A DNA stretch of 64,000 nt from Bacillota bacterium (GTDB taxonomy: Bacteria; Bacillota; Limnochordia; Limnochordales; DUMU01), in assembly GCA_012839805.1 (NCBI GenBank), contig DUMU01000024.1:1-64000 (forward strand). The letters run 5' to 3'. Numbering within the stretch: position 1 is the first letter of the stretch; every line of letters begins with the position of its first letter. The position numbers were made by a program, and so were the translations under genes. The notes below the pieces were generated by a model. The model saw nothing but the letters and a program-made list of their open reading frames with translations, was not told where the DNA came from and did not search any database. Shown piece by piece: positions 1-64,000 of this stretch.

Positions 1-155
1 CACCGCAGCAGCAGGTAGTCCGGTGAATGAAGGATGCGCAGGTCGGTGGTGACGTGGATCAGGTTGAGTCGTTGCCCGCGAAAGAGGTCGCTGCCTGTTT
101 CGTAGATCCAACCGGCTCTGCCCGCCTCTCCGTTCACTGGTATTCCGTCGGCCAA
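1..155 (-). CDS. Partial unrecognised ORF leaving the left edge
   Basis: A minus-strand frame without ATG is open from about 200 to the window edge. TTG at 155 or GTG at 137 could start it. It would read about 50 residues, including the stretches GEAGRAGWIYETGSDLF and LIHVTTDLRILHS, which look protein-like rather than random. A TATAAT box lies about 32 bases upstream of the TTG. I do not recognise a family. The gene may be real, its N-terminus may lie elsewhere, or this may be a remnant. Confidence 0.25.
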   Translation of the reverse strand, partial: MADGIPVNGEAGRAGWIYETGSDLFRGQRLNLIHVTTDLRILHSPDYLLLR

Positions 156-287
156 GACTCTTGTACGTTCAGCAAAATCGCAGGAGATTATAGCCTAAAC
201 TTCCCCGCATGGTGTTCACCCACAGGTACTTGACAGACCTAAACGGACCGGGACTCTTTGACATTTGAGCCCGGGATAGCTATGATC

Positions 288-536
288 ACGATGGTGTTCT
301 GGTGGGCACTTTCCAGGGGGAGTTGCGACTCACGGTCCCAAAGAAGGGCCTTCCTCCGTTTTTACGATCAGTTAGCTTTACGTAGGTGATTTCCTGCTGG
401 CGGCACCAAGCTCTTATGCCCTGGCGCGTGTCGCGTATGACACGGTGGAGCGGGAGAACGGCCTCGACTCGGACCGGCGAAGGAAGGCCAGGGCACGGGG
501 TTACGGGTCTGGGTGGAGTTGGTGTATCCGTGCACC
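288..536 (+). pseudogene. Possible frameshifted remnant, unknown family
   Basis: One plus frame reads a coding-like stretch (HDGVLVGTFQGELRLTVPKK and on) from about 288 and stops at a TAG near 381-384. The adjacent frame then continues from about the same point (YVGDFLLAAPSSYALARVAY, then VERENGLDSDRRRKAR) to a TGA near 547. The two join smoothly if one base is shifted near 380. There is no clear start codon and no recognisable domain. This is suggestive only and could be chance in GC-rich DNA. Confidence 0.25.
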
Positions 537-651
537 AGTGCCCGGCTGAGAATGGGAGCATCGAGCGCCTCCAGGCAACTTGTCAACTTGTGGTACAAGC
601 TCAGGCCAGGTGCCACGCCAGATACTACCAGCGTTGTGGTGGGAACTAACG

Positions 652-1200
652 ATGCGCATAGGGGTCATCAGCGACACGCATGTGCCTGTTCGGGCACGGG
701 TATTGCCCGGTGCGGTTTTTGAGGTTTTGGCCGGGGTCGACCTGATCCTGCATGCCGGCGATCTAGTCACGCTGGACGTTCTGGATGAACTGGCAGCCAT
801 TGCTCCGGTCATGGCCGTGCACGGGAATGTGGACCGGCCCGAGGTGATAGAACGTTTACCGGCGGTGCTGCGGGTCGAGGTCGGGGCTGACGGGTCGGTA
901 AAGGTCAACACCACAGGTTCGCAGCCCAACGGCAAGCCCCTCATTATAGGCCTTGTCCACGGCCACGACGGCGCGGGCCGGACCACTCCCGAGCGGGCGG
1001 CCAGCCACTTCCCCGACGCCGGCGTCGTGGTCTTTGGCCACTCCCACCAACCCCTGAACGAATGGCGTGAGGGCCGCCTCTTCTTCAACCCGGGTTCCGC
1101 CACTGACCCCCGCCGGGCCCCGTGGCCCAGCGTGGGGGTTATCGAAGTGGGCCGGGCAGTACGGGCAGTACGGGCAGAGATCATCCGGCTGGCAGGGTAA
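652..1200 (+). CDS. YfcE/MJ0936-type metallophosphoesterase
   Basis: A 182-residue calcineurin-like phosphoesterase of the small YfcE/MJ0936 class, expected to be a cytoplasmic metal-dependent phosphodiesterase of unknown natural substrate. The metal-binding motifs appear in order: GVISDTHVP at residues 3-11 (D, H), HAGDLV at about 38-43, GNVD at about 62-65, GLVHGHD at about 104-110, and FGHSHQP at about 132-138. The final strand carries NPGSATDPR, typical of the family. Length is normal. I chose ATG 652 because it places the first motif right at the N-terminus; upstream in-frame starts add non-conserved residues. A DUF1848 gene follows about 120 bases later on the same strand. Confidence 0.88.
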   Translation: MRIGVISDTHVPVRARVLPGAVFEVLAGVDLILHAGDLVTLDVLDELAAIAPVMAVHGNVDRPEVIERLPAVLRVEVGADGSVKVNTTGSQPNGKPLIIGLVHGHDGAGRTTPERAASHFPDAGVVVFGHSHQPLNEWREGRLFFNPGSATDPRRAPWPSVGVIEVGRAVRAVRAEIIRLAG

Positions 1201-1317
1201 GATCTGGTTGGCAGGGTGAGCCTCAAACTCAACCCTCGAGCTCACACCGGAGTAGGAGAAGAGGAGCGCAAGCGGGCCAGCGGGGGAGCGGGGAAGCAGG
1301 CCGGGGTGGTGGGAAAG

Positions 1318-2316
1318 GTGATCATAAGCGCTAGCCGGCGGTCCGACATCCCCAGATTCTACGCAAAATGGTTCATGAACCGCATTCGTGCGGGTTACTG
1401 CACCTATCCCAATCCGTTCAACCCCGCCCGGGTGGTGCGAGTTTCTCTGGCGCCAGAGGATGTGGATGTTATTGTCTTTTGGAGTAAGAATCCCCGGCCA
1501 CTAATGCAATATCTGCCCGAACTGGACGGCCGTGGATACCGTTACTACTTCCAGTTCACGGTGAACGGTTACCCCCGTGAGATAGAGCCTCGCATCCCAT
1601 CGTTAGCGGAGAGCCTGGCGACGTTCAAGGAGCTCTCCCGCATGGTTACTCCCGAGCGGGTCATCTGGCGGTATGATCCCATTATCTGGTCGGCCACGTT
1701 CGACGAAGAGTACCATGTGAACAGGTTTTCGCAGATTGCTACCGCTCTGCAGGGGTACACGAAACGGGTAGTGATCAGCTTCCTCGTTCACTACCGGGGA
1801 GTGGAAAAGCGCATGGCGTGGGTAGCGGGGCTACGGCCATGCACGCCGGAAAACCCCGCCCTCGCCTCTCTGTTGCGAAGGATGGCCGACCTTAGCCGGT
1901 CGTTGGGAATGGAAATCGTGTCGTGTGCTCTCCCTTACGATCTGCGGCCGTTCGGGATAAGCCCGGGCAAGTGTATCGACGACGAACTCATCTATCGAGT
2001 TTTCGGGGTCAAGGTACCGCCGCACAAGGATACGGGGCAGCGGCCGGCTTGCCGGTGCGTGGAAAGCCGGGATATCGGCGTTTACGGAACTTGTCGTCAC
2101 GGGTGCGTGTACTGCTATGCTACAGGACTCCCGGGGGCCAGGCTGGAGCCCCACGATCCGGACTCCCCCTCTCTGGTTGGGCACTACGAGCATCAGCAAA
2201 GAGGTACGGCCGCAGGCGACAATGCCTCGGGCGCGGTGGGGGGTCGCTATTATGGGGTTCCCGGACGCCGGCGGGCATGTTTTCTACACCCCTTCATGGC
2301 TTACCGCCCATTTTGA
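1318..2316 (+). CDS. DUF1848 family protein (radical-SAM-like)
   Basis: A 332-residue DUF1848 protein. The family signature is clear: IISASRRSDIPRFYAKWF at the N-terminus, NPFNP..V..VSL near residue 30-45, VFWSKNP near 57-63, and the Cys-rich C-terminus with CRCVESRDIGVYGTC and CVYCYA at about residues 242-267. The paired cysteines suggest an iron-sulfur or metal site; the function is unknown. GTG at 1318 is preferred over earlier in-frame starts because homologous sequence begins there and GGTGGTGGGAAAG precedes it. The last ~45 residues after the DPDSPSLVG motif look non-conserved. They overlap the convergent gene at 2294, so the true 3' end may have shifted. Confidence 0.85.
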   Translation: MIISASRRSDIPRFYAKWFMNRIRAGYCTYPNPFNPARVVRVSLAPEDVDVIVFWSKNPRPLMQYLPELDGRGYRYYFQFTVNGYPREIEPRIPSLAESLATFKELSRMVTPERVIWRYDPIIWSATFDEEYHVNRFSQIATALQGYTKRVVISFLVHYRGVEKRMAWVAGLRPCTPENPALASLLRRMADLSRSLGMEIVSCALPYDLRPFGISPGKCIDDELIYRVFGVKVPPHKDTGQRPACRCVESRDIGVYGTCRHGCVYCYATGLPGARLEPHDPDSPSLVGHYEHQQRGTAAGDNASGAVGGRYYGVPGRRRACFLHPFMAYRPF

Positions 2317-2650
2317 GCCACAAGTTGCGTTCTGTTTTCTCTCTCCTTTGTTGGGCACGTATTTCCCTAAGCTTTTCTAACTGGCGCTTGCGTATATGCT
2401 CGTCCACAAGCTTGCGAAATTCAGGTGGTGGGGTGTATATGCCTTCTTGTATCTCCTTGCGGATGCACTCGCTTTCGATGGGATACTCCGAACTGAGCGC
2501 ACTGTATCCTATGGCTCCGGCAAAACAGTTTCGTCCCCCGCTAATGAGATATTCGAGAAATTGCAAATCCTTAATATACTTACGGTTCACCCAAGATGTC
2601 TCCTTGAGCCGGTCTAGAACGAACTTGGTTTTGATCTCCTTCAAATACAT
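2294..2650 (-). CDS. Hypothetical protein, 118 aa
   Basis: A small basic protein that I do not recognise. It starts with ATG at 2650 behind a good ribosome site (GAGGGGG about 10 bases upstream), which supports it as a real gene. The C-terminal half is rich in Lys, Arg and Glu (DEHIRKRQLEKLREIRAQ) and is probably helical or coiled. The N-terminal half has an aromatic and Cys-containing core (LISGGRNCFAGAIGYSAL). There is no signal peptide or membrane segment. Its 3' end overlaps the DUF1848 gene tail-to-tail by 23 bases. Lower GC than its neighbours suggests acquired DNA. Confidence 0.6.
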   Translation of the reverse strand: MYLKEIKTKFVLDRLKETSWVNRKYIKDLQFLEYLISGGRNCFAGAIGYSALSSEYPIESECIRKEIQEGIYTPPPEFRKLVDEHIRKRQLEKLREIRAQQRREKTERNLWLKMGGKP

Positions 2651-3091
2651 TGCACGTTGCCCCCTCTATCTGCTGGCATCAGCTCTACTTTGGCTCCAAT
2701 CACCACATACCTGCGCGGATAGCGGGGCAAGAACAAAGCCCTCTTCGCTTTGAGGAAGAGGGCGCGCGACAATCGATATTGCCCTCTTATCTCTCAGCCG
2801 AAGATCCCCGTGATCTCCGCTGCAGGACTTGGCACCTTACTCGCACCTTCACAGCCCGTCACCGGACGCAGCTGCTTAAGAAAAACGGTGCAAGCAGGTT
2901 GCCGGGCTTCATCGGGCCAGTCCCTCCGCCACTCGTGATAAGAGCCGCTTGTCTTCAGGATACCGCCCGCCGGATGGATCGTCAATACCTTGGTGCTCGT
3001 GCAACACCGCAATGGATAGCACCGTCCGGCGGAGGGGAGCGGTGGTGCGCCCCCCTGTCGCGTGGCGATATGTGGCGCGGGCAGCTGCACA
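2651..3091. other. Intergenic, no convincing gene
   Basis: Reading frames here have no ribosome site, family signature or coherent composition. The only clear element is a minus-strand terminator hairpin at 2731-2763. Confidence 0.5.
2731..2763 (-). terminator. Rho-independent terminator (minus strand)
   Basis: A perfect 9-bp stem GCCCTCTTC/GAAGAGGGC (2738-2746 and 2755-2763) with an 8-base loop is followed on the minus strand by TTTGTTCTT. It sits downstream of the minus-strand XRE regulator and upstream of the gene at 2294-2650, so it likely ends the regulator transcript. Confidence 0.7.
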
Positions 3092-3853
3092 CTACGGCCG
3101 AAATATGCCGAATCCAATACCCATGCGGTCGAAATCTTCCTTGCACAGTGCCTTCAGAGCTGCTGCCATGAGTAGAGCATTTGTCGGTGCTAGCTGGTAC
3201 CCAGTGCGATCACGCAAAACCAGCCCGGCATCAATCATTTCCTCTAGGGCCGTTCTAAGATCCTCTCTTGAACTAGCTATGCCTGCATCCAGAAGTTCAT
3301 CTTCTTTCGCAGGATGATTCAAGAGAGCCATGGCCACTTCCCAGTGACCGGGTGCCAAAAGCGAACGTAGCTTTTCCATGGTCGAGGGTGGCGGGCCTTC
3401 TCCTTTCAACATCTCGCCGACCGCGAAGAAAGCCAGGCCTTTCTTCAGCCATACTCCTACTCTGTCTATCGCTTTATCTCCTCGATAAAAGGCAATATTG
3501 CAGCCAGGATTCCTTAAGGCAAAATTGTTCCATCCGGCGAATACCTGCCCCAATACATCGATGAGTGCTTCGTCCCGTTTCGTCTTGTTCTGTTCACTTA
3601 GTCGCTTAGCCAGTTCGTCCCCCAGCGCTCGCAGTCCGATAGCCCCGTCAACTCCGAGCAGCGTATCGGCGGAGATGCCCAGTACCCGGCAGAGGTCAGG
3701 CACGAGAGCAATGTCGGGAGCTGACTCACCGTTCTCCCATCGGGAGACGGCCTGCGGGCTTACCCCGAGTTCAGACCCTAACTGCTCCTGAGTGAGCCCC
3801 TGGGCTTTGCGTGCCTCCGCGATGGTGCGTCCCAACTTACTCAGGTCGAGCAC
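3092..3853 (-). CDS. XRE-family HTH transcriptional regulator
   Basis: A 253-residue cytoplasmic DNA-binding protein. The N-terminal ~65 residues are a classic Cro/C1-type helix-turn-helix: IAEARKAQGLTQEQLGSEL, then GVSPQAVSRWENGESAPD, then LCRVLGISADTLLG. The remaining ~180 residues are helical and unassigned. They include W- and F-rich patches and a C-terminal region resembling a winged-helix or sensor domain, which could bind a signal. The start is GTG 3853, with GGGGAGTGA about 10 bases upstream. Inverted repeats built on TTGAG/CTCAA lie just upstream (3870-3953), which suggests autoregulation. It is divergent from the ATPase-nuclease gene at 4152, a common arrangement for control of a defence or phage-related operon. 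Confidence 0.88.
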   Translation of the reverse strand: MLDLSKLGRTIAEARKAQGLTQEQLGSELGVSPQAVSRWENGESAPDIALVPDLCRVLGISADTLLGVDGAIGLRALGDELAKRLSEQNKTKRDEALIDVLGQVFAGWNNFALRNPGCNIAFYRGDKAIDRVGVWLKKGLAFFAVGEMLKGEGPPPSTMEKLRSLLAPGHWEVAMALLNHPAKEDELLDAGIASSREDLRTALEEMIDAGLVLRDRTGYQLAPTNALLMAAALKALCKEDFDRMGIGFGIFRP

Positions 3854-3869
3854 GGCTTCTCACTCCCCA

Positions 3870-3953
3870 GTTGAGGTTTTTCGACTCAACCATAACACCA
3901 TGGCCGGTGGGAAGGTATTGAGACGATCGTGATGAACTCAATCGCGAGTTGAG
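3870..3953. promoter_or_regulatory. Candidate operators: TTGAG/CTCAA inverted repeats
   Basis: There are two dyads in the XRE/ATPase divergent intergenic region. The first is GTTGAG-N9-CTCAAC at 3870-3890. The second lies at 3935-3953, where AACTC-N6-GAGTT and CTCAA-N7-TTGAG overlap. Another TTGAG half-site lies at about 3918. Shared half-sites next to an XRE gene are typical of repressor binding sites; binding itself is inferred. Confidence 0.5.
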
Positions 3954-4151
3954 CCCGGCTCCAGGAAGTGAGCTCCCGGCCGGCAGTCGGGGTGGACTCT
4001 GACCGGGTCTTCGGAACCGCTTGGGGGCTAAACGCCTTCTCGCTGCCCGGGTGTATGGCAACCGGAGCCGTGGCGACGCTGGCAAGACTTCCTGGCAGGC
4101 TGATTCGTATGGGAAGAGAGCAGACCGTTTACGACGGAGGAGGGATGCACG

Positions 4152-6653
4152 ATGACCGTTTGCTCGGTAGAGGAGGCGCGCCGCCATGTTGAACGCATCG
4201 CCCGCTCGCGCCAGGAAGGGTCCGATGAACTCAAAGACGCGTTGGCCGGGGCACTTCAGCGCGTGACGATGATGTTCCCGGCGACAGGTCATTTCCTGAT
4301 GGAGTTCCTGCAAAACGCAGAAGATGCAGCCTCTACAGCTGTGTTCGTTGGGATTGCACCAAATGGCGTTCGCATTGCCAACAACGGTACTCCTTTTTCG
4401 CCTGAAGATGTCGAAAGCATCTGTCGAGTCGGCAGGTCATCCAAGAAACCGACTGACTACATCGGATACCTTGGGATCGGGTTTAAGTCGGTTTTCTTGT
4501 TTTCTGACGCCCCACGTATTGTGTCGGGGTGCTATCGGTTCGGCTTCGAGCGAGATAGCTGGCCGAACCCGGACGCAGTTCCCTGGCAAATCACTCCAAT
4601 TTGGCTTGAAGAGCCACCGGAATGGATAAGCAGCCTTCCCTCCTACCGTACCTTTTTTGAACTGCCCTTCCGACGGGGCTACGAACTCAGCATCATAGAG
4701 CGCCTCAAGAAAGAAATCCGGGCCGACATCCTCTCGCCCCGCGTGTTGCTGTTCCTGCGGCATGTGGAAGAGGTCGTACTCCGTGACCAGATCAACGGCG
4801 CGGAACGAGTTCTTCGCAGGAAGCGGTTGCCCTCTGCCGGCGAGGCTACGAGCCCTTACGAGTTGTACGAGCTGTCTGAAGAGCAGCGGGATGCGAGGCT
4901 GCAGCGCTGGGTAGTCTTCCGGTCCACGGTTTCCGTGCCCGAAGAGGTGCGGGCGGACTGGGTCACCCGGGAGTGGGAGCGCCACGAGGTGGCAAGTCGC
5001 GAAATCGCCGTGGCCTTCTTGCTTGACGGGTCTGGGCAGCTCCAGCGAGAGGACAAAGGAACGGCCCACATGGGAGTGTTCTCTTTTCTGCCCCTCAAGG
5101 AAGTGCCAAGCGGACTTTCTTTTCTGGTGCAGGGGGACTTCCTCACGGGACCGGGTCGGGAAACCATCCGTCGAGACGCGCTTTGGAACCGGTGGGTCGC
5201 CCGGGAGCTCTTTGGGTTCATCACGAGGACGGTCGTACCTGTACTCATGGCTCATGACCGGTGGCGGTACGTAATAACTAACGTACTCTACCCCGGTCTG
5301 GGTGGGCCCGAGATAATAAACCAGGAGCTTATCTTGCCGCTTCGTCGTTATGTACAGGAAGAACGGTTATTGGTCGCGGCCGACGGGTCTTTCGTAGCGC
5401 CGAAGGAAGCCATCCAGCTACCAGTGTCAGCATGGGATAGTGAATGGTTTCGTGTGGCGGGGATAGCAGGCGTGGAAGCGCTCTTTCCAGGAAGGAAGGT
5501 CCTTGACCGTCATACAGCGCCTCATGGAGAGATATCCCGGCTGATCAAGGAAGGACCTTCCGTTGATAGCGTGAGGTGGCCGTCGGCCATGCAGAGGCTG
5601 GTTGAAGATCGGGCTCAGGAAAGGGATACGATGTTTTTCAAGACGTTATATCGAGAACTTGGCCGCTATCAGGAGGGAACCATTCGGCGTGCCCCGTGGT
5701 CCTCGGCCCCTATCGTGTTTACGGAGGACGGACAGTTAGTCCCGGCGTCCAGATCCTACTGGTCTGAGGTGGGCCCACCGGGACCGTTGGCACGCCGGCG
5801 GGTGCACCCGGATATCGGAGCGGATCCTGAATGCATACGATTCCTCGAGATTATCGGATGTCACGTAATGACGTCAGACGAAGTAACGAGGGCGCAAGTC
5901 CTTGAGATCTTCGTGCAGCACCCGGAGAAATGGTCGGCTCTTTCTGACGAAGAGCGCTTGGAACTGACGGGCCACTTCTTCCGCGCCTGGCAGAACGGTG
6001 TCCTTAGTACCAGGACCTTAGAATTCTTGACCGTTAAGGCTCACGACGGTAAGTGGTACCGTCCCGGGGAAGTTTTCTTCTCTCAGGTTTTTGCGCCGTC
6101 CGAACGGCTGGAGGTGCTGCTCGCCAGCGGGCTACTGAAGGTAGGCCCTGAAGAGATGAGGTTGCTGTCCGACGAGTATTTAGGACTTAGATGCGGCAGC
6201 CCTTATGAATGGAGAAGGTTCTTCGATGAGCTGGGCGTGGGCCGGCGCTTGGTAGCCGAACGACTCAGAGAGTCTTTTACCGAACGGGTCGCGGAGGAAG
6301 TACTCATCCGCTACGAGAAAAAGAGCGGTCGCCGTCCCGTACGTGTTGCCCGTTCTCAAGAGCGAGGCTACGATTTCGAGTCTAACGGACGTCGGATTGA
6401 GCTAAAAGGCCGCTCTGACCCCAGGCCGGTGATCAGCCTCACCAAGCAACAATACCAGACACTTCATGAAAGCGGTTCTTACGTTTACGTAGTGTCCGAT
6501 GCCTTGAACAACCCCGAGCTGTTTGTCTTGCGTGGAAAGCGCTTGCTTGACCTCGTGCCTGATCCCAGTTTCGCCTACCAGGAATGGCATGGGCTGTGCG
6601 AAGATCGTTACGTGGCACTGGCAGATGAGGGGGAGGGCGAAATCCGAGCGTAG
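4152..6653 (+). CDS. Sacsin-like GHKL ATPase with C-terminal DUF3883 nuclease-like domain
   Basis: An 833-residue two-domain protein and probable anti-phage or self/non-self effector. The N-terminus is an HSP90-type GHKL ATPase of the sacsin/HATPase_c_3 class. The N-box FLQNAEDA is at about residues 52-59, the G1-like ANNGTPFSPEDVESI at about 75-89, and the glycine-rich GYLGIGFKSVF at about 104-114. A long middle region is unassigned. The C-terminal ~140 residues match DUF3883 (also called NOV C-terminal): a helix with AEEVLIRYEKKSGR, then ERGYDFE (about 736-742), then RRIELKGRS (about 747-755). This is a PD-(D/E)xK-like D...ExK arrangement that appears intact. The start at ATG 4152 has GGAGGAGGG seven bases upstream. 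It is divergent from the XRE regulator. Bacterial relatives of this architecture occur in defence islands; activity is inferred. Confidence 0.85.
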   Translation: MTVCSVEEARRHVERIARSRQEGSDELKDALAGALQRVTMMFPATGHFLMEFLQNAEDAASTAVFVGIAPNGVRIANNGTPFSPEDVESICRVGRSSKKPTDYIGYLGIGFKSVFLFSDAPRIVSGCYRFGFERDSWPNPDAVPWQITPIWLEEPPEWISSLPSYRTFFELPFRRGYELSIIERLKKEIRADILSPRVLLFLRHVEEVVLRDQINGAERVLRRKRLPSAGEATSPYELYELSEEQRDARLQRWVVFRSTVSVPEEVRADWVTREWERHEVASREIAVAFLLDGSGQLQREDKGTAHMGVFSFLPLKEVPSGLSFLVQGDFLTGPGRETIRRDALWNRWVARELFGFITRTVVPVLMAHDRWRYVITNVLYPGLGGPEIINQELILPLRRYVQEERLLVAADGSFVAPKEAIQLPVSAWDSEWFRVAGIAGVEALFPGRKVLDRHTAPHGEISRLIKEGPSVDSVRWPSAMQRLVEDRAQERDTMFFKTLYRELGRYQEGTIRRAPWSSAPIVFTEDGQLVPASRSYWSEVGPPGPLARRRVHPDIGADPECIRFLEIIGCHVMTSDEVTRAQVLEIFVQHPEKWSALSDEERLELTGHFFRAWQNGVLSTRTLEFLTVKAHDGKWYRPGEVFFSQVFAPSERLEVLLASGLLKVGPEEMRLLSDEYLGLRCGSPYEWRRFFDELGVGRRLVAERLRESFTERVAEEVLIRYEKKSGRRPVRVARSQERGYDFESNGRRIELKGRSDPRPVISLTKQQYQTLHESGSYVYVVSDALNNPELFVLRGKRLLDLVPDPSFAYQEWHGLCEDRYVALADEGEGEIRA

Positions 6654-6944
6654 ACTTCGAGCTGCAGTTGGGCGTCAACGGTACCCGGACCATGCAGGGG
6701 CGAGGCTCGGGGCTCTGCCGCCGCCACCCTTCTGCCCGTCGACGCGCCCACGCTTGCGGCTATCCCCACTTACGGCGAGCTGAGCATTACGAGGTCGGGG
6801 CACGGAAGCGCGGGCAGCGTGGCAGCGCTGGTCGGCTTTCACCTGGCAGGGGCTGTCGTGATGATGGTGGAGAGTTTGGGCGCCGGGGTGGGCCGGGATA
6901 GAGCAACCAAGGGGATACCAGACGAAGGCGGGCGGGAGCAACAT
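6654..6944 (+). other. Stop-free in-frame spacer between ATPase and ADP-ribosylglycohydrolase
   Basis: After the TAG at 6651-6653 the same reading frame stays open for 97 codons into the next gene. Its translation includes protein-like stretches (TLLPVDAPTLAAIPTYGELS, then SVAALVGFHLAGAVVMMVE). I cannot assign a family. It may be a decayed module, an extended N-terminus of the next protein starting at GTG 6819, or chance openness in GC-rich DNA. Confidence 0.3.
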
Positions 6945-8117
6945 ATGCTGGAACTGACCGAACTCTACAACCGGGTCAAGGCTGCCGGCCGGCTAAGTGT
7001 GGATTTTGCCCGGTACGGCCGGCCGGGAGTTATGCCCCCGCGGCCTGGCGATGGAGCTGTTGTTCTCGACCGGGTGCGGGGAGCGTTGCTTGGGGGTGCC
7101 GTAGGGGACGCCCTGGGCCGTACGCTGGAGTTTGCCGGTTATCCCCACCCCCGGTGGGTTGAACACTACCAGCCAGGCGAAGATCCGGACGACCCCGGCT
7201 TCTGCCGACCGCCCGGCGCCATCACCGATGACACGCAACTGACCATGTGGCTGGCGGAGTCTCTCCTCGAACGGGGCGGGCTTGACCCGGAGGACGTGGT
7301 GCGGCGGTTCACCACGTCCACGATTCGGGGGATCGGGATCGCTACCAGCCAGTTCGTGGCGAACTGCCGGCAGGGTCTTCCCTGGGACCGGTGCGGGGTC
7401 CGGTCGGCCGGCAACGGAGTGGCGATGCGCTCGGCGCCGGTGGGGCTCTTTTACGGGCGGGACTTCGGTTCACTGAAGCTCGCGGCCGGATTGCAGGCCC
7501 TGATTACGCACAACGACCCCATGGCCATCGCCAGCGGGATCATGGTGGCCTACGCCGTGGCCCGGCTCGTGGCCGAACCCCGTTCCGCACTCGATCCCTT
7601 GGAAGCTCGGATTACCTTCTGCCGCGATCTGGCGGGTATAATCGAGGGAATGGAGACCGGGGAGGCGGAGATGGGGAGCGGGCGGGCAGGTAGCAGGCGA
7701 ACGGGGAGCGAGCAGGCCGGGGGCAGAGAGGCGGCGAGCAGCTACCGCAATCGCCAGGGGATGCCGGACAGTCTCTGCCGGCGGGTTGGTACGAGGATTC
7801 CGGAACTCCTGGCTGCTGGGGCGACCGCGGGCGAGGTGCAGGAAGAGTTCGGGAGCTCAGCCTACGTCCTCGAGAGTCTCCCGTTCGCGATCTTTTGCTT
7901 CCTACAAAGTCCCCATGACTTCCGGCGAACGTTGCTGCATGCGGTAAACCTCGGCGAAGATTCCGATACCACCGGGGCTATGGCCTGTACCCTCAGCGGG
8001 GCCTACAACGGGGCCAATGCGATTCCGGCCGAGTACCTGGAGGGGCTGGAGTACCGCTTCTGGCTCGAGGGCCTCGCCGCCGGGCTCGCAGAGCGCTGGC
8101 AACATTCTGACGCTTAG
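6945..8117 (+). CDS. ADP-ribosylglycohydrolase family protein
   Basis: A 390-residue ADPRH-fold hydrolase predicted to remove ADP-ribose from proteins, nucleic acids or small molecules using two Mg ions. Family motifs are present: RVRGALLGGAVGDALGRTLEF at about residues 42-63, the metal-binding ITDDTQLTMW at about 93-102, the glycine-rich SAGNGVAMRSAPVGLFY at about 152-168, and DSDTTGAMA at about 339-347. Catalytic aspartates appear intact. A low-complexity insert (about residues 235-268, rich in Gly, Arg, Glu and Ser) interrupts the domain. ATG 6945 with GGGAG upstream is preferred; earlier in-frame starts are possible. It lies between the DUF3883 ATPase gene and the CARF gene, so a role in reversing a defence-linked ADP-ribosylation is possible but inferred. 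Confidence 0.87.
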   Translation: MLELTELYNRVKAAGRLSVDFARYGRPGVMPPRPGDGAVVLDRVRGALLGGAVGDALGRTLEFAGYPHPRWVEHYQPGEDPDDPGFCRPPGAITDDTQLTMWLAESLLERGGLDPEDVVRRFTTSTIRGIGIATSQFVANCRQGLPWDRCGVRSAGNGVAMRSAPVGLFYGRDFGSLKLAAGLQALITHNDPMAIASGIMVAYAVARLVAEPRSALDPLEARITFCRDLAGIIEGMETGEAEMGSGRAGSRRTGSEQAGGREAASSYRNRQGMPDSLCRRVGTRIPELLAAGATAGEVQEEFGSSAYVLESLPFAIFCFLQSPHDFRRTLLHAVNLGEDSDTTGAMACTLSGAYNGANAIPAEYLEGLEYRFWLEGLAAGLAERWQHSDA

Positions 8118-8203
8118 CAAGTTAAACCTAGCTCATAGGCGCTGCCGGTAGTTTTGAGATCAAGGTACGTTCGACATGAATGAGTCTGAAGGGGTGTGAG
8201 GCG

Positions 8204-9328
8204 ATGCGAGTTATAGTCTCCTCATGTGGGACGAGCCTTTTGACGAATGACCTTACATCCGAGACTGGCGGCGAGATGTTACGCCTACTAAACCGGTACA
8301 CCAACAGCAAGGAACGTGAGATTCCGTTGGAGGATCGCAAGCTGTTGGAAGCCCACGTTCGCGTCCGCCGCGAACGATTACTTTCCGGTGGCATACAGGA
8401 TGCCCGGAAGGCGAGTGCCGAACTCAACGGATTACTCGGAGTATATGGCGGCAGAGCGCCTGATCCACGGGACGTACTGTTCCTGCTGCACACGGACACA
8501 TACTTGGGAACTACAGTAGCCGAAGCTGTAGCAGCATGGCTCGAACAGAAGGGCGCACGGGCACATATCGTTCGGATTGAGTATCTGGCAACAAACTCGA
8601 TAGAGACATTCCACTGGGGAATACAGGAATTGACAAGATGGTGTGATGAGACACTCCCTGAATACCGACGGCAGCATTATCACATCGTATTCAACCTAAC
8701 TGGTGGATTCAAGGGCGTGCAGGGGGTTCTAAATACTCTAGGGCACGTTTACGCCGACGAGATGGTCTATATTTTCCAGGGCTCAGACTCCCTCATCCGG
8801 ATTCCCCGGCTGCCTGTGCGTTGGGAGTTGGACGATTGCATTACAACCAACCTCCCCGTTCTGCGCCAGTTGTGGAATCACCGGCCACTGCCGGTAGCGC
8901 AGGTCAAGGGCATCCCGGAGAGCCTGGTAATTGAGGACAATGGCATGGCCATGCTTTCAGTTTTCGGTTCGATCGCATTTGAACAGTACCGCAAGAGTAA
9001 GAACTCTGTTTATGCCCAACGATTGCTCGACCCACCCTCGAGCCAGGTCGTCTTTTCGGACCGTTTCAAGCGCGACGTGGAAGGGATTAATGAAGCAGAG
9101 CGGATTCGCCTTCTCAATTTCCAGATCGATGATTTCGACCGTTACCTGGTGGAACACGGTACTTATAATCCTCGTTCGTTACGAGTGCATCCTTGGGTTG
9201 GCCGACCTCCGGTTCCCGGAATCACCCACGAGTTCTATGCCTGGTCGGATTCGGACGCCGGCCGTGTGTTCTTCCACTTCTTACCCGATGGAACGGCCGT
9301 CCTGGATCATTTTCGCCACCACATCTGA
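8204..9328 (+). CDS. CARF-domain protein with RelE-like C-terminus
   Basis: A 374-residue protein. Residues 1-200 look like a CARF (APE2256/Csm6-type) sensor of cyclic oligoadenylates: VIVSSCGTSLLTN at 3-15, LLHTDTYLGTTVAEAVAAWL at about 94-113, VRIEYLAT at about 122-129, and the ligand-loop HIVFNLTGGFKGVQGVL at about 160-176. Residues about 265-374 resemble a RelE-type RNase: FKRDVEGINEAERIRLLNFQ, then THEFYAWSDSDAGRVFFHF, ending VLDHFRHHI. This architecture matches the CARF-RelE effectors of type III CRISPR systems (Cami1-like), which cut mRNA when activated. No cas10, other cas gene or CRISPR array is in the window, so it would be an orphan here. ATG 8204 follows AAGGGG. Lower GC than its neighbours suggests transfer. 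Confidence 0.78.
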   Translation: MRVIVSSCGTSLLTNDLTSETGGEMLRLLNRYTNSKEREIPLEDRKLLEAHVRVRRERLLSGGIQDARKASAELNGLLGVYGGRAPDPRDVLFLLHTDTYLGTTVAEAVAAWLEQKGARAHIVRIEYLATNSIETFHWGIQELTRWCDETLPEYRRQHYHIVFNLTGGFKGVQGVLNTLGHVYADEMVYIFQGSDSLIRIPRLPVRWELDDCITTNLPVLRQLWNHRPLPVAQVKGIPESLVIEDNGMAMLSVFGSIAFEQYRKSKNSVYAQRLLDPPSSQVVFSDRFKRDVEGINEAERIRLLNFQIDDFDRYLVEHGTYNPRSLRVHPWVGRPPVPGITHEFYAWSDSDAGRVFFHFLPDGTAVLDHFRHHI

Positions 9329-9476
9329 CGTAAACTCCGTGGCGGACGGGATCAGGTTGGCGGGCAACGGGCAAGCTTGACCATGCCGTTCAGCGCGGGG
9401 GCCTCCTGGCTGCCGTCCCCAATTCCGTTCCCGACGCAGCGGCGGCGCGCCCCGCGCGAAAGGAGGAAATGCGTGT

Positions 9477-10703
9477 ATGGCAAGGGATGTCGAACATGAT
9501 CCGCTGGACTTTGCTAGGAGTATTGGCGGGAAGCTGGTCTTCACACCGGGTCCCACCGAGGTGGCGGAGGAAGTCCGCCAGGCCATGGCGCTGCCGGTAG
9601 CCAACTCGGATCTCGACCCGGAGTTTGCCCGGCTTTACCGCGCGACGTGTCGCCAGCTGGGCGAGCTGATGCACACGCGCAACGACGTCCTCATCCTGGC
9701 GGGGGAGGGGCTCCTCGGCCTGGAGGCGGCCGTCGCCTCGCTGGTGGAACCTGGCGACCGCGTTCTCTGCCTGGCCAACGGCCTCTACGGCCGGGGCTTC
9801 GCCGACTTTGCCCGCGACTGGGGAGCGGAGGTGACGCTCTTCGAGGCGGACGACCGGGAGCCGCTGGATGCTGCGGAGCTGGAACGCTTCCTCTCGGAGC
9901 GGGAGGCGGCAGGAAGCGGCGGCGAGACGCCGCTCTTCCGGTTGGCCACGCTGGTCCACTGCGAGACGCCGACCGGGCTCCTCAACCCGGTCGACCGGCT
10001 CCTTCCCGTGCTCAAGCGACACGGGATTCTAACCGTCGTGGACAGCGTCTCGGCGATCGCGGCGGTGCCGCTGGAGGCCGACGCCTGGGGCGCGGACGTG
10101 GTACTGGGCGGCTCGCAGAAAGCGCTCTCCGCCCCGCCCGGGCTCGCCTTCCTGAGCGTCAGCCCGGCCGCCTGGGAGCGGATGCGGCGTCGCCGGCACC
10201 CCGTCCCGGGCGTCTACCTCAACCTCTGGCGCTGGCATGAAGAGTGGCTCGGGCAGGGGATCTTCCCCTACACGCCCTCGACTTCCGACATCTACGCGCT
10301 GCATGAGGCGGTCCGCCGCGCGCTGGCCGAGCCGGAGGCCGAGCGCTTCGGCCGTCACGAGCGGATCGCGCGAGCGGTCCGCGCGGCCATCCGCGCCGCC
10401 GGCCTCGAACTCTACCCGCGTGAAGAAGCCTCATCGCCCTCGGTGACCGCCTGGCTCGTCCCGGAGGTGCTCCGCCCCCGGGAAGCCGAGCTGCGCGAAC
10501 GCCTCTGGCGGCAGCACGGGGTGATGATGGCGGGGAGCTGGGGTCCGACGGCGGGTTTGGTGTGGCGGGCCGGCCACATGGGCGAAAACGCCCGCCCGGA
10601 AAAGGGCGAGCGGTTCGTCCGCGCCCTGGTCGAGCTCCTGCGAGAGGCCGGCTGGGCGATGCCGGGCGACCCGGTGGCGGCCTACCGGGCGGCGCTCGGC
10701 TAG
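9477..10703 (+). CDS. Class V aminotransferase (alanine-glyoxylate/serine-pyruvate type)
   Basis: A 408-residue cytoplasmic PLP enzyme of the class V fold. FTPGPTEV at about residues 22-29 is the family's N-terminal signature. GEGLLGLEAAVASL lies near 76-89 (cofactor phosphate region), ETPTGLLNPV near 163-172, VVDSVSAIAAVPLE near 186-199 (Asp binding the pyridine nitrogen), and GGSQKALSAPPGLAF near 208-222 carries the Schiff-base lysine. Length is normal. The likely reaction is transfer of an amino group from alanine or serine to glyoxylate or another 2-oxo acid; the substrate cannot be told from sequence. The start ATG 9477 follows AAAGGAGGAAA at good spacing. GC content jumps up at this gene compared with the CARF gene before it, marking the right edge of the acquired island. 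Confidence 0.9.
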   Translation: MARDVEHDPLDFARSIGGKLVFTPGPTEVAEEVRQAMALPVANSDLDPEFARLYRATCRQLGELMHTRNDVLILAGEGLLGLEAAVASLVEPGDRVLCLANGLYGRGFADFARDWGAEVTLFEADDREPLDAAELERFLSEREAAGSGGETPLFRLATLVHCETPTGLLNPVDRLLPVLKRHGILTVVDSVSAIAAVPLEADAWGADVVLGGSQKALSAPPGLAFLSVSPAAWERMRRRRHPVPGVYLNLWRWHEEWLGQGIFPYTPSTSDIYALHEAVRRALAEPEAERFGRHERIARAVRAAIRAAGLELYPREEASSPSVTAWLVPEVLRPREAELRERLWRQHGVMMAGSWGPTAGLVWRAGHMGENARPEKGERFVRALVELLREAGWAMPGDPVAAYRAALG

Positions 10704-10807
10704 GCTCCGCCGGGCTGCTTTGTATGATGCCAATCACTTTCATTTGACGAACTTGCTGCAGGAGGTTCTTGTGGGGGCCTTGGGCGTCTTTGCTCATCAG
10801 AATCAGA

Positions 10808-11190
10808 TCATTCTAGTCCTAGCGCCCGACGCACTGATGATCGGATCTCCGTCGCGAAATTGACTGCCGCGTTTGCATCCTCGGCATCGGCGATCATCCC
10901 GGGGCCGCGAACCTCTACCCCAAGGCTAGTAAGCGCCTCGGTAGCCTCTTCCAAGTGTGTCCAGGACGGTTCAAGAGGAAGCGCTAACCGGAGCAAAGCC
11001 GTCAGATCGTGGATCCTTGGGAAGGATACCCAGCCTCCACTAGTCTGGCTTTTAAGTATTTCTCGGCGCACTGTTGCGCGTGAAAACAGGCAGCGTCGTA
11101 GTTCGGCGAGTCAGGAGCGAGCAGCTCGCGGCGAGCAGTACGAAAGTCCCCCTCAGCCTTTTCCACCCATTCCCTCGTTTCGGGCTTCAT
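10808..11190 (-). pseudogene. HEPN-domain toxin of an MNT-HEPN pair, frameshifted
   Basis: The N-terminal half (ATG 11190, with GGAAGG upstream) reads KAEGDFRTARRELL, then AACFHAQQCAEKYLKARLV, the hallmark of HEPN (PF05168) proteins, and then hits a stop near 11002. The adjacent frame continues FPRIHDLTALLRLALPLE, then AVNFATEIRSSVRRALG, to a stop at 10808. Restoring one base near 11019-11025 (around GGGAAGG on the plus strand) gives a ~127-residue HEPN protein of normal length. It overlaps the upstream MNT gene by 38 bases, as toxin-antitoxin partners do. HEPN partners are usually RNases or substrates of MNT modification. This is either a real lesion or a sequencing error. Confidence 0.75.
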
Positions 11191-11491
11191 AGAGCACCTT
11201 CCCCCTTTGCGCTACTTCACGCAGGAAATCATCTTGCACCTGTAGACGTAGGTGAAACTGCTCGGGCGACCGCACTAACAAATCAACAGGAAAAGGTGGT
11301 TTGGTACGCCTGCGAATTTCCGATGCCATACGCCACGGTTTTCCCTTAAACGGCAGTATTACCAATAGATCCACGTCGGAATCGGGAGACGGTGTACCAT
11401 AAGCATAGGACCCGAAGAGAATAATTCGATCTGGCTTAAATTCTCGGATGATACGTTCGGAAAATGTCTGGATGTCTTTCATATTGACCAT
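11153..11491 (-). CDS. MNT-type nucleotidyltransferase (antitoxin)
   Basis: A 112-residue minimal nucleotidyltransferase with the polymerase-beta-like motif GSYAYGTPSPDSDVDLLV at about residues 27-44 (G-S, then D-x-D metal ligands) and a third acidic residue in PVDLLV near 69-74. Such proteins pair with HEPN proteins as type VII toxin-antitoxin systems, AMPylating or otherwise neutralising the HEPN toxin. The next gene on this strand is the frameshifted HEPN partner, overlapping by 38 bases. The start is ATG 11491; a second ATG at 11482 is also possible. The antitoxin frame itself appears intact. Confidence 0.85.
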   Translation of the reverse strand: MVNMKDIQTFSERIIREFKPDRIILFGSYAYGTPSPDSDVDLLVILPFKGKPWRMASEIRRRTKPPFPVDLLVRSPEQFHLRLQVQDDFLREVAQRGKVLYEARNEGMGGKG

Positions 11492-11924
11492 CGTATACCA
11501 CCACTGTGTTCCGACCTTGTAAGTTCGTCAGTTTACAGCCCCGTCACCGGCAGGACAGATGTTCAACCCTATCGAGAACCCAGCCCTTCGACGGGGCGCT
11601 GACACCCACATTGTCGGCTATAAAACCCAACAGAATCTTACCATGCCTGGAGGCCGGTGCGAGAGTCCCGAACGGTGGGGACACAGTCAACTGCTCCTCC
11701 TGCAACAGGCGCACCAGGTAGCCATTGTTCACCCTGCGGGTAGTTGCCACTGGCCGCACCTGCCTCGAGCAGTCCGTCACCGAAGACGTGCCCGAGGTGC
11801 GAGTGGTCGAGCGGCACACGGACGGTATGGCGCACGGACGACATTGTTACTACGGCCCGTCGCCCTGAGTGCCAAAGCGTGCCGGCAAACCGCCTGACCC
11901 CCTCGGCAACCGTGGACTGCGATG
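11492..11924. other. Intergenic, no supported gene
   Basis: Short overlapping frames exist on both strands but none has a ribosome site plus a recognisable sequence. A minus-strand stretch near 11600-11740 (GYLVRLLQEEQL...) might be a remnant. It is not called. Confidence 0.4.
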
Positions 11925-12386
11925 TCAGATGATGTCGAGGTCGGGCACCTCGACGCCCAGCATGGCCAGGCGGGTACACACCTGGCCCTTGTGGTGGAAG
12001 TCGTGGGTGACGAGGTGCCACGCAATTGCTTCTAGCGTAACTTCGGGCGGGTCGCCGGGCACCTTGCGTGTCTCCGATCGAGCGGATTCGTCGAGGCCGG
12101 CAAGCCATTCCACGGTGCGGGTCCGTACCGGCCGCCACGCGGCTTCAAGCTCCGCAGGCGTGACGAACGCGGCCGGATCGAGCATGGGCCGCGGCCTGCC
12201 TTTTACGATGTGTGAGACCCATATTTCTTCCGCCTTCATCATATGCACGAGGATAGTTTTGATGCTCATTACCCGGGGATGCGGCTGCCACGTCCACCAG
12301 TCGTCGGGGAGCCGGCGGCACAACTCGATGAGCTGGAACGGCCGTTCGCTCATGGCTCGTAGCACGAACTCGGGGATCAGGGCCAT
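11925..12386 (-). CDS. DinB-superfamily protein
   Basis: A 153-residue four-helix DinB/YfiT-like protein. The three metal-binding histidines are visible: one in IKTILVHMMKAEE (about residues 43-55) and two in AWHLVTHDFHHKGQ (about 122-135). The family includes thiol-dependent S-transferases (bacillithiol or mycothiol type) and proteins of unknown function; this gene's substrate is unknown. Length is normal and there is no signal peptide. It is cytoplasmic. It stands alone between the MNT-HEPN pair and a long intergenic region. Confidence 0.85.
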   Translation of the reverse strand: MALIPEFVLRAMSERPFQLIELCRRLPDDWWTWQPHPRVMSIKTILVHMMKAEEIWVSHIVKGRPRPMLDPAAFVTPAELEAAWRPVRTRTVEWLAGLDESARSETRKVPGDPPEVTLEAIAWHLVTHDFHHKGQVCTRLAMLGVEVPDLDII

Positions 12387-12925
12387 CGTCTATCACCTCT
12401 TTCCACGCCGGGGCCTGGCGGCAACCGGGCAGCCGGCCGCCAACCCGACGGCATAGTTGGGGATTCGGCGGTTACCGGCTACTTCCTGTACCGGGTTCAG
12501 TTGAACGGTCCACGCAACCGCCGGCAGCAGGGCGGAGCGGGTTGTGTATTCTGGCGGGATGTTTTACCGGTGATACGCTCTCCGTGGCCGGGGCCTCATG
12601 GCGGCCGTCCTTCCGCATCTTCCCTCCTTTGGACGTAATATGGTAAGATAGCACCGGCGTCTCTTTCCATTCCATCCGTACCAAGTTGTACCCCGCATGG
12701 TTCGCCACACCATTCCTTTGATCTATCGCCGCGAAGCCTATGTAAGTGTCAGCGGCTGAACTGTCCACGTAGTGTGTGGTGTCGCCCGCCTACCGGTTAG
12801 GAGAGAGACGGAAACATCGGCGTTAGTTATCACGAGTGGCATCGCAACATGCTCAAGACGTGGCCTTACCGGGCTCGCCCGGTTTGAGCGAGCCCGACTC
12901 GCCAGGGAGAGGGGAGGTTTTGCTC
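12387..12925. other. Intergenic region upstream of large secreted protein
   Basis: About 540 bases without a supported gene. A minus-strand frame at 12472-12768 lacks family features. I found no clear promoter pair or riboswitch-like fold by eye. Confidence 0.4.
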
Positions 12926-15900
12926 ATGAGGTCAAGTAGGCAGAGCAGGGTGCGACGGGCAACGCTGGTGATTCTCCGGCTTCTTCTATTGTCTTTGGCC
13001 ACCATCGGAACGGCGGGAACGGTGCCGGTGGAAGTCGCGGCCGGCATCGCTCAAGCGGGCTGGTCGGTCCCCACGCGGTGGGAGCGCAGCACGGTCGGCA
13101 TGGAACGAATGCCCTGGGTCTCCGGGAACACACTCTACCTGCTCTTCGGTGTCTTTGACATCTACAGCTCTACTTATAATGAGGCGCTCGACGCCTGGTC
13201 GGAGCCCAAACCAGTCCCCGGACCGATCAACACTTCGGCTAACGAAGTCAACCCTGTAGTTGTGAAGGGAGGAAGAGTCCTTTACTTTGCCCGTAATAAT
13301 CCCTTATCGAACTACGATTTTTATCGTAGCGAGTGGAATGAGGCGAAAGGTGAATGGGGGACACCGCTGAAGGTTGAAGCTTGGAGTACTACTGACTTGG
13401 AATGGGATCTTTGGGTGAACGAGGATGAGACGGTAGCCTACTTTACCAGTAGAGGCTCTTTTGGTGGCCGGAAAGGCTTGGGAGACCTAGACGTATGGAA
13501 AAGCGTGAAGGTGAACGGCAAGTGGAGCACCCCCGTGAACCTGGGAGCGCCCATAAACACCTCAGGACCGGAGTGGAGCGTTTTCGTCGGGCCCGACGGC
13601 AAGATCTACACTGACAGCTACCGGGAGGGCACGGTCGGTAAGATGGACATCTTCGTGGCGACCGGCGAAAAGAGCGCCCCGGTGAGCTGGGGAGAGCCGT
13701 TCAACAGTCCCGGCGATGAGAGGGAAATCGCTTTCAACGACCGCTGGCTCTTCATAACCGCGGTGGGCCGCGCGGGCGGTGCCGGCGGCTTTGACCTCTT
13801 TGTTTCGCGCTGGGAGGGTGCGCCCGTCGTGCCGGCGGCGGCCCAGTCTGTCGACCGTGCTGCCGATCGTGCTGCCGATCGCGCTGCCGAACCGGCCGCC
13901 GAACAGGCGGGCGTACAGGTTGCCAACGAGCCGGCCCAAGAAGGAGAGTTGCAGGAGCACCGGGAAGCAAAGTCGCAGCAGCAGCCCGAAGCACCGGTTA
14001 AAACAGCGCAGGCCCCCGGCACGGAAAGCCCGCCGGCCCACGGCGTCCTCGCGGTGACCGTGCCTGCCGGGACCGCGGTACTCATTGACGGCAAGCAGGT
14101 AGGTACCGGGTCGCTAGAAGTTCAATTGGAGCCGGGACTTCATAAACTCCGGCTGGAGCTGGTCGGCTTTGCACCGCATGAGGAAGTGGTGGCCATAACC
14201 TCGTCCTGCCGCCTCCAGCGGACCATTGAGCTCTCTCCCCTCGTGCCGGCTGGCCGCGGCTTCCTTTATTTACGTTCCGCAACTGAACCGGTAACCGGCC
14301 ATCTTGTCTCTATCGACAGCTCCGGAGTTCACCTGGTGACGGGCCGCGGGCTGGAAGTATTCCCCACGGAGTCGCTGGCACTTTTCACCCCGGTCGAAGC
14401 GCCCCGTTTGAGCGGGAACATCCCGGCCGGCGTCACGATCACCCGGTCGGGCGAGCTGATCGGCGGATTGCCGGTGGCCTACGACGCGGCGAACGGTGTT
14501 CTAAGCGCTCCCGATGGAGGCCGTGTCCCCATCGGCGACGTGGCGGCCATCGTATGGCAGGGGCGGAGGCTGCCGATTGCTAACCGTTCACCGGTCGTCA
14601 CCCTCTTTGAGGTGCCGCAGGAGGTGCTGGCAGGCAGGACGGCTACCTTCCGAGCGGAGGCGCAAGACCCCGAGGGTGACGAGCTCACATACGTCTGGTC
14701 CTTCTCCCAGGGCAAACCGGAAACCGCGGCGGGGCAGAGTGTGACGTGGACCGCGCCGTTCAGCCAGGTCGGTCTCCAGGTCGACGTCACGCTGCGGGTT
14801 GCCGACCCCCACCACGAGTTGGTATTATCCAGCCTGGTGAACGTCCTGCCTCCCGACGCCGACCAGGACGGCCTGAGCGACGCTGCCGAACGCCATCTGC
14901 GAACCAAGCTCAACAATCAAGATTCCGACGAGGACCGGGTAACGGACGGAGACGAGGTGGCCCTCGGCACCGACCCGCTCGATGTGGACACCGACGATGA
15001 CGGGGTCATGGACGGAGTTGAGGTGGAACTCAAGCTCGATCCGCTTCGTCCCGACACCGATGGGGATGGCCTCCCGGACGGTGAGGAGCTGGCCCTGGGT
15101 ACCAACCCGTTGCAGCAGGATACCGACGGCGACGGGCTCGACGATGCCCGTGAACTGGCTGTGAAAACAGACCCTGTTCGCCCGGATACGGATGATGATG
15201 GGCTTCCGGATGGTCGGGAAGTGGCCCTGGCTAGCGATCCGCTCGACCCTGATACTGACGATGACGGAGTATTGGATGGGCGTGAGGTTGAAGTGGGAAC
15301 TGATTTGCGCCGCTCCGATACCGACGGCGACGGTCTCACCGATGGCGACGAGATCGGCCGCGGTACGAATCCTTCACTGCCTGATACTGACGGGGACACG
15401 CTTTCTGATTGGCAAGAAGTGCAGCTGGGGACTGATCCGCGGCAGCAGGACACCGATGCAGACGGCCTTGCGGATAACAAGGAAGTTGAACTGAAAACCG
15501 ATCCGCGCAACAGGGACACGGACGGCGACTGGCTGGCGGATGGCTATGAGGTTTACTCGAGCGGAACGAACCCCTCGGCTTGGGATACCGACGGAGATGG
15601 CTTCGGTGACTTCGACGACCTTGTTCCCCGGAAGGATGCCGTTCTTGAACTCAAGATTAAGTGGTTCCAGCTTCATGACGATACCGAGCCCGGTTACTGG
15701 GTGCTGTGGCCTATCTGGCGCGAGGACCCTGACAACACGGCAGAGGTTTACTTGCTAGCCTGGGCAAATTCTGACATGAAGTCCGTGCCCACCTGGCGCT
15801 TGCCGGCATTCGGGACCTATCCGTTAAAACCCGGGGAATGGTGGACAATAAACCAAACGCGAAGAATTAACGTCCCGGACAACCAGCGCTACGTTAAGAT

Positions 15901-16111
15901 CATCCTGGCTGCGTATGATGAGGACGACGACGGCAAGTATGACGTGATCGACATTGATGGCTCGGACAAAACCTCCGAACTAACGCTCTACTACGATATC
16001 GTCTCCAAGACATGGAGCGGTGATGATAGTTCTGGAGAGACAGACGGTCGTGATGACAGCTACGATGAATACGATGGGAGTTTGTGGTACGGTATCAGCC
16101 TGTTGTATTGA
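12926..16111 (+). CDS. Large secreted PD40/PEGA/calcium-repeat protein
   Basis: A 1061-residue exported multi-domain protein. Residues 1-45 are a basic N-terminus and a hydrophobic signal peptide. Residues ~55-297 hold WD40-like PD40 beta-propeller repeats (GPDGKIYTDSYREGT, GAPINTSGPEWSVF). A low-complexity linker with tandem Ala-Asp-Arg repeats follows (~305-325), then a PEGA domain (~372-435; VTVPAGTAVLIDGKQVG), a PKD/Ig-like domain (~555-640; AQDPEGDELTYVWSFSQG), about 11 thrombospondin-3-like calcium repeats (~645-898), and a unique acidic C-terminal domain. It probably acts at the cell surface or in the periplasm, binding polysaccharide or envelope. ATG 12926 follows GGGGAGG; an earlier in-frame start at 12836 would bury the signal peptide. 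No anchoring motif was seen. Confidence 0.85.
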   Translation: MRSSRQSRVRRATLVILRLLLLSLATIGTAGTVPVEVAAGIAQAGWSVPTRWERSTVGMERMPWVSGNTLYLLFGVFDIYSSTYNEALDAWSEPKPVPGPINTSANEVNPVVVKGGRVLYFARNNPLSNYDFYRSEWNEAKGEWGTPLKVEAWSTTDLEWDLWVNEDETVAYFTSRGSFGGRKGLGDLDVWKSVKVNGKWSTPVNLGAPINTSGPEWSVFVGPDGKIYTDSYREGTVGKMDIFVATGEKSAPVSWGEPFNSPGDEREIAFNDRWLFITAVGRAGGAGGFDLFVSRWEGAPVVPAAAQSVDRAADRAADRAAEPAAEQAGVQVANEPAQEGELQEHREAKSQQQPEAPVKTAQAPGTESPPAHGVLAVTVPAGTAVLIDGKQVGTGSLEVQLEPGLHKLRLELVGFAPHEEVVAITSSCRLQRTIELSPLVPAGRGFLYLRSATEPVTGHLVSIDSSGVHLVTGRGLEVFPTESLALFTPVEAPRLSGNIPAGVTITRSGELIGGLPVAYDAANGVLSAPDGGRVPIGDVAAIVWQGRRLPIANRSPVVTLFEVPQEVLAGRTATFRAEAQDPEGDELTYVWSFSQGKPETAAGQSVTWTAPFSQVGLQVDVTLRVADPHHELVLSSLVNVLPPDADQDGLSDAAERHLRTKLNNQDSDEDRVTDGDEVALGTDPLDVDTDDDGVMDGVEVELKLDPLRPDTDGDGLPDGEELALGTNPLQQDTDGDGLDDARELAVKTDPVRPDTDDDGLPDGREVALASDPLDPDTDDDGVLDGREVEVGTDLRRSDTDGDGLTDGDEIGRGTNPSLPDTDGDTLSDWQEVQLGTDPRQQDTDADGLADNKEVELKTDPRNRDTDGDWLADGYEVYSSGTNPSAWDTDGDGFGDFDDLVPRKDAVLELKIKWFQLHDDTEPGYWVLWPIWREDPDNTAEVYLLAWANSDMKSVPTWRLPAFGTYPLKPGEWWTINQTRRINVPDNQRYVKIILAAYDEDDDGKYDVIDIDGSDKTSELTLYYDIVSKTWSGDDSSGETDGRDDSYDEYDGSLWYGISLLY
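14860..15625 (+). repeat. Tandem ~66-bp coding repeats (calcium-binding type)
   Basis: About eleven copies of a 22-residue unit follow the pattern DTDGDGLxDGxExxLGTDPxxx. Asp-rich loops at regular spacing are typical of thrombospondin type 3 / dockerin-like calcium sites. At DNA level the copies are diverged, so they are ancient rather than recently duplicated. Confidence 0.85.
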
Positions 16112-16150
16112 AAGTAGCCCTTAGGAGGGAAGCGGCCAAGCAAACATGCC

Positions 16151-16174
16151 GGCCGGCCTCGGGACAGGCCGGCC
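16151..16174 (+). terminator. Hairpin after large secreted protein gene
   Basis: A perfect 9-bp GC-only stem GGCCGGCCT/AGGCCGGCC with a 6-base loop lies 40 bases after the stop codon. The following bases (ACTTCT) are only weakly T-rich, so termination is likely but not certain. Confidence 0.5.
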
Positions 16175-16304
16175 ACTTCTACCCGGGCGGCAGGGTATAC
16201 AGCCGGGCCGCCTCTTCCACCGGGATTCCGCGGGCATCCTAAACGCTGCTCGCGCCCGGTGCCCGGCTTGTGCCGTGGTGACTGCCCTAAGAACCGTATG
16301 ATTC

Positions 16305-16322
16305 GCTCGCCCGAGGGCGAGC
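16305..16322. repeat. Short perfect inverted repeat
   Basis: GCTCGCCC-GA-GGGCGAGC lies in the decayed region ahead of the hydrolase remnant. There is no T-tract, and its role is unknown. Confidence 0.4.
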
Positions 16323-16489
16323 AGAGGATCATTCCGATGCGGGGGGACACCGGAGTGGGACGTCGTCGCTTCGCTGACCCACCCGGACGGATCCCCGCAG
16401 TTCCAGAGGCTCTCCACGCTCGAGATCATCCCGCGGCGGCCCGGGCCGGCCGGACCGTGACTCGCTGGACCTTTTCGAGGCTATAATGC

Positions 16490-17012
16490 AAATGGCGGAC
16501 CAGGTTCAGGCCGCGTCCACGCCCTGGTGTTGATGGCCACACCCTTCTACACTGCCGAAGAGCGGTTCACCCGGGAGATTCGACAGCTGGCCGCGAGGCG
16601 CGGCCTGTCAGAACGGGTGGTCCAACTTCGCCTGAACCAGTGGCGGCGCCAGATGGATGCTGTCGCCCGACAAGTAGCCGGAGGGGAAAAGACGACCAGT
16701 GTGAAGGTGGGAGAGCACGAAACAATGCTCAATCTGGCGCGCTTTTTGCAGAACACCCGTTTCGATCCGGCTGCCGTCCTCGCTCAGGTACACGTGCCCG
16801 TTCTGGTGCTGCACGGCGAGGACGACCGGGTGATCCCACCCCAGGAGTCGGCCGAACTGATTTCCGCGCTGGTGGCCCGGGACGCGGTGCACGACGGCGG
16901 CGCTGACGCCGGCGCCGGTGCCGGTGCCGGGACCACTGGCATTCGGGCAGCCGTCGAACTCTATCAACGGCCGGGGCGCAACCATCTTGGCGGCCACCGT
17001 CTAGCGGGATAA
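16490..17012 (+). pseudogene. Truncated alpha/beta hydrolase (C-terminal part)
   Basis: The reading frame from 16527 carries the C-terminal third of an alpha/beta hydrolase: VLMATPFY, then VHVPVLVLHGEDDRVIPPQ with the acid residue, then a possible catalytic His in GRNHLGGH. In a neighbouring frame GSGRVHALVLM lies just upstream, as in intact homologues. The nucleophile elbow and the whole N-terminal half are missing. Upstream frames (16336-16500) contain short coding-like fragments in different phases. An Ala/Gly low-complexity run interrupts the C-terminus. It is most likely a decayed gene, though a translated fragment cannot be excluded. Confidence 0.6.
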
Positions 17013-17031
17013 ACGTCTTTAGGGGGGCATC

Positions 17032-17523
17032 ATGGCTGACTTGGAGAAGTCAAACCAACCGCGTCTTCGTTTAGGTCCTGGCTGGTGGTCAGGGATTGGA
17101 CCATATCTGATCTGGCCTTATTCGTCGGCGCTGCTCATACTGGCCGTGGTTCGGCCGGTAGGCACGGAGGTCCAGCTCGGTGAACTGACCGTCAAGCTAC
17201 ATCATGTGGCGGCCTTTGCCGTACACGTAGTTCTCGCCTGGTGGTGGACGACCCGCACGCGGGCAGGGAGCTTTCGCGGCAAAGGCTGGTCATTTCGACC
17301 GGGGTCCCGCTATAGCGCCGCGGGCGCGGTCGTCTTTTCCCTGCTCTTCGGCGTCTTCATAGAGGCGGTGCAGATACCGTTACCGTACCGTTCCGCCCGG
17401 GTCTCCGACCTGCTCTCGAACGTTCTCGGCATCAGCGGGGGAATCGTGCTCCTGTGGCTTGGGTTGAGGGTGTGGCCGTGGTTGAGGCCGAAGCTGGGGC
17501 TTACGGCCAGGTTGTGGCTTTGA
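17032..17523 (+). CDS. VanZ-like membrane protein
   Basis: A 163-residue integral membrane protein of the VanZ-like family with about four hydrophobic segments (near residues 27-45, 62-78, 103-120 and 137-153). Family signatures are HHVAAFAVHVVLAWWW and GVFIEAVQIPLPYRSARVSDLLSN, where the E-x-x-Q and the D before the last helix are conserved. VanZ from enterococci gives low teicoplanin resistance; most homologues have no known role. ATG 17032 follows AGGGGGG. It stands between a broken hydrolase and a fucosidase gene, probably as its own unit. Confidence 0.8.
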   Translation: MADLEKSNQPRLRLGPGWWSGIGPYLIWPYSSALLILAVVRPVGTEVQLGELTVKLHHVAAFAVHVVLAWWWTTRTRAGSFRGKGWSFRPGSRYSAAGAVVFSLLFGVFIEAVQIPLPYRSARVSDLLSNVLGISGGIVLLWLGLRVWPWLRPKLGLTARLWL

Positions 17524-17658
17524 CCCGGGCCGTGGTTCAGATGGAGTTTAGAAGAATGGCGTTACGCAGAACCGGCCTGGCTTGCCAGGGTCGCGCCGGG
17601 GCGTTATCATTCGCAGGACGGGAATGCAGCAACCTGAGCGCCCGGGAGGAGAACGGGA

Positions 17659-18936
17659 ATGCCGGCAACATTCGGGCACGGGGACACGAGCTGGTTTGTC
17701 CATGATCGTTTTGGAATGTTCATCCACTGGGGGCTTTACGCGCTGCCCGCTCGCCATGAGTGGGTCAAGCAGATGGAGCGGATTCCGGACGAGGTCTACG
17801 AACGGTATTTCCGCCACTTCGACCCCGACCTCTACGACCCGGAGCTATGGGCCGAAGCGGCCGCCAACGCGGGAATGAAATACTTCGTGATCACGACCAA
17901 ACACCACGAGGGGTTCTGTCTTTGGGACTCCCGGCTCACCGACTACAAAGCTCCCAATACGCCGGCCGGCCGGGATCTTCTGCGACCGGCGGTCGATGCT
18001 TTCCGGCGTCGCGGGCTGCGGGTCGGGTTCTATTACTCGCTTCTCGACTGGCACCATCCGCACTTCAAGATCGATCGCTTCCATCCCCTCTGGAATCATC
18101 CAGACCGGGACCGGCTGAACCGGGAACGGGACCAATCCAAGTACGCGGAGTACTTGCACGGACAGGTACGCGAGCTCCTTACCCAGTTCGGACGGGTCGA
18201 CATTCTCTGGCTGGATTTCAGCTATCCGGGGCCGGACGGCAAGGGCCGGGACGACTGGAAGAGCGAAGAGCTGGTTCGCATGATCCGGGAGTTGCAGCCG
18301 CACATTCTCCTGAACGACCGGCTTGATCTGCCGGAGGCCTGGGATTTCAAGACCCCGGAGCAGTCCCAACCTCAAGAGTGGGTAAAGGTAGATGGGCAAC
18401 CGGTAGTATGGGAGGCCTGCTGGACGTTTTCGGGGTCGTGGGGGTATCACCGGGACGAAGATACCTGGAAGAGTGTCGAGCAGCTCGTGCAGTTGCTGAT
18501 AGACACCGTAAGCAAAGGAGGTAACTTGCTCCTGAACGTGGGGCCCACCGGTCGGGGAGAGTTCGACGAGAGAGCTCTCTCTCGTCTCGCGGGCATTGGC
18601 GAGTGGATGAAGCACCATGGCCGTTCCATTTACGGTTGCACGGCCGCCCCCCAGGACTTCCAGACGCCGCCGGGATGCCGGCTCACCTATAACCCGGCGA
18701 CACGCTGCCTATACGTGCACGTCTTCGTTTGGCCGGTGGGCGAGCTTCATCTTCCCGGCTTCGCCGGCAAAGTGGAGTACGCCCAGCTGCTGAACGATGC
18801 ATCTGAGATCAAGATGAGCACGGGCTCGGGAGCGCCGGCCGGGCCGCAAGGCGGCGAGAACTCAACGCTCATCTTGCACCTGCCGATCCGCAAGCCGCAG
18901 GCCGTTGTACCCGTCATTGAGCTTTTCTTAAAGTGA
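17659..18936 (+). CDS. Alpha-L-fucosidase, GH29
   Basis: A 425-residue glycoside hydrolase of family 29, releasing terminal L-fucose with retention. The N-terminus has the family hallmark FGMFIHWGLYALP (about residues 18-30), followed by MKYFVITTKHHEGFCLWDS (about 73-91) and GFYYSLLDWHHP (about 122-133). VDILWLDFSYP (about 181-191) carries the nucleophile Asp. GGNLLLNVGPTGRGEFD (about 290-306) is the conserved barrel end. A small beta-sandwich C-terminus follows. No signal peptide is apparent, so it is probably cytoplasmic and acts on imported oligosaccharides. A good AGGAG ribosome site lies just upstream. It fits the window's wider glycan-degrading theme. Confidence 0.93.
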   Translation: MPATFGHGDTSWFVHDRFGMFIHWGLYALPARHEWVKQMERIPDEVYERYFRHFDPDLYDPELWAEAAANAGMKYFVITTKHHEGFCLWDSRLTDYKAPNTPAGRDLLRPAVDAFRRRGLRVGFYYSLLDWHHPHFKIDRFHPLWNHPDRDRLNRERDQSKYAEYLHGQVRELLTQFGRVDILWLDFSYPGPDGKGRDDWKSEELVRMIRELQPHILLNDRLDLPEAWDFKTPEQSQPQEWVKVDGQPVVWEACWTFSGSWGYHRDEDTWKSVEQLVQLLIDTVSKGGNLLLNVGPTGRGEFDERALSRLAGIGEWMKHHGRSIYGCTAAPQDFQTPPGCRLTYNPATRCLYVHVFVWPVGELHLPGFAGKVEYAQLLNDASEIKMSTGSGAPAGPQGGENSTLILHLPIRKPQAVVPVIELFLK

Positions 18937-19012
18937 CAAAAGTAGGATAGCTTGACCCAGGAGGCTTGGGGAGCGCGCGGAGCGGGAAAGAGACGCGTCG
19001 GGAGGGTTGGCG

Positions 19013-19516
19013 TTGGAGGCGGAATTCCGGATCCGGCCGGCAGAACGAGCCGATATCGAGGCGATCCGAGAGATCTACAACGATGCCATTCTCAATACTA
19101 CGGCCACCTTTGATTCCAGCGCCAAGACCAGGGCAGAGATGGAGCGGTGGTTCGAAGAGCATGACGATCGCCACCCCATCCTGGTGGCGGTGGTAGATGA
19201 CCGGGTAGTCGGCTGGGCCTCCCTCAGCCGGTGGTCGGACCGGTGCGCGTACGACGGCACCGTCGAGCTTTCGGTCTACGTCGATCGTGCCTACCGGGGG
19301 CGAGGGGTGGGCCGGAGCCTTATGACCGCGATCCTCCAGGCCGGGCGAGACCTGGGCTTCCACACGGTAATCTCCCGGATCGAAGGCGGGAATTCGGTCA
19401 GCCTTCACCTGCACGCCGCCCTCGGTTTTAACCTGGTCGGAGTGATGAAAGAAGTTGGATACAAGTTCGGGCGCTGGCTGGACGTGGCGATCATGCAACT
19501 CATGCTGGACCGGTAG
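19013..19516 (+). CDS. GNAT N-acetyltransferase (PAT/MnaT-like)
   Basis: A 167-residue GNAT enzyme of the phosphinothricin/methionine-sulfone acetyltransferase type. IRPAERADIEAIREIYNDAI is the N-terminal signature, ELSVYVDRAYRGRGVGRSL (about residues 86-104) is the acetyl-CoA pyrophosphate loop, and GGNSVSLHLHAALGFNLVG (about 125-143) with WLDVAIMQLML completes the fold. It likely acetylates amino acid analogues or amines using acetyl-CoA. The start appears to be TTG 19013, six bases after GGAGGG; a TTG at 19007 abuts the ribosome site. A 6-bp direct repeat (GGGCCA x3) lies between it and the next gene. Confidence 0.88.
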   Translation: MEAEFRIRPAERADIEAIREIYNDAILNTTATFDSSAKTRAEMERWFEEHDDRHPILVAVVDDRVVGWASLSRWSDRCAYDGTVELSVYVDRAYRGRGVGRSLMTAILQAGRDLGFHTVISRIEGGNSVSLHLHAALGFNLVGVMKEVGYKFGRWLDVAIMQLMLDR

Positions 19517-19574
19517 GTAAGTCCGAACAGAACCGGAAGGGCCAGGGCCAGGGCCAGGGAGGAGACTGCTCACC

Positions 19575-20879
19575 TTGGATAGCAGCAGAAAGTATTTCGA
19601 AGTGCGCCCCAAACTCGTGCGGGCCGGCCGGCAGTCCACCGTCAGCATCCGAAGCCTGTTCGGAGATCTCAAGGACGGGATGGAATACGAAATCAAGTGC
19701 ATACCGGTAGAGGGCGGTCCCATTCACGTCGCCCGAGCCCGTGTCTCCCGTTCCACTATAAAGGTAAGCCTTCCTTTCGCGGGTGAGGGAGAGTACTCGC
19801 TGGTCGTGCAGGAGCCGGCAAGCTCCTCGACGGCAGGAGCCAGTTCAGAACGTACCTTTGTGTTTTCTGTTTATGCCCTCGAGGATGATCTCTGGGCGCG
19901 CCGGCCGTTCAAAGGCGACCTGCACATGCACAGCCGCTACTCGGACGGAAGGGAGTCCCCTGCTTACGTGGCGGGAGCCTGCCGCCGTATCGGTCTTGAC
20001 TTCATGGCCGTGACCGATCACGGAATGTATCGCCCCTCGCTGGAGGCACAGGCTGCTTACGCCGGGGTGAAGAACGACCTGCGTATCTTTGCCGGCGAGG
20101 AGGTTCATCCACCGGATAACCCGGTTCACATTATCAATTTCGGTGGCAGCTTCAGTCTCAACGAACTCTTCCGTAACGAGCCCGACCAATACCGTTCAGA
20201 AGTAGCGCGGTTGATGCAGGATCTGGGTGAACTGCCGGCAGGTGTCGACAGATACCAGTACGCTTCCTGCCTTTGGTGCTTCGAGAGAATCCGCCAGGCA
20301 GGCGGGCTGGGTATCTTCTGCCATCCATATTGGACTTGGAGCAATAGATACTACATCGATGCAGCACTTACCGAGAAGTTACTTCACGATGTCCCGTTCG
20401 ACGCGTTGGAGCTCATAAGCGGTTACCACCTGGACGAAGTCGAGTCCAATATGCTGCAAGTTGCCCGCTATAATGAACTCAGGGCGGAAGGCAAACGAAT
20501 TCCAATCGTCGGTGTGAGCGACGCGCACGGATGCGAAACCGGCTCGCTTTTCGGCTGGTATTACACGATTGTTTTCTCGCCGGATCTTGAATTGACGAGC
20601 CTGGTAGCGAGCATCAAGGACCTGTACAGTGTAGCCGTAGAGGCTTTGCCCGGAGATGAACCTGTCGACCAGCAGGCCAGAGTGTACGGGCCGTACCGGC
20701 TGGTGAAGTACGCCCGTTTTCTTTTGCGGGAGGTCCTCCCTCTACACGACGAGTTGTGTGCTGAAGAAGGCAGATATATGCTCCGGTATGTTGCGGGGGA
20801 TTCGGAGGCAGCTGCGAAGCTGGCAGCCTGCGAGGGCCAGACCTGGCGCCTATGGGAGAGGATGCGGGCTGCCGGGTGA
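19575..20879 (+). CDS. PHP-domain metal-dependent phosphoesterase
   Basis: A 434-residue protein. Residues ~1-105 form a beta-rich N-terminal domain, followed by a PHP domain: FKGDLHMHSRYSDGRES (about 112-128; H-x-H metal site), DFMAVTDHG (about 143-151), EEVHPPD (about 174-180), GIFCHPYW (about 247-254) and VGVSDAHGCETG (about 312-323). All PHP metal ligands appear present. Related CehA/McbA proteins also combine an accessory domain with PHP; the substrate is unknown. The start is TTG 19575 with GGGAGGAG upstream. No signal peptide is seen, so it is probably cytoplasmic. The gene ends just before the convergent degV-like gene. Confidence 0.85.
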   Translation: MDSSRKYFEVRPKLVRAGRQSTVSIRSLFGDLKDGMEYEIKCIPVEGGPIHVARARVSRSTIKVSLPFAGEGEYSLVVQEPASSSTAGASSERTFVFSVYALEDDLWARRPFKGDLHMHSRYSDGRESPAYVAGACRRIGLDFMAVTDHGMYRPSLEAQAAYAGVKNDLRIFAGEEVHPPDNPVHIINFGGSFSLNELFRNEPDQYRSEVARLMQDLGELPAGVDRYQYASCLWCFERIRQAGGLGIFCHPYWTWSNRYYIDAALTEKLLHDVPFDALELISGYHLDEVESNMLQVARYNELRAEGKRIPIVGVSDAHGCETGSLFGWYYTIVFSPDLELTSLVASIKDLYSVAVEALPGDEPVDQQARVYGPYRLVKYARFLLREVLPLHDELCAEEGRYMLRYVAGDSEAAAKLAACEGQTWRLWERMRAAG

Positions 20880-20911
20880 GGCAGAGCAGGCCGGCAAGGC
20901 GCCGGCACCGA

Positions 20912-21763
20912 TCATGCCGCCAGGGTGTAGAGAATTCCCACCGTACCGGGTCCGCAGTGGCTGGAGATCACCGCCCCGGCCTCGGTTATGAGTATCTCTT
21001 CGAAGGGAAGTGCCCGGCGCAGTTCTTCCGCCAGGTAGCTCGCTCCTTCGGGGTAAGCAGCGTGGGTGACGAAGACCCGGTGCAGGTCGATCCTTTCCCG
21101 GTCCTGGAGGCACCAGCGCAGGAGGCTGTTCGAGGCTTTGGAGCGTGCGCCCATCAGTTTCTCGGCCACTTCCAATCTTCCGTCGATCACTTCGATGCGT
21201 GGTTTGATGCGCAGGAGACTACCCACTACGTTCTGCATGGCCGAACAACGACCGCCCTTGTGCAAGTAGTCAAGCGTGTCGATGACGAAAGAAGTGCGAA
21301 CGCGGGGAACCATCGCTTCGACTCGCCGCACCAGCTCGGCCAGGGGCATACCGGCCGCGGCCAGCTCCGCCGCGTAGAGAGCAATCTGCCCGATGCCGGT
21401 GGAGAGATTAAGGGAGTCTACCATGGCGATCCGTTCGGGAGCCAGGGCCTGGGCGGCTACCCTGGCGGCCTGGCAGGTGCCGGACAGGCGGGAGGACAAG
21501 GCAACGTAGAGCACGTCATCTCCCGCGGCAATTATTCTGCCGAAGACTTCCTGGAAGTCGGCCGGGGTGGGCATCGACGTCTGAGGCAGCTTCCCGGTTT
21601 CGGCCACGTACTCAAAGAGCCTTGCCGGCTCAAGGTCTACACCGTCCCGGTAGAACCGGTCACCCAGGCGAACGTAGAGAGGAACGACGGTCAGGCCGTA
21701 GTCTCTAATCAACTCGGGGCTGAGGTCGGCGGTGCTGTCGGTTACGATTCTCACTCTGGGCAT
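20912..21763 (-). CDS. DegV-family fatty-acid-binding protein
   Basis: A 283-residue DegV/FakB-type protein. VRIVTDSTADLSPELIRDYG opens the N-terminal domain. TSMPTPADF (about residues 60-68) and SSRLSGTCQAA (about 90-100) form the lipid carboxylate site, and VIDTLDYLHKGGRCSA (about 160-175) is diagnostic. EAGAVISSHCGPGTVGI is the C-terminal signature. FakB proteins present fatty acids to the kinase FakA for incorporation into phospholipid; no fakA is in the window. ATG 21763 follows GGAGGG at good spacing and matches the usual family start; an earlier in-frame ATG is at 21799. It lies downstream of pspA-pspAA on the same strand, separated by a hairpin. Confidence 0.92.
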   Translation of the reverse strand: MPRVRIVTDSTADLSPELIRDYGLTVVPLYVRLGDRFYRDGVDLEPARLFEYVAETGKLPQTSMPTPADFQEVFGRIIAAGDDVLYVALSSRLSGTCQAARVAAQALAPERIAMVDSLNLSTGIGQIALYAAELAAAGMPLAELVRRVEAMVPRVRTSFVIDTLDYLHKGGRCSAMQNVVGSLLRIKPRIEVIDGRLEVAEKLMGARSKASNSLLRWCLQDRERIDLHRVFVTHAAYPEGASYLAEELRRALPFEEILITEAGAVISSHCGPGTVGILYTLAA

Positions 21764-21793
21764 GACGGGAATCCCTCCGGCAGAGCAGAATGC

Positions 21794-21834
21794 GGGCACG
21801 GCCGCGGAGTACTTCGCTCCGGTTGGCCGTGCCC
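21794..21834 (-). terminator. Hairpin between pspAA and degV-like gene
   Basis: A perfect 10-bp outer stem GGGCACGGCC/GGCCGTGCCC with an inner CGGAG/CTCCG stem begins eight bases after the pspAA stop. The tail on the minus strand (GCATTCTGCTC) is only weakly T-rich, so it may attenuate rather than fully stop transcription into degV. Confidence 0.5.
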
Positions 21835-21841
21835 TGCTTTC

Positions 21842-22120
21842 TCAGGTCAAATCGGCGGGGTAGGCGGCGAAGAGCCGTTTGGCCTCGGCCAGGGTGGTAT
21901 CCGGGGCGGGCAGCACGATGTCCGATTCCTTGAGTTCGGAGGGGGCAAGGGGCCGGCCCTGCCGGCGGATGAGCTCCAGGACGGCGGCGAACTTGGCCTG
22001 GTAGGCGTCGGCGTCGTCGGCTGCGATGGCCTCGAGCAGTTCGTTGTCGATCTCATCAAGGCGTGCCAGGGCTTCACCGCTCAGCTCGTACTGCCCTTCG
22101 GTGGCGATGCGGATGATCAT
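21842..22120 (-). CDS. PspA-associated protein PspAA
   Basis: A 92-residue protein matching the PspAA family: MIIRIATEGQYELSGEAL at the N-terminus, an acidic helical middle (LDEIDNELLEAIAADDADAY), and the ending PSELKESDIVLPAPDTTLAE. PspAA partners PspA in membrane-stress responses of many bacteria and archaea that lack the proteobacterial Psp genes. The start ATG overlaps the pspA stop codon (TGATG), so the two are translationally coupled. There is no membrane segment; it acts in the cytoplasm or at the inner membrane via PspA. Confidence 0.85.
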   Translation of the reverse strand: MIIRIATEGQYELSGEALARLDEIDNELLEAIAADDADAYQAKFAAVLELIRRQGRPLAPSELKESDIVLPAPDTTLAEAKRLFAAYPADLT

Positions 22121-22818
22121 CAGCCCGAGACCTCCTTCTTCAGCCGCTCCAGATCGAGGGCGGCGGCCGACTTCATTTTCTCTTTGGTCAATTCTTGCTG
22201 GAGCTTGTCGGTGCCGGCGGTGTAGTCGGGAAGAGCGCCGGCATCGATCATCTCGTCGATGGCGGCCGCGCGAGCCCGCAGGTTCTCGGTCTTCTCTTGA
22301 GCCCGCTCCAGGGCCAGGCCGACGTCGGCCAGTTCCTCGCTCAGGCCGCTGGTAGCCTCTCCGATCTTGACCTGGGCTTCGGCGGCGCTGTATTGAGCCT
22401 TGATCAGCTCCTTCTGACTGCGGAAGGCGTCGACTTTCTGTTGGAGACGCTGCTGGGTTGCCTCCAGCTTCTTGTATTCCTGATCGAGCTGCTGGATCTG
22501 GCTGTCCAGGGCGCCCACCTGAACGGCATAGCTCTGCTTGCGCTCCAGGGCGGCGAGGGCCAGGTCCTCCCGGTTGAGCCGGAGGGCCTCCTTGGCCTGT
22601 TCCTCGAGCTTGCTCATCTCCTGTTCGACTCGCGCTTTTTGGAGCTCCAGCCGTTTCTTGGCCGCCAGCACGTCAGCCAGGCTCCGGCGCACCTTCTGAA
22701 GCAGCTCCAGTTGCTTCTCGTACGAGTAGTCGAGGGTCACCCGGGGGTCTTCCAACCGGTCCAGGATCTTGTTCATCCGGGACTTGAAGATAGTGGTCAT
22801 CCGGGACATCAGGCCCAC
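22120..22818 (-). CDS. pspA: PspA/IM30 (ESCRT-III-like) membrane-stress protein
   Basis: A 232-residue, almost wholly helical coiled-coil protein of the PspA/Vipp1 family, which forms membrane-remodelling rods and protects the inner membrane. The N-terminal amphipathic helix (MSRMTTIFKSRMNKILDRLE) is followed by EDPRVTLDYSYEKQLELLQKV, the family signature, then long heptad regions rich in Gln, Glu and Lys. The start is GTG 22818 with GGGGGAG eight bases upstream; ATG at 22809 is an alternative. It heads a two-gene unit with PspAA and is divergent from the hydrogenase operon. Confidence 0.92.
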   Translation of the reverse strand: MGLMSRMTTIFKSRMNKILDRLEDPRVTLDYSYEKQLELLQKVRRSLADVLAAKKRLELQKARVEQEMSKLEEQAKEALRLNREDLALAALERKQSYAVQVGALDSQIQQLDQEYKKLEATQQRLQQKVDAFRSQKELIKAQYSAAEAQVKIGEATSGLSEELADVGLALERAQEKTENLRARAAAIDEMIDAGALPDYTAGTDKLQQELTKEKMKSAAALDLERLKKEVSG

Positions 22819-23162
22819 CGTTACACTCCCCCTTACTGGTTACTGGTTCCGGTGTGCTTCCAGGGAAACGGCCCCATCTGGTACGGACGCCCGGACTACG
22901 GCGGCCATACCGCCGGAGGGGCTCCGTACCCCTCCGATTATACCTTGTTTCCCGTTCTTGCTTCCCCTTTATCTTGCCTTGGTCTTACCTCCTCTTGCCC
23001 CCGGTGGCGGCAGAAGGCAGGGCCAAAACGGTGGCGACGGCGACAGGTGAGGAGACCGGGCGGGCCCGCCTCCCGGATGGGGGTAAGAGTCCATGGGATA
23101 ATGTTCACAATCCCGTTTCCGCATGGTAAAATCGCGGCAGATTTCACTAATGAAGGCGGGTG
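22819..23162. other. Divergent regulatory region, pspA and hydrogenase operon
   Basis: No gene is supported. The hydrogenase-side promoter at 23104-23132 is clear. On the minus strand TATAAT at 22942-22937 could be the -10 box for pspA, but no TTGACA-like box is at standard distance, so an alternative sigma factor or an activator is possible. Confidence 0.5.
23104..23132 (+). promoter_or_regulatory. Sigma-70-type promoter of the hydrogenase operon
   Basis: TTCACA (23104-23109), a 17-base spacer, and TAAAAT (23127-23132) precede the first hydrogenase gene by about 30 bases. Spacing and boxes agree well with a housekeeping promoter, and no other candidate is as good in this interval. Confidence 0.65.
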
Positions 23163-24215
23163 ATGACAGTGGGTTCTGCGACCCGGGTGGCGACGGCCGT
23201 TCACGTGGCGGACCAGGCGGGCTGGGAGGGGTTGATCCGGGCGCTGCAGCGGACGCATGCGGTCTGGGGGCCGGTTCAGGAGGGCGAACGGGTCATCCTG
23301 AAGGAGATCACGGAGCCGGCCGCCCTGCGGGTGGACGTTCCGCCCACTCTGCTGCCGACCAAGAAGGTGTACCGAGCCCCGCGCGAGACGTTGTTCCAGT
23401 TCTCACGGAAACAAGCCCGAGCTGCCCCGGACAGTGGACAGCGGGAAGCTGCCGCCAAGCCCCTCGCTCTCGTTGGTATCCATCCCTGTGACCTGAAAGC
23501 CATCCAACTGCTCGATCGAGTTTTCACCGGTTTTTTTGTAGACGACCGTTACTCCGCAAGACGCGCTCAGACCTTCATCATCGTCAGCAACTGTACTACT
23601 CCGTTCCGCTCCTGCTTTTGCACGTCGTTCGATAGTGGTCCATTTGCCCGTAATGGTTTCGACCTTGCCGTCACCCGCCTTGGCGATCGCTACCTTCTGC
23701 AAGCCGGAAGCCCGGCGGGGCAGACCTTCCTCGCCGTGCTGGACTTCCCCGCCGCCAGTTCGTCGGATCTTGCGGAACTCGTTACCGCCGAAGCCGGCGC
23801 CCGCCAGCAGATCACCCGGCGGATCGATACCGACGGGCTCACCCGCTTGCTCAACATGAACGTGGACCACCCGGTCTGGGACGAGGTGGCCGACCGGTGC
23901 TTGTGCTGCGGGGCGTGCACCGCGGTCTGCCCGACCTGCTACTGCTTTAGCGTGCGGGATCGTCTCAACCTCGACCTGGAGACGGGCGAGCGGCAGATGG
24001 ACTGGACTTCCTGCCTGATCATGGAGTTCAGCCAGGTGGCGCTAGGTCATAATCCCCGGCATCACCGGGTTGCCCGGGTGAAACAGCGACTTTACCACAA
24101 GTTCAGCTACTTCAACGACCAGTACGGCGAGTTTGGCTGCGTGGGCTGCGGGCGCTGCGTGGAGACGTGCGTGGCCGACCTCGACCCGGTGGAGATCCTG
24201 GCGCGGCTGCGCTGA
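23163..24215 (+). CDS. hydB: Sulfhydrogenase beta subunit, 4Fe-4S protein (HydB)
   Basis: A ~350-residue iron-sulfur subunit of a group 3b [NiFe] hydrogenase, carrying electrons between the hydrogenase and flavin modules. GIHPCDLKAIQLLDRVF (about residues 101-117) is characteristic of this family. Two ferredoxin-like clusters lie near the C-terminus: CLCCGACTAVCPTCYCF (about 244-260) and CVGCGRCVETCVADLDP (about 325-341). It is the first gene of hydBGDA, as in Pyrococcus sulfhydrogenase I. The start is uncertain: GTG 23160, ATG 23163 and GTG 23169 all follow AAGGCGG closely. It is cytoplasmic. Confidence 0.9.
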   Translation: MTVGSATRVATAVHVADQAGWEGLIRALQRTHAVWGPVQEGERVILKEITEPAALRVDVPPTLLPTKKVYRAPRETLFQFSRKQARAAPDSGQREAAAKPLALVGIHPCDLKAIQLLDRVFTGFFVDDRYSARRAQTFIIVSNCTTPFRSCFCTSFDSGPFARNGFDLAVTRLGDRYLLQAGSPAGQTFLAVLDFPAASSSDLAELVTAEAGARQQITRRIDTDGLTRLLNMNVDHPVWDEVADRCLCCGACTAVCPTCYCFSVRDRLNLDLETGERQMDWTSCLIMEFSQVALGHNPRHHRVARVKQRLYHKFSYFNDQYGEFGCVGCGRCVETCVADLDPVEILARLR

Positions 24216-24365
24216 CGGGTGGGCGAAGGCAACCGGTACCGGCAGGGCTATAGCCGGGCGATAGAGCGCAAGCGCGAGAGGCCGAGCAGGCGACAGGACG
24301 ACCGGGCGACAGGAGGACCGGGCGACAAGGCGGAAGAGGGGGCAAAAACGAAAGGAGGGGACTGC

Positions 24366-25349
24366 ATGGAAAAGCTCATGACGCCGAGACCGGCGGTGAT
24401 CGAGCGCATCCGGCCGGAGACGGCGGATACCCTGGTCTACACCCTGAGGTTTGCGGAACCGGAAGTTCAGCAGGGTTATACGTTTCAGCCCGGGCAGTTT
24501 AACGAGATTAGCATTTTCGGGGTGGGGGAAGCCCCGATTTCGATTAGTTCCGACCCGAATAACCGGGAGACGTTTGAGCACACGGTGCGGGTGGTTGGTA
24601 ACGTAACCCGGGCGCTGGCAAGGCTTCGGGAGGGAAGTCATGTCGGTGTCCGGGGGCCGTACGGCAAAGGTTGGCCGATGGAGCGGCTTCGGGGGCATAA
24701 CATTCTGCTCATTGCAGGTGGTATCGGGCTTGCGCCCTTGCGGCCGGTCATCCAGGACGTGTTACGCCATGCCGACCTATATGGGAGCCTCGAAATCCTC
24801 TACGGGGCCCGGAGTCCGGCGGAACTGCTTTACGTCGACGAATACGACGTGTGGGACGCTCACCCGCAAATCCGGCTCCGGCTGTCGGTAGACAGGATGG
24901 ATGGTACTGCTGCCGCAGCTGCCACGGCCGGCGGGGGTGCGGCGGGCGCAGGCGCGAGTAACGGCATGACCGGGGTTGGGGTCGCGGGGCCGGCGTCGGC
25001 GCTGGCGGGACCGCAAGTGATGGCGGAGAGGGTCAAGCGGGCTACGGTGGCCCTCGAACGCTACGGGGGGCAGGTCGGCCCGGTCACGGTGCTCTTCGAT
25101 CAGATGGTGACCTCGCCGCGCGGGGCGGTGGTGATCACCTGTGGCCCGGAGATCATGATGAAGTACGTGGCACTGGGATTGGTCGAACGAGGCTGGAGCC
25201 CGGAGCAGATCTTCGTTTCCCTCGAGCGGCGCATGGAGTGCGGGGTGGCGCAGTGCGGCCACTGCCAGATCGGGCCGCTTTACGTCTGTAAGGACGGTCC
25301 GGTCTTTTGTTACAAGGACATTCGGTACCTGCCGGAGGCGGTGTTCTGA
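24366..25349 (+). CDS. hydG: Sulfhydrogenase gamma subunit, FAD/NAD(P) reductase (HydG)
   Basis: A 327-residue ferredoxin-NADP-reductase-like flavoprotein of the soluble hydrogenase. The FAD region has QPGQFNEISIFGVGEAPISI (about residues 40-59), NAD(P) binding is at LLIAGGIGLAPLRPVI (about 114-129), CGPEIMM is near 259, and a C-terminal 2Fe-2S site reads CGVAQCGHCQIGPLYVC (C-x4-C-x2-C-x8-C). Between domains, an Ala/Gly-rich insert (about residues 179-216) is absent from typical homologues. ATG 24366 follows AAGGAGGGG; the ~150 bases before it are a purine-rich imperfect repeat. Its stop overlaps the next start (TGATG). Confidence 0.9.
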   Translation: MEKLMTPRPAVIERIRPETADTLVYTLRFAEPEVQQGYTFQPGQFNEISIFGVGEAPISISSDPNNRETFEHTVRVVGNVTRALARLREGSHVGVRGPYGKGWPMERLRGHNILLIAGGIGLAPLRPVIQDVLRHADLYGSLEILYGARSPAELLYVDEYDVWDAHPQIRLRLSVDRMDGTAAAAATAGGGAAGAGASNGMTGVGVAGPASALAGPQVMAERVKRATVALERYGGQVGPVTVLFDQMVTSPRGAVVITCGPEIMMKYVALGLVERGWSPEQIFVSLERRMECGVAQCGHCQIGPLYVCKDGPVFCYKDIRYLPEAVF

Positions 25350-26134
25350 TGGGAACTAACGGCAAGCCGCATCTTGCGGTCTACAAGCTGAGCTCCTGCG
25401 CCGGTTGCCAGCTCCAGATCCTCAACCTGGAGGACGTGCTCCTTGACATCGCGGGAGCAGTCGAGATCGCGTACTTCCCCATGGCCAGCCGGCGGATGGA
25501 CCCCGGCCCGTACGACATCGGCTTTGTGGAGGGAGCGGTTACCGAACCGGCGGAGATCGAGAAGGTGAAAACGGCCCGGCAGCAGTGCCGGGTGCTGGTG
25601 GCCCTGGGTTCGTGCGCGGCCTTCGGCGGGCTTCCTTCTATGAAGAACCGCTTCCCGCAGCACGAGGTGGAGCGCCGGGTCTACCAGCGCCCGGACTGGA
25701 TCCACTCGGTAGCCGCCCGGCCGGTGAGCGAGTACGTGAAAGTGGACGCGATCCTGCGCGGTTGCCCCATCGATACGTCTGAGTTCCTCGAGCTGGTCAA
25801 GGCGGTGCTGATCGGTATCCGGCCCCGCCTTGCCTCGCACAGTCTATGCCTGGAATGCCGGCTGCAGGAGAACGGTTGCCTCTTCGATCGTACCGGCTGC
25901 ATGGGGCCGGTCACGGCCGCCGGGTGCGGGGCGCTCTGCCCGGGTCTCGGGCGGGCCTGCGAGGGCTGCCGCGGGCCGGCGGAAGGGGCGAACCTCGCCG
26001 GGTTTGCTCGCCTGCTGGAGGCTAAGGGTTACTCCCGGCGGGATGTGATCGATCGTTTCCAGAAGTACGCCGGGGCCGAACCCAGCATGGCCGTGGCGGC
26101 CACCGCCCTGGCCTGGGAGGAGGCGCACGCATGA
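25349..26134 (+). CDS. hydD: Sulfhydrogenase delta (small) subunit (HydD)
   Basis: A 261-residue [NiFe] hydrogenase small subunit without a Tat signal, so cytoplasmic, as expected for group 3b. The proximal-cluster ligands are visible: SSCAGCQLQIL (about residues 12-22), LGSCAAFGGLPS (about 88-99) and LRGCPIDTSEFL (about 139-150). Further cysteine sets (CLECRLQENGC, GCGALCPGLGRACEGCRGP) give the remaining 4Fe-4S clusters. It relays electrons from the Ni-Fe site to HydG/HydB. It is coupled by TGATG to hydG and by ATGA to hydA. Confidence 0.93.
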   Translation: MGTNGKPHLAVYKLSSCAGCQLQILNLEDVLLDIAGAVEIAYFPMASRRMDPGPYDIGFVEGAVTEPAEIEKVKTARQQCRVLVALGSCAAFGGLPSMKNRFPQHEVERRVYQRPDWIHSVAARPVSEYVKVDAILRGCPIDTSEFLELVKAVLIGIRPRLASHSLCLECRLQENGCLFDRTGCMGPVTAAGCGALCPGLGRACEGCRGPAEGANLAGFARLLEAKGYSRRDVIDRFQKYAGAEPSMAVAATALAWEEAHA

Positions 26135-27534
26135 GCATGGGCATGAGCAGCGAGACCGGCGTGAGGATCGAGACCGGGGCGGGGACGGGGGCTCGCCAGG
26201 TCACCGTCGACTACCTCGCCCGGGTCGAGGGCGAAGGTAAGCTCGCCATCTCCATCCAGGGCCGGAAGCTAGAGAGCCTGGTGCTCGATATCTTCGAACC
26301 GCCCCGTTTCTTCCAGGGGTTCCTGGTGGGCCGTCGCTATAATGAGGTCCACGAGATCGTCTCCCGCATCTGCGGCATCTGCCCGGTCTCCCACCAGATA
26401 ACCGCTCTGCAGGCCATAGAGTCGGCGTTGGGCGTCGCCGTCAGCGAAGAGACGAGACTCTTGCGGCGGCTTTTGGCCGTGGCCCAGACCTTCCAAAGCC
26501 ACGTGCTGCACGTTTACATGCTGGCGCTTCCCGACTACCTGGGCTTCCCCAGCGTCCTGGAGATGGCCCGGGAAGAGTCGCTCCGGCCGGCCGTGGAACG
26601 GGCGCTACGCCTTAAGAAGCTCGCCAACAACCTGACGGCACTGGTAGGGGGGCGGGCGGTTCATCCGGTAACGGCGGTGGTAGGAGGGTTTACTGCGGTG
26701 CCGGGACGGGCCGAGGTGGCGCAGGCCCTGGCCCGGCTCGAACAGGTAGAAGACGATATCTGGAAGACGCTGCGGCTGGTGGCGGGCCTGCAACTGCCAC
26801 GAGTAGAGCGGGCGGATGCCGAGCAGGTAGCGCTGGTTCACCCGCAGGAGTACCCGGTGAACGAAGGTGAACTGCACAGCACCCGGGGAGCAGCGGCCAC
26901 GGCGGCCACTTACCGAACGGTCATCGAAGAACGGCAGGTTCCGCACTCGTTCGCGCTCTACTCGATGGTACGGGGGCGGGGGCCCTTCCTGGTCGGGCCG
27001 CTCGCCCGGGTCAACCTCAACTTTGCCCACCTCACGCCCGAGGTGCGACAGGCGGCGGAGGAGCTGGGATGGGAGTTTCCGGACGAGAACCCCTTTGCCA
27101 GTATCCGTGCCCGCGCCCTCGAGATTTACTACTGCTGGCAGGAATGCATCCGCCTGCTGCGCTGGTATCAGCAGCGTTTGGGTGAACTGCCGGCGGGAGT
27201 CACCACCATGCGGGAGCGAGTGCGCCCGCGCCCGGTGAACGTGCGGGCGGGGCAGGGGGCGGCACTGACCGAGGCACCTCGAGGGCTGCTTTACCACTCC
27301 TACCGGCTGGGGCGAGACGGGCGGGTGGAAGAGGCCGACATCGTGTCTCCTACCGCCCACAATGTGGCCAACATTCAGCGGGATCTCGAGGTCTTCGTGG
27401 CCGATCTGCTAGAAAAGGATGAGGAGCTGACGGACGAAGAGATCGCCTTAAAGAGCGAGATGCTGGTCAGGAGTTACGACCCGTGCATATCGTGCTCTGT
27501 CCACTTCCTGGACGTAAAGGTGGAGCGGCACTGA
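26131..27534 (+). CDS. hydA: Sulfhydrogenase alpha (large, Ni-Fe) subunit (HydA)
   Basis: A 467-residue catalytic large subunit of a group 3b [NiFe] hydrogenase, which oxidises H2 or reduces protons with NADP(H), and in some archaea reduces sulfur. The N-terminal Ni ligand motif RICGICPVSHQ lies at about residues 79-89, and the C-terminal motif DPCISCSVH at about 450-458, so all four Ni cysteines are present. Nine residues (FLDVKVERH) follow the last His; this tail should be cut off by the maturation protease encoded next. The first ~22 residues are low-complexity. The start overlaps hydD by four bases (ATGA). Confidence 0.95.
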   Translation: MSMGMSSETGVRIETGAGTGARQVTVDYLARVEGEGKLAISIQGRKLESLVLDIFEPPRFFQGFLVGRRYNEVHEIVSRICGICPVSHQITALQAIESALGVAVSEETRLLRRLLAVAQTFQSHVLHVYMLALPDYLGFPSVLEMAREESLRPAVERALRLKKLANNLTALVGGRAVHPVTAVVGGFTAVPGRAEVAQALARLEQVEDDIWKTLRLVAGLQLPRVERADAEQVALVHPQEYPVNEGELHSTRGAAATAATYRTVIEERQVPHSFALYSMVRGRGPFLVGPLARVNLNFAHLTPEVRQAAEELGWEFPDENPFASIRARALEIYYCWQECIRLLRWYQQRLGELPAGVTTMRERVRPRPVNVRAGQGAALTEAPRGLLYHSYRLGRDGRVEEADIVSPTAHNVANIQRDLEVFVADLLEKDEELTDEEIALKSEMLVRSYDPCISCSVHFLDVKVERH

Positions 27535-27575
27535 GTTTGCCCGGCGATCCGGGGTCGCGGGCCAGCGAAACGAAG

Positions 27576-28151
27576 ATGAAGACGCTGCTGGTGGTCGGAC
27601 TGGGTAATGTCTTGCGAGGGGACGACGGCGCCGGGGCTTATGCGTGCCTAGCCCTGGCGCGGCGCTGGGCCCGTCGATCCGGTTGGGCCGTCCGCCGCGG
27701 GGACGGGGCGGCCGAGGGGCCGGAAGTGGAGGGGGGACGGGTCAGGGTTCGTTTCCTCGAGGGGATTCTCGACCCGTTTGCGGTGCTCGAAGCGGTACAG
27801 GCCCCGGAAGTGCGACGTTGTCTGGTTCTGGACGCGGTGCGGGCCGGCCTGAGCCCGGGCGAGACGGTGCGCTGGGAGCTGCGAGAGCTCGAGAAGGAGG
27901 GTGGCTCCGGCGTGCTGGCTTCCCTGCATGGCGTGGACCTGCTGCAAGTACTGGAATTGGGCCGGCTGGCCGGCTTGGGGAGAGGGCCGCGCCTCGTGGT
28001 CTGGGGCATCCAGGCCGACCCGGGCTGCCTTTGGGGCCGGCGGCTATCGCCTTCCGTGGGCCGGGGGCTACGATCACTGGTGCTGGCGGCCGAACGAGAG
28101 CTGGCCGAATGGGTGAGGGCGGAGAGGGCGGCGGGGGCAGCCGATGCATGA
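27576..28151 (+). CDS. Hydrogenase maturation protease (HycI/HyaD family)
   Basis: A 191-residue endopeptidase that removes the C-terminal tail of the large subunit after nickel insertion. Family motifs are GLGNVLRGDDGAG (about residues 7-19; first metal/Ni-sensing Asp), VLDAVRAGLSPGE (about 87-99; second Asp) and SLHGVDLLQVLEL (about 115-127; conserved His). A Gly/Arg-rich insert near residues 30-55 lengthens it compared with usual ~150-160-residue members. ATG 27576 is chosen from conservation; its ribosome site is weak, and TTG 27535 is an alternative. It overlaps hypA by eight bases. Confidence 0.88.
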   Translation: MKTLLVVGLGNVLRGDDGAGAYACLALARRWARRSGWAVRRGDGAAEGPEVEGGRVRVRFLEGILDPFAVLEAVQAPEVRRCLVLDAVRAGLSPGETVRWELRELEKEGGSGVLASLHGVDLLQVLELGRLAGLGRGPRLVVWGIQADPGCLWGRRLSPSVGRGLRSLVLAAERELAEWVRAERAAGAADA

Positions 28152-28713
28152 GCTTTCTCTGGCCAAGTCCATAGCCCGGCGGGTAGCCGAGGACGCCCGC
28201 CGCCGCGGCATGGAACGGGTCGAGCGGGTCCAGGTGGCCGCCGGCATCCTGAGCGGTGTGCTGTCGGACGCCCTGGCCTTCGCGTGGGGGAGCATCGTGA
28301 CCGGAGCGACGGCCCGGGTCGCGGGGTGGCCCGAGGTTGCCGGCGCGGAGCTGGTCCTCCGGACGGCGCCCGCGGTCACGCTCTGCCCGGGCTGCGGCGA
28401 CCGGTGGGAGCAGTTCCCGCCGGGGATGCCGAACCCCGTCCCCGGCCCGGCGGCAGCGGAGCCAACGGCCGGACCGGCGGCAGCAGAGCGTACGGCCAGG
28501 CCGGGGATGGCCGGGCGACCGGGGGCGGATGCCGACCAGGAGTTCGCGGAGGTGGTGGCCGGCCCAGCCAGGGGGATGGAGGTCGACCTGCTCTGGCTAC
28601 CGGAGCTGAACCGCTGCCGGCGCTGCGGAAACGGACCGCTCCGGCTGGTGGGCGGGCAAGAGTTGATCATTGAACGCTACGAAGGGGTGGCGGGGGCCGG
28701 CACGGCGCGGTGA
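28144..28713 (+). CDS. hypA: Hydrogenase nickel-insertion protein HypA with insert
   Basis: A 189-residue HypA (usual length ~115). MHELSLAKSIA provides the Ni ligands at His2/Glu3. The zinc site is formed by CPGC (about residues 81-84) and CRRC (about 159-162). Between the two CxxC pairs sits a ~50-residue low-complexity Pro/Ala/Gly/Arg insert encoded by GC-rich repetitive DNA; typical HypA has about 12-13 residues there. Both zinc halves are intact, so the protein may still fold with a long loop. It delivers nickel to HydA with HypB. Confidence 0.9.
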   Translation: MHELSLAKSIARRVAEDARRRGMERVERVQVAAGILSGVLSDALAFAWGSIVTGATARVAGWPEVAGAELVLRTAPAVTLCPGCGDRWEQFPPGMPNPVPGPAAAEPTAGPAAAERTARPGMAGRPGADADQEFAEVVAGPARGMEVDLLWLPELNRCRRCGNGPLRLVGGQELIIERYEGVAGAGTAR

Positions 28714-28832
28714 TCATCCCGCCCATCATTGGATCACCTGATCGGCCGTCCGGCCGAAGTCGTGATCGAGTCCGCAGGGCAGGAAACCGAAAAGACCGGA
28801 ACCATTGCGGTCCAGAAGGGCGGCTAGGGCCT

Positions 28833-29528
28833 ATGGAAGTCGAACTGGTCGAATCCGTGCTGAAAAGCAACGACCGGATTGCTCGGGAGATCCGCGAAAG
28901 GCTCGAGCGGGAAGGCGTGTTCGCGGTCAACCTGATCAGCTCACCAGGAGCGGGGAAGACCACCCTCCTTGAAGCCACTTTACCTTCGCTGCAGCGACAG
29001 GGAGTGCGGTGCGCCGTCATCGAGGGCGATCTTTTCACTACTTTGGACGGAGAGCGGATCGGACGCACGGGGACGCCGGTAGTTCAGTTGAATACACGCG
29101 GCGGGTGTCATCTGGATGCCAGTATGGTGGCAGCTGCTCTGGAGAAATTGGACTTGAAAGCGGTGGACATTCTCTGGATCGAGAATGTTGGGAATCTTGT
29201 ATGTCCCGCCCAGTACGATCTGGGTGAACAGCTTACGGTGGTACTGCTTTCCGTGGTGGAAGGAAACGACAAACCGCTGAAGTACCCGCCCGCTTTTTTG
29301 CGTGCCGGCGCGTGTGTCGTGACGAAAACGGACCTTCTTCCTTATTCCGGACTGGATCTTGAACGGCTCAAGCAGGATGTCGAGCGCATCCACCCCGGAA
29401 TGCCCTTCATCCCGGTTTCGGCCCGCACGGGGGAGGGGATGGAAGCATGGCTGGCCTTCCTCGAGAGAGAACGGAGCCGGTGGCAAGGGCGGGGGGGCCC
29501 GGCCGCCGCGCGCATGACGGCCGGATAA
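28833..29528 (+). CDS. hypB: Hydrogenase nickel-insertion GTPase HypB
   Basis: A 231-residue SIMIBI-class GTPase. The P-loop is ISSPGAGKTTLLEA (about residues 35-48), the metal-site segment NTRGGCHLDASMV (about 86-98) carries the conserved Cys-His, WIENVGNLVCPA (about 115-126) is switch-region sequence, and TKTDLLPY (about 166-173) is the base-recognition motif. It lacks the His-rich or CxxCGC N-terminus found in some HypB proteins, so it probably does not store nickel. The C-terminal ~20 residues are low-complexity. ATG 28833 is chosen by homology; its ribosome site is ordinary. It dimerises and works with HypA. Confidence 0.93.
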   Translation: MEVELVESVLKSNDRIAREIRERLEREGVFAVNLISSPGAGKTTLLEATLPSLQRQGVRCAVIEGDLFTTLDGERIGRTGTPVVQLNTRGGCHLDASMVAAALEKLDLKAVDILWIENVGNLVCPAQYDLGEQLTVVLLSVVEGNDKPLKYPPAFLRAGACVVTKTDLLPYSGLDLERLKQDVERIHPGMPFIPVSARTGEGMEAWLAFLERERSRWQGRGGPAAARMTAG

Positions 29529-29635
29529 GGGGCGCAGACGACCCGGACCGCGGCAAGGTTGAAGCTGAAGCACGCGGTGGGGAAACCGGCCCGCGCGGTG
29601 GTGAGGCCGGGCCGGGCGCCGGCAATAGCCGACGC

Positions 29636-32389
29636 ATGAAGCAACGGCTGGTAGTGTCGGGCGTAGTCCAGGGCGTGGGCTTCCGGCCGTTCGTCTACCG
29701 CCTGGCTCACGAAGAGGGTTTGAACGGGTGGGTGCGCAATGCCGGCGGCCAGGTGGAGATCGAAGTCGAAGGGGAAGCCGCTGCGGTAGCGGCTTTCCGC
29801 CGGCGCTTGGTCGCGGAGGCGCCGCCGCTTGCCCGGATCGAGGCGGTCCGTGAGTTGACTTTGGGGCGGGATGAGCCGGCCCGGGAGCGGGAGCCGGAGC
29901 AACCGGACGGGTCGCGAAGCTCACCCGGCGGCGGGTTCGTCATCTTGCCCAGTATTTCCCGGCGCCTGACGACGGCCGGCGGGTATACGTCGGGCCTGCG
30001 GATCAGCCCCGACGTGGCGATCTGCGCTGCCTGCCGCCGGGAGCTCTTCGATCCGGGCGACCGCCGCTACCTCTATCCTTTTATCAACTGCACGGACTGC
30101 GGGCCTCGCTACACCATCATGGAGAAGCTCCCGTACGACCGGCCGTTCACCAGCATGCGTCCTTTCGAATTGTGCCCGGACTGCCGGCGGGAGTACGAAG
30201 ACCCGTCCGACCGGCGTTTCCACGCCCAGCCCATCGCCTGCCCGGCGTGCGGCCCGGCTTTGGTGCTGGCCGAGGTGGGCACGGACGGTGCCCCGAGGGT
30301 GGTGGCGAGGTTGGGGCGGGGGGGCGTCTCGCCCACCGAGCGGGAAAACTTCTGGCACCTGGTACGGGAGCGGCTGCAGGCGGGGGAGATACTGGCACTG
30401 CAAGGGCTCGGGGGATTTCATCTCGCGTGTGATGCCCGGCAGAGGGAGGCGGTGGGGAGGCTGCGAGAGCGCAAACGCCGCCCGCACAAACCCCTGGCGG
30501 TGATGATGCAGGATCTCGCCACCGTGGAACGGTACTGCTACCTGAGCGAGGCGGAACGGGCCACCCTGACCTCTCCGGCCGCTCCCATCCTGCTCCTTCG
30601 CTTGCGATCGAGGAGGCAAACCGATTTACTTGCCCCGGGTCTCGGGCGGCTCGGCGTCATGCTGCCTTACACCCCGCTTCATCTGCTGCTTTTCGATGCG
30701 GAAGCCGGGCTCGACGCTCTGGTCATGACCAGCGGTAATCTAAGCGGGCTGCCGCTCGCGGCCACTCCGGCCGAGGCTTTTCGGGAGCTTTCCGGGATTG
30801 CCGATCTCATCCTCTTTCATAACCGCCGGATCGTTCGCCGCCTCGATGATTCGGTGGCCGTCGTGGTGACCGGCGAGGAGGGCACCGGCGACGGGGCCGG
30901 CCAGGCTGTAGCGAGGAAGCCGGAGCTGCAGATCATCCGAAGAGCCCGGGGATTCATCCCTGAACCGCTGGAGCTTGGCTTCTTGACCGGGGGACAGGTG
31001 TCGGGACAGGGGCGGGAGCAGACATCGGGATCGGGAGCAGATCGGGGAAGAGGACCTTGCCCCAGTGTCATCCTTGGTCTCGGAGGCGAGCAGAACAACG
31101 CCTTTGCCCTGCTGGACCTGGCCCGCGCCCGCATCTATCCCGGTCCGCACGTCGGCGACCTGGGTACGGTCGAGATGGAAAGGCATCTGGAACGGCAGCT
31201 GGCTTCCTTTTGTGAACTGCTTCAGCTGCGCCCGCAGGCCGTGGTGGTGGATGCCCATCCCGCTTACCGTTCCCGCAGGTTGGGTGAACGGCTGGCAGCG
31301 CAAGCCGGATGGCGGCTGCAGTATGTTCAGCATCATGAAGCACATGTGGCGGCAGTGATGGCGGAGGCAGGCTGGGAGGGCAACTGCCTCGGGGTGGCCG
31401 CGGATGGGACGGGTTGGGGGAGCGACGGGCGGATCTGGGGCGGCGAGGTTTTCGCGGTGGAGCGGTTGGATCGGCCGTTCCGGCGGGTGGCCCACCTGGA
31501 GTATTTGCCGCTCGCCGGGGGCGAGAGCGCCATCCGCCGGCCTTTCCGGCTGGCGGTGGCGTATACCGCGGTACTGGCGCCCGAGATGATGGGCTGGCTC
31601 GAAGAACACTGGGCGAACTGGGCGAGACGGGCGAGCGCGGGGAGCCGGATGAGCCGGGCGAGCCAGAGCTGGCCCGAGCCGGAGCGGCGTCGGGAAATCC
31701 GGGAGATCGGCCGGCTGGCGGCGCGAGTAGCTCGGCGTCCGGAGCCGCAGGCGGGTGGGCGGCCGCCAACCGGACAGGAGGCGGGGTGGATGGCGGGGCA
31801 GATGGCCGAACCGGCGGCAGAACCGCAAGCGGGGCCAGGGGCGGGACCGGGTAGCTGGATATTGACCTCGAGCCTCGGGCGGCTCTTTGACGCCGCGGCC
31901 GCGCTACTCGGGCTGGTGGACGAGGTCACCTACGAGGGCCAGGCCGCGATGCAGCTGGAGGCCCTGGCGGAAGGCTTCGACCGGCGGCTCGAGGTGGCAG
32001 GCGGGGGGAGCGGGGACGGGTGGGGGGCAGAGGGCACCGGTGAAGGGGTGGAGGCAACGGTCATCCGGGTGGGAGAACTATGGCGTGAACTGCTCCAGAT
32101 GATGGTTCAGCAGAAACCGGCCGCGGCGATTGCCCATCATTTCCAATACCGGGTTGTAGGGTTACTGGAGCAGGCGGTAGGGCGCGCGGCGGCGAAGACC
32201 GGATTCCGGCGGGTCGTGTTGGGGGGCGGGTGTTTCCACAACCGCTACCTCAGCCGAGAGTTGCGCCGCCGGTTGGAGGCTGCGGGTCTAGTGGTCGCCG
32301 AGGCCAGGGCGGTCTCGCCCGGCGACGGGGGGTTGGCGGTAGGCCAGGCGGTGCTGGCGGCCGCCCGCGGGAAGTGGGCGAGCCGGTGA
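29636..32389 (+). CDS. hypF: Carbamoyltransferase HypF with large inserts
   Basis: A 917-residue protein that turns carbamoyl phosphate into the thiocarbamoyl group placed on HypE, the source of cyanide ligands. Domains in order are acylphosphatase (SGVVQGVGFRPFVYRLA, residues 8-24), two C4 zinc fingers (CAACRREL..CTDCGP and CPDCRREY..CPACGP, about 130-215), a YrdC-like domain (about 240-430; RKRRPHKPLAVMM), and a Kae1/TobZ-like domain (HHEAHVAAVMAEAG, ADGTGWGSDGRIWGGE, then GGGCFHNRYLS near the end). Normal HypF is ~750-770 residues; the excess is mainly a low-complexity Ala/Arg/Gly/Glu insert at about residues 665-740 and smaller ones near 85-100 and 460-485. Start by homology; no strong ribosome site. 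Confidence 0.92.
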   Translation: MKQRLVVSGVVQGVGFRPFVYRLAHEEGLNGWVRNAGGQVEIEVEGEAAAVAAFRRRLVAEAPPLARIEAVRELTLGRDEPAREREPEQPDGSRSSPGGGFVILPSISRRLTTAGGYTSGLRISPDVAICAACRRELFDPGDRRYLYPFINCTDCGPRYTIMEKLPYDRPFTSMRPFELCPDCRREYEDPSDRRFHAQPIACPACGPALVLAEVGTDGAPRVVARLGRGGVSPTERENFWHLVRERLQAGEILALQGLGGFHLACDARQREAVGRLRERKRRPHKPLAVMMQDLATVERYCYLSEAERATLTSPAAPILLLRLRSRRQTDLLAPGLGRLGVMLPYTPLHLLLFDAEAGLDALVMTSGNLSGLPLAATPAEAFRELSGIADLILFHNRRIVRRLDDSVAVVVTGEEGTGDGAGQAVARKPELQIIRRARGFIPEPLELGFLTGGQVSGQGREQTSGSGADRGRGPCPSVILGLGGEQNNAFALLDLARARIYPGPHVGDLGTVEMERHLERQLASFCELLQLRPQAVVVDAHPAYRSRRLGERLAAQAGWRLQYVQHHEAHVAAVMAEAGWEGNCLGVAADGTGWGSDGRIWGGEVFAVERLDRPFRRVAHLEYLPLAGGESAIRRPFRLAVAYTAVLAPEMMGWLEEHWANWARRASAGSRMSRASQSWPEPERRREIREIGRLAARVARRPEPQAGGRPPTGQEAGWMAGQMAEPAAEPQAGPGAGPGSWILTSSLGRLFDAAAALLGLVDEVTYEGQAAMQLEALAEGFDRRLEVAGGGSGDGWGAEGTGEGVEATVIRVGELWRELLQMMVQQKPAAAIAHHFQYRVVGLLEQAVGRAAAKTGFRRVVLGGGCFHNRYLSRELRRRLEAAGLVVAEARAVSPGDGGLAVGQAVLAAARGKWASR

Positions 32390-32794
32390 GAGCATGGGCG
32401 CGGCGGGGCGCAGTCCGGGGATGCCGGGGTTCGGCGAGCGCGGACCAAGGGCCCTGAGCCTCGGCGAAGGGGAGACCGGGCGAGCTGGGCCTTGGCGGAG
32501 CGGAGCCTCGGCGGAGCGGAGCCCGGATGGTGCAAAATGCGCCACTCACCGCAAGTTCGGATGGTGCAAAATGCACCAACCAGGGGGCCTGGAAGCACTG
32601 AGCCCGCCGGGGACCGGTGCCTGGTTGGAGGGGGCGCTGGGCCCTAGCTGGGCTTTTTCAGGTGTGAACTACCATCGGCCGTCGCCGCGCCCCTCCCGGG
32701 TGGTCTCTTGGGGGGCGGGATGGCGCATTTTGCACCATCGGCGAGGTCGTGGGTTGGTGCAAGATGCACCAGTCAATGCAGGGGGTGGAACTGA
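32390..32794. other. hypF-hypC spacer with four palindromes
   Basis: About 400 bases with no gene I can support, unusual inside an otherwise tight hyp cluster. It holds four copies of the 15-bp dyad listed separately. Confidence 0.6.
32529..32770. repeat. Four copies of palindrome GGTGCA-N3-TGCACC
   Basis: The copies are at 32529-32543 (GGTGCAAAATGCGCC), 32563-32577 (GGTGCAAAATGCACC, perfect dyad), 32722-32736 (GGCGCATTTTGCACC, inverted orientation) and 32756-32770 (GGTGCAAGATGCACC). Outer bases are conserved too (GGAT or GTT before). The spacing pairs them as two close doublets. This looks like an operator array for a dimeric regulator controlling hypC and downstream genes, or a small mobile repeat. 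The factor is unknown. Confidence 0.65.
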
Positions 32795-33022
32795 GTGTGT
32801 CTGGCAGTACCGTGCCGGGTGGTGGAACGTCTTTCGGACCGTGGTGAGAATGGCGATGAGGCCGTGGTGGAACTGGCCGGCAACCGGCGGCGGGTGAGCC
32901 TCGCCTTCACGCCGGAAGCCCGGGTGGGTGATTGGGTGTTGATCCACGCCGGGGTAGCGATTCAGGTCATCGACGAGGAGGAGGCCCGGCGGACGCTGGC
33001 GTTGTACCGGGGCCCGGGTTAA
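32795..33022 (+). CDS. hypC: Hydrogenase assembly chaperone HypC
   Basis: A 75-residue OB-fold chaperone. It starts MCLAVPCRVVE, where Cys2 is the essential ligand for the Fe(CN)2CO unit shared with HypD; the start codon is GTG 32795 with GGGGGTGGAA upstream. The central strand VSLAFTPEARVGDWVLIHAG matches the family, with the ending VIDEEEARRTL. Length is normal. It escorts iron from the HypD complex to the HydA precursor. Confidence 0.93.
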   Translation: MCLAVPCRVVERLSDRGENGDEAVVELAGNRRRVSLAFTPEARVGDWVLIHAGVAIQVIDEEEARRTLALYRGPG

Positions 33023-33211
33023 AACCAAACGCGTTTCACCTACTGTTACGGCTGCCCGCGTGATAGCCCTAAGACGACCGAACGCTGGCCAGCGCCCTCG
33101 TTCCGGGACCGGCACCGTGCAGGTAGCAGCGTGCTATGATGATGCTATGATGAGATGACGGCTGAAGAGAGGCGGTGGGCCGGTGGGCGCGCCGGCGGGG
33201 GTGGTAACGGT

Positions 33212-33625
33212 ATGGACGCGGCCGAGATTGACGAGGTAGCGGACCATGTGGCGAGGGGGCTCACGGCCTTTCCAGAGGTGGCCGGCGCGTACTTGTATGG
33301 GTCCGTCTTGGGGCAGATGCACGGTGGCAGTGACATCGATGTCGCCGTGGTGGCCGTGACGGAGCTCCAGAAACGACTCTTAGACGTTCTGGCGCTAGAA
33401 GCGAAGATTCAGCGCCGCCTTGGTTCTTGGAAGGGTCACCCTTTTCACGTCACGGTGCTCGATCCGGCCCAGCCTTTCTTCTCGTTCCGGCCCCTCCACG
33501 ATGGGCGCTTGGTATACATTGGAAACGACCGCGAGCTTACCGACTTCATCGAGCGAGTGGCCCGGGCATACGCCGACCTCGCGCCGCGCCATCGACGTGC
33601 GCTTCACGAGGTGCTCACGTCGTGA
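33212..33625 (+). CDS. MNT-type nucleotidyltransferase (MntA-like antitoxin)
   Basis: A 137-residue minimal nucleotidyltransferase with LYGSVLGQMHGGSDIDVAVV (about residues 28-47: GS...DxD) and a third acidic/His region (FHVTVLDP). This is the MntA half of an MntA-HepT toxin-antitoxin pair, in which MNT adds AMP groups to the HepT tyrosine. It overlaps a degraded HepT gene by GTGA. The pair sits between hypC and hypD, splitting the hydrogenase cluster, so it was probably inserted there. ATG 33212 follows GGGGGTGG; a possible earlier ATG is at 33155. Confidence 0.85.
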   Translation: MDAAEIDEVADHVARGLTAFPEVAGAYLYGSVLGQMHGGSDIDVAVVAVTELQKRLLDVLALEAKIQRRLGSWKGHPFHVTVLDPAQPFFSFRPLHDGRLVYIGNDRELTDFIERVARAYADLAPRHRRALHEVLTS

Positions 33626-33931
33626 AGCAGCAGCGCAGCAGCTCAGATGCAGGACTGGACTCCGAACGCATCCAGGAGCGCCTTGCCTTCATCCGGGGTG
33701 AGGTATCCGCGCTCCGTGATCTTTTGAGCGGGCAGCAGGATATCGAGATGTTGCTGAAGGACCCTCAAGCTCCATGGCATGGTAGGCCTGCGGAATCGGC
33801 TCGTCCACGGATACCTCGGTGTAGATGACAGGCGGGTACTCGCTCTCTTGGCAGATGGTCTCGACGACTTCGAGGCCTTCGTTCAGGCCATAACGATCAT
33901 GCTATCAAAGTCATCCTCGACAAGCTCGTGA
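33622..33931 (+). pseudogene. HepT toxin gene, internally deleted and frameshifted
   Basis: From GTG 33622 the frame reads DSERIQERLAFIRGEVSALR, which matches the start of HepT. After about 45 more residues it loses homology. In another frame, ATG 33779 begins GLRNRLVHGYLGVDDRRVLA, the catalytic R-N-x3-H-x-Y end of HepT, running to the TGA at 33931. The central ~45-50 residues normally between these parts (including the A-x-x-R...Q helix) are missing. The gene therefore has an internal deletion plus a frame change, and no intact HepT can be made. The MNT partner is intact. Confidence 0.75.
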
Positions 33932-34086
33932 CGTTGGAAGACCCGTGATCCCCGGGGTGGACCGGGTCGATCCCGGGAAGATGCGACAGGCTTGCTGAAT
34001 ACCCTGGCAGTGGCAAGGCAATTCGCAAGAACGCCGCCACCCAACGGGTTTGACCGGCGATTTGAAAGTTTGAAGAGGTAAGATCG

Positions 34087-35421
34087 ATGAAGCTCGAAGT
34101 GGAACACGTGGTGGAGGGCTGGCGGGATACCGGGGTGGCCCGGGCGCTGCTGGATGAGATCCGGGCGCTGGTGGCGGAGGCGGGCTGGAGCACGCCCCGG
34201 GTGGTAATGGAGATCTGTGGCACGCATACCATGGCCGTCTCCCGGTGGGGTATTCGCTCGCTGCTGCCCGCCGAGCTCAAGCTGATCAGCGGGCCGGGCT
34301 GCCCGGTCTGTGTGACGGATGACGACGAGATCGACGAGATGATCGCCCTGGCCTTCTGCCCCGGAGTGACGGTGGCCACCTTCGGAGACCTGCTGAAGGT
34401 CCCGGGGACCTGGGGCACGCTGGCCGAGGCCCGGGCGAAGGGGGCGCAGGTGCGGGTAGTAAGCTCGCCCCTGGACGCCGTGGCCCTCGCCCAAGCCTAC
34501 TCACCCGCCCATGGTCCTGGCGAGGACCAGGCTGGTGCGCAGGCGCCCGGAGTACGGGAGACCGCCGTACGGGAGACTGCCGTACGGGAGACCGCCGGCG
34601 GAAAGGCCGGTGGAAAGGAAGTCGCCAGCGTCCCCGAGGCGGCGAGGGTGGTCTTTCTCGCCGTTGGCTTCGAGACCACCGCTCCGGCAACGGCCCTGGC
34701 CCTTACCAGAGCCCGAAACCTTGGCCTCGACAACTTCTTCATCTACCCGGCGCACAAGTTGACGCCGCCGGCCATGCGCGCCCTGCTCGCCGACCCCGAA
34801 GTCCGCATCGACGGCTTCCTGATCCCGGGCCACGTGTCGACGGTCCTGGGAGACCGGGCCTTTGCTTTCCTGGCCGAGGAATACGATTGTCCGGCCGCGG
34901 TGGCCGGCTTTGAACCCGTCGACATCCTGGCCGCACTCCGCGAAATCGTACGGCGGCTGATCGAAAAAGAGCGGCCAACCGTCGTCAACACTTACAGGAG
35001 GGCGGTGCGGCCGGAGGGGAATCCGCGGGCCGTTCAGCTCATGCACCAGGTCTTCTCGGTTGTCCACGCGCGCTGGCGAGGCCTAGGAGAAGTGCCGGCG
35101 AGCGGTCTTGCGCTCCGGCCGGAGTGGGCCGGTTTCGACGCCCGCCGGCGCCTGGACGAGGAACTGGCCCGAGCCAAGCTGGAACTGGCGCGCCGGGCGG
35201 GCGAGCCGGGGGACGCGGGCGGGCGAGCCCAGGCATCGTTCGCTCGCCAAAAAGCCGCTTGTCGCTGCGGCGATGTGCTGCGGGGGAAACTTGCGCCCAC
35301 CCACTGCCCGCTCTTTGGCCGGGCCTGCACCCCGGCTCGGCCGGTTGGGCCCTGCATGGTCTCCTCGGAAGGAGCATGTGCCGCTTACTACCGCTACGAA
35401 CGGGCGCCAGCCGCCAGGTAA
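34087..35421 (+). CDS. hypD: Hydrogenase Fe-cofactor assembly protein HypD
   Basis: A 444-residue iron-sulfur scaffold on which Fe(CN)2CO is built with HypC and HypE. Conserved motifs are VMEICGTHTMAVSRWGI (about residues 40-56; the Cys binding Fe), SGPGCPVCVTDD (about 74-85), GFETTAPATALAL (about 195-207), FLIPGHVSTVLG (about 242-253) and the C-terminal cysteines (CRCGDVLRGK..CPLFGRAC..GPCMVSSEGAC) for a 4Fe-4S cluster. A low-complexity insert at about 139-180 contains three exact-length 15-bp repeats. Typical HypD is ~360-380 residues. It has a good GAAGAGG ribosome site. Confidence 0.93.
   Translation: MKLEVEHVVEGWRDTGVARALLDEIRALVAEAGWSTPRVVMEICGTHTMAVSRWGIRSLLPAELKLISGPGCPVCVTDDDEIDEMIALAFCPGVTVATFGDLLKVPGTWGTLAEARAKGAQVRVVSSPLDAVALAQAYSPAHGPGEDQAGAQAPGVRETAVRETAVRETAGGKAGGKEVASVPEAARVVFLAVGFETTAPATALALTRARNLGLDNFFIYPAHKLTPPAMRALLADPEVRIDGFLIPGHVSTVLGDRAFAFLAEEYDCPAAVAGFEPVDILAALREIVRRLIEKERPTVVNTYRRAVRPEGNPRAVQLMHQVFSVVHARWRGLGEVPASGLALRPEWAGFDARRRLDEELARAKLELARRAGEPGDAGGRAQASFARQKAACRCGDVLRGKLAPTHCPLFGRACTPARPVGPCMVSSEGACAAYYRYERAPAAR
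34552..34596 (+). repeat. Three tandem 15-bp in-frame repeats in hypD
   Basis: The unit GTACGGGAGACCGCC occurs three times in a row (34552, 34567, 34582) with one base change in the middle copy, encoding VRETA three times. This recent tandem duplication sits inside the low-complexity insert of HypD and shows how such inserts grow in this genome. Confidence 0.9.
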
Positions 35422-35462
35422 CTCCACCCGGGCATTGGGGAACGGGTAGGTGAATCCACCAA

Positions 35463-36632
35463 ATGAGGAACGCTGGTACGGATGACCGCGATTCTCAACA
35501 ACGGAGGTATATCGAAGCTGCCGGCGGGCCGGGCGACCTCATCCAGCTCGCGCACGGCGAAGGGGGGCTGCTCACTCGTCGCCTGGAGGAAGAGCTCTTC
35601 CTTCCTGCCTTCCGTAATCCCGCCCTGGAACGCCTGGCCGACGCCTCGGTGCTGCCGCTGCCCGGATCCGGCCGCTTGAGCCGTTTTGACCCTTCCACGC
35701 TGGTGATTACCACCGACACCTTCGTGGTTACGCCCCGGCGCTTCCCGGGTGGTGACATCGGGCGGCTCGCCGTTTGCGGTACTCTCAACGACCTGGCCGT
35801 CTCGGGCGCTCGCCCGCTTGCCCTGACGGTCGCCTTCGTGATCGAAGAAGGTCTACCCCTTACTGAACTGCAAGCCGTGGTAGCCTCCATCGCCGCCACC
35901 GCCCGGGAGGCCGGTGTCCCCGTGGTGGCCGGTGATACCAAGGTAGTGGGGCGGGGAGAGGCGGACGGCCTTTTTGTGAACACGACCGGTGTGGGCGTGC
36001 TCCGAGGGCTTCCTGCCCCCGGGGCAGACCGCATCGTTCCCGGCGACCGGGTCTTTATCTCCGGTGACATCGGCCGCCACGGCGTATGCGTCCTTTCCAC
36101 CCGCGCCGGCCTGGAGTTCGAAGCCGCTCTGGAAAGCGACGTGGCCTGGGTGGGCCCGCAGATAGAGCAGCTGTACGGGGCGGCGGGTCAGGAGGCGGTC
36201 CATGCCATGCGTGATCCCACCCGGGGGGGCCTTGCCACCGTCGTGAACGAACTCGCCTCCAGCGCCGGGGTGGGCGTGATCCTGGACGAGGCCGCCATCC
36301 CGGTGTCACCGCCGGTGGCCGCGGCCGCCGAATGGTTCGGCCTCGACCCGCTATACCTCAGCTGCGAAGGACGGTTTGTCGCCTTTCTCGCCGGTGACGA
36401 GGCCACCGCGGCTGCGGCTCGTTCCGCGAGTTTGATCGAGATCGGCCGGGTCGTCTCCGGCCCGGCGGACCGGCTGCCTCGTGATCAAGCCGCTTGCGCC
36501 CGGCCTGGCGGCGGGGTTGCCCTCGGCCGGGAGGCGGTACCGGGCCCGGGCGAAGTATGGTTACGCACGCATCTCGGGGCTCACCGGCCGCTCGAGCTCC
36601 TGGCGGGAGCGCCGCTGCCCCGGATCTGCTGA
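35463..36632 (+). CDS. hypE: Hydrogenase cyanide-ligand protein HypE
   Basis: A 389-residue PurM-like ATPase that dehydrates the thiocarbamoyl group on its C-terminal Cys to thiocyanate. It ends PRIC, the essential modified tail. LAHGEGGLLTRRLEEELF (about residues 29-46), ITTDTFVVTPRRFPGGDIG (about 81-99), CGTLNDLAVSGARPLAL (about 103-119) and RDPTRGGLATVVNELA (about 249-264) are diagnostic. The first ~25 residues are extra. The start ATG 35463 lies 42 bases after hypD. The last 72 bases overlap the convergent HAD phosphatase gene. Confidence 0.94.
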   Translation: MRNAGTDDRDSQQRRYIEAAGGPGDLIQLAHGEGGLLTRRLEEELFLPAFRNPALERLADASVLPLPGSGRLSRFDPSTLVITTDTFVVTPRRFPGGDIGRLAVCGTLNDLAVSGARPLALTVAFVIEEGLPLTELQAVVASIAATAREAGVPVVAGDTKVVGRGEADGLFVNTTGVGVLRGLPAPGADRIVPGDRVFISGDIGRHGVCVLSTRAGLEFEAALESDVAWVGPQIEQLYGAAGQEAVHAMRDPTRGGLATVVNELASSAGVGVILDEAAIPVSPPVAAAAEWFGLDPLYLSCEGRFVAFLAGDEATAAAARSASLIEIGRVVSGPADRLPRDQAACARPGGGVALGREAVPGPGEVWLRTHLGAHRPLELLAGAPLPRIC

Positions 36633-37331
36633 TCGGGCCAGGGAGAAGGGAGGCAGCTCCTCGATGGCATCAAGAATCTCCCGAACGGCGCCCAGATCGG
36701 GGTAGAGAAGAGTGGGGTGGCAGGCAGACAGTTCACGCAAAGAATGAGTACCGGTAGCAACCGCCAGGGAGTAATAACCGTTGCGAGCGGCGGCTTCGAT
36801 GTCGAGCGGGGTGTCGCCCACCACGATCACCCGTTCGAGCTCCTCGTGATCGCAGTAGTAGGCCGCGGTGCGTTCCGCCGCCTTTCGGATGAGTTCGGCG
36901 CGGTCGAAACCGTCCTCGGCGAAACCGCCCACCGGAAAAAAGCGGTTCAGGTCGTGAACGGCGAGCTTGATCCGGGCTCCCCGTTCCAGGTTGCCGGTTC
37001 CGAGTCCCAGCCGGAAGCCTCGCTCCTTAGCGGCGACGAGCAGCGAGGGAATCCCCGGAGGCAGCGTCCCCGGGTACTGCTTCACGGCTTCCTCCAGGAA
37101 CTGCAGGTAGCTCGTGCGAACCCGTTCGATCGCCCTGTCGTCCGCGGGAAGGCCGTGAACGGCCAGCGTTTCGGCAATGATGCGAGTGTCGGGTTTCCCC
37201 CGCCAGTCCACGCGGGCGATGGCCTCCGTCAAGCCGTAGTGAACTTCGAACGCCCGGTTGAGCGCCCGGGTGCCGGCGCCGTTACTCTTGATCAAAGTGC
37301 CGTCGAGATCGAAAAGCAGTATGGTCCCCAA
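36561..37331 (-). CDS. HAD-family phosphatase (phosphoglycolate-phosphatase-like)
   Basis: A 256-residue HAD hydrolase. LLFDLDGTLIKSNGAGTRAL (residues 4-23) carries motif I (DxDGT), GLGTGN (about 113-118) is motif II, and VIVVGDTPLDIEAAARNGY (about 167-185) holds motif IV acidic residues. The alpha-helical cap lies between. The substrate is unknown; related enzymes act on phosphoglycolate or nucleotides. The last ~30 residues, rich in Arg and Ser, are non-conserved and overlap the 3' end of hypE tail-to-tail by 72 bases. It is cytoplasmic. Confidence 0.87.
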   Translation of the reverse strand: MGTILLFDLDGTLIKSNGAGTRALNRAFEVHYGLTEAIARVDWRGKPDTRIIAETLAVHGLPADDRAIERVRTSYLQFLEEAVKQYPGTLPPGIPSLLVAAKERGFRLGLGTGNLERGARIKLAVHDLNRFFPVGGFAEDGFDRAELIRKAAERTAAYYCDHEELERVIVVGDTPLDIEAAARNGYYSLAVATGTHSLRELSACHPTLLYPDLGAVREILDAIEELPPFSLARSADPGQRRSRQELERPVSPEMRA

Positions 37332-37500
37332 ATACTTCCCCTCCGGAGGCTTCGTCGGCCGGCCCGGCCGGGCTCCGAATACACCATCCGATTTTACACG
37401 AACGATCGCAGGAATGGAGCTACGGGGAGTGAATACCTCCTGGGAACGATGTTACTGATCGTCGTCATCCGGATCACTGCAAGGAAGGAGCGTAGGCCGT

Positions 37501-38835
37501 ATGGAGTTTAGGAAAGGCTGGGGGCTTGGTCCAGCGGCAGTTACCATCGGGATGCTCGCGGTCGCGGTCGCGTTTGCCGCCGCAGCGGCATCGCCGGCCG
37601 CCGCCGCCGCCAAGGTCCAGATCCGTTTCGCGGCCTGGGCCGCGCCGGGAGAGTACGACGAGATCATCGACGCGTTCGAGAAGGCGAATCCAGACGTCCA
37701 GGTCAAGTTTGAACCCACCAGCTGGGGCGCTTACTGGACCCAGCTACAGGCGCAGATCGCGGCGGGGCGGCCGCCCGATGTGGTGCGCATGAGCGGGGCC
37801 TACCTCTTGAACTTTGCGGCCGATGGCGCCCTTGAACCTTTGGATGAGTGGATCAAACGGGACAACCTGGACATGAGCCGGTACTTCAACACCGGAGACA
37901 TTCTCCGTTTCGACGAGCAAATCTACGGTCTGCCTGAATTCGGTGACATCATCGGCATCTATTACAACCTGGACCGGTTCGAGGAAGCGGCGATCTCCCC
38001 GCCCAGCCAGCAGTGGACGTGGGCCGATCTGGCTACGGCCGCCCGCAAGCTCACGGTGCGAGTAGGTGATCAGACCAAGAGCTGGGGGTTGCTGCTTGAC
38101 CTCTTCATCGGGGGAAACGGTCAGACTTCCTGGGTGAACTTCCTGCTGCAAAACGGCACCCGCGCCCTGAGTGACGACAAGCGCAGGGCTCTCTTCGACC
38201 AGCCGGCCGCCATTGAAGCCGTGCAGTTCCTGGCCAACCTCTACCAGAAAGAGCGGAGCATTCCTTCGGACGTAAATTACGTGTGGGAGAGCTTCACCCA
38301 GGAGAAAGTGGCAATGATGTATGCCCTGGTTCCCATAGGGATCCCCATCATTGCCCGGGAGGCCAAGTTCCGCTGGGACCTCGGGCCGGCCCCGAGGCAG
38401 AAGCGCTTTGCCTCCCAGACTAATTTCGTCGGCTTTTGCATGATGTCCCAGTCCAAGCAAAAGGAGGCGGCCTGGCGGTTCCTCAAGTTCCTGGCGGGTC
38501 CCGAGGCACAGACGATCATCGCCCGCAAGCGCCAGGGAATCCCGGCCCTCAAGTCAGCAGCTCTCTCTTCGGACTTCCTGCGGCCCGGACAACCGCCGCT
38601 TCGTTTGGGTGAAGTGCTGCAGGTGACCTTGCCGAATACGTTCGACCTGCAGTTCACGCCGGGATGGGCGGTGTGGACGGCGGCGGCCGATTCGCAGATC
38701 TCCCAGGCGGTACGGGGACTGAAGTCGGTGGAGGCCGCGATGAAGACGGCCACCGACGAAGTCAACCAGGTGTTAGAGAAGGGGTGGAAAGAACTGGAGA
38801 ATAGGCGCGCCCGGGCGGCATCAAAGAGAAAGTAA
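37501..38835 (+). CDS. ABC sugar-transport substrate-binding protein
   Basis: A 444-residue extracellular solute-binding protein of the MalE/UgpB class. Residues 1-37 are a signal peptide ending in an Ala-rich region; I see no lipobox Cys, so anchoring may be through the envelope or by free diffusion in a periplasm. ADPs such as IRFAAWAAPGEYDEIIDAFEKANPDVQVKF and GRPPDVVRMSG are typical of the fold, as is YGLPEFGDIIGIYYNLDRF. AGGAAGGAG precedes the ATG. No permease or ATPase gene is adjacent, so it must use a transporter encoded elsewhere, perhaps those at 52-61 kb. A strong hairpin follows its stop. Confidence 0.88.
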   Translation: MEFRKGWGLGPAAVTIGMLAVAVAFAAAAASPAAAAAKVQIRFAAWAAPGEYDEIIDAFEKANPDVQVKFEPTSWGAYWTQLQAQIAAGRPPDVVRMSGAYLLNFAADGALEPLDEWIKRDNLDMSRYFNTGDILRFDEQIYGLPEFGDIIGIYYNLDRFEEAAISPPSQQWTWADLATAARKLTVRVGDQTKSWGLLLDLFIGGNGQTSWVNFLLQNGTRALSDDKRRALFDQPAAIEAVQFLANLYQKERSIPSDVNYVWESFTQEKVAMMYALVPIGIPIIAREAKFRWDLGPAPRQKRFASQTNFVGFCMMSQSKQKEAAWRFLKFLAGPEAQTIIARKRQGIPALKSAALSSDFLRPGQPPLRLGEVLQVTLPNTFDLQFTPGWAVWTAAADSQISQAVRGLKSVEAAMKTATDEVNQVLEKGWKELENRRARAASKRK

Positions 38836-41673
38836 AATCATTGCCGCCGGGCAGGCCGGTAAAGGCAGGAGAAGGGTGGCCGGGCAGTTATGGTTGCCCG
38901 TGCCCCCCCTCTCCTGCCTTTCTTCTTGCATTTCGACTTCGGCCTCGACTTCGACCGGCCAGGGAGTGAACTCCGTGCTCCCGGGCTGCACCAGCCAGGC
39001 CCGGGGGCGTACCTCCCGGGGGTGTGCCTCACGCAGTTGCCCGCCGGCTGGCCGCGCTGCATCGCGATCCGGGAGCGGGCCGACCCGAAGCATCAACTGG
39101 CCGGCCGCCGCCGAAGCTTGCTCCACCTCGGCCGGGCTACCGGGTGGCGGTAGCTCATCCGGGCCGCGGCGCCAGACTGCGAGCAGTTCACCGGTGCAGA
39201 CGGGAAGGGGGGCGGCACCCTCGTCCGGCCGGGCGGCGGGGCCCGGCGGGGCGGGAAGGTCCGGTTGGGCGGGCCGGGCGAGCCGGAAGCGTTTAACCAC
39301 TACTTCCTGACCCTGATAGGGACGCCACAGCTGAGGCTTTGTCTGGGCTGGCTTCGCCGGGGGAGCCGACGGCGGGGCAACTGCCACCACCTCCACCCCC
39401 TCATCGTCGAGGAACTCGCCTTGCTGCAAAAAGGGCCGCACCATCGCGCGCATGGCCAGGAGCTTGCGAATGTACGTCCACATATCGGGATCGGTGCGGA
39501 AGTTGCAAAAGCGCGCGTCCTCCTGATCGTAAAGCCAGAAGAGATGGCCGAGGAGCAGGGTGCGGTGAAGCTGGTCGTAGGCAAGGGTCGAGATGCCGGC
39601 CGGGCGAAATCGCTGCCCGTGGGCGGGGTAGACCATATCTACCGCGAGGAACTCGGGGAACGTGTAGCGGTACATCTCGGGATAGGAGTAGGCGTAATAC
39701 CAACCGTGTATCAAGCCGGCGGAGAGGTAGGGAGCATAGAGATCCCCGCACCCCTCGATCATGAGGAAGGGATCGAGGCGGCGGTGCGAAAGTTCACGGT
39801 CCAAGCGAGCGAGCAGGGCGCGGGCATCGGCGTTCCAGGTGAAAGGATGAACATGACCATGATCGGAAGCAAAGCAGGGATAAGGGCCGATGGCCGCGTA
39901 GCAGTCCAGGTAGACCCCGCTCGCGCCGGCCTCGCCCGCCAGCCAGACCACCGTATCCACTATGTGGCGCCGGTAACCGTCGACGGCGCGGCAGTTGACC
40001 GTGAAGTCTTTTTGAAAGAAGTGAAGCCGGACGGGCTCACCGTTTTCGGAGCGGACCGACCAGGCAGCCCCCAGGGTCGGGTGATAGTGGGAATCGGTGC
40101 CGAAGAGGGCGGCGTTGATGTAGAACGTCACCTGGCCTCCCGACCGGCGAATCCTGCGTACCCCGTCGATGAAATCCATCACCGTCCCGAGCGATAGGTC
40201 GGGGTAGTACTCGGGGTAGAGGTGATCGAAACCGCCGCTGCTCCAACCCGCGATGAAAAGGTGGCCGACGCCTTCGCTCTTTGCCCGTTCGTAGAGGGGA
40301 TAGAGGTCCGCGAAGGTGTGGGTGAAGGTGCCGTCCTGCCACTTGAAGTCGTAGTGAGCGATGAGGCTGTCGGAATGCTCGAGCCAGGCGGGCCGGCGGG
40401 AGGGAAGCGGGGAACTGCCGGCCTCGCCAGCCGGGGGGTTAGCCGCCCCGCTGAGGATCCGGTGGCGCTTGCGGGCAAAAGCCCGGTAACGGCGGGCGCC
40501 CCAATGCCAGTCTCCGGGATGGAGAGCAAAGACGGCCGGTGGGGACGACCAGGATTGCCCGGGCCCGAGGTGAACCGGGTGCACGATGCCGAGGGTGAGG
40601 GTGGCCGGCTCCCAGCGCCGGTCTACGTCCACCCGCAAGCCGGCGAGGCCACCGGAGGGATCATGGCAGGCAAGGTAGAGGCCGGCGGCGCGGGCCGCCG
40701 CGTTTAGACTACCGCCCAAGGTGGAGGTGGCTGCCCCGCCCGCCCCGAGGGCGGGGGTGGTCACGGTTGCCCCGGAAAGCGGCCCCTGGACGAAGTAGTC
40801 CAGCCAGGCCATGGAGAGCTGGCCGCAGTAGGTTTGCTGCAGCCGCCAGAGCCCTTCGGTGGCCGGAACCGGCCGGGCCGTGACCACGCCGAGGCCGGGC
40901 GGGCCGGGGAAAGGCTCGGTCAGAGCATGGACGGGGTCGTCGAAGCGAAGCCCGGCAAAGAACGGGTAAACGAGCGCCTCTCTGATGGCAGGTTCACCCG
41001 GCGCGATGGATCCCGGCCCTGCCGGCAGGGGGTGAGCCCGCACTCCCGCGAGCAGAGGGAAGGCTACCTCGGTTACCTCGAATCCCCGGCTTTCGTTACG
41101 TACTTCGATGGTGGCCTGTACTTCCTCTACTTTCTCTGCTTCCTCGCTCTCTGCTTCCTTGCTACCCGGCCCGGCCACGTTTCGGCCGGATTCGGCCGCA
41201 CCCGGGCCGGGAGCAATGCTCAGACTCCAGCTGACCACGATCGCCGGGGTGGGTTCACCGGGAAGTTTGATTCCTTGAACCACCCGCACCGATTCGGCCG
41301 CGCGTGTTACCTGCAGTACGACCGTCTCGGGGCCATCACTGCGGATCGTAAGGCTCCCGGGCTCATCGTTGCCGCTCACGTTCTTGCTCTCGCGGTCGCC
41401 GCTTTCCGGAGACGCTGGGCGATGTCTAACGCGGAGCTCCCAAAGCGGGCCGCCGGTTCTCCCGGCAGCAGGCGGGAGAGGGGACGAACTGCCCGGCGCC
41501 GTGGTTCTTGCCATGAACTCCCATCCGGTGCAACTCCAGGCCCGGCGGCCCGTTTCTCCGGGATCTGACCCTGCGGTTTCGAAGCGGGTCAGGGCGAGAA
41601 GGCGGGCGGCGGGAAGCGCCAGCCAAAGTTGCAGCCGCCCGGTGGCCAGCGACAGTTGTTCTTCTTTTGCCAT
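38821..41673 (-). CDS. Putative TIM-barrel glycosidase-like protein
   Basis: A 950-residue protein. The N-terminal ~350 residues form beta-rich sequence with low-complexity patches, and the region ~400-780 looks like a TIM-barrel glycoside hydrolase related to DUF6259/GH36-like proteins: SLIAHYDFKWQDGTF, YERAKSEGVGHLFIAGWSSG, GGQVTFYINAALFG, GASGVYLDCYAAIGPYPCF (possible catalytic Asp), FLMIEGCGD (possible second acid) and GLIHGWYYAYSYPEMY. A beta-sandwich with Pro-rich linkers follows. I cannot name the substrate. There is no signal peptide. The last ~35 residues overlap a terminator hairpin for the convergent binding-protein gene, so the true end may be variable. Confidence 0.7.
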   Translation of the reverse strand: MAKEEQLSLATGRLQLWLALPAARLLALTRFETAGSDPGETGRRAWSCTGWEFMARTTAPGSSSPLPPAAGRTGGPLWELRVRHRPASPESGDRESKNVSGNDEPGSLTIRSDGPETVVLQVTRAAESVRVVQGIKLPGEPTPAIVVSWSLSIAPGPGAAESGRNVAGPGSKEAESEEAEKVEEVQATIEVRNESRGFEVTEVAFPLLAGVRAHPLPAGPGSIAPGEPAIREALVYPFFAGLRFDDPVHALTEPFPGPPGLGVVTARPVPATEGLWRLQQTYCGQLSMAWLDYFVQGPLSGATVTTPALGAGGAATSTLGGSLNAAARAAGLYLACHDPSGGLAGLRVDVDRRWEPATLTLGIVHPVHLGPGQSWSSPPAVFALHPGDWHWGARRYRAFARKRHRILSGAANPPAGEAGSSPLPSRRPAWLEHSDSLIAHYDFKWQDGTFTHTFADLYPLYERAKSEGVGHLFIAGWSSGGFDHLYPEYYPDLSLGTVMDFIDGVRRIRRSGGQVTFYINAALFGTDSHYHPTLGAAWSVRSENGEPVRLHFFQKDFTVNCRAVDGYRRHIVDTVVWLAGEAGASGVYLDCYAAIGPYPCFASDHGHVHPFTWNADARALLARLDRELSHRRLDPFLMIEGCGDLYAPYLSAGLIHGWYYAYSYPEMYRYTFPEFLAVDMVYPAHGQRFRPAGISTLAYDQLHRTLLLGHLFWLYDQEDARFCNFRTDPDMWTYIRKLLAMRAMVRPFLQQGEFLDDEGVEVVAVAPPSAPPAKPAQTKPQLWRPYQGQEVVVKRFRLARPAQPDLPAPPGPAARPDEGAAPLPVCTGELLAVWRRGPDELPPPGSPAEVEQASAAAGQLMLRVGPLPDRDAARPAGGQLREAHPREVRPRAWLVQPGSTEFTPWPVEVEAEVEMQEERQERGGTGNHNCPATLLLPLPACPAAMILLSL
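38861..38921 (+). terminator. Long hairpin terminator after binding-protein gene
   Basis: The outer 12-bp stem AAAGGCAGGAGA/TCTCCTGCCTTT (38861-38872, 38910-38921) encloses an inner GGGCA/TGCCC stem and is followed by CTTCTT. It ends the transcript of the gene at 37501. It also lies within the 3' coding end of the convergent gene. Confidence 0.75.
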
Positions 41674-42002
41674 TTCGACTGTGGGCGACCTCCGTGATTC
41701 ACCGGTAGCTCGACCGGTCCCGGCCCGGGGCCTTTTGACCTGGCTCCTGGCAGAGCTCTTGGCCCGAGCTTGTCACCGACCCGTCGCCAGGCCACCCGCC
41801 GGCCAGGGCTCTCGGCGGAGTCTTTTGGTCGGGACTCTCCTCCCGGACGCTCCTCTGCGTGAATTTTACTCCCGCCGCCCGGGCCGGACCAGCAGGAAAC
41901 GACAGATATCAATCGAAAAACGAAAAGGCCGTTACAAATCCTTGCTGGTCATATGCCAACGAGGATCGTATCGGCAAGACCTTTCGGGAAGGAGGCCGGT
42001 TC
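41674..42002. other. Divergent intergenic region, no gene
   Basis: It separates the glycosidase-like gene (minus) from the CBM9-like gene (plus). It presumably holds both promoters, but I see no standard -35/-10 pair with good spacing and no riboswitch-like fold. Confidence 0.4.
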
Positions 42003-42725
42003 ATGCGCAAAGCAGTCTGGTTTTCCGCAGGTTTGGTCGTGTTGGCGGCGGTAATGGGGTTCGCAGGGGCGGTACTGGCTGCTCCTGGCTGGGTAATTGG
42101 CCCCGCACCGGGCCCGATCGTGATCGATGGCGACCCGGCGGAATGGCAGGTGGACAAGTTACCGGCCGAGTCGGTCATCGTCGTCAGCCCGTCGGTATCT
42201 CTGGTCAACGCCGGTACGATTAACACCGATGAAGACTCCAGCGCCAAGGTGTACCTGGCGTATGATGACGAGGCTTTGTACGTGCTGGCCGTGGTAAAGG
42301 ATAACAACATAGTGGGCGAACAGGCCGAAGTCAACATCTGGCAGAATACCTGTGTGGAACTCTGGTTCAACCTGGGTGACACCGCGGTACCCGGCAACCC
42401 GGCGGCCTACGGGGATTATGCCGACGAGGATTACCAGATTAACCTGACTCCCGTGACGGCCGGGGAGGAGAAGGCTTCCTACTGGGTCTACCCGGGCAGC
42501 AAGGCGGCGTACAATACCGGCCTGATTGATGTGGCGGCCAAGCTGGTGGAGGGCGGCTACATAATCGAAGCCAAGATCCCGAAGGCGAAGTTCCCGGGCT
42601 TCGAGGGCATCAAGCCGGGAGCGGAGTTCGGCTTCGCAGTCTCCCTGGTCCACATCGCTCCGGGCGGCGTCTGGTCGCACATCTGGACCCCGGGCGTTGA
42701 ATACGCACCGGTAACGGTGAAATAA
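42003..42725 (+). CDS. Secreted CBM9-like carbohydrate-binding protein
   Basis: A 240-residue exported protein. Residues 1-27 are a signal peptide (MRKAVWFSAGLVVLAAVMG...AVLA). The rest is a single CBM9-type beta-sandwich: PIVIDGDPAEWQVDKLPAE, VYLAYDDEALYVLAVVKDN, NIWQNTCVELWFNLGD, GGYIIEAKIPKAKFPG and GAEFGFAVSLVHIAPG follow the family pattern closely. CBM9 modules bind reducing ends of sugars; here the domain stands alone, so it may be a surface or periplasmic sugar-capture protein. AAGGAGG lies upstream of ATG 42003. A strong bidirectional hairpin follows. Confidence 0.85.
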   Translation: MRKAVWFSAGLVVLAAVMGFAGAVLAAPGWVIGPAPGPIVIDGDPAEWQVDKLPAESVIVVSPSVSLVNAGTINTDEDSSAKVYLAYDDEALYVLAVVKDNNIVGEQAEVNIWQNTCVELWFNLGDTAVPGNPAAYGDYADEDYQINLTPVTAGEEKASYWVYPGSKAAYNTGLIDVAAKLVEGGYIIEAKIPKAKFPGFEGIKPGAEFGFAVSLVHIAPGGVWSHIWTPGVEYAPVTVK

Positions 42726-42762
42726 GGGTGCGGCAGGTCCACCGCAGGCAGGTTGCAAGCGG

Positions 42763-42792
42763 CAGGCGGGGTGTCGGAAGACGCCCCGCCTG
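42763..42792. terminator. Bidirectional hairpin between convergent genes
   Basis: A 13-bp stem CAGGCGGGGTGTC/GACGCCCCGCCTG (one G-T wobble) with a GGAA tetraloop lies between the CBM9-like gene and the convergent FAD oxidoreductase. The plus-strand tail is GATTCGTTT. The stable stem and position support a shared terminator. Confidence 0.65.
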
Positions 42793-42856
42793 GATTCGTT
42801 TCCGGACCATCCCTCCGGCCGTGGCAGGTGACCGCCCCGGCCGGCCCGCGGGCCGG

Positions 42857-44959
42857 TCAGCCGGCCGAGTCGGACAACTCCACGCTCTCCAGGCTTGGCA
42901 GCAGCGCCCGGTACAGTCGCTCGGCCAGTTCCGCCCGGGTAAGGGGCCGGTCCAGTTCCTCCGGCAGCAGCTCGGGGTAGAGCCGGCCTTGCGGGAACAG
43001 CTCCCGAGCCAGCGCCTCCCGGGCGAGATCGTCCAGTCCCAGTTCGGGAAAGAGCCGGCGGGCCCGGGCGAGCCAGCTGTCGAAGGTGGCCAGCTCCACC
43101 GGTTCATCGGGGTGGAAGGCGAGTTCCCGCGCGGCGATGTCTACTTCGGGATCTCCGGGTATGACGCCCAGGGCGGCCAGGCGATGAAGGGCGACGAAGG
43201 CCGGATGCCCGGGGGGGATGTCGACGAACCAGTAAAGGGGTATGCCGGCGCCTACGAGCAGGCCCTGGAAACGGCGCAGCAGGCCGGGAGTATTGCGAAT
43301 GTCAGCCGGACGGTAGCCGGTTTCGAGGCAGTAGGCCGCAAGGAGCCCGGCCGTCTCGCCTATATTCCACTCCACGGGATGCAGGCGGTAGGCGCCGTTG
43401 GTGATGTGGGTCGTCCCGATGTTTTTAGCACCGGCCAGGAAGTTGTCCACCTCCTCCGGGATGAGGGCCCCCAGGGGGATCTCGAAAGGCCGGGTGGTAG
43501 CGGTCGCCGGGTCAGTCTCACCCCCGCCGGGATGGATGTCGATGGGGTAGAAGCCGATACCGGCGGTATCTGTATAGTGGGCCGCCCGCGGTCCGGGCTG
43601 GAAGGCGGCGGAGATCTCCTGCTCGACGATGGTTTTGAGCGCACGAATGCGTCGCGACTCACGTATGTACGGGAACTGGGACAACCCGTCCTCCGAACCC
43701 ATGACGTCAGGGCGGAGGCGAAGCTCCGGATAACCCTGCCCCCCGTCATCCCGGGGCGCTTCGGTCTGAAGCCAATATAAGAACCCCAAACTGAGGAGCT
43801 TGGCCTGGCGGTGAACCTCGCGCTGCTGCTCAGGGCTCTGGTCGATGAGGTTACCATCCCGGAAATCGTTGCCCGGCCAGTTGATCATCGCAATGTCATT
43901 AGGGAACTCCGGGTCAGGAACGAAATTCGCCCGGTCGATCAAGCGCCGGTAGGTCCAGAAGGGCAGCGGCCAGCCCGAAGGAGACTTTTCGAACATGCGG
44001 TAGGTTTGCCAGCCCACCTGTTCCCCGTACCAGAGCCGGAAGGTATAGGGCTGCCGGTCCCGCCGCTCTTCGTAACCCTCAGGCTTGGGCAGGCGGTGAT
44101 CTTCCCCGGGCCGGTATTCCACGGCAAACGTGTAGGTAAAACTCTGGACCCAATCGGGATGAGCCTTCTCCTTGGCGTGCGGTTCACCCGTCTCTTCCTT
44201 TGACTCGGCGCCCGTTACATACGGGAGGCCGGCCAGCGGGAGAAGATCTCCCAGTTCACTCGCGTCAATCACCATTTTGGGGACCACGGTGAACTCCACG
44301 CTGCGATACCCGGCGGCCGCGGCTTCTTCTGCCGAAAGCAGCCAGGAGGGAACGCTCGGATCTGCTGCTCGAACCCCCTTTTCCTGAGCCGGGCCGGGGG
44401 TGGCCAGGCGCCCGCTTTTTGCTGCTTCGGCCTGGGCCGCGGTTAGGCGCTGGCGGAAGGTGACGTGCTCCACCCGGCGCCCGCGGCGGTGAACGGCAAT
44501 AGGGACAGTACCGTAGAACACCTGGAGACGACCGGCCTCCAGGTGGGGGCGGAGCATTTCGGCCAGTACGGCCAGGGCGGCACGGGGTTCGAAACAAAGG
44601 CGACTGACCCATCCGTTGCCGGGGTTCAGGTGCGGGTTGGCCGCAGCCGGGGCGGTCAGCCGGTGCTTCTCCTTGTAGAACTGCCGGATTCCCTCCCGGA
44701 GGCGGTAATACGAGCGCGTGCCGCCGAAGCTTTCGATGTGCTGGTGTTCATCGAGGGCGGAAACGCCCTGGCTGGTCATCTGCCCGCCGAGCCAGAGGGT
44801 GGGCTCGGTCAGAATGACGGTCGCCCCTTGCGTCGAGGCGGCCAGGGCGGCCGCAACACCCCCCATCCCGCCGCCCACCACCAGCAGGTCGCAGTGATAG
44901 GTTTCATCGTTCTCTCGTGCGACGACGCCGGGAGCACTCTGCCACTTCCACTCTGCCAT
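42857..44959 (-). CDS. FAD-dependent oxidoreductase with SLH-like C-terminus
   Basis: A ~700-residue flavoprotein of the FAD_oxidored (PF12831) family. The dinucleotide motif is CDLLVVGGGMGGVAAALAA near residues 23-41, followed by EPTLWLGGQMTSQGVSALD, MVIDASELGDLLPLAG and, near residue 490, NIGTTHITNGAYRLHPVEWN. The C-terminal ~170 residues hold S-layer-homology-like sequence (ALHRLAALGVIPGDPE, LTRAELAERLYRAL), seen in relatives sometimes annotated as xanthan lyase. No signal peptide is seen at ATG 44959, which sits oddly with SLH repeats. A TATAAT box lies at 45008-45003. It is probably part of glycan processing; the reaction is unknown. Confidence 0.83.
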   Translation of the reverse strand: MAEWKWQSAPGVVARENDETYHCDLLVVGGGMGGVAAALAASTQGATVILTEPTLWLGGQMTSQGVSALDEHQHIESFGGTRSYYRLREGIRQFYKEKHRLTAPAAANPHLNPGNGWVSRLCFEPRAALAVLAEMLRPHLEAGRLQVFYGTVPIAVHRRGRRVEHVTFRQRLTAAQAEAAKSGRLATPGPAQEKGVRAADPSVPSWLLSAEEAAAAGYRSVEFTVVPKMVIDASELGDLLPLAGLPYVTGAESKEETGEPHAKEKAHPDWVQSFTYTFAVEYRPGEDHRLPKPEGYEERRDRQPYTFRLWYGEQVGWQTYRMFEKSPSGWPLPFWTYRRLIDRANFVPDPEFPNDIAMINWPGNDFRDGNLIDQSPEQQREVHRQAKLLSLGFLYWLQTEAPRDDGGQGYPELRLRPDVMGSEDGLSQFPYIRESRRIRALKTIVEQEISAAFQPGPRAAHYTDTAGIGFYPIDIHPGGGETDPATATTRPFEIPLGALIPEEVDNFLAGAKNIGTTHITNGAYRLHPVEWNIGETAGLLAAYCLETGYRPADIRNTPGLLRRFQGLLVGAGIPLYWFVDIPPGHPAFVALHRLAALGVIPGDPEVDIAARELAFHPDEPVELATFDSWLARARRLFPELGLDDLAREALARELFPQGRLYPELLPEELDRPLTRAELAERLYRALLPSLESVELSDSAG

Positions 44960-45002
44960 GGCCGTAAATCGATCCTTTCGCACTTGGCGGTCGTTCTTGT
45001 CC

Positions 45003-45032
45003 ATTATAGGGTGCGGGTTTTGCCCGATGCCA
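45003..45032 (-). promoter_or_regulatory. Candidate promoter of the FAD oxidoreductase gene
   Basis: On the minus strand a perfect TATAAT (45008-45003) is preceded at 18 bases by TGGCAT, a weak -35. It lies ~45 bases before ATG 44959, which supports that start over the longer frame beginning at 45070. Confidence 0.45.
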
Positions 45033-45141
45033 GAGGAAGCGAGCAGGCAAGGACGAAATAAGTCTGGCATGCCGGCCTGAGTCGTGGCCGGCTGCGGTGG
45101 TGAGACTGGTCGTAGGGATTCAACAGGAGGGACGTCGCTAG

Positions 45142-48100
45142 ATGTACCAGATGGACCAGATGGAGATCCGGTTGTTGCCCGGTAAGATTGCCAAGCGGGC
45201 GCGCGAACTCGAACCTTTCCAGTTCCGGGAGCGACGGGAGGTTAGTCCCTGGCGGGCCATGGAAGGCCGGCTGACCCGGGAAGCCGCCCGTCCGGAACTG
45301 GATGATAGCTCCTGGCGCCGCCTGGGTATGGGGGAGAGCTGGGGCGGGAGGGATGCAACCCTTTGGCTCCGCACGCGCCTGGTCATCCCTTCGACCTGGG
45401 AGGGCGGCCGGATAGCTTTGCGACTGCGCCTCGGGGGGGAAGCCCTCGTTTACTGGAACGGCCTGCCCCTGCAGGGCCTGGATGAGCACCACCCCGAGGT
45501 CGATCTGACCTCCATCGCCAAACCGGGTGAAGAGGCTCTGCTGGCCGTGGAAGCCTGGAGCGGTATGGGTAATGAACGCCATCAGCTGGTGGAGAGCTCC
45601 CTGGTGCTGGTCGATCCGCTGGTTCGCCGCTTCCTTTTGGATCTTAAGGCTGTGCTGGAGCTGGCCGAGGCGCAAGCGGCGGAAGAGCCACTGCGGGAGG
45701 CTTTGCTGCGCGCCGCCGATCGAGCCGTGGACCGGGTCGATTACTTGCGAAAAGGAAGCGAGGAGTTCCGGGAAAGCGTCGAGGCCGCCCTTCGCCTGCT
45801 CCACGACGAGATGGCCGGCCTGCGGCGCCGGTGGGGGACCCGGGGCCGGCTCCACCTCATTGGCCATGCCCACATCGACCTGGCCTGGCTGTGGCCGATC
45901 CGGGAAACCCGGCGTAAAGCGGCCCGCACCTTTGCTTCGGTACTGCATCTGATGCAGAAGTACCCGGCTTACTACTTCGGCCAGAGCCAGCCGCAGCTTT
46001 ACGTGTGGTTGAAGGAGGACTACCCGGAGCTCTACGATGGTATTCGTCGTCGCGTGGCGGAAGGGCGCTGGGAACCACTCGGAGCCCTCTGGGTGGAAAG
46101 TGACTGCAACCTCACCGGCGGTGAATCCCTGGTCCGGCAGGTGGTCTACGGAAAGAGGTTCTTCCGCGAGGAGTTCGGATACGATTCGCGACTGGCCTGG
46201 CTTCCCGACGCCTTCGGGTTCACCTGGAGCCTGCCGCAGATTCTCAAAAAGGCTGGTGTTGATTACTTCGTCACCACCAAAATCAGCTGGAACCAGTTCA
46301 ACCGCTTTCCCTACGATCTCTTCTGGTGGGAGGGTACCGACGGGTCCCGGGTCCTCGCCCATTTTTACCACAACCCCGAGAACGGCTATAACGGCAACGT
46401 TCGCCCCGGGGCACTCCGGCGCACCTGGGACAACTTCCAGCAAAAGGAGCTTTGCGACATCTCGCTCTTCAGCTACGGCTGGGGGGACGGGGGTGGCGGA
46501 CCCACCGAGGAGATGCTGGAGATGTTCTCGAGGCTCCAGGAGGCCCCCGGATCGCCACGCCTGGAGACCGGGCCGGTACAGGCGTTTCTGGACCACCTGC
46601 CCAAGGAAGGGCTGCCGGTCTGGAACGACGAGCTCTACCTCGAATTACACCGGGGCACTTTCACTACCCAGTCGGCGGTAAAGAAAGGCAACCGGAGGGC
46701 GGAATTCGCCCTGCGCCGGGCGGAAATCCTGGCCAGCTGGGCAGCGCTCATGCGGGGGCGTGACTACGGTTATCCCGGTAGGGAGCTGGAAGAAGCGTGG
46801 AAGATGCTGTTGCGGAACCAATTCCACGACATCCTTCCCGGTTCGGGAATCCATGAGATTTATGAAGATGCCTGGCGAGAACTGGACGAAGTGCAAAAGA
46901 CCGCCCGGGCGATCAGCGAGGGAGCAATAGCGGCCCTCTTCCCGCCCGATGGGAAAGAACCCAAGGCCGAAGGGGAGGCCGGCCGGGTTCTGGTGGTGAA
47001 CGACCTGGCCTGGGAGCGGGGCGACCTCGTCCAGGTGGTGGTCGACCGGGACCTGGTGGAACGGCTCATGACGGGAGGAAGGCAGCTGGTCGTGGAGACA
47101 CCGGGGGGTGAAAGCCTGGCCTGCCAGGTGGTTGAGCTCCCGGAGGCGGAAGAGAAGGTCGGAATATTGTTCGAGCCTCGTGAACTGCCTCCCATGGGTT
47201 GGGCTACCTACCGGCTGAAGAATCCGTCAGCCAGAGCGGCGAACCGTATGGGCGCGGGCGCGGACCTGGAGGCGGAAGCGGCCGCCGCTCACTTCCGTAC
47301 CCTGTTCCGGGACGGGTCGTGGCAGGTGACAACCCCCTTCTACCAGCTTACGATCGACCGGACCGGGGCGATCGGCCGGCTCTTTGACCGGAGGGTCCAG
47401 AGGGAGGTCCTTCCGGCGGGTGAACGCGCCAACGTGATCTGGGCCTTCGAGGACAAACCCAATGTGTGGGATGCCTGGGACATCGACCTCTTTTATGAGA
47501 AGAAAGGATGGCCGGTGCAGGAAGATCCCCGGGTGGAGCTCTTAGAGAACGGGCCGTTGCGTCTCACCTTCCGGATCACCCGGGGCTTTCACCACTCCCG
47601 GGTCACCCAGTGGCTACGCCTGTACCGTCATTCGCCTCGCATCGACTTTGAGACGGAGATCGACTGGCACGAACGGGACGTCCTGCTCAAAGCGGCCTTT
47701 CCGGTGGCGGTCAGGAGCCGGCAGGCCACTTACGAGATCGCGTATGGATACATCGAACGGCCTACCCATACCAACACCAGCTGGGAACGGGCCCGGTTCG
47801 AAGTGGCGGGACACAAGTGGGTGGACCTGTCGGAGGACGGGTACGGGGTGAGCCTGCTCAACGATGCCAAGTACGGGCACGACGTGCACGGCTCGACCCT
47901 CCGGTTGACCCTCCTCAAGTCGCCGGTGTGGCCCGATCCCCGGGCGGACGAGGGAATCCAGCACTTTACCTATTCTTTGTTGCCTCACCCGGGGGATTGG
48001 CGATCGGCGGGCACGGTGGCCCGGGCCTACGAATTGAATGCTCCCGTATGGGCCGGGTTGGTGGGAGAAAGCGGGATGCCGGCCCGTCACTCATTTGTCA

Positions 48101-48420
48101 AAGTGGAGCAGGAGAACGTGATCCTGGCGGTGTGGAAGGCTCCTGATCGTGTGCACCAGGCAGCCGGTGGTGGCAGAAAGGACGGAAACGAACCCGGTGG
48201 CGAGGCCGGTGAGTGGATCATCCGGGTGTACGAAGCATTTGGACGCCGGGGGCCCGTGACGCTCGCGTTCTTCCGGCCGGTGCGTTCAGCCGAACCCGTC
48301 AACTTGCTGGAAGAGCCGGAGAGGGTCGACCCGCGGGAGACTCCCACCGTGGAGGGTAACCGGGTGACGTTTCCCATGAAGCCCCAGGAGATCCGGACAT
48401 TGCGGATTCGTTTGGCCTGA
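45142..48420 (+). CDS. Alpha-mannosidase, GH38
   Basis: A 1092-residue retaining alpha-mannosidase using zinc. After a ~230-residue N-terminal beta domain comes the catalytic barrel: HLIGHAHIDLAWLWPIRET (about residues 238-256; zinc ligands H-x-H-x-D), EGRWEPLGALWVESDCNL (about 305-322), LAWLPDAFGFTWSLPQIL (about 350-367; nucleophile Asp), and a zinc His in RNQFHDILPGSGIHEIY. The C-terminal beta-sandwich (about 690-1092) matches the family. There is no signal peptide, so it probably degrades imported mannosides in the cytoplasm. AGGAGGG precedes ATG 45142. Gfo/Idh and transporter genes follow on the same strand. Confidence 0.93.
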   Translation: MYQMDQMEIRLLPGKIAKRARELEPFQFRERREVSPWRAMEGRLTREAARPELDDSSWRRLGMGESWGGRDATLWLRTRLVIPSTWEGGRIALRLRLGGEALVYWNGLPLQGLDEHHPEVDLTSIAKPGEEALLAVEAWSGMGNERHQLVESSLVLVDPLVRRFLLDLKAVLELAEAQAAEEPLREALLRAADRAVDRVDYLRKGSEEFRESVEAALRLLHDEMAGLRRRWGTRGRLHLIGHAHIDLAWLWPIRETRRKAARTFASVLHLMQKYPAYYFGQSQPQLYVWLKEDYPELYDGIRRRVAEGRWEPLGALWVESDCNLTGGESLVRQVVYGKRFFREEFGYDSRLAWLPDAFGFTWSLPQILKKAGVDYFVTTKISWNQFNRFPYDLFWWEGTDGSRVLAHFYHNPENGYNGNVRPGALRRTWDNFQQKELCDISLFSYGWGDGGGGPTEEMLEMFSRLQEAPGSPRLETGPVQAFLDHLPKEGLPVWNDELYLELHRGTFTTQSAVKKGNRRAEFALRRAEILASWAALMRGRDYGYPGRELEEAWKMLLRNQFHDILPGSGIHEIYEDAWRELDEVQKTARAISEGAIAALFPPDGKEPKAEGEAGRVLVVNDLAWERGDLVQVVVDRDLVERLMTGGRQLVVETPGGESLACQVVELPEAEEKVGILFEPRELPPMGWATYRLKNPSARAANRMGAGADLEAEAAAAHFRTLFRDGSWQVTTPFYQLTIDRTGAIGRLFDRRVQREVLPAGERANVIWAFEDKPNVWDAWDIDLFYEKKGWPVQEDPRVELLENGPLRLTFRITRGFHHSRVTQWLRLYRHSPRIDFETEIDWHERDVLLKAAFPVAVRSRQATYEIAYGYIERPTHTNTSWERARFEVAGHKWVDLSEDGYGVSLLNDAKYGHDVHGSTLRLTLLKSPVWPDPRADEGIQHFTYSLLPHPGDWRSAGTVARAYELNAPVWAGLVGESGMPARHSFVKVEQENVILAVWKAPDRVHQAAGGGRKDGNEPGGEAGEWIIRVYEAFGRRGPVTLAFFRPVRSAEPVNLLEEPERVDPRETPTVEGNRVTFPMKPQEIRTLRIRLA

Positions 48421-48457
48421 GCTGTTTGATTGCCTGGAATTCCTTCGCCCCCGGCAG

Positions 48458-48474
48458 GAAAACGGGCAGTTTTC
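48458..48474. repeat. Small inverted repeat after GH38 gene
   Basis: GAAAAC-GGGCA-GTTTTC is a short hairpin about 40 bases after the GH38 stop. It may act with the larger palindrome 12 bases downstream. Confidence 0.35.
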
Positions 48475-48486
48475 TCGAACTCCCGA

Positions 48487-48515
48487 GGATAGGTCGGGGG
48501 CCCCCCGACCTATCC
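48487..48515. promoter_or_regulatory. Near-perfect 28-bp palindrome before Gfo/Idh gene
   Basis: GGATAGGTCGGGGG is followed directly by its reverse complement CCCCCC-GACCTATCC, ending 20 bases before the GTG start. There is no T-tract. It could be an operator for a dimeric sugar regulator, an RNA hairpin affecting translation, or an inefficient terminator of the GH38 transcript. Confidence 0.55.
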
Positions 48516-48535
48516 GGTGCCGGGAGGCAAGAGCA

Positions 48536-49528
48536 GTGCAGGTAGGCATAGTAGGTTTGGCTCTCTCTCACCCGTATATCTTCGCGGAGCTGGTTCGAGA
48601 GGAGGGCCACCAGGTCCGGGCCGTCTGGGACGAGGACCGCAGCAAGGCGCGGGAGCTCGCGGAAAAGACAGGGGCTTTACCCGTGGACGATATCGCCTCG
48701 CTTCTTCCCGGGGGGGAGGCAGCGGTGGATGCGGTCTTTGTCTGTACCCGGAGCGTAGATCATGCGCGCTATGCTCTGCCTTTCCTCGAGGCGGGAGTTC
48801 CGACTTTCGTCGACAAGGCGCTGGCCACCACGGTGGAGGATGTTAAGGCCCTGCTCGAGGCGGGGTCAAAGCCGGGCCGGGTGCTCATGTCGACGTCCGC
48901 GATCCGCTACGCCCCGGCCCACGTGGCGCTGCGGGAGCAGGTGAAGGCGGGTCGCCTCGGAAAGACCGCGTGGGCGGAAGCCCTGGTCGCTCACGACATC
49001 CAGCACTATCTGCAGGGGCCTTCGACCTGGCAAGACAGCATCGAACAGGGCGGGGGCTCCATCATCAACATGGGTATCCACGGGGTTGAGCCGCTGGTCG
49101 CGACCTGGGGCGGTGACGTGGCAACCGTTTTCTGCCAGGCCTCCCGCACCATCTACCCCACCAGCCAGTCCGAGGACACGGCGGTCATGCTGATTCGATA
49201 TCGCGACGGCCGGCTGGCCAGCGTCCAGGTGGTCTGCGGCAGCAGCACGCACGGCTACCAGTTGCGAGTTCAGGGGGACCGGGGGTTTCTGCTCGCCTCC
49301 GCCCCCAGCGGGCTTCTCGTGGGGTTGAACGGAGCGCTCTCGGGCAACGGTGACGGCAACGTGGAATATGGGTATAAGGAGACGGTTCGCCGGTTCCTGG
49401 AAGGGGCGGCGCGGGGAGAGGCCCCGATTCCTCTGGACGAGACGGCGGCGGTAATGGCGATTCTTTTGGCCGCGCGTCGATCGGCGGCCAGCGGACGGGT
49501 GGTGACCCGGCAAGAGATCGAGATCTGA
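48536..49528 (+). CDS. Gfo/Idh/MocA-family oxidoreductase
   Basis: A 330-residue NAD(P)-dependent sugar or inositol dehydrogenase-like protein. The N-terminal Rossmann fold begins VGIVGLALSHPYIF; the usual GxGxxG is altered to GLALSHP, which is notable. VDAVFVCTRSVDHARYALPF (about 63-82) and PTFVDKALATTVEDVKAL (about 87-104), with the lysine of the usual EKP replaced as DKA, follow. The C-terminal domain has GGGSIINMGIHGVEPL with the catalytic-region His. It is cytoplasmic. GTG 48536 follows GGGAGG. Probably it processes sugars released by the neighbouring glycosidases. Confidence 0.85.
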   Translation: MQVGIVGLALSHPYIFAELVREEGHQVRAVWDEDRSKARELAEKTGALPVDDIASLLPGGEAAVDAVFVCTRSVDHARYALPFLEAGVPTFVDKALATTVEDVKALLEAGSKPGRVLMSTSAIRYAPAHVALREQVKAGRLGKTAWAEALVAHDIQHYLQGPSTWQDSIEQGGGSIINMGIHGVEPLVATWGGDVATVFCQASRTIYPTSQSEDTAVMLIRYRDGRLASVQVVCGSSTHGYQLRVQGDRGFLLASAPSGLLVGLNGALSGNGDGNVEYGYKETVRRFLEGAARGEAPIPLDETAAVMAILLAARRSAASGRVVTRQEIEI

Positions 49529-49696
49529 AAGAGCAAGCAAGGTAGAAAGTACTAGCGAACGCGGCGCGAATCCAAGAAGGGGATTGGCCGGTCGAAGAGG
49601 AACTAGATATTACCTGTCCGTTTGGCGGTTTCCACGATGATGGTGTTCACGGCAGTGCGGGAAACGGCGTGGGTACGTCGGGGGGGACGAGAAGGA

Positions 49697-52681
49697 ATGC
49701 AGGAAGAACGCGATGTGAAAGGGCGCCGCCGCCGGATGCGCTGGGCGGCGCTGGCGGCGCTGGCGCTCATGGCCGCCATCGGTATCTGGCAGGTGAGAGC
49801 CCAGGGCGATCAGGAGGCTCCGGCGGCACCGGCTCCAGAGGACGAGATTGCTTCTTTCAAGCTGGAACCGTCCTTTGCGGAGCGCAAGGCAGAGTGGGAC
49901 AAGGCGGGGGCCCGTGATACCCAGGGGGTCTCCATTACCGTCCCGGCCCTCCGGTATGTCGCGGCGAGCGACCCGGCGGCGGTGAAAGCGGTCGAGGATC
50001 CTGAGGGGCAGCGAGGCAAGGTTTTGGCCTGGCTGAAAGAAGAAACCTGGGTAGAATGGGAAGTCAACGTTCCCGAGTCCGGGTATTATCAGATGTCCTT
50101 GACCTATTACATGCCGCCCGGCAAGAATGCGGCTGCCGAACGGGACCTGATGATCGACGGGACGTACCCGTATAGCGAGGCCAAGCGGCTCACCTTCAGC
50201 CGGATGTGGAAGGATGCGGGCCTCCCGCGGAAAGACAGCCGCGGTAACCACATTCGCCCGCGTCAGATGGAGGTTTTCGGCTGGCAAACCGCCCCCCTCG
50301 AGGACAGCCGGCGCCTGGTATCCGAACCGCTGCGCTTCTATCTCACCGCGGGAACCCACCGGCTGCGCATGGGTGCGCTCCGTGAGCCGATGCTCATCGA
50401 AAAGATCGAGATCTATTCACCCGTGGTTTTGCCAACGTATGAGGAGAAGCTGGCTGAATGGAAGGCGGCCGGGCTCAAACCGGCTCGATCGCTGGTCAAG
50501 GTACAAGGCGAAGAGGCCGCGTTGAAGTCGGACCCGACCCTGCGCCGGGAGTATACGTCGGATCCAAGGGAGGAGCCCGCGTCACAGGGTAAGATCATCC
50601 TCAACGCCTTTGGTGCCTGGCGCTGGCGGCTGGCAGGGGCATGGGCCGAATGGGTCTTCGATGTCCCCGAAGACGGGCTTTATGAATTTGACGCCAAAGT
50701 ATGGCAGGGCTGGAACGACGGCCTCCCCGTTTACAGGCGGCTCTACGTCGACGGCAAGGTTCCTTTCCGCGAAGCCAATGCCATCGCCATTCCGTTCAAC
50801 CGCCGGCAGCAGATCTGGCGTGCCGGGGCCTTCAAGGAGGGCGACGAGCCCTTCCTTCTGGGTCTGACCAAGGGGCGGCATGTGATCCGTCTCGAGGTGA
50901 GCGTTGGGCCCTTGGCAGAGACGGTCAGCACGATTGAGGAAGTTTCCCGGCGGCTTTCGGTCTTCAACCGGGAAGTGGTCATGGTAACCGGGCCAGACCC
51001 CGACCCGAACTTCGAGTACAGGATCGAGAACAATATCCCCGACCTGGTGCCGAGGCTAAATGACACCGCGGCCATGTTGGAGAAACAGGTAAAGCAAATG
51101 ACCGCCGCGGTGGGGCGCCGGCCGGCCGCCGCCAACACCCTGGCCATGGTGGCAGACCAACTCCGGCACATGGCCGAGTACCCCGAAACCATCACCACCC
51201 CGGGTGGGATCAAGAGCTTTGGCGACAACCAGACGAGCCTCAGCACCTGGGCGACTTCTCTCCAGGGACAGCCGCTGGAGGTAGACTGGGTCGCCCTGGC
51301 GCCGCCCGGCCAGCAATGGGCCCGGGCCGGATCGAATTACCTGGAGTTTGCCGAGCGGACCGCGAAAGAGCTGGTGGCATCGTTCGGCAAGGATTACGGC
51401 CAGATCGGTGACGTCTACGAGGGGACGGAAGCCCTGAACGTCTGGGTGGCGATGGGCCGGGAGTGGGCCGAGATCATCAAGGACATGGTTGAGGATGATT
51501 TCACGCCGAAGACGGGCATCCCGGTCAACATCAACATTCTCCCCGGCGGGCAATTGGGGGCGGGCAGCGTCAACGTGATCTTGCTTGCCGCCGTCACCGG
51601 CAAGACGCCCGACGTGGCGCTGGGCGCTTCGCCGGATCTACCGGTGGAGTTTGCCATTCGCGATGCCATGACGGCGCTCGACCAGTTCCCGGACTACCAG
51701 GAGGTGCGCAAGCGTTTCCGTCCCGGCGCGTTGATCCCATACCACTACCAGGGCCACGACTATGCGCTGCCCCTGAGCCAGGACTTCATGATGCTCTTCT
51801 ATCGCAAGGACATCCTGAGCTTGCTGGGGCTAAAGATCCCCAACACCTGGGACGAGGTTTACGAGATGCTACCTGAGCTTCAGGCGAACGGGCTCGAGTT
51901 CTTCTACCCGTCGCCGGCGGCGGTAGGAGACATCGGAGGCTTCACGCCGTTCCTCTACCAGTACGGGGGTGAGTATTACACGCCGGACGGGCTTCGCTCC
52001 GCCCTGTATACCCCGGAGGCACAGGCGGCCTTCAAAGAGTGGACGGAGCTATGGACCAACTACAAGATTCCCATCCAGGCCGATTTCTACAACCGGATGC
52101 GCACAGGCCTGATGCCGATCGGCGTAGCCGGCTACGGGCTTTACGTCTCCCTGTCGGTGGCCGCCCCGGAGCTGGCCGGCTGGTGGGGGATGAGCCCGCT
52201 TCCCGGCCACGTGCGAAACGGCGAGATCAACCGGACGGCCGGTGGGGGCGCGAGCGTCGGCGTAATATTCAAGATCAAGGATCCAAAGAAGCGGCAGCAT
52301 GCCTGGGAGTTCCTGAAGTGGGCTACCAGTGACGAAGTGCAGATGCGCTTCGGCCAGGAAATCGAGGGGCTCCTGGGAGTCGCGGCCCGCTGGAACAGCG
52401 CCAACGTCAACGCCATCAAGGGCCTTCCGTGGCCGAGCCGGGATCTCAACGCCATCCTGGAGCAGTGGCGCTGGCTAAAAGAAGTCCCGGTCGTACTCGG
52501 CGGCTATTTCACCGGGCGGCACGTATCCAACGCCTGGAACCGCACGGTTATCAACGGGATGTTGCCTAGAGAGTCGCTGGAGCTGGCGGTGAAAGACATC
52601 GATCGAGAGCTCCGGGCCAAGCAAGAAGAGTTCGGTATTACTCCGGAGAAGGCTCAAAAGCTCTACCTGGGGGAGGAGTGA
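49697..52681 (+). CDS. Giant ABC solute-binding protein with N-terminal beta-sandwich modules
   Basis: A ~994-residue exported protein. A single hydrophobic segment (MRWAALAALALMAAIGIW) near residues 14-31 is a signal or anchor. Two similar beta-sandwich modules follow (about 115-241 with WVEWEVNVPESGYYQMSLTY; about 315-408 with WAEWVFDVPEDGLYEFDAKV), resembling carbohydrate-binding folds and each other. A helical linker (~440-570) leads to a family-1 solute-binding domain (~575-988): GREWAEIIKDMVEDDFTPKT, GKTPDVALGASPDLP, YALPLSQDFMMLFYRKDIL. Normal binding proteins are ~430 residues. It heads the transporter operon; the permease start overlaps or nearly overlaps its stop. The start is uncertain: 49622 is also open. 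Confidence 0.87.
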   Translation: MQEERDVKGRRRRMRWAALAALALMAAIGIWQVRAQGDQEAPAAPAPEDEIASFKLEPSFAERKAEWDKAGARDTQGVSITVPALRYVAASDPAAVKAVEDPEGQRGKVLAWLKEETWVEWEVNVPESGYYQMSLTYYMPPGKNAAAERDLMIDGTYPYSEAKRLTFSRMWKDAGLPRKDSRGNHIRPRQMEVFGWQTAPLEDSRRLVSEPLRFYLTAGTHRLRMGALREPMLIEKIEIYSPVVLPTYEEKLAEWKAAGLKPARSLVKVQGEEAALKSDPTLRREYTSDPREEPASQGKIILNAFGAWRWRLAGAWAEWVFDVPEDGLYEFDAKVWQGWNDGLPVYRRLYVDGKVPFREANAIAIPFNRRQQIWRAGAFKEGDEPFLLGLTKGRHVIRLEVSVGPLAETVSTIEEVSRRLSVFNREVVMVTGPDPDPNFEYRIENNIPDLVPRLNDTAAMLEKQVKQMTAAVGRRPAAANTLAMVADQLRHMAEYPETITTPGGIKSFGDNQTSLSTWATSLQGQPLEVDWVALAPPGQQWARAGSNYLEFAERTAKELVASFGKDYGQIGDVYEGTEALNVWVAMGREWAEIIKDMVEDDFTPKTGIPVNINILPGGQLGAGSVNVILLAAVTGKTPDVALGASPDLPVEFAIRDAMTALDQFPDYQEVRKRFRPGALIPYHYQGHDYALPLSQDFMMLFYRKDILSLLGLKIPNTWDEVYEMLPELQANGLEFFYPSPAAVGDIGGFTPFLYQYGGEYYTPDGLRSALYTPEAQAAFKEWTELWTNYKIPIQADFYNRMRTGLMPIGVAGYGLYVSLSVAAPELAGWWGMSPLPGHVRNGEINRTAGGGASVGVIFKIKDPKKRQHAWEFLKWATSDEVQMRFGQEIEGLLGVAARWNSANVNAIKGLPWPSRDLNAILEQWRWLKEVPVVLGGYFTGRHVSNAWNRTVINGMLPRESLELAVKDIDRELRAKQEEFGITPEKAQKLYLGEE

Positions 52682-52686
52682 CCATA

Positions 52687-53640
52687 GTGGCGACGGCAGG
52701 TCAAGTGATAGAACGGGCGGTAGCCCGCCCGGCGCCCGGGCGCTTTGCCCGGATCATCGAAGCGTATCGTAAGGAGAAGGTGGCACTCCTCTTCCTCGCT
52801 CCTTTTGCCCTGGCCTTCCTGGTCTTCACGGTGGCACCAGTCCTAACGGCCATTGGACTGAGTTTTACCTACTACAACATGTTGCAGCCGCCGAAGTGGA
52901 TCGGCCTGACCAACTATCGACTGCTCTTCCTGGACGACAGTGTGTTCTTGATCGCCATCAAGAATACGTTCATCTTCGCTTTGCTTGCGGGTCCTCTTAG
53001 TTTCACCGCTTGTTTCTTGTTCGCCTGGCTCATAAACATGCAACGCTTCCGCAAGCCCCTGGCGCTCATCTTCTACGCGCCGTCCCTGGTAAGCGGTATA
53101 GCCATGGGCTTGATCGCATCGTATTTCCTCGCCGCGGACCGGTACGGGCTGCTCAACAACTTCCTCATCAGCATCGGGGCTTTGAACCAGCCGGTGCCGT
53201 TCCTGCGTGACGTGCGCTTCATCATGCCCTTCGTCATCCTGGTACAGCTTTACATGAGCCTCGGCAACGGCTTCCTGGTCAACATTGCCGGGCTGCAGAA
53301 TGTTGATAGAACGCTATACGAAGCCGCCGCGATCGACGGTATCCGGTCCAAGCTGCAAGAAGTGTGGTATATAACCTTGCCGTTGATGAAGCCGCAGCTT
53401 CTCTTCAACGCGGTCATGTCTATCGTGTCTTCCTTTAACGTGTTCTGGTTGGCGGTTGGCTTGGCGGGCTTCCCGAGCTGGCAGTACGCAGCCCACACCA
53501 TAGTGGCCCACATGTACGACTACGCGTTCATTCGCTTCTCGCTCGGGTACGCGTCGGCCATCGCGGTGGTTCTCTTCCTGTTCACTTTCGGTCTCAACCG
53601 GATCGTTTTCCGTGCCCTGTCGACCCGGGGGGACTACTGA
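52687..53640 (+). CDS. ABC sugar permease (MalF/UgpA type)
   Basis: A 317-residue inner-membrane permease with six predicted helices, the first at about residues 33-55 (VALLFLAPFALAFLVFTVAP). The ATPase-contact EAA loop reads YEAAAIDGIRSKLQEVWYITLPL (about residues 214-236, EAA---G intact). It partners the permease encoded next and the giant binding protein. GTG 52687 has GGGAGGAG at good distance; GTG 52678, overlapping the upstream stop, is the alternative. No ATPase gene is linked, so a shared MsmX-like ATPase is expected. Confidence 0.92.
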   Translation: MATAGQVIERAVARPAPGRFARIIEAYRKEKVALLFLAPFALAFLVFTVAPVLTAIGLSFTYYNMLQPPKWIGLTNYRLLFLDDSVFLIAIKNTFIFALLAGPLSFTACFLFAWLINMQRFRKPLALIFYAPSLVSGIAMGLIASYFLAADRYGLLNNFLISIGALNQPVPFLRDVRFIMPFVILVQLYMSLGNGFLVNIAGLQNVDRTLYEAAAIDGIRSKLQEVWYITLPLMKPQLLFNAVMSIVSSFNVFWLAVGLAGFPSWQYAAHTIVAHMYDYAFIRFSLGYASAIAVVLFLFTFGLNRIVFRALSTRGDY

Positions 53641-53695
53641 TGGACGAGGTAGGGCTGATGACGGAGACGAGTGTGACGGGTAAGGAGGAAGTGGC

Positions 53696-54580
53696 GTGAG
53701 CACTTATACTGGCTTGTACTACGGCGTGAAGCCCGTTCGTCGCCGGGCCTTCACCTTCGGGCAGGCGGTGCTGCTGGTGTTCCTGCTCGGGATGGCCGCC
53801 TTCATGCTGCTGCCACTGGTTTTCGTGGTGGTCAACGCCCTAAAACCCATCGACGAGCTACTGCTCTACCCCCCGCGGTTCTGGGTGCAAAGGCCTACCC
53901 TGGCCAACTTCGGGGACCTGGTCCTGGCAAGCTCTGCCCTGACGGTGCCCTTCATCCGGTACGTCTTCAACAGTGTTTTCGTCACCGTCACCGTGGTGGG
54001 GCTTACGATCCTGGTAGGGAGTATGGCCGCGTACGCGCTCTCGAACAAGCATCGCTGGCCCGGCCAGGAACTCTTCTTCACCTTGGTGGTCAGCGCCCTA
54101 ATGTTTGCTCCCGAGGTAACGTCGATACCTCGTTATCTGATCGTTAACCGGCTGGGATGGATCGACCACTACTGGGCCCTCATCATTCCACCTCTCGCGA
54201 GCACGTACGCCGTCTTCTTGATGAAGCAGTTCATTGACCAAGTACCACGGGAGATAATCGAAGCTTCTATCATTGACGGGGCAACCGACTGGACCATTTT
54301 CTGGAAGATCATCATGCCTTTTGCCCAGTCGGCCTGGGCGACATTGGGTATCACCTCGTTTGTGGCCACCTGGAACGACGCCTTTTCGCCCCTCATCTTC
54401 ACCCGTACCGAGGTCATGAAGACGCTACCGCTGATGTTGCAGACGATCGGCGGGGGAATCGCCCGGGCCGGGGCCGGGGCCGCGGCAACCTTCCTCATGA
54501 TCTTTCCGCCGATCATCATCTTCACTTTCCTGCAGAGCCGGGTAGTCGAGAGCATGGCGTACTCCGGCATCAAGTCGTGA
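53696..54580 (+). CDS. ABC sugar permease (MalG/UgpE type)
   Basis: A 294-residue permease with six membrane helices. The EAA motif is IIEASIIDGATDWTIFWKIIMP (about residues 187-208). It starts with GTG 53696 after AAGGAGGAAG. It is the second half of the first permease pair; the short 55-base gap and same direction indicate an operon. The last helix (ATFLMIFPPIIIFTFLQSRVV) and terminal SGIKS are typical of CUT1 sugar permeases. Confidence 0.92.
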   Translation: MSTYTGLYYGVKPVRRRAFTFGQAVLLVFLLGMAAFMLLPLVFVVVNALKPIDELLLYPPRFWVQRPTLANFGDLVLASSALTVPFIRYVFNSVFVTVTVVGLTILVGSMAAYALSNKHRWPGQELFFTLVVSALMFAPEVTSIPRYLIVNRLGWIDHYWALIIPPLASTYAVFLMKQFIDQVPREIIEASIIDGATDWTIFWKIIMPFAQSAWATLGITSFVATWNDAFSPLIFTRTEVMKTLPLMLQTIGGGIARAGAGAAATFLMIFPPIIIFTFLQSRVVESMAYSGIKS

Positions 54581-54600
54581 GCAGAGGGGGTTGTGCGAGC

Positions 54601-56055
54601 ATGAGCAGGGGGATGACGAAAAGATGGGGGACCGGGCTCGCCCTCCTCGTGATGCTCCTCGGGTTTGCGAGCCGGGCCGAGGGAGCGGCGGAGTTTGTCT
54701 CTTACACGCTGGACTGGCGTAACCGCCGGGTGGCCGCACCCCTTGGATACGTGGTCGAGGATGTTCTGAGCGGGATCGGACAACTCACCGAACCGATGCG
54801 TTCACCGCAGGACCTTTTCCTGGATGCGGAGGAGAACCTCTGGATCGCGGATACCGACGCGAACCGGGTCATCAAGATGACCCGGACCGGCCAGGTCCTG
54901 CTCACCATAACCGAGGCGGGGGGAACGCCCCTCTACGGTCCCCAGGGTGTGTTCGTCAAGAATAACGGCGAGGTCTACATTGCCGACACAGGCAACAAGC
55001 GCATCGTACGACTGAACCCCGACCTGTCGGTGAATACGATCTATGAAGCTCCCAAGTCGCTGAAGTTGGGTCCTGATTTCAACTTCCAGCCCACCAAGAT
55101 TGTGGTCGACAAAAGCGACACCATGTTTATAGTCAACGGGGGCGATTTCCACGGATTCTTGCAGATGGACGCGAAGGGGCGGTTCCGGCAGTGGTTTGGC
55201 GCCAACCGGGTGCCCTTCAGCCTGACGCGAGTGCTGACTCGGATCTTCGCCACCGAGCAGCAGCGGGAGCAACTGACGCGGCAGCTGCCGCCCCCGCCCA
55301 GCAACGCGTTCATCGATCATAGCGGTTATATGTACGCTACGAGCGCGTTCGCTACCAGAGCCCAGATCAAGAAGCTGAATTCGGTGGGCGGCAACTCGTT
55401 CCCCGACAAGTTCTACGGTGAGATCGACGTCGTCGGATGGACGCTGACTCGTCCCCAGTTCGTTGACGTAACGGTTGACAAGAACGACATCGTGAGCGCG
55501 CTGAACGCCCAGTCCGGCCGGGTCTATCAGCTGGATCAGGACGGTAACACGCTGCTGGTGTTCGGTGGCCAGGGGGACCAGCGGGGGGTCTTCAAGTACC
55601 CGAGCAGCCTGGTGGTGGATTCCCGGGGCTGGCTTTACGTACTGGACAACCAGCGTAACGACATCCAGGTATTCCGGCCGACGGAGTTCGCCAACCTGGT
55701 GCACGAGGCAAGCCAGCTCTACTACCAGGGGCGTTACCCCGAGGCGGCACGCCTTTGGGAGCAAGTTTTGGACATGAACACCAACTACGAGCTGGCGCAC
55801 AAGGGCATTGCCCGCAACTTCTACAAGGACGAGGAGTACGCGAAGGCAATGAGGGAGTACAGGCTTGCCCACGACAAGAAAGGGTACTCGATGGCCTTTG
55901 CCGAACTGCGCAAGGAATGGGCAAGAAAGAACTTCGTGTTGCTCATCGTCCTGATCGGAGCGGGAATCTTGGTGCTAACGGGTATTGGCGTGCTGATCGT
56001 GCTCTACGTCCGGGCTGGCTGGCGCCACCCCGGTGAAGTAGTGGGGGAGGCGTGA
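54601..56055 (+). CDS. NHL-repeat and TPR membrane protein
   Basis: A 484-residue protein. The N-terminal signal segment (KRWGTGLALLVMLLGFASRAEG) is followed by an NHL-type beta-propeller (about 50-370): SPQDLFLDAEENLWIADTDA, GPQGVFVKNNGEVYIADTGN, then YPSSLVVDSRGWLYVLDNQRND. TPR-like helices come next (about 385-450; LYYQGRYPEAARLWEQVLD), then a C-terminal membrane helix (VLLIVLIGAGILVLTGIGVL). The propeller probably lies outside the membrane. It sits between permease and Yip1 genes in the sugar operon, hinting at a sensory or assembly role. ATG 54601 is chosen; GTG 54577 is possible. Confidence 0.82.
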   Translation: MSRGMTKRWGTGLALLVMLLGFASRAEGAAEFVSYTLDWRNRRVAAPLGYVVEDVLSGIGQLTEPMRSPQDLFLDAEENLWIADTDANRVIKMTRTGQVLLTITEAGGTPLYGPQGVFVKNNGEVYIADTGNKRIVRLNPDLSVNTIYEAPKSLKLGPDFNFQPTKIVVDKSDTMFIVNGGDFHGFLQMDAKGRFRQWFGANRVPFSLTRVLTRIFATEQQREQLTRQLPPPPSNAFIDHSGYMYATSAFATRAQIKKLNSVGGNSFPDKFYGEIDVVGWTLTRPQFVDVTVDKNDIVSALNAQSGRVYQLDQDGNTLLVFGGQGDQRGVFKYPSSLVVDSRGWLYVLDNQRNDIQVFRPTEFANLVHEASQLYYQGRYPEAARLWEQVLDMNTNYELAHKGIARNFYKDEEYAKAMREYRLAHDKKGYSMAFAELRKEWARKNFVLLIVLIGAGILVLTGIGVLIVLYVRAGWRHPGEVVGEA

Positions 56056-56056
56056 C

Positions 56057-56662
56057 ATGAACACCTTTCGCTTGATGATGGCGGTCTTGTTCCACCCGAG
56101 CGACGTCTTCTATGAGGTGAAGCAGCACAATCACATCCTGGCCGGGATGTGGATGCTCCTTGCCCTGGTCGTCATCCGGTTCGTCAACATCTTCGTTACC
56201 GCCTACCACTTCCGGACGGTAGACCCGGAGCAGGGCAACCTCATCTTCGAGCTGGCGCGTATTCTGTTACCGGGCCTTACGTTCGTTTTGGCGCAGTATG
56301 CCATAACGACCATCGCGGACGGCGAAGGCTTCATCGGCCAGGTTTTCGTCGGGACGTTTCTGGCGTTTGCCCCTTATGTGGTCTTTTCGCTGCCTCTCGC
56401 GGCGCTCACTAACGTGCTCAGCCTAGCCGAGGGCGGCGTGGTCGGATGGCTCCAGTTGATAATCTACGGCTGGGTGGCGCTCTTGCTGATCTCGATGACG
56501 CAGACGATCCACAATTACGACTTCGGGCGGGCGCTGACCATCATCGGGTTGACCGTCCTGGTCATGGTGCTGGTTTGGGCTACCATCGCGCTTATCTATG
56601 CCCTTTCCGACCAGGTGGTCCGCTTCGTCAACGAGGTCATCGTGGAGTTGTCCGTACGGTGA
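56057..56662 (+). CDS. Yip1-family membrane protein
   Basis: A 201-residue protein with about five hydrophobic helices, matching Yip1-type proteins: FHPSDVFYEVKQHNHILAGM at the N-terminus (family PxxxFxxI/V-like start), then LILPGLTF-like and YVVFSLPLAALTNVL helices. Bacterial Yip1 domains have no defined role. It follows the NHL-TPR gene by two bases and precedes DUF5696 by 15, so all three are one transcript and probably one membrane complex. Confidence 0.82.
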   Translation: MNTFRLMMAVLFHPSDVFYEVKQHNHILAGMWMLLALVVIRFVNIFVTAYHFRTVDPEQGNLIFELARILLPGLTFVLAQYAITTIADGEGFIGQVFVGTFLAFAPYVVFSLPLAALTNVLSLAEGGVVGWLQLIIYGWVALLLISMTQTIHNYDFGRALTIIGLTVLVMVLVWATIALIYALSDQVVRFVNEVIVELSVR

Positions 56663-56677
56663 GGGGGGGAGAAAGCG

Positions 56678-59017
56678 ATGCGGCGTGAGCGTACGGTAGG
56701 CAAGCGGATCTGGCTCTGGGGGTGGCTCGCGGTCCTGCTGCTCGTAGTGTTGGTGGGCAGCGTTTGGGCGGAAGATAGCGGCTTCTTCTCGGGGTTCAGC
56801 CTGGAGGACTTTGGCTTTGGAGACCTTTTCAAAGAGTTGTTCGGCTCCGAGAGTGAGCAGCAAGGGGAGGCGGCCCAGGCAGAGCCGGAGGCGCCCCTGA
56901 CCCCCGAGGAGCAGAAGGCGGTAGACAAGGGGCTCACCCGTCACTACCGGGTCAAGGCGGAGACCGATACCCTGGTGCTTTGGTTCGACGAGACCACTTC
57001 CAACCTGGCGGTGGAGGACAAACGGAACGGTTTCATGTGGCGCTCCGCGCCTAACATCGATACCAGCCAGTTGCAGATCTCTTCGCTATGGATCGATCAC
57101 CTGCAATCTCCCTTCATCTTCACCTGGACGCAGGATTTTGAACGCACGCGGACGGGTAACACGAAACAGGCGGCGCCGGAGATGACCTTCGAGCCGGTGG
57201 AGGGGGGCGTCAAGGTACACTACAAGTTCACCGGCAGCGGTGAGGGCATCCAACTCTCCATCATCTACCGGATCGTGGGAGATGAGTTGGTGGTCTCCAT
57301 ACCGTACCAGGACTTCAAGGAAGATAAAGAGAAGAGCAATTTCCTGGTATCACTGGAGATGCTTCCCTTCCTCGGGGCCGCCACCGATAACGATCCGGGG
57401 TATGCCTTCTATCCAGATGGGTCGGGCGCGATCACCCGGTTTGAGCCTGTACATGCTCCGGAGTATACGAGGGGGTACTCGGAGTTCGTCTACGGGCCGG
57501 AGGATTTCCCGTGGCCGGGAAGACCACAAGTGGCGCAGACGGCCATGTTGCCCGTTTTCGGCATGGTACGGGGCGACGCAGCCTTCCTCGGGATCATCAC
57601 TCAGGGTGAAGCAAGCGCCAAGGTCAATTTCTCGCCCAGCGGGCATATAGTGGGGCTCTACCGGACCGATGCCGAACTGGTCTACCGGCGTAACTACCAG
57701 GCGATGTTGCGGCGCTGGACGCCGGTAGAGAAGTTCGCGGAAGACCCCATCAAGGGCGACCGGGAAGTGCGTTACATCTTCCTGGACAAGGCGAATGCTT
57801 CCTACTCCGGAATGGCGATGCGGTACCGGCGGTATCTGATTGAGGAGGCGGGAGTAAAACCCGTCACCCTTACCGAGTATCCGCTGCACCTGCGGCTTTT
57901 CATGGGCATTCAGAAGCCGATGCTCGTATTCAAGCAGTTCGTGGCGATGACCACCTTCGAGCAGGCGAATACCATAGTCCAGGATCTCATGGACAACCGG
58001 GGAGTGAAAGGGATCGACCTGACGCTGGTGGGCTGGAACCGGGGCGGCTGGTTCGGTAACTGGCCGCGGCGACTCCCGATTCCGAGCCAGCTGGGCGGGG
58101 CAAGCGGCCTGAAGACGCTAACAACCGAGATGAAGCGGCGGAACGTCCCGGTCTACCTGGAAGATAACTATATCGAAGCATACCGGGAGGCGGGCGGCTT
58201 TGCGCCTCGCGTCGACGTGGTGCGCGGGGTCAACAAGCTTCCCATCTACAACCCGAGAGACAACGACCACCTCCTGCTCAGCCCCATGGTGGCTCTGCGC
58301 CATGCCCGGCGTGACATTCCAGAGCTCGCCAAGACGGGGGTGAGCGGGGAGGAGTTCGTATACTTCGGCGAGACCATGTTCCCCGACTATAATGCCCGCA
58401 GTCTCCCGAAAGGGCAGACCGTGCTGGAGCGGGATGAGACGGCCGACACCTGGATGCAGATCGTAGAGACCTCCCGCAAGCTCCTGGGTCGAGCGGCAGC
58501 CCACGGGGCGAACGCGTACCTCTTCGGCCACGTCGATGCCCTCAGGGACCTGCCCATGAGAGATAGCGGCTATGTGTTCGCGGACGAGGCGGTGCCCTTC
58601 ATGCAGATGGTGCTCCACGGCCTGATCCCCTATAGCGGAGAGACCGCGAACCTGCGCTACGACCGGCGCCGGCAATTCCTGCGCCAGATCGAATACGGCG
58701 CCATACCGGTCTTCGAGCTGACCTGGAAGTCCTCGGTGGAGTTGGAACCCACTGAGTACAACCGCCTTTTCAGCTCGGAATACCGGCTGTGGGCCGACCG
58801 GGCCGCGAAGGAGTACGCGGAGATGGCGAAGATTTTCGCCCCGTTGATGAACCAAGCCATGGTCAAACACGAAAAGCTCGCGCCTAAGGTTTTCCGGACC
58901 ACGTATGAGGATGGCACGAGCATCGTGGTCAACTACAACGAAACTCCGTGGGACCAGGGTGGTATCCATGTGGATGCCCTCGGCTACACGGTGATTCCGG
59001 GAGGGAAAGCGCGATGA
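56678..59017 (+). CDS. DUF5696-type secreted protein
   Basis: A 779-residue exported protein with a signal peptide (KRIWLWGWLAVLLLVVLVGSVWA, to about residue 31), an acidic linker, then a beta-rich domain (about 85-390; WFDETTSNLAVEDKRNGFMW) and a TIM-barrel-like domain (about 395-720) with KGIDLTLVGWNRGGWFG, VPVYLEDNYIEAYREAGGF, ELAKTGVSGEEFVYFG and ANAYLFGHVDALRDLP. This matches DUF5696, a family found in sugar-uptake operons of Bacillota; the barrel suggests glycosidase ancestry but no proven activity. The C-terminus VVNYNETPW resembles the end of glycosidase beta-sandwiches. It overlaps the next gene by ATGA. Confidence 0.8.
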   Translation: MRRERTVGKRIWLWGWLAVLLLVVLVGSVWAEDSGFFSGFSLEDFGFGDLFKELFGSESEQQGEAAQAEPEAPLTPEEQKAVDKGLTRHYRVKAETDTLVLWFDETTSNLAVEDKRNGFMWRSAPNIDTSQLQISSLWIDHLQSPFIFTWTQDFERTRTGNTKQAAPEMTFEPVEGGVKVHYKFTGSGEGIQLSIIYRIVGDELVVSIPYQDFKEDKEKSNFLVSLEMLPFLGAATDNDPGYAFYPDGSGAITRFEPVHAPEYTRGYSEFVYGPEDFPWPGRPQVAQTAMLPVFGMVRGDAAFLGIITQGEASAKVNFSPSGHIVGLYRTDAELVYRRNYQAMLRRWTPVEKFAEDPIKGDREVRYIFLDKANASYSGMAMRYRRYLIEEAGVKPVTLTEYPLHLRLFMGIQKPMLVFKQFVAMTTFEQANTIVQDLMDNRGVKGIDLTLVGWNRGGWFGNWPRRLPIPSQLGGASGLKTLTTEMKRRNVPVYLEDNYIEAYREAGGFAPRVDVVRGVNKLPIYNPRDNDHLLLSPMVALRHARRDIPELAKTGVSGEEFVYFGETMFPDYNARSLPKGQTVLERDETADTWMQIVETSRKLLGRAAAHGANAYLFGHVDALRDLPMRDSGYVFADEAVPFMQMVLHGLIPYSGETANLRYDRRRQFLRQIEYGAIPVFELTWKSSVELEPTEYNRLFSSEYRLWADRAAKEYAEMAKIFAPLMNQAMVKHEKLAPKVFRTTYEDGTSIVVNYNETPWDQGGIHVDALGYTVIPGGKAR

Positions 59018-59925
59018 GCAGCCAAGTAGAGGCTCGGCCAATCCGGCCCCGGCGGCTCCGGATCCCGCTGCACACGCAGCAGGCGATCATGGGCTACCTT
59101 TTCATCAGCCCCTGGATCGTGGGGTTCCTGGTTTTCCTCGCCTACCCGCTGGTCCAGTCCTTCTGGCTCTCCTTCAACAACCTGGAGAACCTGGTCAACT
59201 TCCAGATCAAATACATAGGTCTGGCTAACTACATCGAAGCATTCCTGATCGACGTGCGTTTCCTGCCGATGCTTTACACGGTCGTGCGTAACTCTTTCAT
59301 CGACGTACCCTTGATAATCGTCTTCTCCCTCTTCACGGCGATCGTGGTCAACCAAAAGCTCCCCGGGCAGGGGATCTTCCGGTCCATCTTCTTCCTTCCC
59401 GTGGTGATCAGCTCGGGGCTCGTCGTCCGCGAGCTCTTCGGACAATACCAGGCCGAGACGGGAGGCTCGCCCATTGTGCGCGGGATAGACGTCCCCACGG
59501 TGATCTTGCTGGTCGGACCGGAGTTCGCCCGCACCGTATTCGACCTGATCAACCGGCTGGCGCTGGTGCTGTGGAGAACGGGAGTGCAAATCCTCCTCTT
59601 CCTCGCCGGTCTTCAGGGAATCTCGAGCACTCTCTATGAGGCAGCGCGGGTAGACGGGGCGAGCGAATGGGAAAAGTTCTGGAAGATCACGCTGCCGATG
59701 ATCTCACCCATCATCCTGCTCGTAGCGATCTACACCATCGTTGACTCGTTCACCGACATCTTCAATCCCATTCTGGACTACATAAAGAACCTGGCCTTCG
59801 CCGGCCAGTTCCGCATGGGATATGCAGCCGCGCTGGGGTGGATCTACTTCGTGGTGGTCTTCCTCATGATGGGACTCGTGTTCTGGATAGGCCAGCGCCA
59901 TACGTTCTACGCCGGTGAACGGTAG
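59014..59925 (+). CDS. ABC sugar permease (second pair, MalF type)
   Basis: A 303-residue six-helix permease. The first helix is YLFISPWIVGFLVFLAYPLV. The EAA loop STLYEAARVDGASEWEKFWK lies at about residues 207-226. It differs enough from the permease at 52687 to be a separate transporter subunit rather than a recent copy. ATG 59014 overlaps the DUF5696 stop (ATGA) and has GGGAGGG upstream. Confidence 0.92.
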   Translation: MSSQVEARPIRPRRLRIPLHTQQAIMGYLFISPWIVGFLVFLAYPLVQSFWLSFNNLENLVNFQIKYIGLANYIEAFLIDVRFLPMLYTVVRNSFIDVPLIIVFSLFTAIVVNQKLPGQGIFRSIFFLPVVISSGLVVRELFGQYQAETGGSPIVRGIDVPTVILLVGPEFARTVFDLINRLALVLWRTGVQILLFLAGLQGISSTLYEAARVDGASEWEKFWKITLPMISPIILLVAIYTIVDSFTDIFNPILDYIKNLAFAGQFRMGYAAALGWIYFVVVFLMMGLVFWIGQRHTFYAGER

Positions 59926-59952
59926 TCCGAAACGGAAAGGGGGAGACCGAGG

Positions 59953-60966
59953 GTGGCTCAGATCGCTGAAGAACTGCGCGTGAAAGCCCGGCGGGAGGGC
60001 TTGAAGCTAGCCTGGAAGGGGCGCCTGCAAAGCTGGGTGGGGAAGGCCTTCATTTACTTGGTCTTGTTTGATATCAGCTTCGTCTTCCTTTCGCCCGTCA
60101 TCTACATGGTGACGACGTCCTTGAAGACGGTAGCCGACGTTCTCGACCCGACCATCTACTGGGTGCCGTCCGGCTTCAACCTGGACAACTTCACTTTGTC
60201 CTGGAAAGCATTGAAGTATTTCCCAACCTGGAGCGCCATCCAGCAGGCCTGGACTTCCGGCGGGATCGTGGCTTTGTACACGCTTCTCAAGACCGAATCG
60301 GCTTTCTTCCGGAGCACGATCATTGCCGTGCTGGCCGCGATCGGCCAGGTGATATCGTGTTCCCTGGTGGGTTACGGGTTCGCCCGGACGAAATTCCCCG
60401 GGCGGGAAGCGCTCTTTCTCCTGGCGATGTTCACCTTCCTCGTGCCTCCGCAGACGATCATCATCCCGCTTTTCATCGTCTATAAGCAGCTACACTGGAT
60501 CGACACGTACCGCCCGTTCATCGTCCCGGCGTTCTTCGCCAACGGGCTCCGCGGAGCGATCTTCATCTTTATCTTCCGGCAGTTCTTCCGGGGTCTGCCC
60601 TGGGAGCTGGAGGACGCGGCCCGCATCGACGGCGCGGGATGGCTGACCATGTACTGGCGGGTCATGCTGCCCCTGGCCAAGCCGGCCATCGTGGTCTCGT
60701 TCCTGTTCTCGCTGGTGTGGCACTGGAATGACTACTTCGAGCCGGCCATTTACCTGATGAACCAGGAGAACTTCACGTTGCCGCTCAGGTTGTCAATATT
60801 CTGGACCGCCCTCAATGAGGTGACGGGAGGGCAGGCGAGCCGGTTCTTTAATGAGCCGTTGATCATGGCGGCCAGCTTCCTTGTAATCGTACCCCCGCTG
60901 ATTCTCTATGTTTTCACCCAGCGCCTCTTCGTCGAGAGCGTGGAGCGGACGGGTCTCGTCGAATGA
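59953..60966 (+). CDS. ABC sugar permease (second pair, MalG type)
   Basis: A 337-residue permease, longer than usual because of an extended periplasmic loop near residues 75-115 (PTWSAIQQAWTSGGIVALYT). The EAA loop is WELEDAARIDGAGWLTMYWR (about 217-236). Helices follow the CUT1 pattern, with the final IVPPLILYVFTQRLFVES. GTG 59953 follows AAGGGGGAG. It is the last gene of the operon, with a strong terminator 50 bases downstream. No matching ATPase or second binding protein is linked. Confidence 0.9.
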   Translation: MAQIAEELRVKARREGLKLAWKGRLQSWVGKAFIYLVLFDISFVFLSPVIYMVTTSLKTVADVLDPTIYWVPSGFNLDNFTLSWKALKYFPTWSAIQQAWTSGGIVALYTLLKTESAFFRSTIIAVLAAIGQVISCSLVGYGFARTKFPGREALFLLAMFTFLVPPQTIIIPLFIVYKQLHWIDTYRPFIVPAFFANGLRGAIFIFIFRQFFRGLPWELEDAARIDGAGWLTMYWRVMLPLAKPAIVVSFLFSLVWHWNDYFEPAIYLMNQENFTLPLRLSIFWTALNEVTGGQASRFFNEPLIMAASFLVIVPPLILYVFTQRLFVESVERTGLVE

Positions 60967-61014
60967 GATAGCCGGGGAAATGGCGAGAGCGGTAAGCGGA
61001 GAGCAGGCGAGGAG

Positions 61015-61051
61015 GCAGGCGGCACCGGGTGCTGGTGCCGCCTGCTTTATT
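61015..61051 (+). terminator. Strong rho-independent terminator of sugar operon
   Basis: A perfect 12-bp stem GCAGGCGGCACC/GGTGCCGCCTGC (61015-61026, 61034-61045) with a 7-base loop and a TTTATT tail. It lies ~50 bases after the last permease gene and ends the operon that begins near 49.6 kb or earlier. Confidence 0.88.
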
Positions 61052-61167
61052 CCGGCGGAGGGCGGGGAGGAATCGGGGAGGCAGAGCCGAAGAAGGTGGG
61101 GCAACCGGGTAACGGGAGTAGCCGCGAAGGGGCGGGCCCGGAAGCCGTTCCTCGGAAGGATGGGAGC

Positions 61168-63390
61168 ATGGGAAAGATGCGCGGAAAAACGACCGGGGGG
61201 GCTCGGCTGATCAGGGGCGGGCAGCCGGGCACACTCTTTGCTCTTCTCTTCGTGACGATGCTTATTATCAGCGGGTTTTCCGGCGAGGCGGCTGAGGGGC
61301 CGGCCACCGGTTCACCACCGGCTATATACCCGGTAGAGGCAGTACGTCCGGGCCTGGAAGGAGTAGGTTACACGGTCGTCCGGGGAACCAAGGTGGAGCA
61401 GTTTCCGGTGGAAATTCTGGGACTGGTAAAGCAGGCCGGCCCCTCCGGCAGCGACCTGGTGCTGGTGCGGGTGGGGGGAGTGGTGCGGGCGGCCGGGGGG
61501 ATTGCGGCCGGCATGAGCGGGAGCCCGGTCTACGTGGGCGATCAGCTACTGGGCGCGATCGGTTACGGGTTCGAGTTGTCCGATCCCAGCCTCGGGCTGG
61601 TTACCCCGGCGGCAGAAATGGCGAAGGTCCTGGCCCGGGCCAAAGGCGAGCCGGAGAAGGCGGGAAGCTCAGAGACGACGAACCAGACGAAGGCCCGGAG
61701 CGATCGTCCTGGGGGATTTGAGTCCGTGGTGGTAGCCTCTTCGCCGGCCGAGGGGCGGGCGTGGCAGCAGCGGTTCGGGGCGGGGGTGGCCGTTTTCGTC
61801 CCGGTGGCGACGCCGGTTCTGGTAAACGGGCTGGGAGAGCGGGCGAGGAAATGGTTACAGCAGAGCTTGGATCCCTACCCGGTGGTGATTCGCTCAGGGC
61901 TGGGGTTCCTGTCCCCAGTGGCAGGGGGAGCGCGGCCCGGGGACGGCGAAGAGTGGGAGCGCTTGCCGGACCTTGGGTGGTGGTACGGGGAAGCGACCAG
62001 CGGGGCGGCCGGGGAGATAGGGAGCGGGGAGAGCCGGGGAAGCGAGGGGGGGCAGGACCAACCATTTCCCGCCCCCGGACAGGCGTTGGCGGTGCAACTG
62101 GTCCGGGGCGACGTGGATGTCAGCGCGCTTGGCACTGTCACCTGGGTGGAGGGCGACCGGCTCGTAGGATTCGGCCATCCCTTCCTCAGCAAAGGTGAAA
62201 CCCATCTGTTCCTGGGCCCGGCCTACGTCGTCGGAGTGGTGCCGTCCATCAGCATGCCCTTCAAGGTTGGTTACCCTTTGCCCGCCGTAGGCACGCTGGT
62301 ACAGGACCGTGCGGCCGGGGTGGCCGGGGTAATAGGCGTCCTGCCCGAATACGTGCAGGTGGAGGTGAAAATCCGGGAAAAGGGAAAGCAGGCGGTTACT
62401 ACCCGGGCCGATGTCGTTTGGGATGAGGAGTTGACCTCGGGCCTGGTAGGAACGGTGTTGCTCGAGGCGTTCGACCGGTCTCTCGATCGGGTGGGGCGGG
62501 GAACCGCGCAGGTCAAACTCCAGGCGCGGGTAGACGGGATGCAACTGCCCGTCATCCGGACGAACCTCTTCGCGAGCCGGGCGGATATCGCAGCGGCCGC
62601 GGTAAGTGAGGCGACGGAACTGGTCGACCGGATCGCTGCCAACCCCTTCCGGGCAGCGCGGCCCACCCGGTTGGTGGTGGAAGCCGACGTCGATCCGGAG
62701 CCGAAGGTCGCGATGATTGAACGGGTGTACGCCCCCTCGCGGCCGGTAAAGCCAGGAGATCGGGTGGAGCTGCGCGTGAGGCTGCGACCGTTCCGGGGAG
62801 AGGTGGAGACCCGTCTTCTGGTGCTGGAGCTTCCCGAAGACTTGGCTCCGGGCGTGCTTACGGTGACGGTACGGGGGGGCAGTGGTTTTGTCGAGAGCCT
62901 CCCGGCGAAGCCGGGACCTCAGGGAGGTGAGCCCGGCGGCGAGGCTCCCCATGGCTCCGCGCTACTAGAAGAAGGACCGACACCGCCGGAGTCGCTCGAG
63001 GAGTGGCTGGAAGAGTTCACGAAGCGGGAAAAGAACAACGACCTGGTGGCGGAGTATTGGCCCGAATCCGCCAAGGCGGGGGCTACCGGAGCGATGAAGG
63101 AGGCGGATTCCACGCCTCCTTCGGAGAAAAGTAGCGATGGAAAGGGCGGAGCCGACCCGGGGCTCGAAGCTTGGCGGGCCATCGTCGAGAGGGCGGAAAA
63201 AGAGGTAGGCCCGTCGCAGCCGGTGAAGGTGATCCTGCCCACTCCTTATGTCATCGAGGGTTGGATCGAGGTAGATCTTGAGATCGCGGAGCCCAAAGCG
63301 AAAGCTGAAGCTGCAACGGAGCAGGCGGACCAGAGCACCGAGCCGGGAGCCGGCGACTCCCAGCCAAGGGAGACCGATCATGATTCATAG
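61168..63390 (+). CDS. SpoIVB-type S55 peptidase-domain protein, permuted motif order
   Basis: A 740-residue exported protein. A hydrophobic segment (GTLFALLFVTMLIISGFSG, about 21-39) serves as signal or anchor. The S55 domain has the serine motif GGIAAGMSGSPVYVGDQLLG (about 111-130) and the histidine motif GDRLVGFGHPFLSKGETHLF (about 330-349). In Bacillus SpoIVB the His precedes the GDSGSP serine, so the order is swapped here, as in a class of larger S55 proteins. PDZ-like N-terminal sequence (IYPVEAVRPGLEGVGYTVVRG) precedes it. C-terminal regions are beta-rich, then low-complexity. An insert lies near 275-305. It neighbours an Omp85 gene, which suggests an envelope role. ATG 61168 follows GGAAGG. 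Confidence 0.82.
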   Translation: MGKMRGKTTGGARLIRGGQPGTLFALLFVTMLIISGFSGEAAEGPATGSPPAIYPVEAVRPGLEGVGYTVVRGTKVEQFPVEILGLVKQAGPSGSDLVLVRVGGVVRAAGGIAAGMSGSPVYVGDQLLGAIGYGFELSDPSLGLVTPAAEMAKVLARAKGEPEKAGSSETTNQTKARSDRPGGFESVVVASSPAEGRAWQQRFGAGVAVFVPVATPVLVNGLGERARKWLQQSLDPYPVVIRSGLGFLSPVAGGARPGDGEEWERLPDLGWWYGEATSGAAGEIGSGESRGSEGGQDQPFPAPGQALAVQLVRGDVDVSALGTVTWVEGDRLVGFGHPFLSKGETHLFLGPAYVVGVVPSISMPFKVGYPLPAVGTLVQDRAAGVAGVIGVLPEYVQVEVKIREKGKQAVTTRADVVWDEELTSGLVGTVLLEAFDRSLDRVGRGTAQVKLQARVDGMQLPVIRTNLFASRADIAAAAVSEATELVDRIAANPFRAARPTRLVVEADVDPEPKVAMIERVYAPSRPVKPGDRVELRVRLRPFRGEVETRLLVLELPEDLAPGVLTVTVRGGSGFVESLPAKPGPQGGEPGGEAPHGSALLEEGPTPPESLEEWLEEFTKREKNNDLVAEYWPESAKAGATGAMKEADSTPPSEKSSDGKGGADPGLEAWRAIVERAEKEVGPSQPVKVILPTPYVIEGWIEVDLEIAEPKAKAEAATEQADQSTEPGAGDSQPRETDHDS

Positions 63391-63649
63391 GCGAACGCTC
63401 CGAGGCGCGGGTGCGTCTGCACGTATGGGCAGGCCCGTAACCCGCATACTGGTGCTGGCATACTCTTCCCGGGATGACCGCCGGTTCACTTTGCCGGCAG
63501 CAATTGCTGGTAAGTACAGGCAGGAGTTTGCCCGCCGGGCTCGAATCTTCGGTGGTGAGTCGGTTACGGGGAAGGACGGGCCTCGAGACGAGGAGGGGGT
63601 ATGGGAATGGGTGAAGCTTTCCTGCTCCGCCGAGGGCGAGGGGGAATGA
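63380..63649 (+). CDS. Small unknown protein, 89 aa
   Basis: A small frame with AAGGGAGA upstream of ATG 63380 that overlaps the S55 gene end by 11 bases and the next start by four (ATGA). The linkage favours a real gene in the same transcript. The protein is basic in the first half (RPVTRILVLAYSSRDDRRFT), acidic at the end, and has no signal peptide or recognised motif. It may serve only to couple translation of the Omp85 gene. Confidence 0.45.
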   Translation: MIHRRTLRGAGASARMGRPVTRILVLAYSSRDDRRFTLPAAIAGKYRQEFARRARIFGGESVTGKDGPRDEEGVWEWVKLSCSAEGEGE

Positions 63650-64000
63650 CGACCTGGCGAAGGGCCGCAGGGTTCGCCGCTGCGTTCGCACTGGTGGTGG
63701 GGGTGCTGGCCGCGGGGCTTGCGGGGACAGTATCGGCAGCTGGCGAGGATAGCGCTCCTATCGTCCGGGAGATTGCGGTGGCGGGTAACCAGCGCATCCC
63801 GGCTGAGACCATCATGGCGGCGGTTACCAAGACCAAGGTAGGCGAACCCCTGGATCAATCCAAGGTGTACGCTGACCTCTATGCCATCTACAATCTTGGG
63901 TGGTTCCGGGAGGATATCAGCGCCGATCCGCAGGCGCTGGCGGACAGGAGTGGGGTGAAGGTAGTCTTCAACGTCACCGAGTACCCGGTGATAAAGGAGA
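63646..64000 (+). CDS. Omp85/BamA-like outer-membrane protein, N-terminal part
   Basis: The gene starts at ATG 63646 (GAGGGGG just upstream) and leaves the window after ~118 residues. Residues 1-32 are a signal peptide (AGFAAAFALVVGVLAAGL...SAAG). Residues ~38-115 fit a POTRA domain: VREIAVAGNQRIPAETIMAA, then GEPLDQSKVYADLYAIYNLG, WFREDI and VKVVFNVTEYPVIKE. This alternation (strand, helix, helix, GWF, strand) is typical of BamA/Omp85 assembly factors, which insert barrel proteins into an outer membrane. Seen in a Bacillota-like context, it implies a diderm cell. The barrel itself is outside the window. Confidence 0.85.
   Translation, partial: MTTWRRAAGFAAAFALVVGVLAAGLAGTVSAAGEDSAPIVREIAVAGNQRIPAETIMAAVTKTKVGEPLDQSKVYADLYAIYNLGWFREDISADPQALADRSGVKVVFNVTEYPVIKE

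Follow-up and report, generated by a model that had tools for sequence, protein, structure and literature searches.

A dispersed gene-less element with paired, fixed-pitch dyads at its ends in one family of Limnochordales

Proteins of nucleoid occlusion and chromosome organisation such as SlmA, Noc and MatP recognise tens of dispersed palindromic sites that form no regulon, and in this they resemble the elements described here; their sites are single, whereas the dyads reported below stand as pairs at a fixed pitch within an element of about 245 bp. Paired sites are known from NrdR, which recognises two palindromic boxes separated by a 15-16 bp spacer, with a tetramer binding both boxes and a preference for an integer number of helical turns (PMC12051234). 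MITEs are short, gene-less, dispersed and intergenic, with inverted ends and homologous copies, features that are shared by the present element (PMC10969869). The same holds for REP sequences and REPINs, which are dispersed extragenic palindromes in inverted doublets associated with RAYT (PMC3116915; PMC3733652). The letters of the present dyads were not found in the literature searched, and nothing describing them appeared among the work on REP-like sequences, Limnochorda repeats and MITEs.

The array considered here lies between hypF (end 32389) and hypC (start 32795; Pfam) in the window, the whole 64-kb stretch of DNA that was analysed. A sequence-only reading had described four palindromes at this place as two closely spaced pairs, one copy having a reversed A/T core, with no gene to explain them. 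All of this is borne out. The palindromes are found at 32529-32543, 32563-32577, 32722-32736 and 32756-32770, with 34 bp from start to start within each pair and 193 bp between the pairs; the copy at 32722 has a TTT centre, against A/G-only centres in the other three, and the array falls in the gap between the two genes. As 15-mers (GGTGCA-N3-TGCACC), two copies are perfect and two carry one mismatch. The longer 17-bp form TGGYGCA-N3-TGCRCCA has four exact matches in the window, namely the four dyads of Table 1, whereas 100 dinucleotide-shuffled sequences gave 0.00 on average. By itself, at two mismatches, the 15-mer does not significantly exceed expectation in the window (5 found vs 3.5 expected); the significance of the array lies in its near-perfect copies and fixed spacing. 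The element is drawn on the minus strand, after the reading direction of its core. No sigma-70 promoters were found in the hypF-hypC gap. Elsewhere in the window, a polymerase-beta-type nucleotidyltransferase gene (Pfam PF18765; 33155-33625) lies between hypC and hypD, and a SAM riboswitch (Rfam RF00162, 77.5 bits) occupies 2784-2944 on the minus strand.

Table 1. Positions in the window of the element in the hypF-hypC gap, its parts, and a lone dyad of the second format.
Feature	Position	Strand	Basis
Whole element, 244 bp, outer dyad to outer dyad	32528..32771	-	Several BLASTN matches of this copy (C10) in its own genome (G000) begin or end at the outer dyads; full-length homology to the C1 and C20 copies
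Dyad 1 (outer), TGGTGCA-AAA-TGCGCCA	32528..32544	.	
Dyad 2 (inner), TGGTGCA-AAA-TGCACCA, 34 bp from dyad 1	32562..32578	.	
Central core GAAAAAGCCCAGCTAGGGC, common to both subfamilies	32641..32659	-	Shared 14-mer score
Dyad 3 (inner), TGGCGCA-TTT-TGCACCA, opposite centre	32721..32737	.	
Dyad 4 (outer), TGGTGCA-AGA-TGCACCA, 34 bp from dyad 3	32755..32771	.	
Lone N4-type dyad TGGTGTA-TCCG-TGCACCA, upstream of gene 652-1200	520..537	.	The only N4 dyad of the window with a score of 11 of 12

The dyads recur throughout the genome to which the window belongs (G000; 2.78 Mb in 51 contigs), and comparison was made with a genome of the same genus (G001) and one from another genus of the same family (G002). 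With no pitch imposed and at most two mismatches, the 17-mer occurs at 44 places in G000 vs 11 for a reversed control. Pairs with 17 bp between the dyads and at most three mismatches occupy 21 places in G000 and 7 in G001; no such pair turned up in the remaining 58 of the 60 relatives, nor in reversed-pattern controls. In G000 these N3 pairs fall at 14 loci (C1, C6, C7, C10, which is the hyp copy, C13, C16, C19, two on C20, two on C23, C25, C27 and C49), eight of which have two pairs, and single dyads are present at C9 and C16:49170. When 72 genomes of the class were searched with a sequence model built from 28 pairs, strong matches came from G000 and G001 only, plus one weak match from each of two further genomes (E about 0.003 and 0.005). 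The element had no BLASTN match among plasmids and phages.

A weak match to the model on C14 led to a second format, consisting of 18-bp dyads, TGGNGCA-N4-TGCNCCA, with 16-bp spacers. The N4 spacer is one base shorter than the N3 spacer, which keeps the pitch at 34 bp. N4 pairs number 10 in G000 and 6 in G002, and none occurs in the other 70 of the 72 class genomes, G001 included. A more tolerant scan of G000 gives seven N4 loci (C14, C36, C46, two on C16, C41 and C21) with two pairs each, and a related N4 pattern is present in one of 398 genomes of the phylum, which is G000 itself. G000 therefore holds both formats, G001 has N3 without N4, and G002 has N4 without any N3 pair. Counted genome-wide, the two subfamilies come to about 21 loci in G000, instead of the hundreds of scattered copies that the sequence-only reading had held to speak against its proposals. 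The element is restricted to one family of Limnochordales, an order in Limnochordia (Bacillota).

Among 22 stretches of G000 scanned, all 28 distances of 80 bp or less between the centres of strong dyads are 34.0 bp; most of these stretches were chosen with a pattern that itself fixes the pitch, and the pitch-free 17-mer scan shows the same pairs. The exceptions are an extra dyad at C23, 41 bp away, and the C2 pair of G001 at 33 bp. At 10.5 bp per turn, 34 bp corresponds to 3.24 helical turns, which is not an integer. Helical phasing between the two arms was considered and rejected since arm distances are too variable. One G002 array (L110 2241-2547) is built of three N4 pairs, six dyads in all, whose half-sites are GC-rich (TGGGGCA, for example); between genera the motif shifts and the pitch does not.

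The interiors of the elements are related as well. Aligned over their full lengths, C1 and C10 agree at 95/119 core, 36/40 fixed dyad and 20/34 spacer positions, and C20a and C25 at 91/120, 38/40 and 21/34, these two element pairs having been picked for their similarity. A AAAAGCCCAGCTAG-like core lies near the element middle in 12 of 20 tabulated elements, and the best shared core 14-mer scores 128, where 12 shuffles reach no more than 108. The core is no universal feature of the elements, and the core alignment omitted C6, C16a, C20b, G1C3, C21, G2C2, G2C13 and G2C35. L164 was not among the sequences read. Because interiors and the central core are shared between elements, the copies form a dispersed family, and the miniature repeat family that the sequence-only reading had offered as one of its two proposals is supported by several copies with homologous interiors. 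A role of the core as a terminator, which AGCTGGGCTTTTT resembles in C10 and C23a, was rejected on inspection, its orientation being independent of the flanking genes.

The genes beside the elements share no common function, and promoter position is not favoured. By Pfam, the neighbours of N3 elements include D-Tyr-tRNA deacylase and a solute-binding protein, GNAT and FAA hydrolase, Uma2 and polysaccharide deacetylase, CorA (Mg transporter) and NUDIX, GH9 (cellulase), dehydrogenase E1, Na/Pi cotransporter and BacA (UppP), esterase, polyprenyl synthetase, spermine synthase and a trypsin-like protease, nitroreductase, Dus (dihydrouridine synthase), YmdB, and HypF and HypC. N4 elements are flanked by DUF2520 and 6PGDH, PCMT and glycerol-3-phosphate acyltransferase, and an ABC transporter and GH20, and the elements C16a and C16n lie between convergent genes. 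No nrd gene was found among the scanned neighbours of the dyad pairs, and the NrdR consensus differs from the present dyads. Genes were called with a home-made codon model, and gene starts are approximate. Two overlaps qualify the intergenic placement: in C20a the first arm extends over the called 3′ end of the cotransporter frame, and in C49 one dyad covers the final 6 bp of the Dus frame. In L022 (1512-2831), the Na/Pi cotransporter frame enters the first arm of the element and has a C-terminal end unlike that of the congener's protein; the element at C20a appears as if it had landed at the end of the cotransporter gene.

The dyads have the character of protein sites on double-stranded DNA. 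In the 28 oriented pairs, fixed dyad positions carry roughly 1-2 bits each and the middle of the 17-bp spacer almost none. A hairpin requires agreement between half-sites, whereas a dimer bound to double-stranded DNA yields independent half-sites. The left and right half-sites agree in their variable base in 18/40 N3 dyads, where independence predicts 18.6, and in 11/28 N4 dyads, where it predicts 12.8. RNA folding of 18 cores on both strands gives a mean z of about 0, with a single outlier (G2C2, z -3.1) whose core itself contains dyads. Structured RNA was thus rejected, the cores being free of a fold signal and Rfam returning in the window only the SAM riboswitch noted above, away from the array. 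Independent half-sites, cores with no fold and the lack of RAYT make the dyads look like sites for a protein on double-stranded DNA and not like hairpins, and the fixed pitch of the paired sites suggests that a candidate protein binds them. The "binding sites" of the sequence-only reading thus find support in the general sense from the independence of the half-sites and the fixed pitch.

The regulator that the sequence-only reading had in mind was a nickel-, redox- or H2-responsive one, which would act on the hyp operon. The position between hypF and hypC fits this proposal, and dyads are typical of dimeric regulators. The genome-wide context tells against it: the 14 paired-dyad loci lie beside unrelated genes, where an operator of this kind would have few copies, each in front of a hydrogenase or metal gene, such genes are missing from 20 or more further loci, elements such as C16a and C16n lie between convergent genes, and G001 has paired dyads, yet HypF and HypD chunks matched nothing there. 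A hydrogenase-specific operator is therefore rejected as extremely improbable, and the place of the element in the hyp cluster is incidental. Mobilisation as a REP/REPIN family by a RAYT transposase acting via single-stranded hairpins would account for extragenic palindromes in doublets, and a RAYT-bearing rumen Clostridiales genome does carry tandem TGGTGCANNNTGCACCA at a 34-bp period. Against this, the Y1 transposase (PF01797) is found in neither G000 nor G001, vs 5/14 control genomes, half-site bases do not covary, the columns beside the 28 pairs contain no GTAG or CGTC tag consensus, and the spacers of dispersed copies have no common sequence. REP/RAYT was rejected for want of a Y1 enzyme, of covariation and of a tag, and we give it almost no credence. 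The rumen genome, RUG534, has in its arrays (L046 6918-6968 and L047 2410-2460) tandem TGGYGCA-N3-TGCACCA alternating with GGTGCCAGACCCC at a 34-bp period, together with a Y1 transposase in the genome; these arrays cut against a tidy separation from REPs, and they come from a pitch-fixed search, so that chance selection is possible. Iteron-like replication sites, related to phage origins inside initiator genes, were also weighed. One phage contig (L114 3731-3936) has TGGTGCA-N5-TGCACCA twice at a 34-bp pitch and a third such dyad 152 bp further along, with an A+T-rich stretch between them, all inside a 240-aa frame. This link looked strong for the one contig; it was rejected because the 156 phage pairs listed show no preference for 34 bp, the GGTGCA-N5-TGCACC pitch among them running from 23 to 53 bp without excess at 34. 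Moreover, 154 of these 156 pairs lie inside open frames, whereas the present elements are intergenic save for the overlaps with two gene ends, and no protein family matches the 240-aa product convincingly. An iteron origin for the elements is accordingly judged highly unlikely. As for the phage contigs themselves (L114 and L167-L284), their paired GGTGCA-N5-TGCACC dyads in open frames look like in-gene origin iterons.

Positions of the element are mostly not shared between species. None of 14 regions of G001 orthologous to G000 loci contains a dyad pair of N3, N4 or N5 type (0/14; seven regions have both flanking genes nearby and the rest are one-sided), and 11 further regions of G000, G001 and G002 contain none either (0/11). 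The gap between the DUF2520 and 6PGDH-like genes holds four N4 dyads in G000 and three N3 dyads in G001. Its flanking genes correspond between the two genomes (223/377 aligned residues identical for DUF2520 and 264/299 for the 6PGDH-like protein), and an unconstrained alignment of both gaps scores 60.5, compared with a maximum of 38.5 in 200 shuffles. In this alignment three dyads each have a 1-bp gap at their centre, and the G001 pair has a pitch of 33, as expected from the loss of one central base with the 16-bp spacer unchanged. The 1-bp gaps in the dyad centres thus indicate that sites were maintained in place while the format changed. On the simplest reading of these sequences, the element would predate the split of the species and its dyads would have been maintained as other sequence drifted, with the format probably changing in place from N4 to N3. 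The argument for in-place selection is drawn from this one clear locus and one probable relic. The latter, the weaker case, is the lone dyad at the beginning of the window (Table 1), which is probably a decayed remnant of an array of the second subfamily; in G002, a gene that shares the protein start of the 652-1200 gene is preceded by three N4 dyads at 34-bp pitch. Decay is also seen in some other copies, namely in the second pair of C1 and in C20b.

These observations are brought together by a dispersed, gene-less element of about 245 bp whose paired, fixed-pitch operators would serve a putative dimeric protein and which would be kept where it lands, an explanation to which we assign about even chances. 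Each end of the element has one pair of 17- or 18-bp dyads with centres exactly 34 bp apart, the two pairs facing each other across the core. A dimer of the protein would recognise each dyad in its double-stranded form, dimers on neighbouring dyads at the 34-bp pitch would touch and bind cooperatively, and the facing arms could be bridged. The element has spread into many intergenic gaps, where selection would keep its dyads functional. The sequences themselves give the dyads, their pitch, the two formats, the dispersal and the retention in place at one locus; the protein, its cooperativity, the bridging and the benefit are inferred. Counting against paired operators are positions that are mostly not conserved, a pitch of a non-integer number of turns, decayed copies such as a selfish element would show, and the N3 dyad at the same pitch in the RAYT-bearing rumen Clostridiales genome. 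The main rival is a purely selfish MITE-like element whose paired dyads would be ends for a transposase or recombinase acting in trans, conservation then reflecting only the needs of mobility; we regard this as possible and less probable. It would account for the dispersed homologous copies bounded by outer inverted pairs with no gene inside, the congener's orthologous gaps without the element, the several half or decayed copies, the two co-existing formats, which could mean two enzymes, and the cotransporter frame at C20a, which enters the element where the congener's protein ends differently. It is opposed by an inconsistent target-site duplication, one of ten four-dyad elements having a direct repeat of at least 4 bp at matched offsets, although true element ends could lie elsewhere than at these offsets. 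No transposase gene lies between the arms in the G000 loci read, in a genome that is split into 51 unordered contigs, and mobility alone does not predict dyads that are kept and reformatted in place at one G000/G001 locus. The paired-operator explanation also has a more specific form, which we hold only tentatively, in which the element would be a chromosomal hub with two facing operator pairs at an invariant 34-bp pitch as its sole lasting content; a lineage-specific reader would have changed its spacing rule from four to three central bases, and the sites would have been rewritten in place by single-base indels in the dyad centres.

The element represents a fixed-geometry multi-operator arrangement in a little-studied bacterial class, and its recognition removes a tempting but wrong account of hydrogenase regulation. 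With N4 in one species and N3 in the other at a single locus, it offers a natural experiment on how a DNA-binding protein and its sites evolve together. Identification of the binder would make it possible to follow how a spacing rule changes across many sites and to tell a selfish element from one that serves the chromosome.

We class the element as a dispersed miniature element with operator-like ends, apart from the MITE and REP families. Its copies are short, dispersed and gene-less with inverted ends, as a MITE requires; it is placed in neither family because one defining feature of each was tested and found to be absent. Compared with MITEs, its ends are paired palindromic putative protein sites whose pitch is fixed at 34 bp and whose spacers are not conserved, target duplication is inconsistent, no partner IS was found, and dyads were retained and reformatted in place at one locus (PMC10969869). 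REP sequences and REPINs with RAYT differ in the base pairing between half-sites, the GTAG/CGTC tag and the RAYT gene, which the present dyads lack (PMC3116915; PMC3733652). NrdR box pairs come nearest, with two palindromes, a similar spacer and nearly the same architecture, whereas the present elements occupy about 21 loci, a complete element having four dyads, at a pitch of a non-integer number of turns; by analogy, NrdR shows as a precedent that such a paired-box architecture can work (PMC12051234).

Follow-up and report, generated by a model that had tools for sequence, protein, structure and literature searches.

CUT1 permeases that depend on a binding protein (SBP) are importers, and the MsmEFG/MsmK and AraNPQ/MsmX types are CUT1 carbohydrate ABC importers that use a shared ATPase. 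In Bacteroidota, PULs of the Sus type use the TonB-dependent porin SusC together with SusD.

The window, i.e. the whole stretch of DNA that was analysed, covers 64,000 nucleotides from a Bacillota bacterium (Limnochordia; Limnochordales; DUMU01; assembly GCA_012839805.1, contig DUMU01000024.1, positions 1 to 64,000, forward strand). Open reading frames and Pfam matches define within it a module of eight closely coupled genes (49697-60966, + strand). This confirms the initial annotation, which had described a tightly spaced CUT1-permease operon with a giant SBP and NHL-TPR, Yip1 and DUF5696 proteins. The gaps between genes 1 to 8 are -4, 55, -4, 1, 15, -4 and 27 bases. The features are listed below, with G061 and G060 denoting two genomes of the same family.

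37501..38835, +, orphan small SBP with no adjoining permease (SBP_bac_1 E 6e-40)
45142..48420, +, GH38 alpha-mannosidase, accessory, outside the core (Pfam E 3e-90; syntenic in G061 and G060)
48536..49528, +, Gfo/Idh/MocA oxidoreductase, upstream accessory, outside the core (Pfam; syntenic in G061 and G060)
49697..52681, +, giant anchored SBP, 994 aa (Pfam, AF2, Foldseek)
52678..53640, +, CUT1 permease P1a, MalF/UgpA-like (NCBIfam UgpA E 4e-12; weak in Pfam, BPD_transp_1 score under the cut-off)
53696..54580, +, CUT1 permease P1b, MalG/UgpE-like (BPD_transp_1 E 3e-13)
54577..56055, +, NHL-TPR protein, NHL beta-propeller and TPR with a C-terminal membrane helix (Pfam NHL E 1e-13, TPR_16)
56057..56662, +, Yip1-domain polytopic membrane protein (Pfam Yip1 E 1.6e-7)
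56678..59017, +, DUF5696 protein (Pfam E 1.4e-168)
59014..59925, +, CUT1 permease P2a, MalF-like (BPD_transp_1 E 3e-10)
59953..60966, +, CUT1 permease P2b, MalG-like (BPD_transp_1 E 1e-14)

The start of P2a is most likely at 59014, in an ATGA overlap with the DUF5696 stop, and a longer frame from 58948 is less favoured. The orphan small SBP, which has an ortholog at the equivalent position in G061 (71%), may be a second SBP that works with P2. An S55-peptidase-like gene at 61096 was rejected as a module member, as it lies 3' of the module in three same-family genomes only.

Architecture of the core proteins

The giant SBP begins with a membrane helix (aa 2-35), followed by two beta-sandwich domains (about aa 75-245 and 265-402) that match CBM6/CBM35 structures in Foldseek, a helical bundle (aa 404-523) and an SBP_bac_1 domain (aa 592-883, Pfam E 3.6e-24), which is of the family 1 type characteristic of CUT1. 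The AF2 model of aa 1-590 has a pLDDT of 91.9.

All four permeases retain the EAA ATPase-docking loop, with its Gly invariant in 83 of 83 sequences for each. In the permease tree, P2a and P2b each separate as one side of a branch (support 100 and 99, respectively), and P1a and P1b each do so nearly. The initial annotation had noted that the operon lacks an ATPase. This is correct for the eight-gene cluster, which includes no ATPase gene, but not for the genome, where the sole OB_MalK-type ATPase lies on a different contig and is presumably shared, as the genome has about 78 SBPs. Among 128 neighbourhoods, a full-length match to a MalK-type ATPase was present in just five.

As judged by hydropathy, the NHL-TPR protein has a C-terminal membrane helix at 448-482 and the Yip1 protein several hydrophobic segments. 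The NHL propeller matches the extracellular domain of PknD (PDB 1rwi). The two proteins, which according to the initial annotation may form a membrane sensor or gate, probably make up one functional unit, being a single fused protein in about 86 of 139 loci; in the profile of the NHL-Yip1 fusion, the Yip1 protein of the window matches positions 493-698. Identity as a defence system was rejected, the sole match being a weak one of PD-T4-6 to the NHL repeats (E 2e-4), which was taken as a repeat match.

DUF5696 consists of a membrane anchor and three domains, namely a beta-sandwich, a TIM-like barrel and a C-terminal beta domain (AF2 model, pLDDT 89). The best Foldseek matches of the model are 5opq (DagB, 3e-34) and 5wzn (NagBb, 5e-30), with GH101 next and values ranging to 1e-18, and the DUF5696 profile matches GH129 chains with E values of 4.7e-12 and 4.8e-10. 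DUF5696 is therefore predicted, by modelled fold and sequence homology, to belong to the GH129/GH101 superfamily, but it is not classed within CAZy GH129 proper. For DagB itself, placement outside GH129 has been proposed (PMC5698469). Catalysis in NagBb relies on an Asp nucleophile and a Glu acid/base. In DUF5696, D247, D570, D636 and E672 are retained in most of 42 aligned sequences, and D570 (38/42) falls within the stretch expected for the nucleophile, short of which the alignments to GH129 stop. N612 (38/42) follows barrel strand 5, and the strand ends that bear the acidic residues of GH101 carry acidic residues without strict conservation among the 42 sequences. A profile search with the C-terminal half for the catalytic region matched nothing, and hhalign of DUF5696 against a GH101 relative gave a weak result (probability 0.7%, E 0.083). 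A GH129 Pfam search of 199 genomes found no relative, with the controls giving no match either. The earlier proposal that DUF5696 is an extracellular barrel acting on glycans thus agrees with fold and sequence, although these analyses did not reveal a conserved pair of catalytic residues.

Recurrence and co-inheritance of the module

Related loci were searched for with a 10-sequence alignment as the query. The DUF5696 loci compared number 139 and come from Bacillota and Chloroflexota, with Paenibacillus and multi-copy genomes over-represented. NHL(-Yip1) adjoins DUF5696 in 138 of these loci, P2a lies beside it in 137 and P2b in 135, and the gene order and tight spacing recur in both phyla. In the host's class, NHL-Yip1 and DUF5696 occur in an identical set of genomes (45 of 73). 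The recurrence and the identical genome sets exclude chance juxtaposition of the eight genes. The initial annotation had regarded absence of NHL and Yip1 from homologous operons as evidence against it; both were found to accompany DUF5696 and the permeases nearly without exception. Genomes contain between 0 and 11 copies of the module. The sequences of DUF5696, NHL, P2a, P2b, P1b and SBP diverge together (r 0.81-0.91); for the pairs that were tested, none of 500 permutations gave a value as high as the one observed, and co-divergence is weaker for P1a (r about 0.5).

GH38 was found in only three of the searched loci, all belonging to this bacterial family, and other loci are flanked by GH51, GH43, GH10, GH26 or GH113. 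Hence, mannose- or fucose-containing substrates, which had been suggested from the window, do not extend to the module as a general trait, and a mannan-specific module was rejected as a general reading. The flanks also hold small SBPs, and sensor histidine kinases sometimes adjoin.

Proposed function and rival explanations

The module is probably a surface-anchored unit for the capture, processing and import of glycans, in which a shared ATPase powers both permease pairs. This proposal builds on what can be read from sequence, namely the gene set, its order and co-inheritance, the folds, the anchors, the four docking loops and the one MalK-type ATPase encoded on another contig. The CBM-like domains of the giant SBP would hold a polysaccharide or long oligosaccharide and pass products to its own SBP domain, while the GH129-like DUF5696 would trim, or at minimum bind, glycan ends beside the transporter. 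The two permease pairs would import different products, P1 working with the giant SBP and P2 with DUF5696 and often, presumably, a second ordinary SBP; the common MalK-type ATPase would energise both. The NHL-TPR ectodomain on its Yip1 membrane domain may serve as a scaffold or sensor linking the parts of the module.

Two ordinary CUT1 importers could instead lie side by side, with NHL-Yip1 and DUF5696 serving P2 only and the giant SBP and P1 being separate. The giant SBP is present within 10 kb in 108 of the 139 loci and missing there in 31, some of which lie at the end of a contig; the P1 branch can thus be separated from the rest. In these 31 loci the core of NHL-Yip1, DUF5696, P2a and P2b has neither giant SBP nor P1 beside it, with several such copies on long contigs of one multi-copy genome, and a second, small SBP is close by in 108 of the 139, as two importers would have it. 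However, the median distance from the end of P1b to NHL is 12 bases (87 loci), the distances of giant SBP and P1b follow those of DUF5696 and NHL at r 0.87-0.90, and one order is common to Bacillota and Chloroflexota; this arrangement is considered unlikely.

A role mainly in sensing, whereby NHL-TPR-Yip1 and DUF5696 would recognise glycans and regulate either expression or permease activity, with DUF5696 a non-catalytic GH-like receptor, appears more doubtful still. It is consistent with the resemblance of the NHL propeller to PknD, the loosely kept acidic residues and N612 of DUF5696, and the histidine kinases adjoining some loci. Nevertheless, no kinase, output or DNA-binding domain was found in any core protein by Pfam or NCBIfam, and the four acidic residues named above persist in most DUF5696 sequences. 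That the module exports the cell's own glycan or turns over its wall, rather than taking up nutrients, is very improbable. Several of its parts are anchored extracellularly and GH129-like folds have no tie to plant polysaccharides, but SBP-dependent CUT1 permeases import, and the variable copy number and flanking hemicellulases suit nutrient use, not housekeeping.

For the favoured capture, processing and import unit, adjoining glycosidases and regulators would tune each copy to its substrate, and the module would thus work like a Gram-positive counterpart of the Sus systems. The distinct glycan import machine of the initial annotation finds support in the co-occurrence of NHL, Yip1, DUF5696 and permeases across Bacillota and Chloroflexota loci, with transport being predicted. 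A stronger version, put forward only tentatively, is that DUF5696 and NHL-TPR-Yip1, the latter as a membrane scaffold, physically join both permease pairs and the CBM-bearing SBP in an undescribed class of import machine of Bacillota and Chloroflexota, parallel to Sus in function. A literature search revealed no paper naming the module or DUF5696 or combining NHL, Yip1 and SBP, and NHL or Yip1 proteins go unmentioned in the published work on Paenibacillus glycan use that was examined.

Comparison with known systems

A unit of four to eight genes that is intact across two phyla, with up to 11 copies per genome, implies a general route of complex-glycan uptake, and its type falls outside transporter models of one SBP and one permease pair. 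DUF5696 gains a fold family and a context, the bacterial Yip1 and NHL-TPR proteins gain a testable role, and the module offers a marker by which loci for glycan use can be recognised in bacteria from compost, the gut and hot springs.

Like the CUT1 importers with a shared ATPase, the module has an SBP, MalF/MalG-like permeases with EAA loops and a MalK-type ATPase encoded elsewhere, but it pairs two permease pairs with an anchored SBP of roughly 1000 aa that has CBM-like domains, and it has obligate NHL-TPR, Yip1 and GH129-like partners. DUF5696 shares the three-domain architecture and barrel of the GH129/GH101 alpha-glycosidases (NagBb, 5wzn; DagB/ZgGH129, 5opq; EngBF, 2zxq) and differs in its identity of about 15%, membrane anchor and obligate transporter neighbourhood. 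An extracellular NHL propeller carried on a membrane protein is also found in PknD-type sensors, whereas the module protein adds TPR and Yip1 domains and has no kinase. With the Sus PULs of Bacteroidota, the module as proposed has in common a conserved core for capture, trimming and import, many copies per genome and variable flanking glycosidases, but it employs ABC permeases in a Gram-positive-type membrane in place of a TonB-dependent porin and SusD. As neither SusC nor SusD is among the eight core genes, the likeness is one of working only, and the module may fill in Gram-positive bacteria the place that the Sus glycan-uptake systems fill in Bacteroidota.

Gene cluster and its recurrence

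ORF and Pfam analysis of the window bore out the eight-gene cluster described in the initial annotation:

49697-60966, +: 994-aa binding protein (giant SBP), P1a, P1b, NHL-TPR, Yip1, DUF5696, P2a and P2b, in this order

The intergenic gaps are, in order, -4, 55, -4, 1, 15, -4 and 27 bases, and this spacing of -4 to 55 bases indicates one transcription unit with translational coupling. Immediately 3' of the module, an S55 (SpoIVB)-peptidase-like protein is encoded at 61096-63390, and is found there in three same-family genomes only. The host is a Limnochordales-type bacterium, its closest relatives with names being MAGs from compost assigned to Limnochordales/Limnochordaceae.

Of the 73 class genomes searched, 46 contain DUF5696, 45 of them above the Pfam cut-off; in a phylum sample of 299 genomes it is present in 33, with 26 above that threshold. 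Fetched neighbourhoods and 68 named loci (Paenibacillus, Lederbergia, Cohnella, unnamed Bacillota, and Chloroflexota including Thermoflexus and Caldilineaceae) gave 139 distinct loci, which are not independent, Paenibacillus and multi-copy genomes being over-represented; their composition was scored with HMMs made from the window's own proteins. The outcome that the initial annotation named as refuting its reading, absence of the genes of unknown role from most homologous transporter operons, is not what these loci show: NHL lies near DUF5696 on the same strand in 138/139 loci, and a reverse search of the same 73 class genomes with an NHL-Yip1 profile returned 45 positives, identical to the 45 DUF5696-positive genomes. 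On the same strand near DUF5696, P2a was found in 137/139 loci, P2b in 135, P1a in 111 and P1b in 110. The giant SBP and an ordinary small SBP each occur in 108/139 loci, and both in 87. At the loci missing NHL, P2a or P2b (L113, L196, L201, L075 and L102), the contig or fetched stretch ends. Median gaps across loci are -4 (DUF5696 to P2a), 8 (P2a to P2b) and 12 (P1b to NHL). Genomes G025, G027, G028 and G029, of roughly 2 Mb each, carry 8 to 11 DUF5696 copies; neither the giant SBP nor the P1 pair lies within 20 kb of several of these.

The strongest rival explanation is that two importers are merely juxtaposed, NHL-Yip1 and DUF5696 serving P2 only. The 31 loci without a giant SBP speak for such separability, while coupling is argued by the fixed gene order and by co-divergence, the pairwise distances for DUF5696, NHL, P2a, P2b, P1b and SBP being correlated with r of 0.81-0.91 (permuted, <=0.23 in every pair tested). 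Unlike P1b, P1a tracks the rest of the module at r of about 0.5 only, which may reflect misassigned copies or real exchange. In the permease tree, P2a and P2b each form one side of a branch (support 100 and 99, respectively), and P1a needs 2 changes and P1b 3, mainly because distant module-borne P1 copies were labelled 'other'.

Transport components and ATPase

The EAA loop is retained in P1a, P1b, P2a and P2b, with its Gly in 83/83 sequences of each. As the initial annotation stated, the cluster includes no ATPase gene by ORF and Pfam analysis; the window's own genome (2.78 Mb) encodes a single OB_MalK-type ATPase, on a different contig (G000:C23, about 142977-143150). Of the first 128 neighbourhoods fetched, only 5 have a full-length MalK match nearby. 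ATPase sharing is established for MsmX/MsmK-type importers, and with one MalK-type ATPase for about 78 SBP_bac_1 matches in the genome, sharing explains the cluster's lack of its own; dozens of CUT1 importers may depend on this one enzyme.

A small SBP directly adjoins many modules (26/73 downstream genes and 23/68 upstream genes), and a system with two SBPs and two permease pairs is therefore likely. In the window, the candidate second SBP is an orphan at 37501-38835, which has a syntenic counterpart in the same-family genome G061. It sits between HypD/HypE genes and DUF6259, with no permease adjoining.

The N-terminal 590 aa of the giant SBP have no Pfam match and were modelled at pLDDT 91.9, the predicted fold starting with an anchor helix, followed by two beta-sandwich domains and then a helical bundle. 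The top Foldseek matches are large multidomain proteins with such beta-sandwich domains; isolated CBM6 and CBM35 modules also match (TM to target about 0.6-0.77).

DUF5696 and NHL-TPR-Yip1

The DUF5696 model, built from 42 family members, has a mean pLDDT of 89, and a profile of the family picks up GH129 chains at the sequence level too (E 5e-12 and 5e-10). Between the alpha-glycosidases NagBb and DagB, Asp435/Asp486 is the sole common catalytic residue (PMC5698469). In DUF5696, D570 is conserved in 38/42 members, E672 in 41/42, and R585 and N658 in 42/42; N612 comes after barrel strand 5. As none of the alignments made reaches across the nucleophile, DUF5696 may be either an enzyme or a pseudo-enzyme. 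At L060 (G004:C360, same contig as L117), one TAA splits the DUF5696 frame into 537 and 207 aa, the rest of the module being intact, through either a sequencing error or pseudogene formation.

NHL and Yip1 are fused in roughly 86 loci, as a gene of about 700 aa with a terminal Yip1 domain, and split as in the window in about 50, a call made automatically with a few overlapping frames misassigned. In the fused example L100, Pfam detects NHL, plus Yip1 at 522-690 (E 1e-15). Given these fusions and the 7 state changes needed on the DUF5696 tree, the window's two genes are, judged from sequence, two halves of one functional protein. In its predicted layout, the NHL propeller and the TPR stand on one side of a membrane helix, and a polytopic Yip1 domain comes after this helix. 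Among solved structures, the NHL part is similar to propellers such as the PknD domain.

Substrate and proposed mechanism

Genes flanking the module include GH51, GH43, GH10, GH26, GH113, Gfo/Idh, histidine kinases, and AraC and LacI regulators. These differing surroundings mark the core as substrate-general, each copy probably being specialised by its neighbours. Upstream of the module, a block conserved in 3/3 same-family genomes includes GH38 and then Gfo/Idh, preceded by:

38821-41673, -: DUF6259
41859-42725: CBM9-like
42857-45070, -: FAD oxidoreductase

With GH38 in this block, the idea of mannose-containing substrates proposed initially is plausible for the window's copy, and does not extend to the module in general, given the other GH families elsewhere.

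Beyond the composition, order, co-inheritance, folds, anchors and docking loops demonstrated by sequence, CBM-like domains of the giant SBP would hold a polymer that DUF5696 trims or binds, two SBP routes would feed P1 and P2, NHL-TPR-Yip1 would join the parts or act as a sensor, and the shared ATPase would power both pairs.

No paper in the searched literature, which did not extend to preprints and subscription papers, names DUF5696 or describes the gene combination, and proteins of this kind go unmentioned in two studies of Paenibacillus glycans. The module, not previously described in that literature, is placed here among CUT1 importers as a variant, though it could be a categorically new machine.
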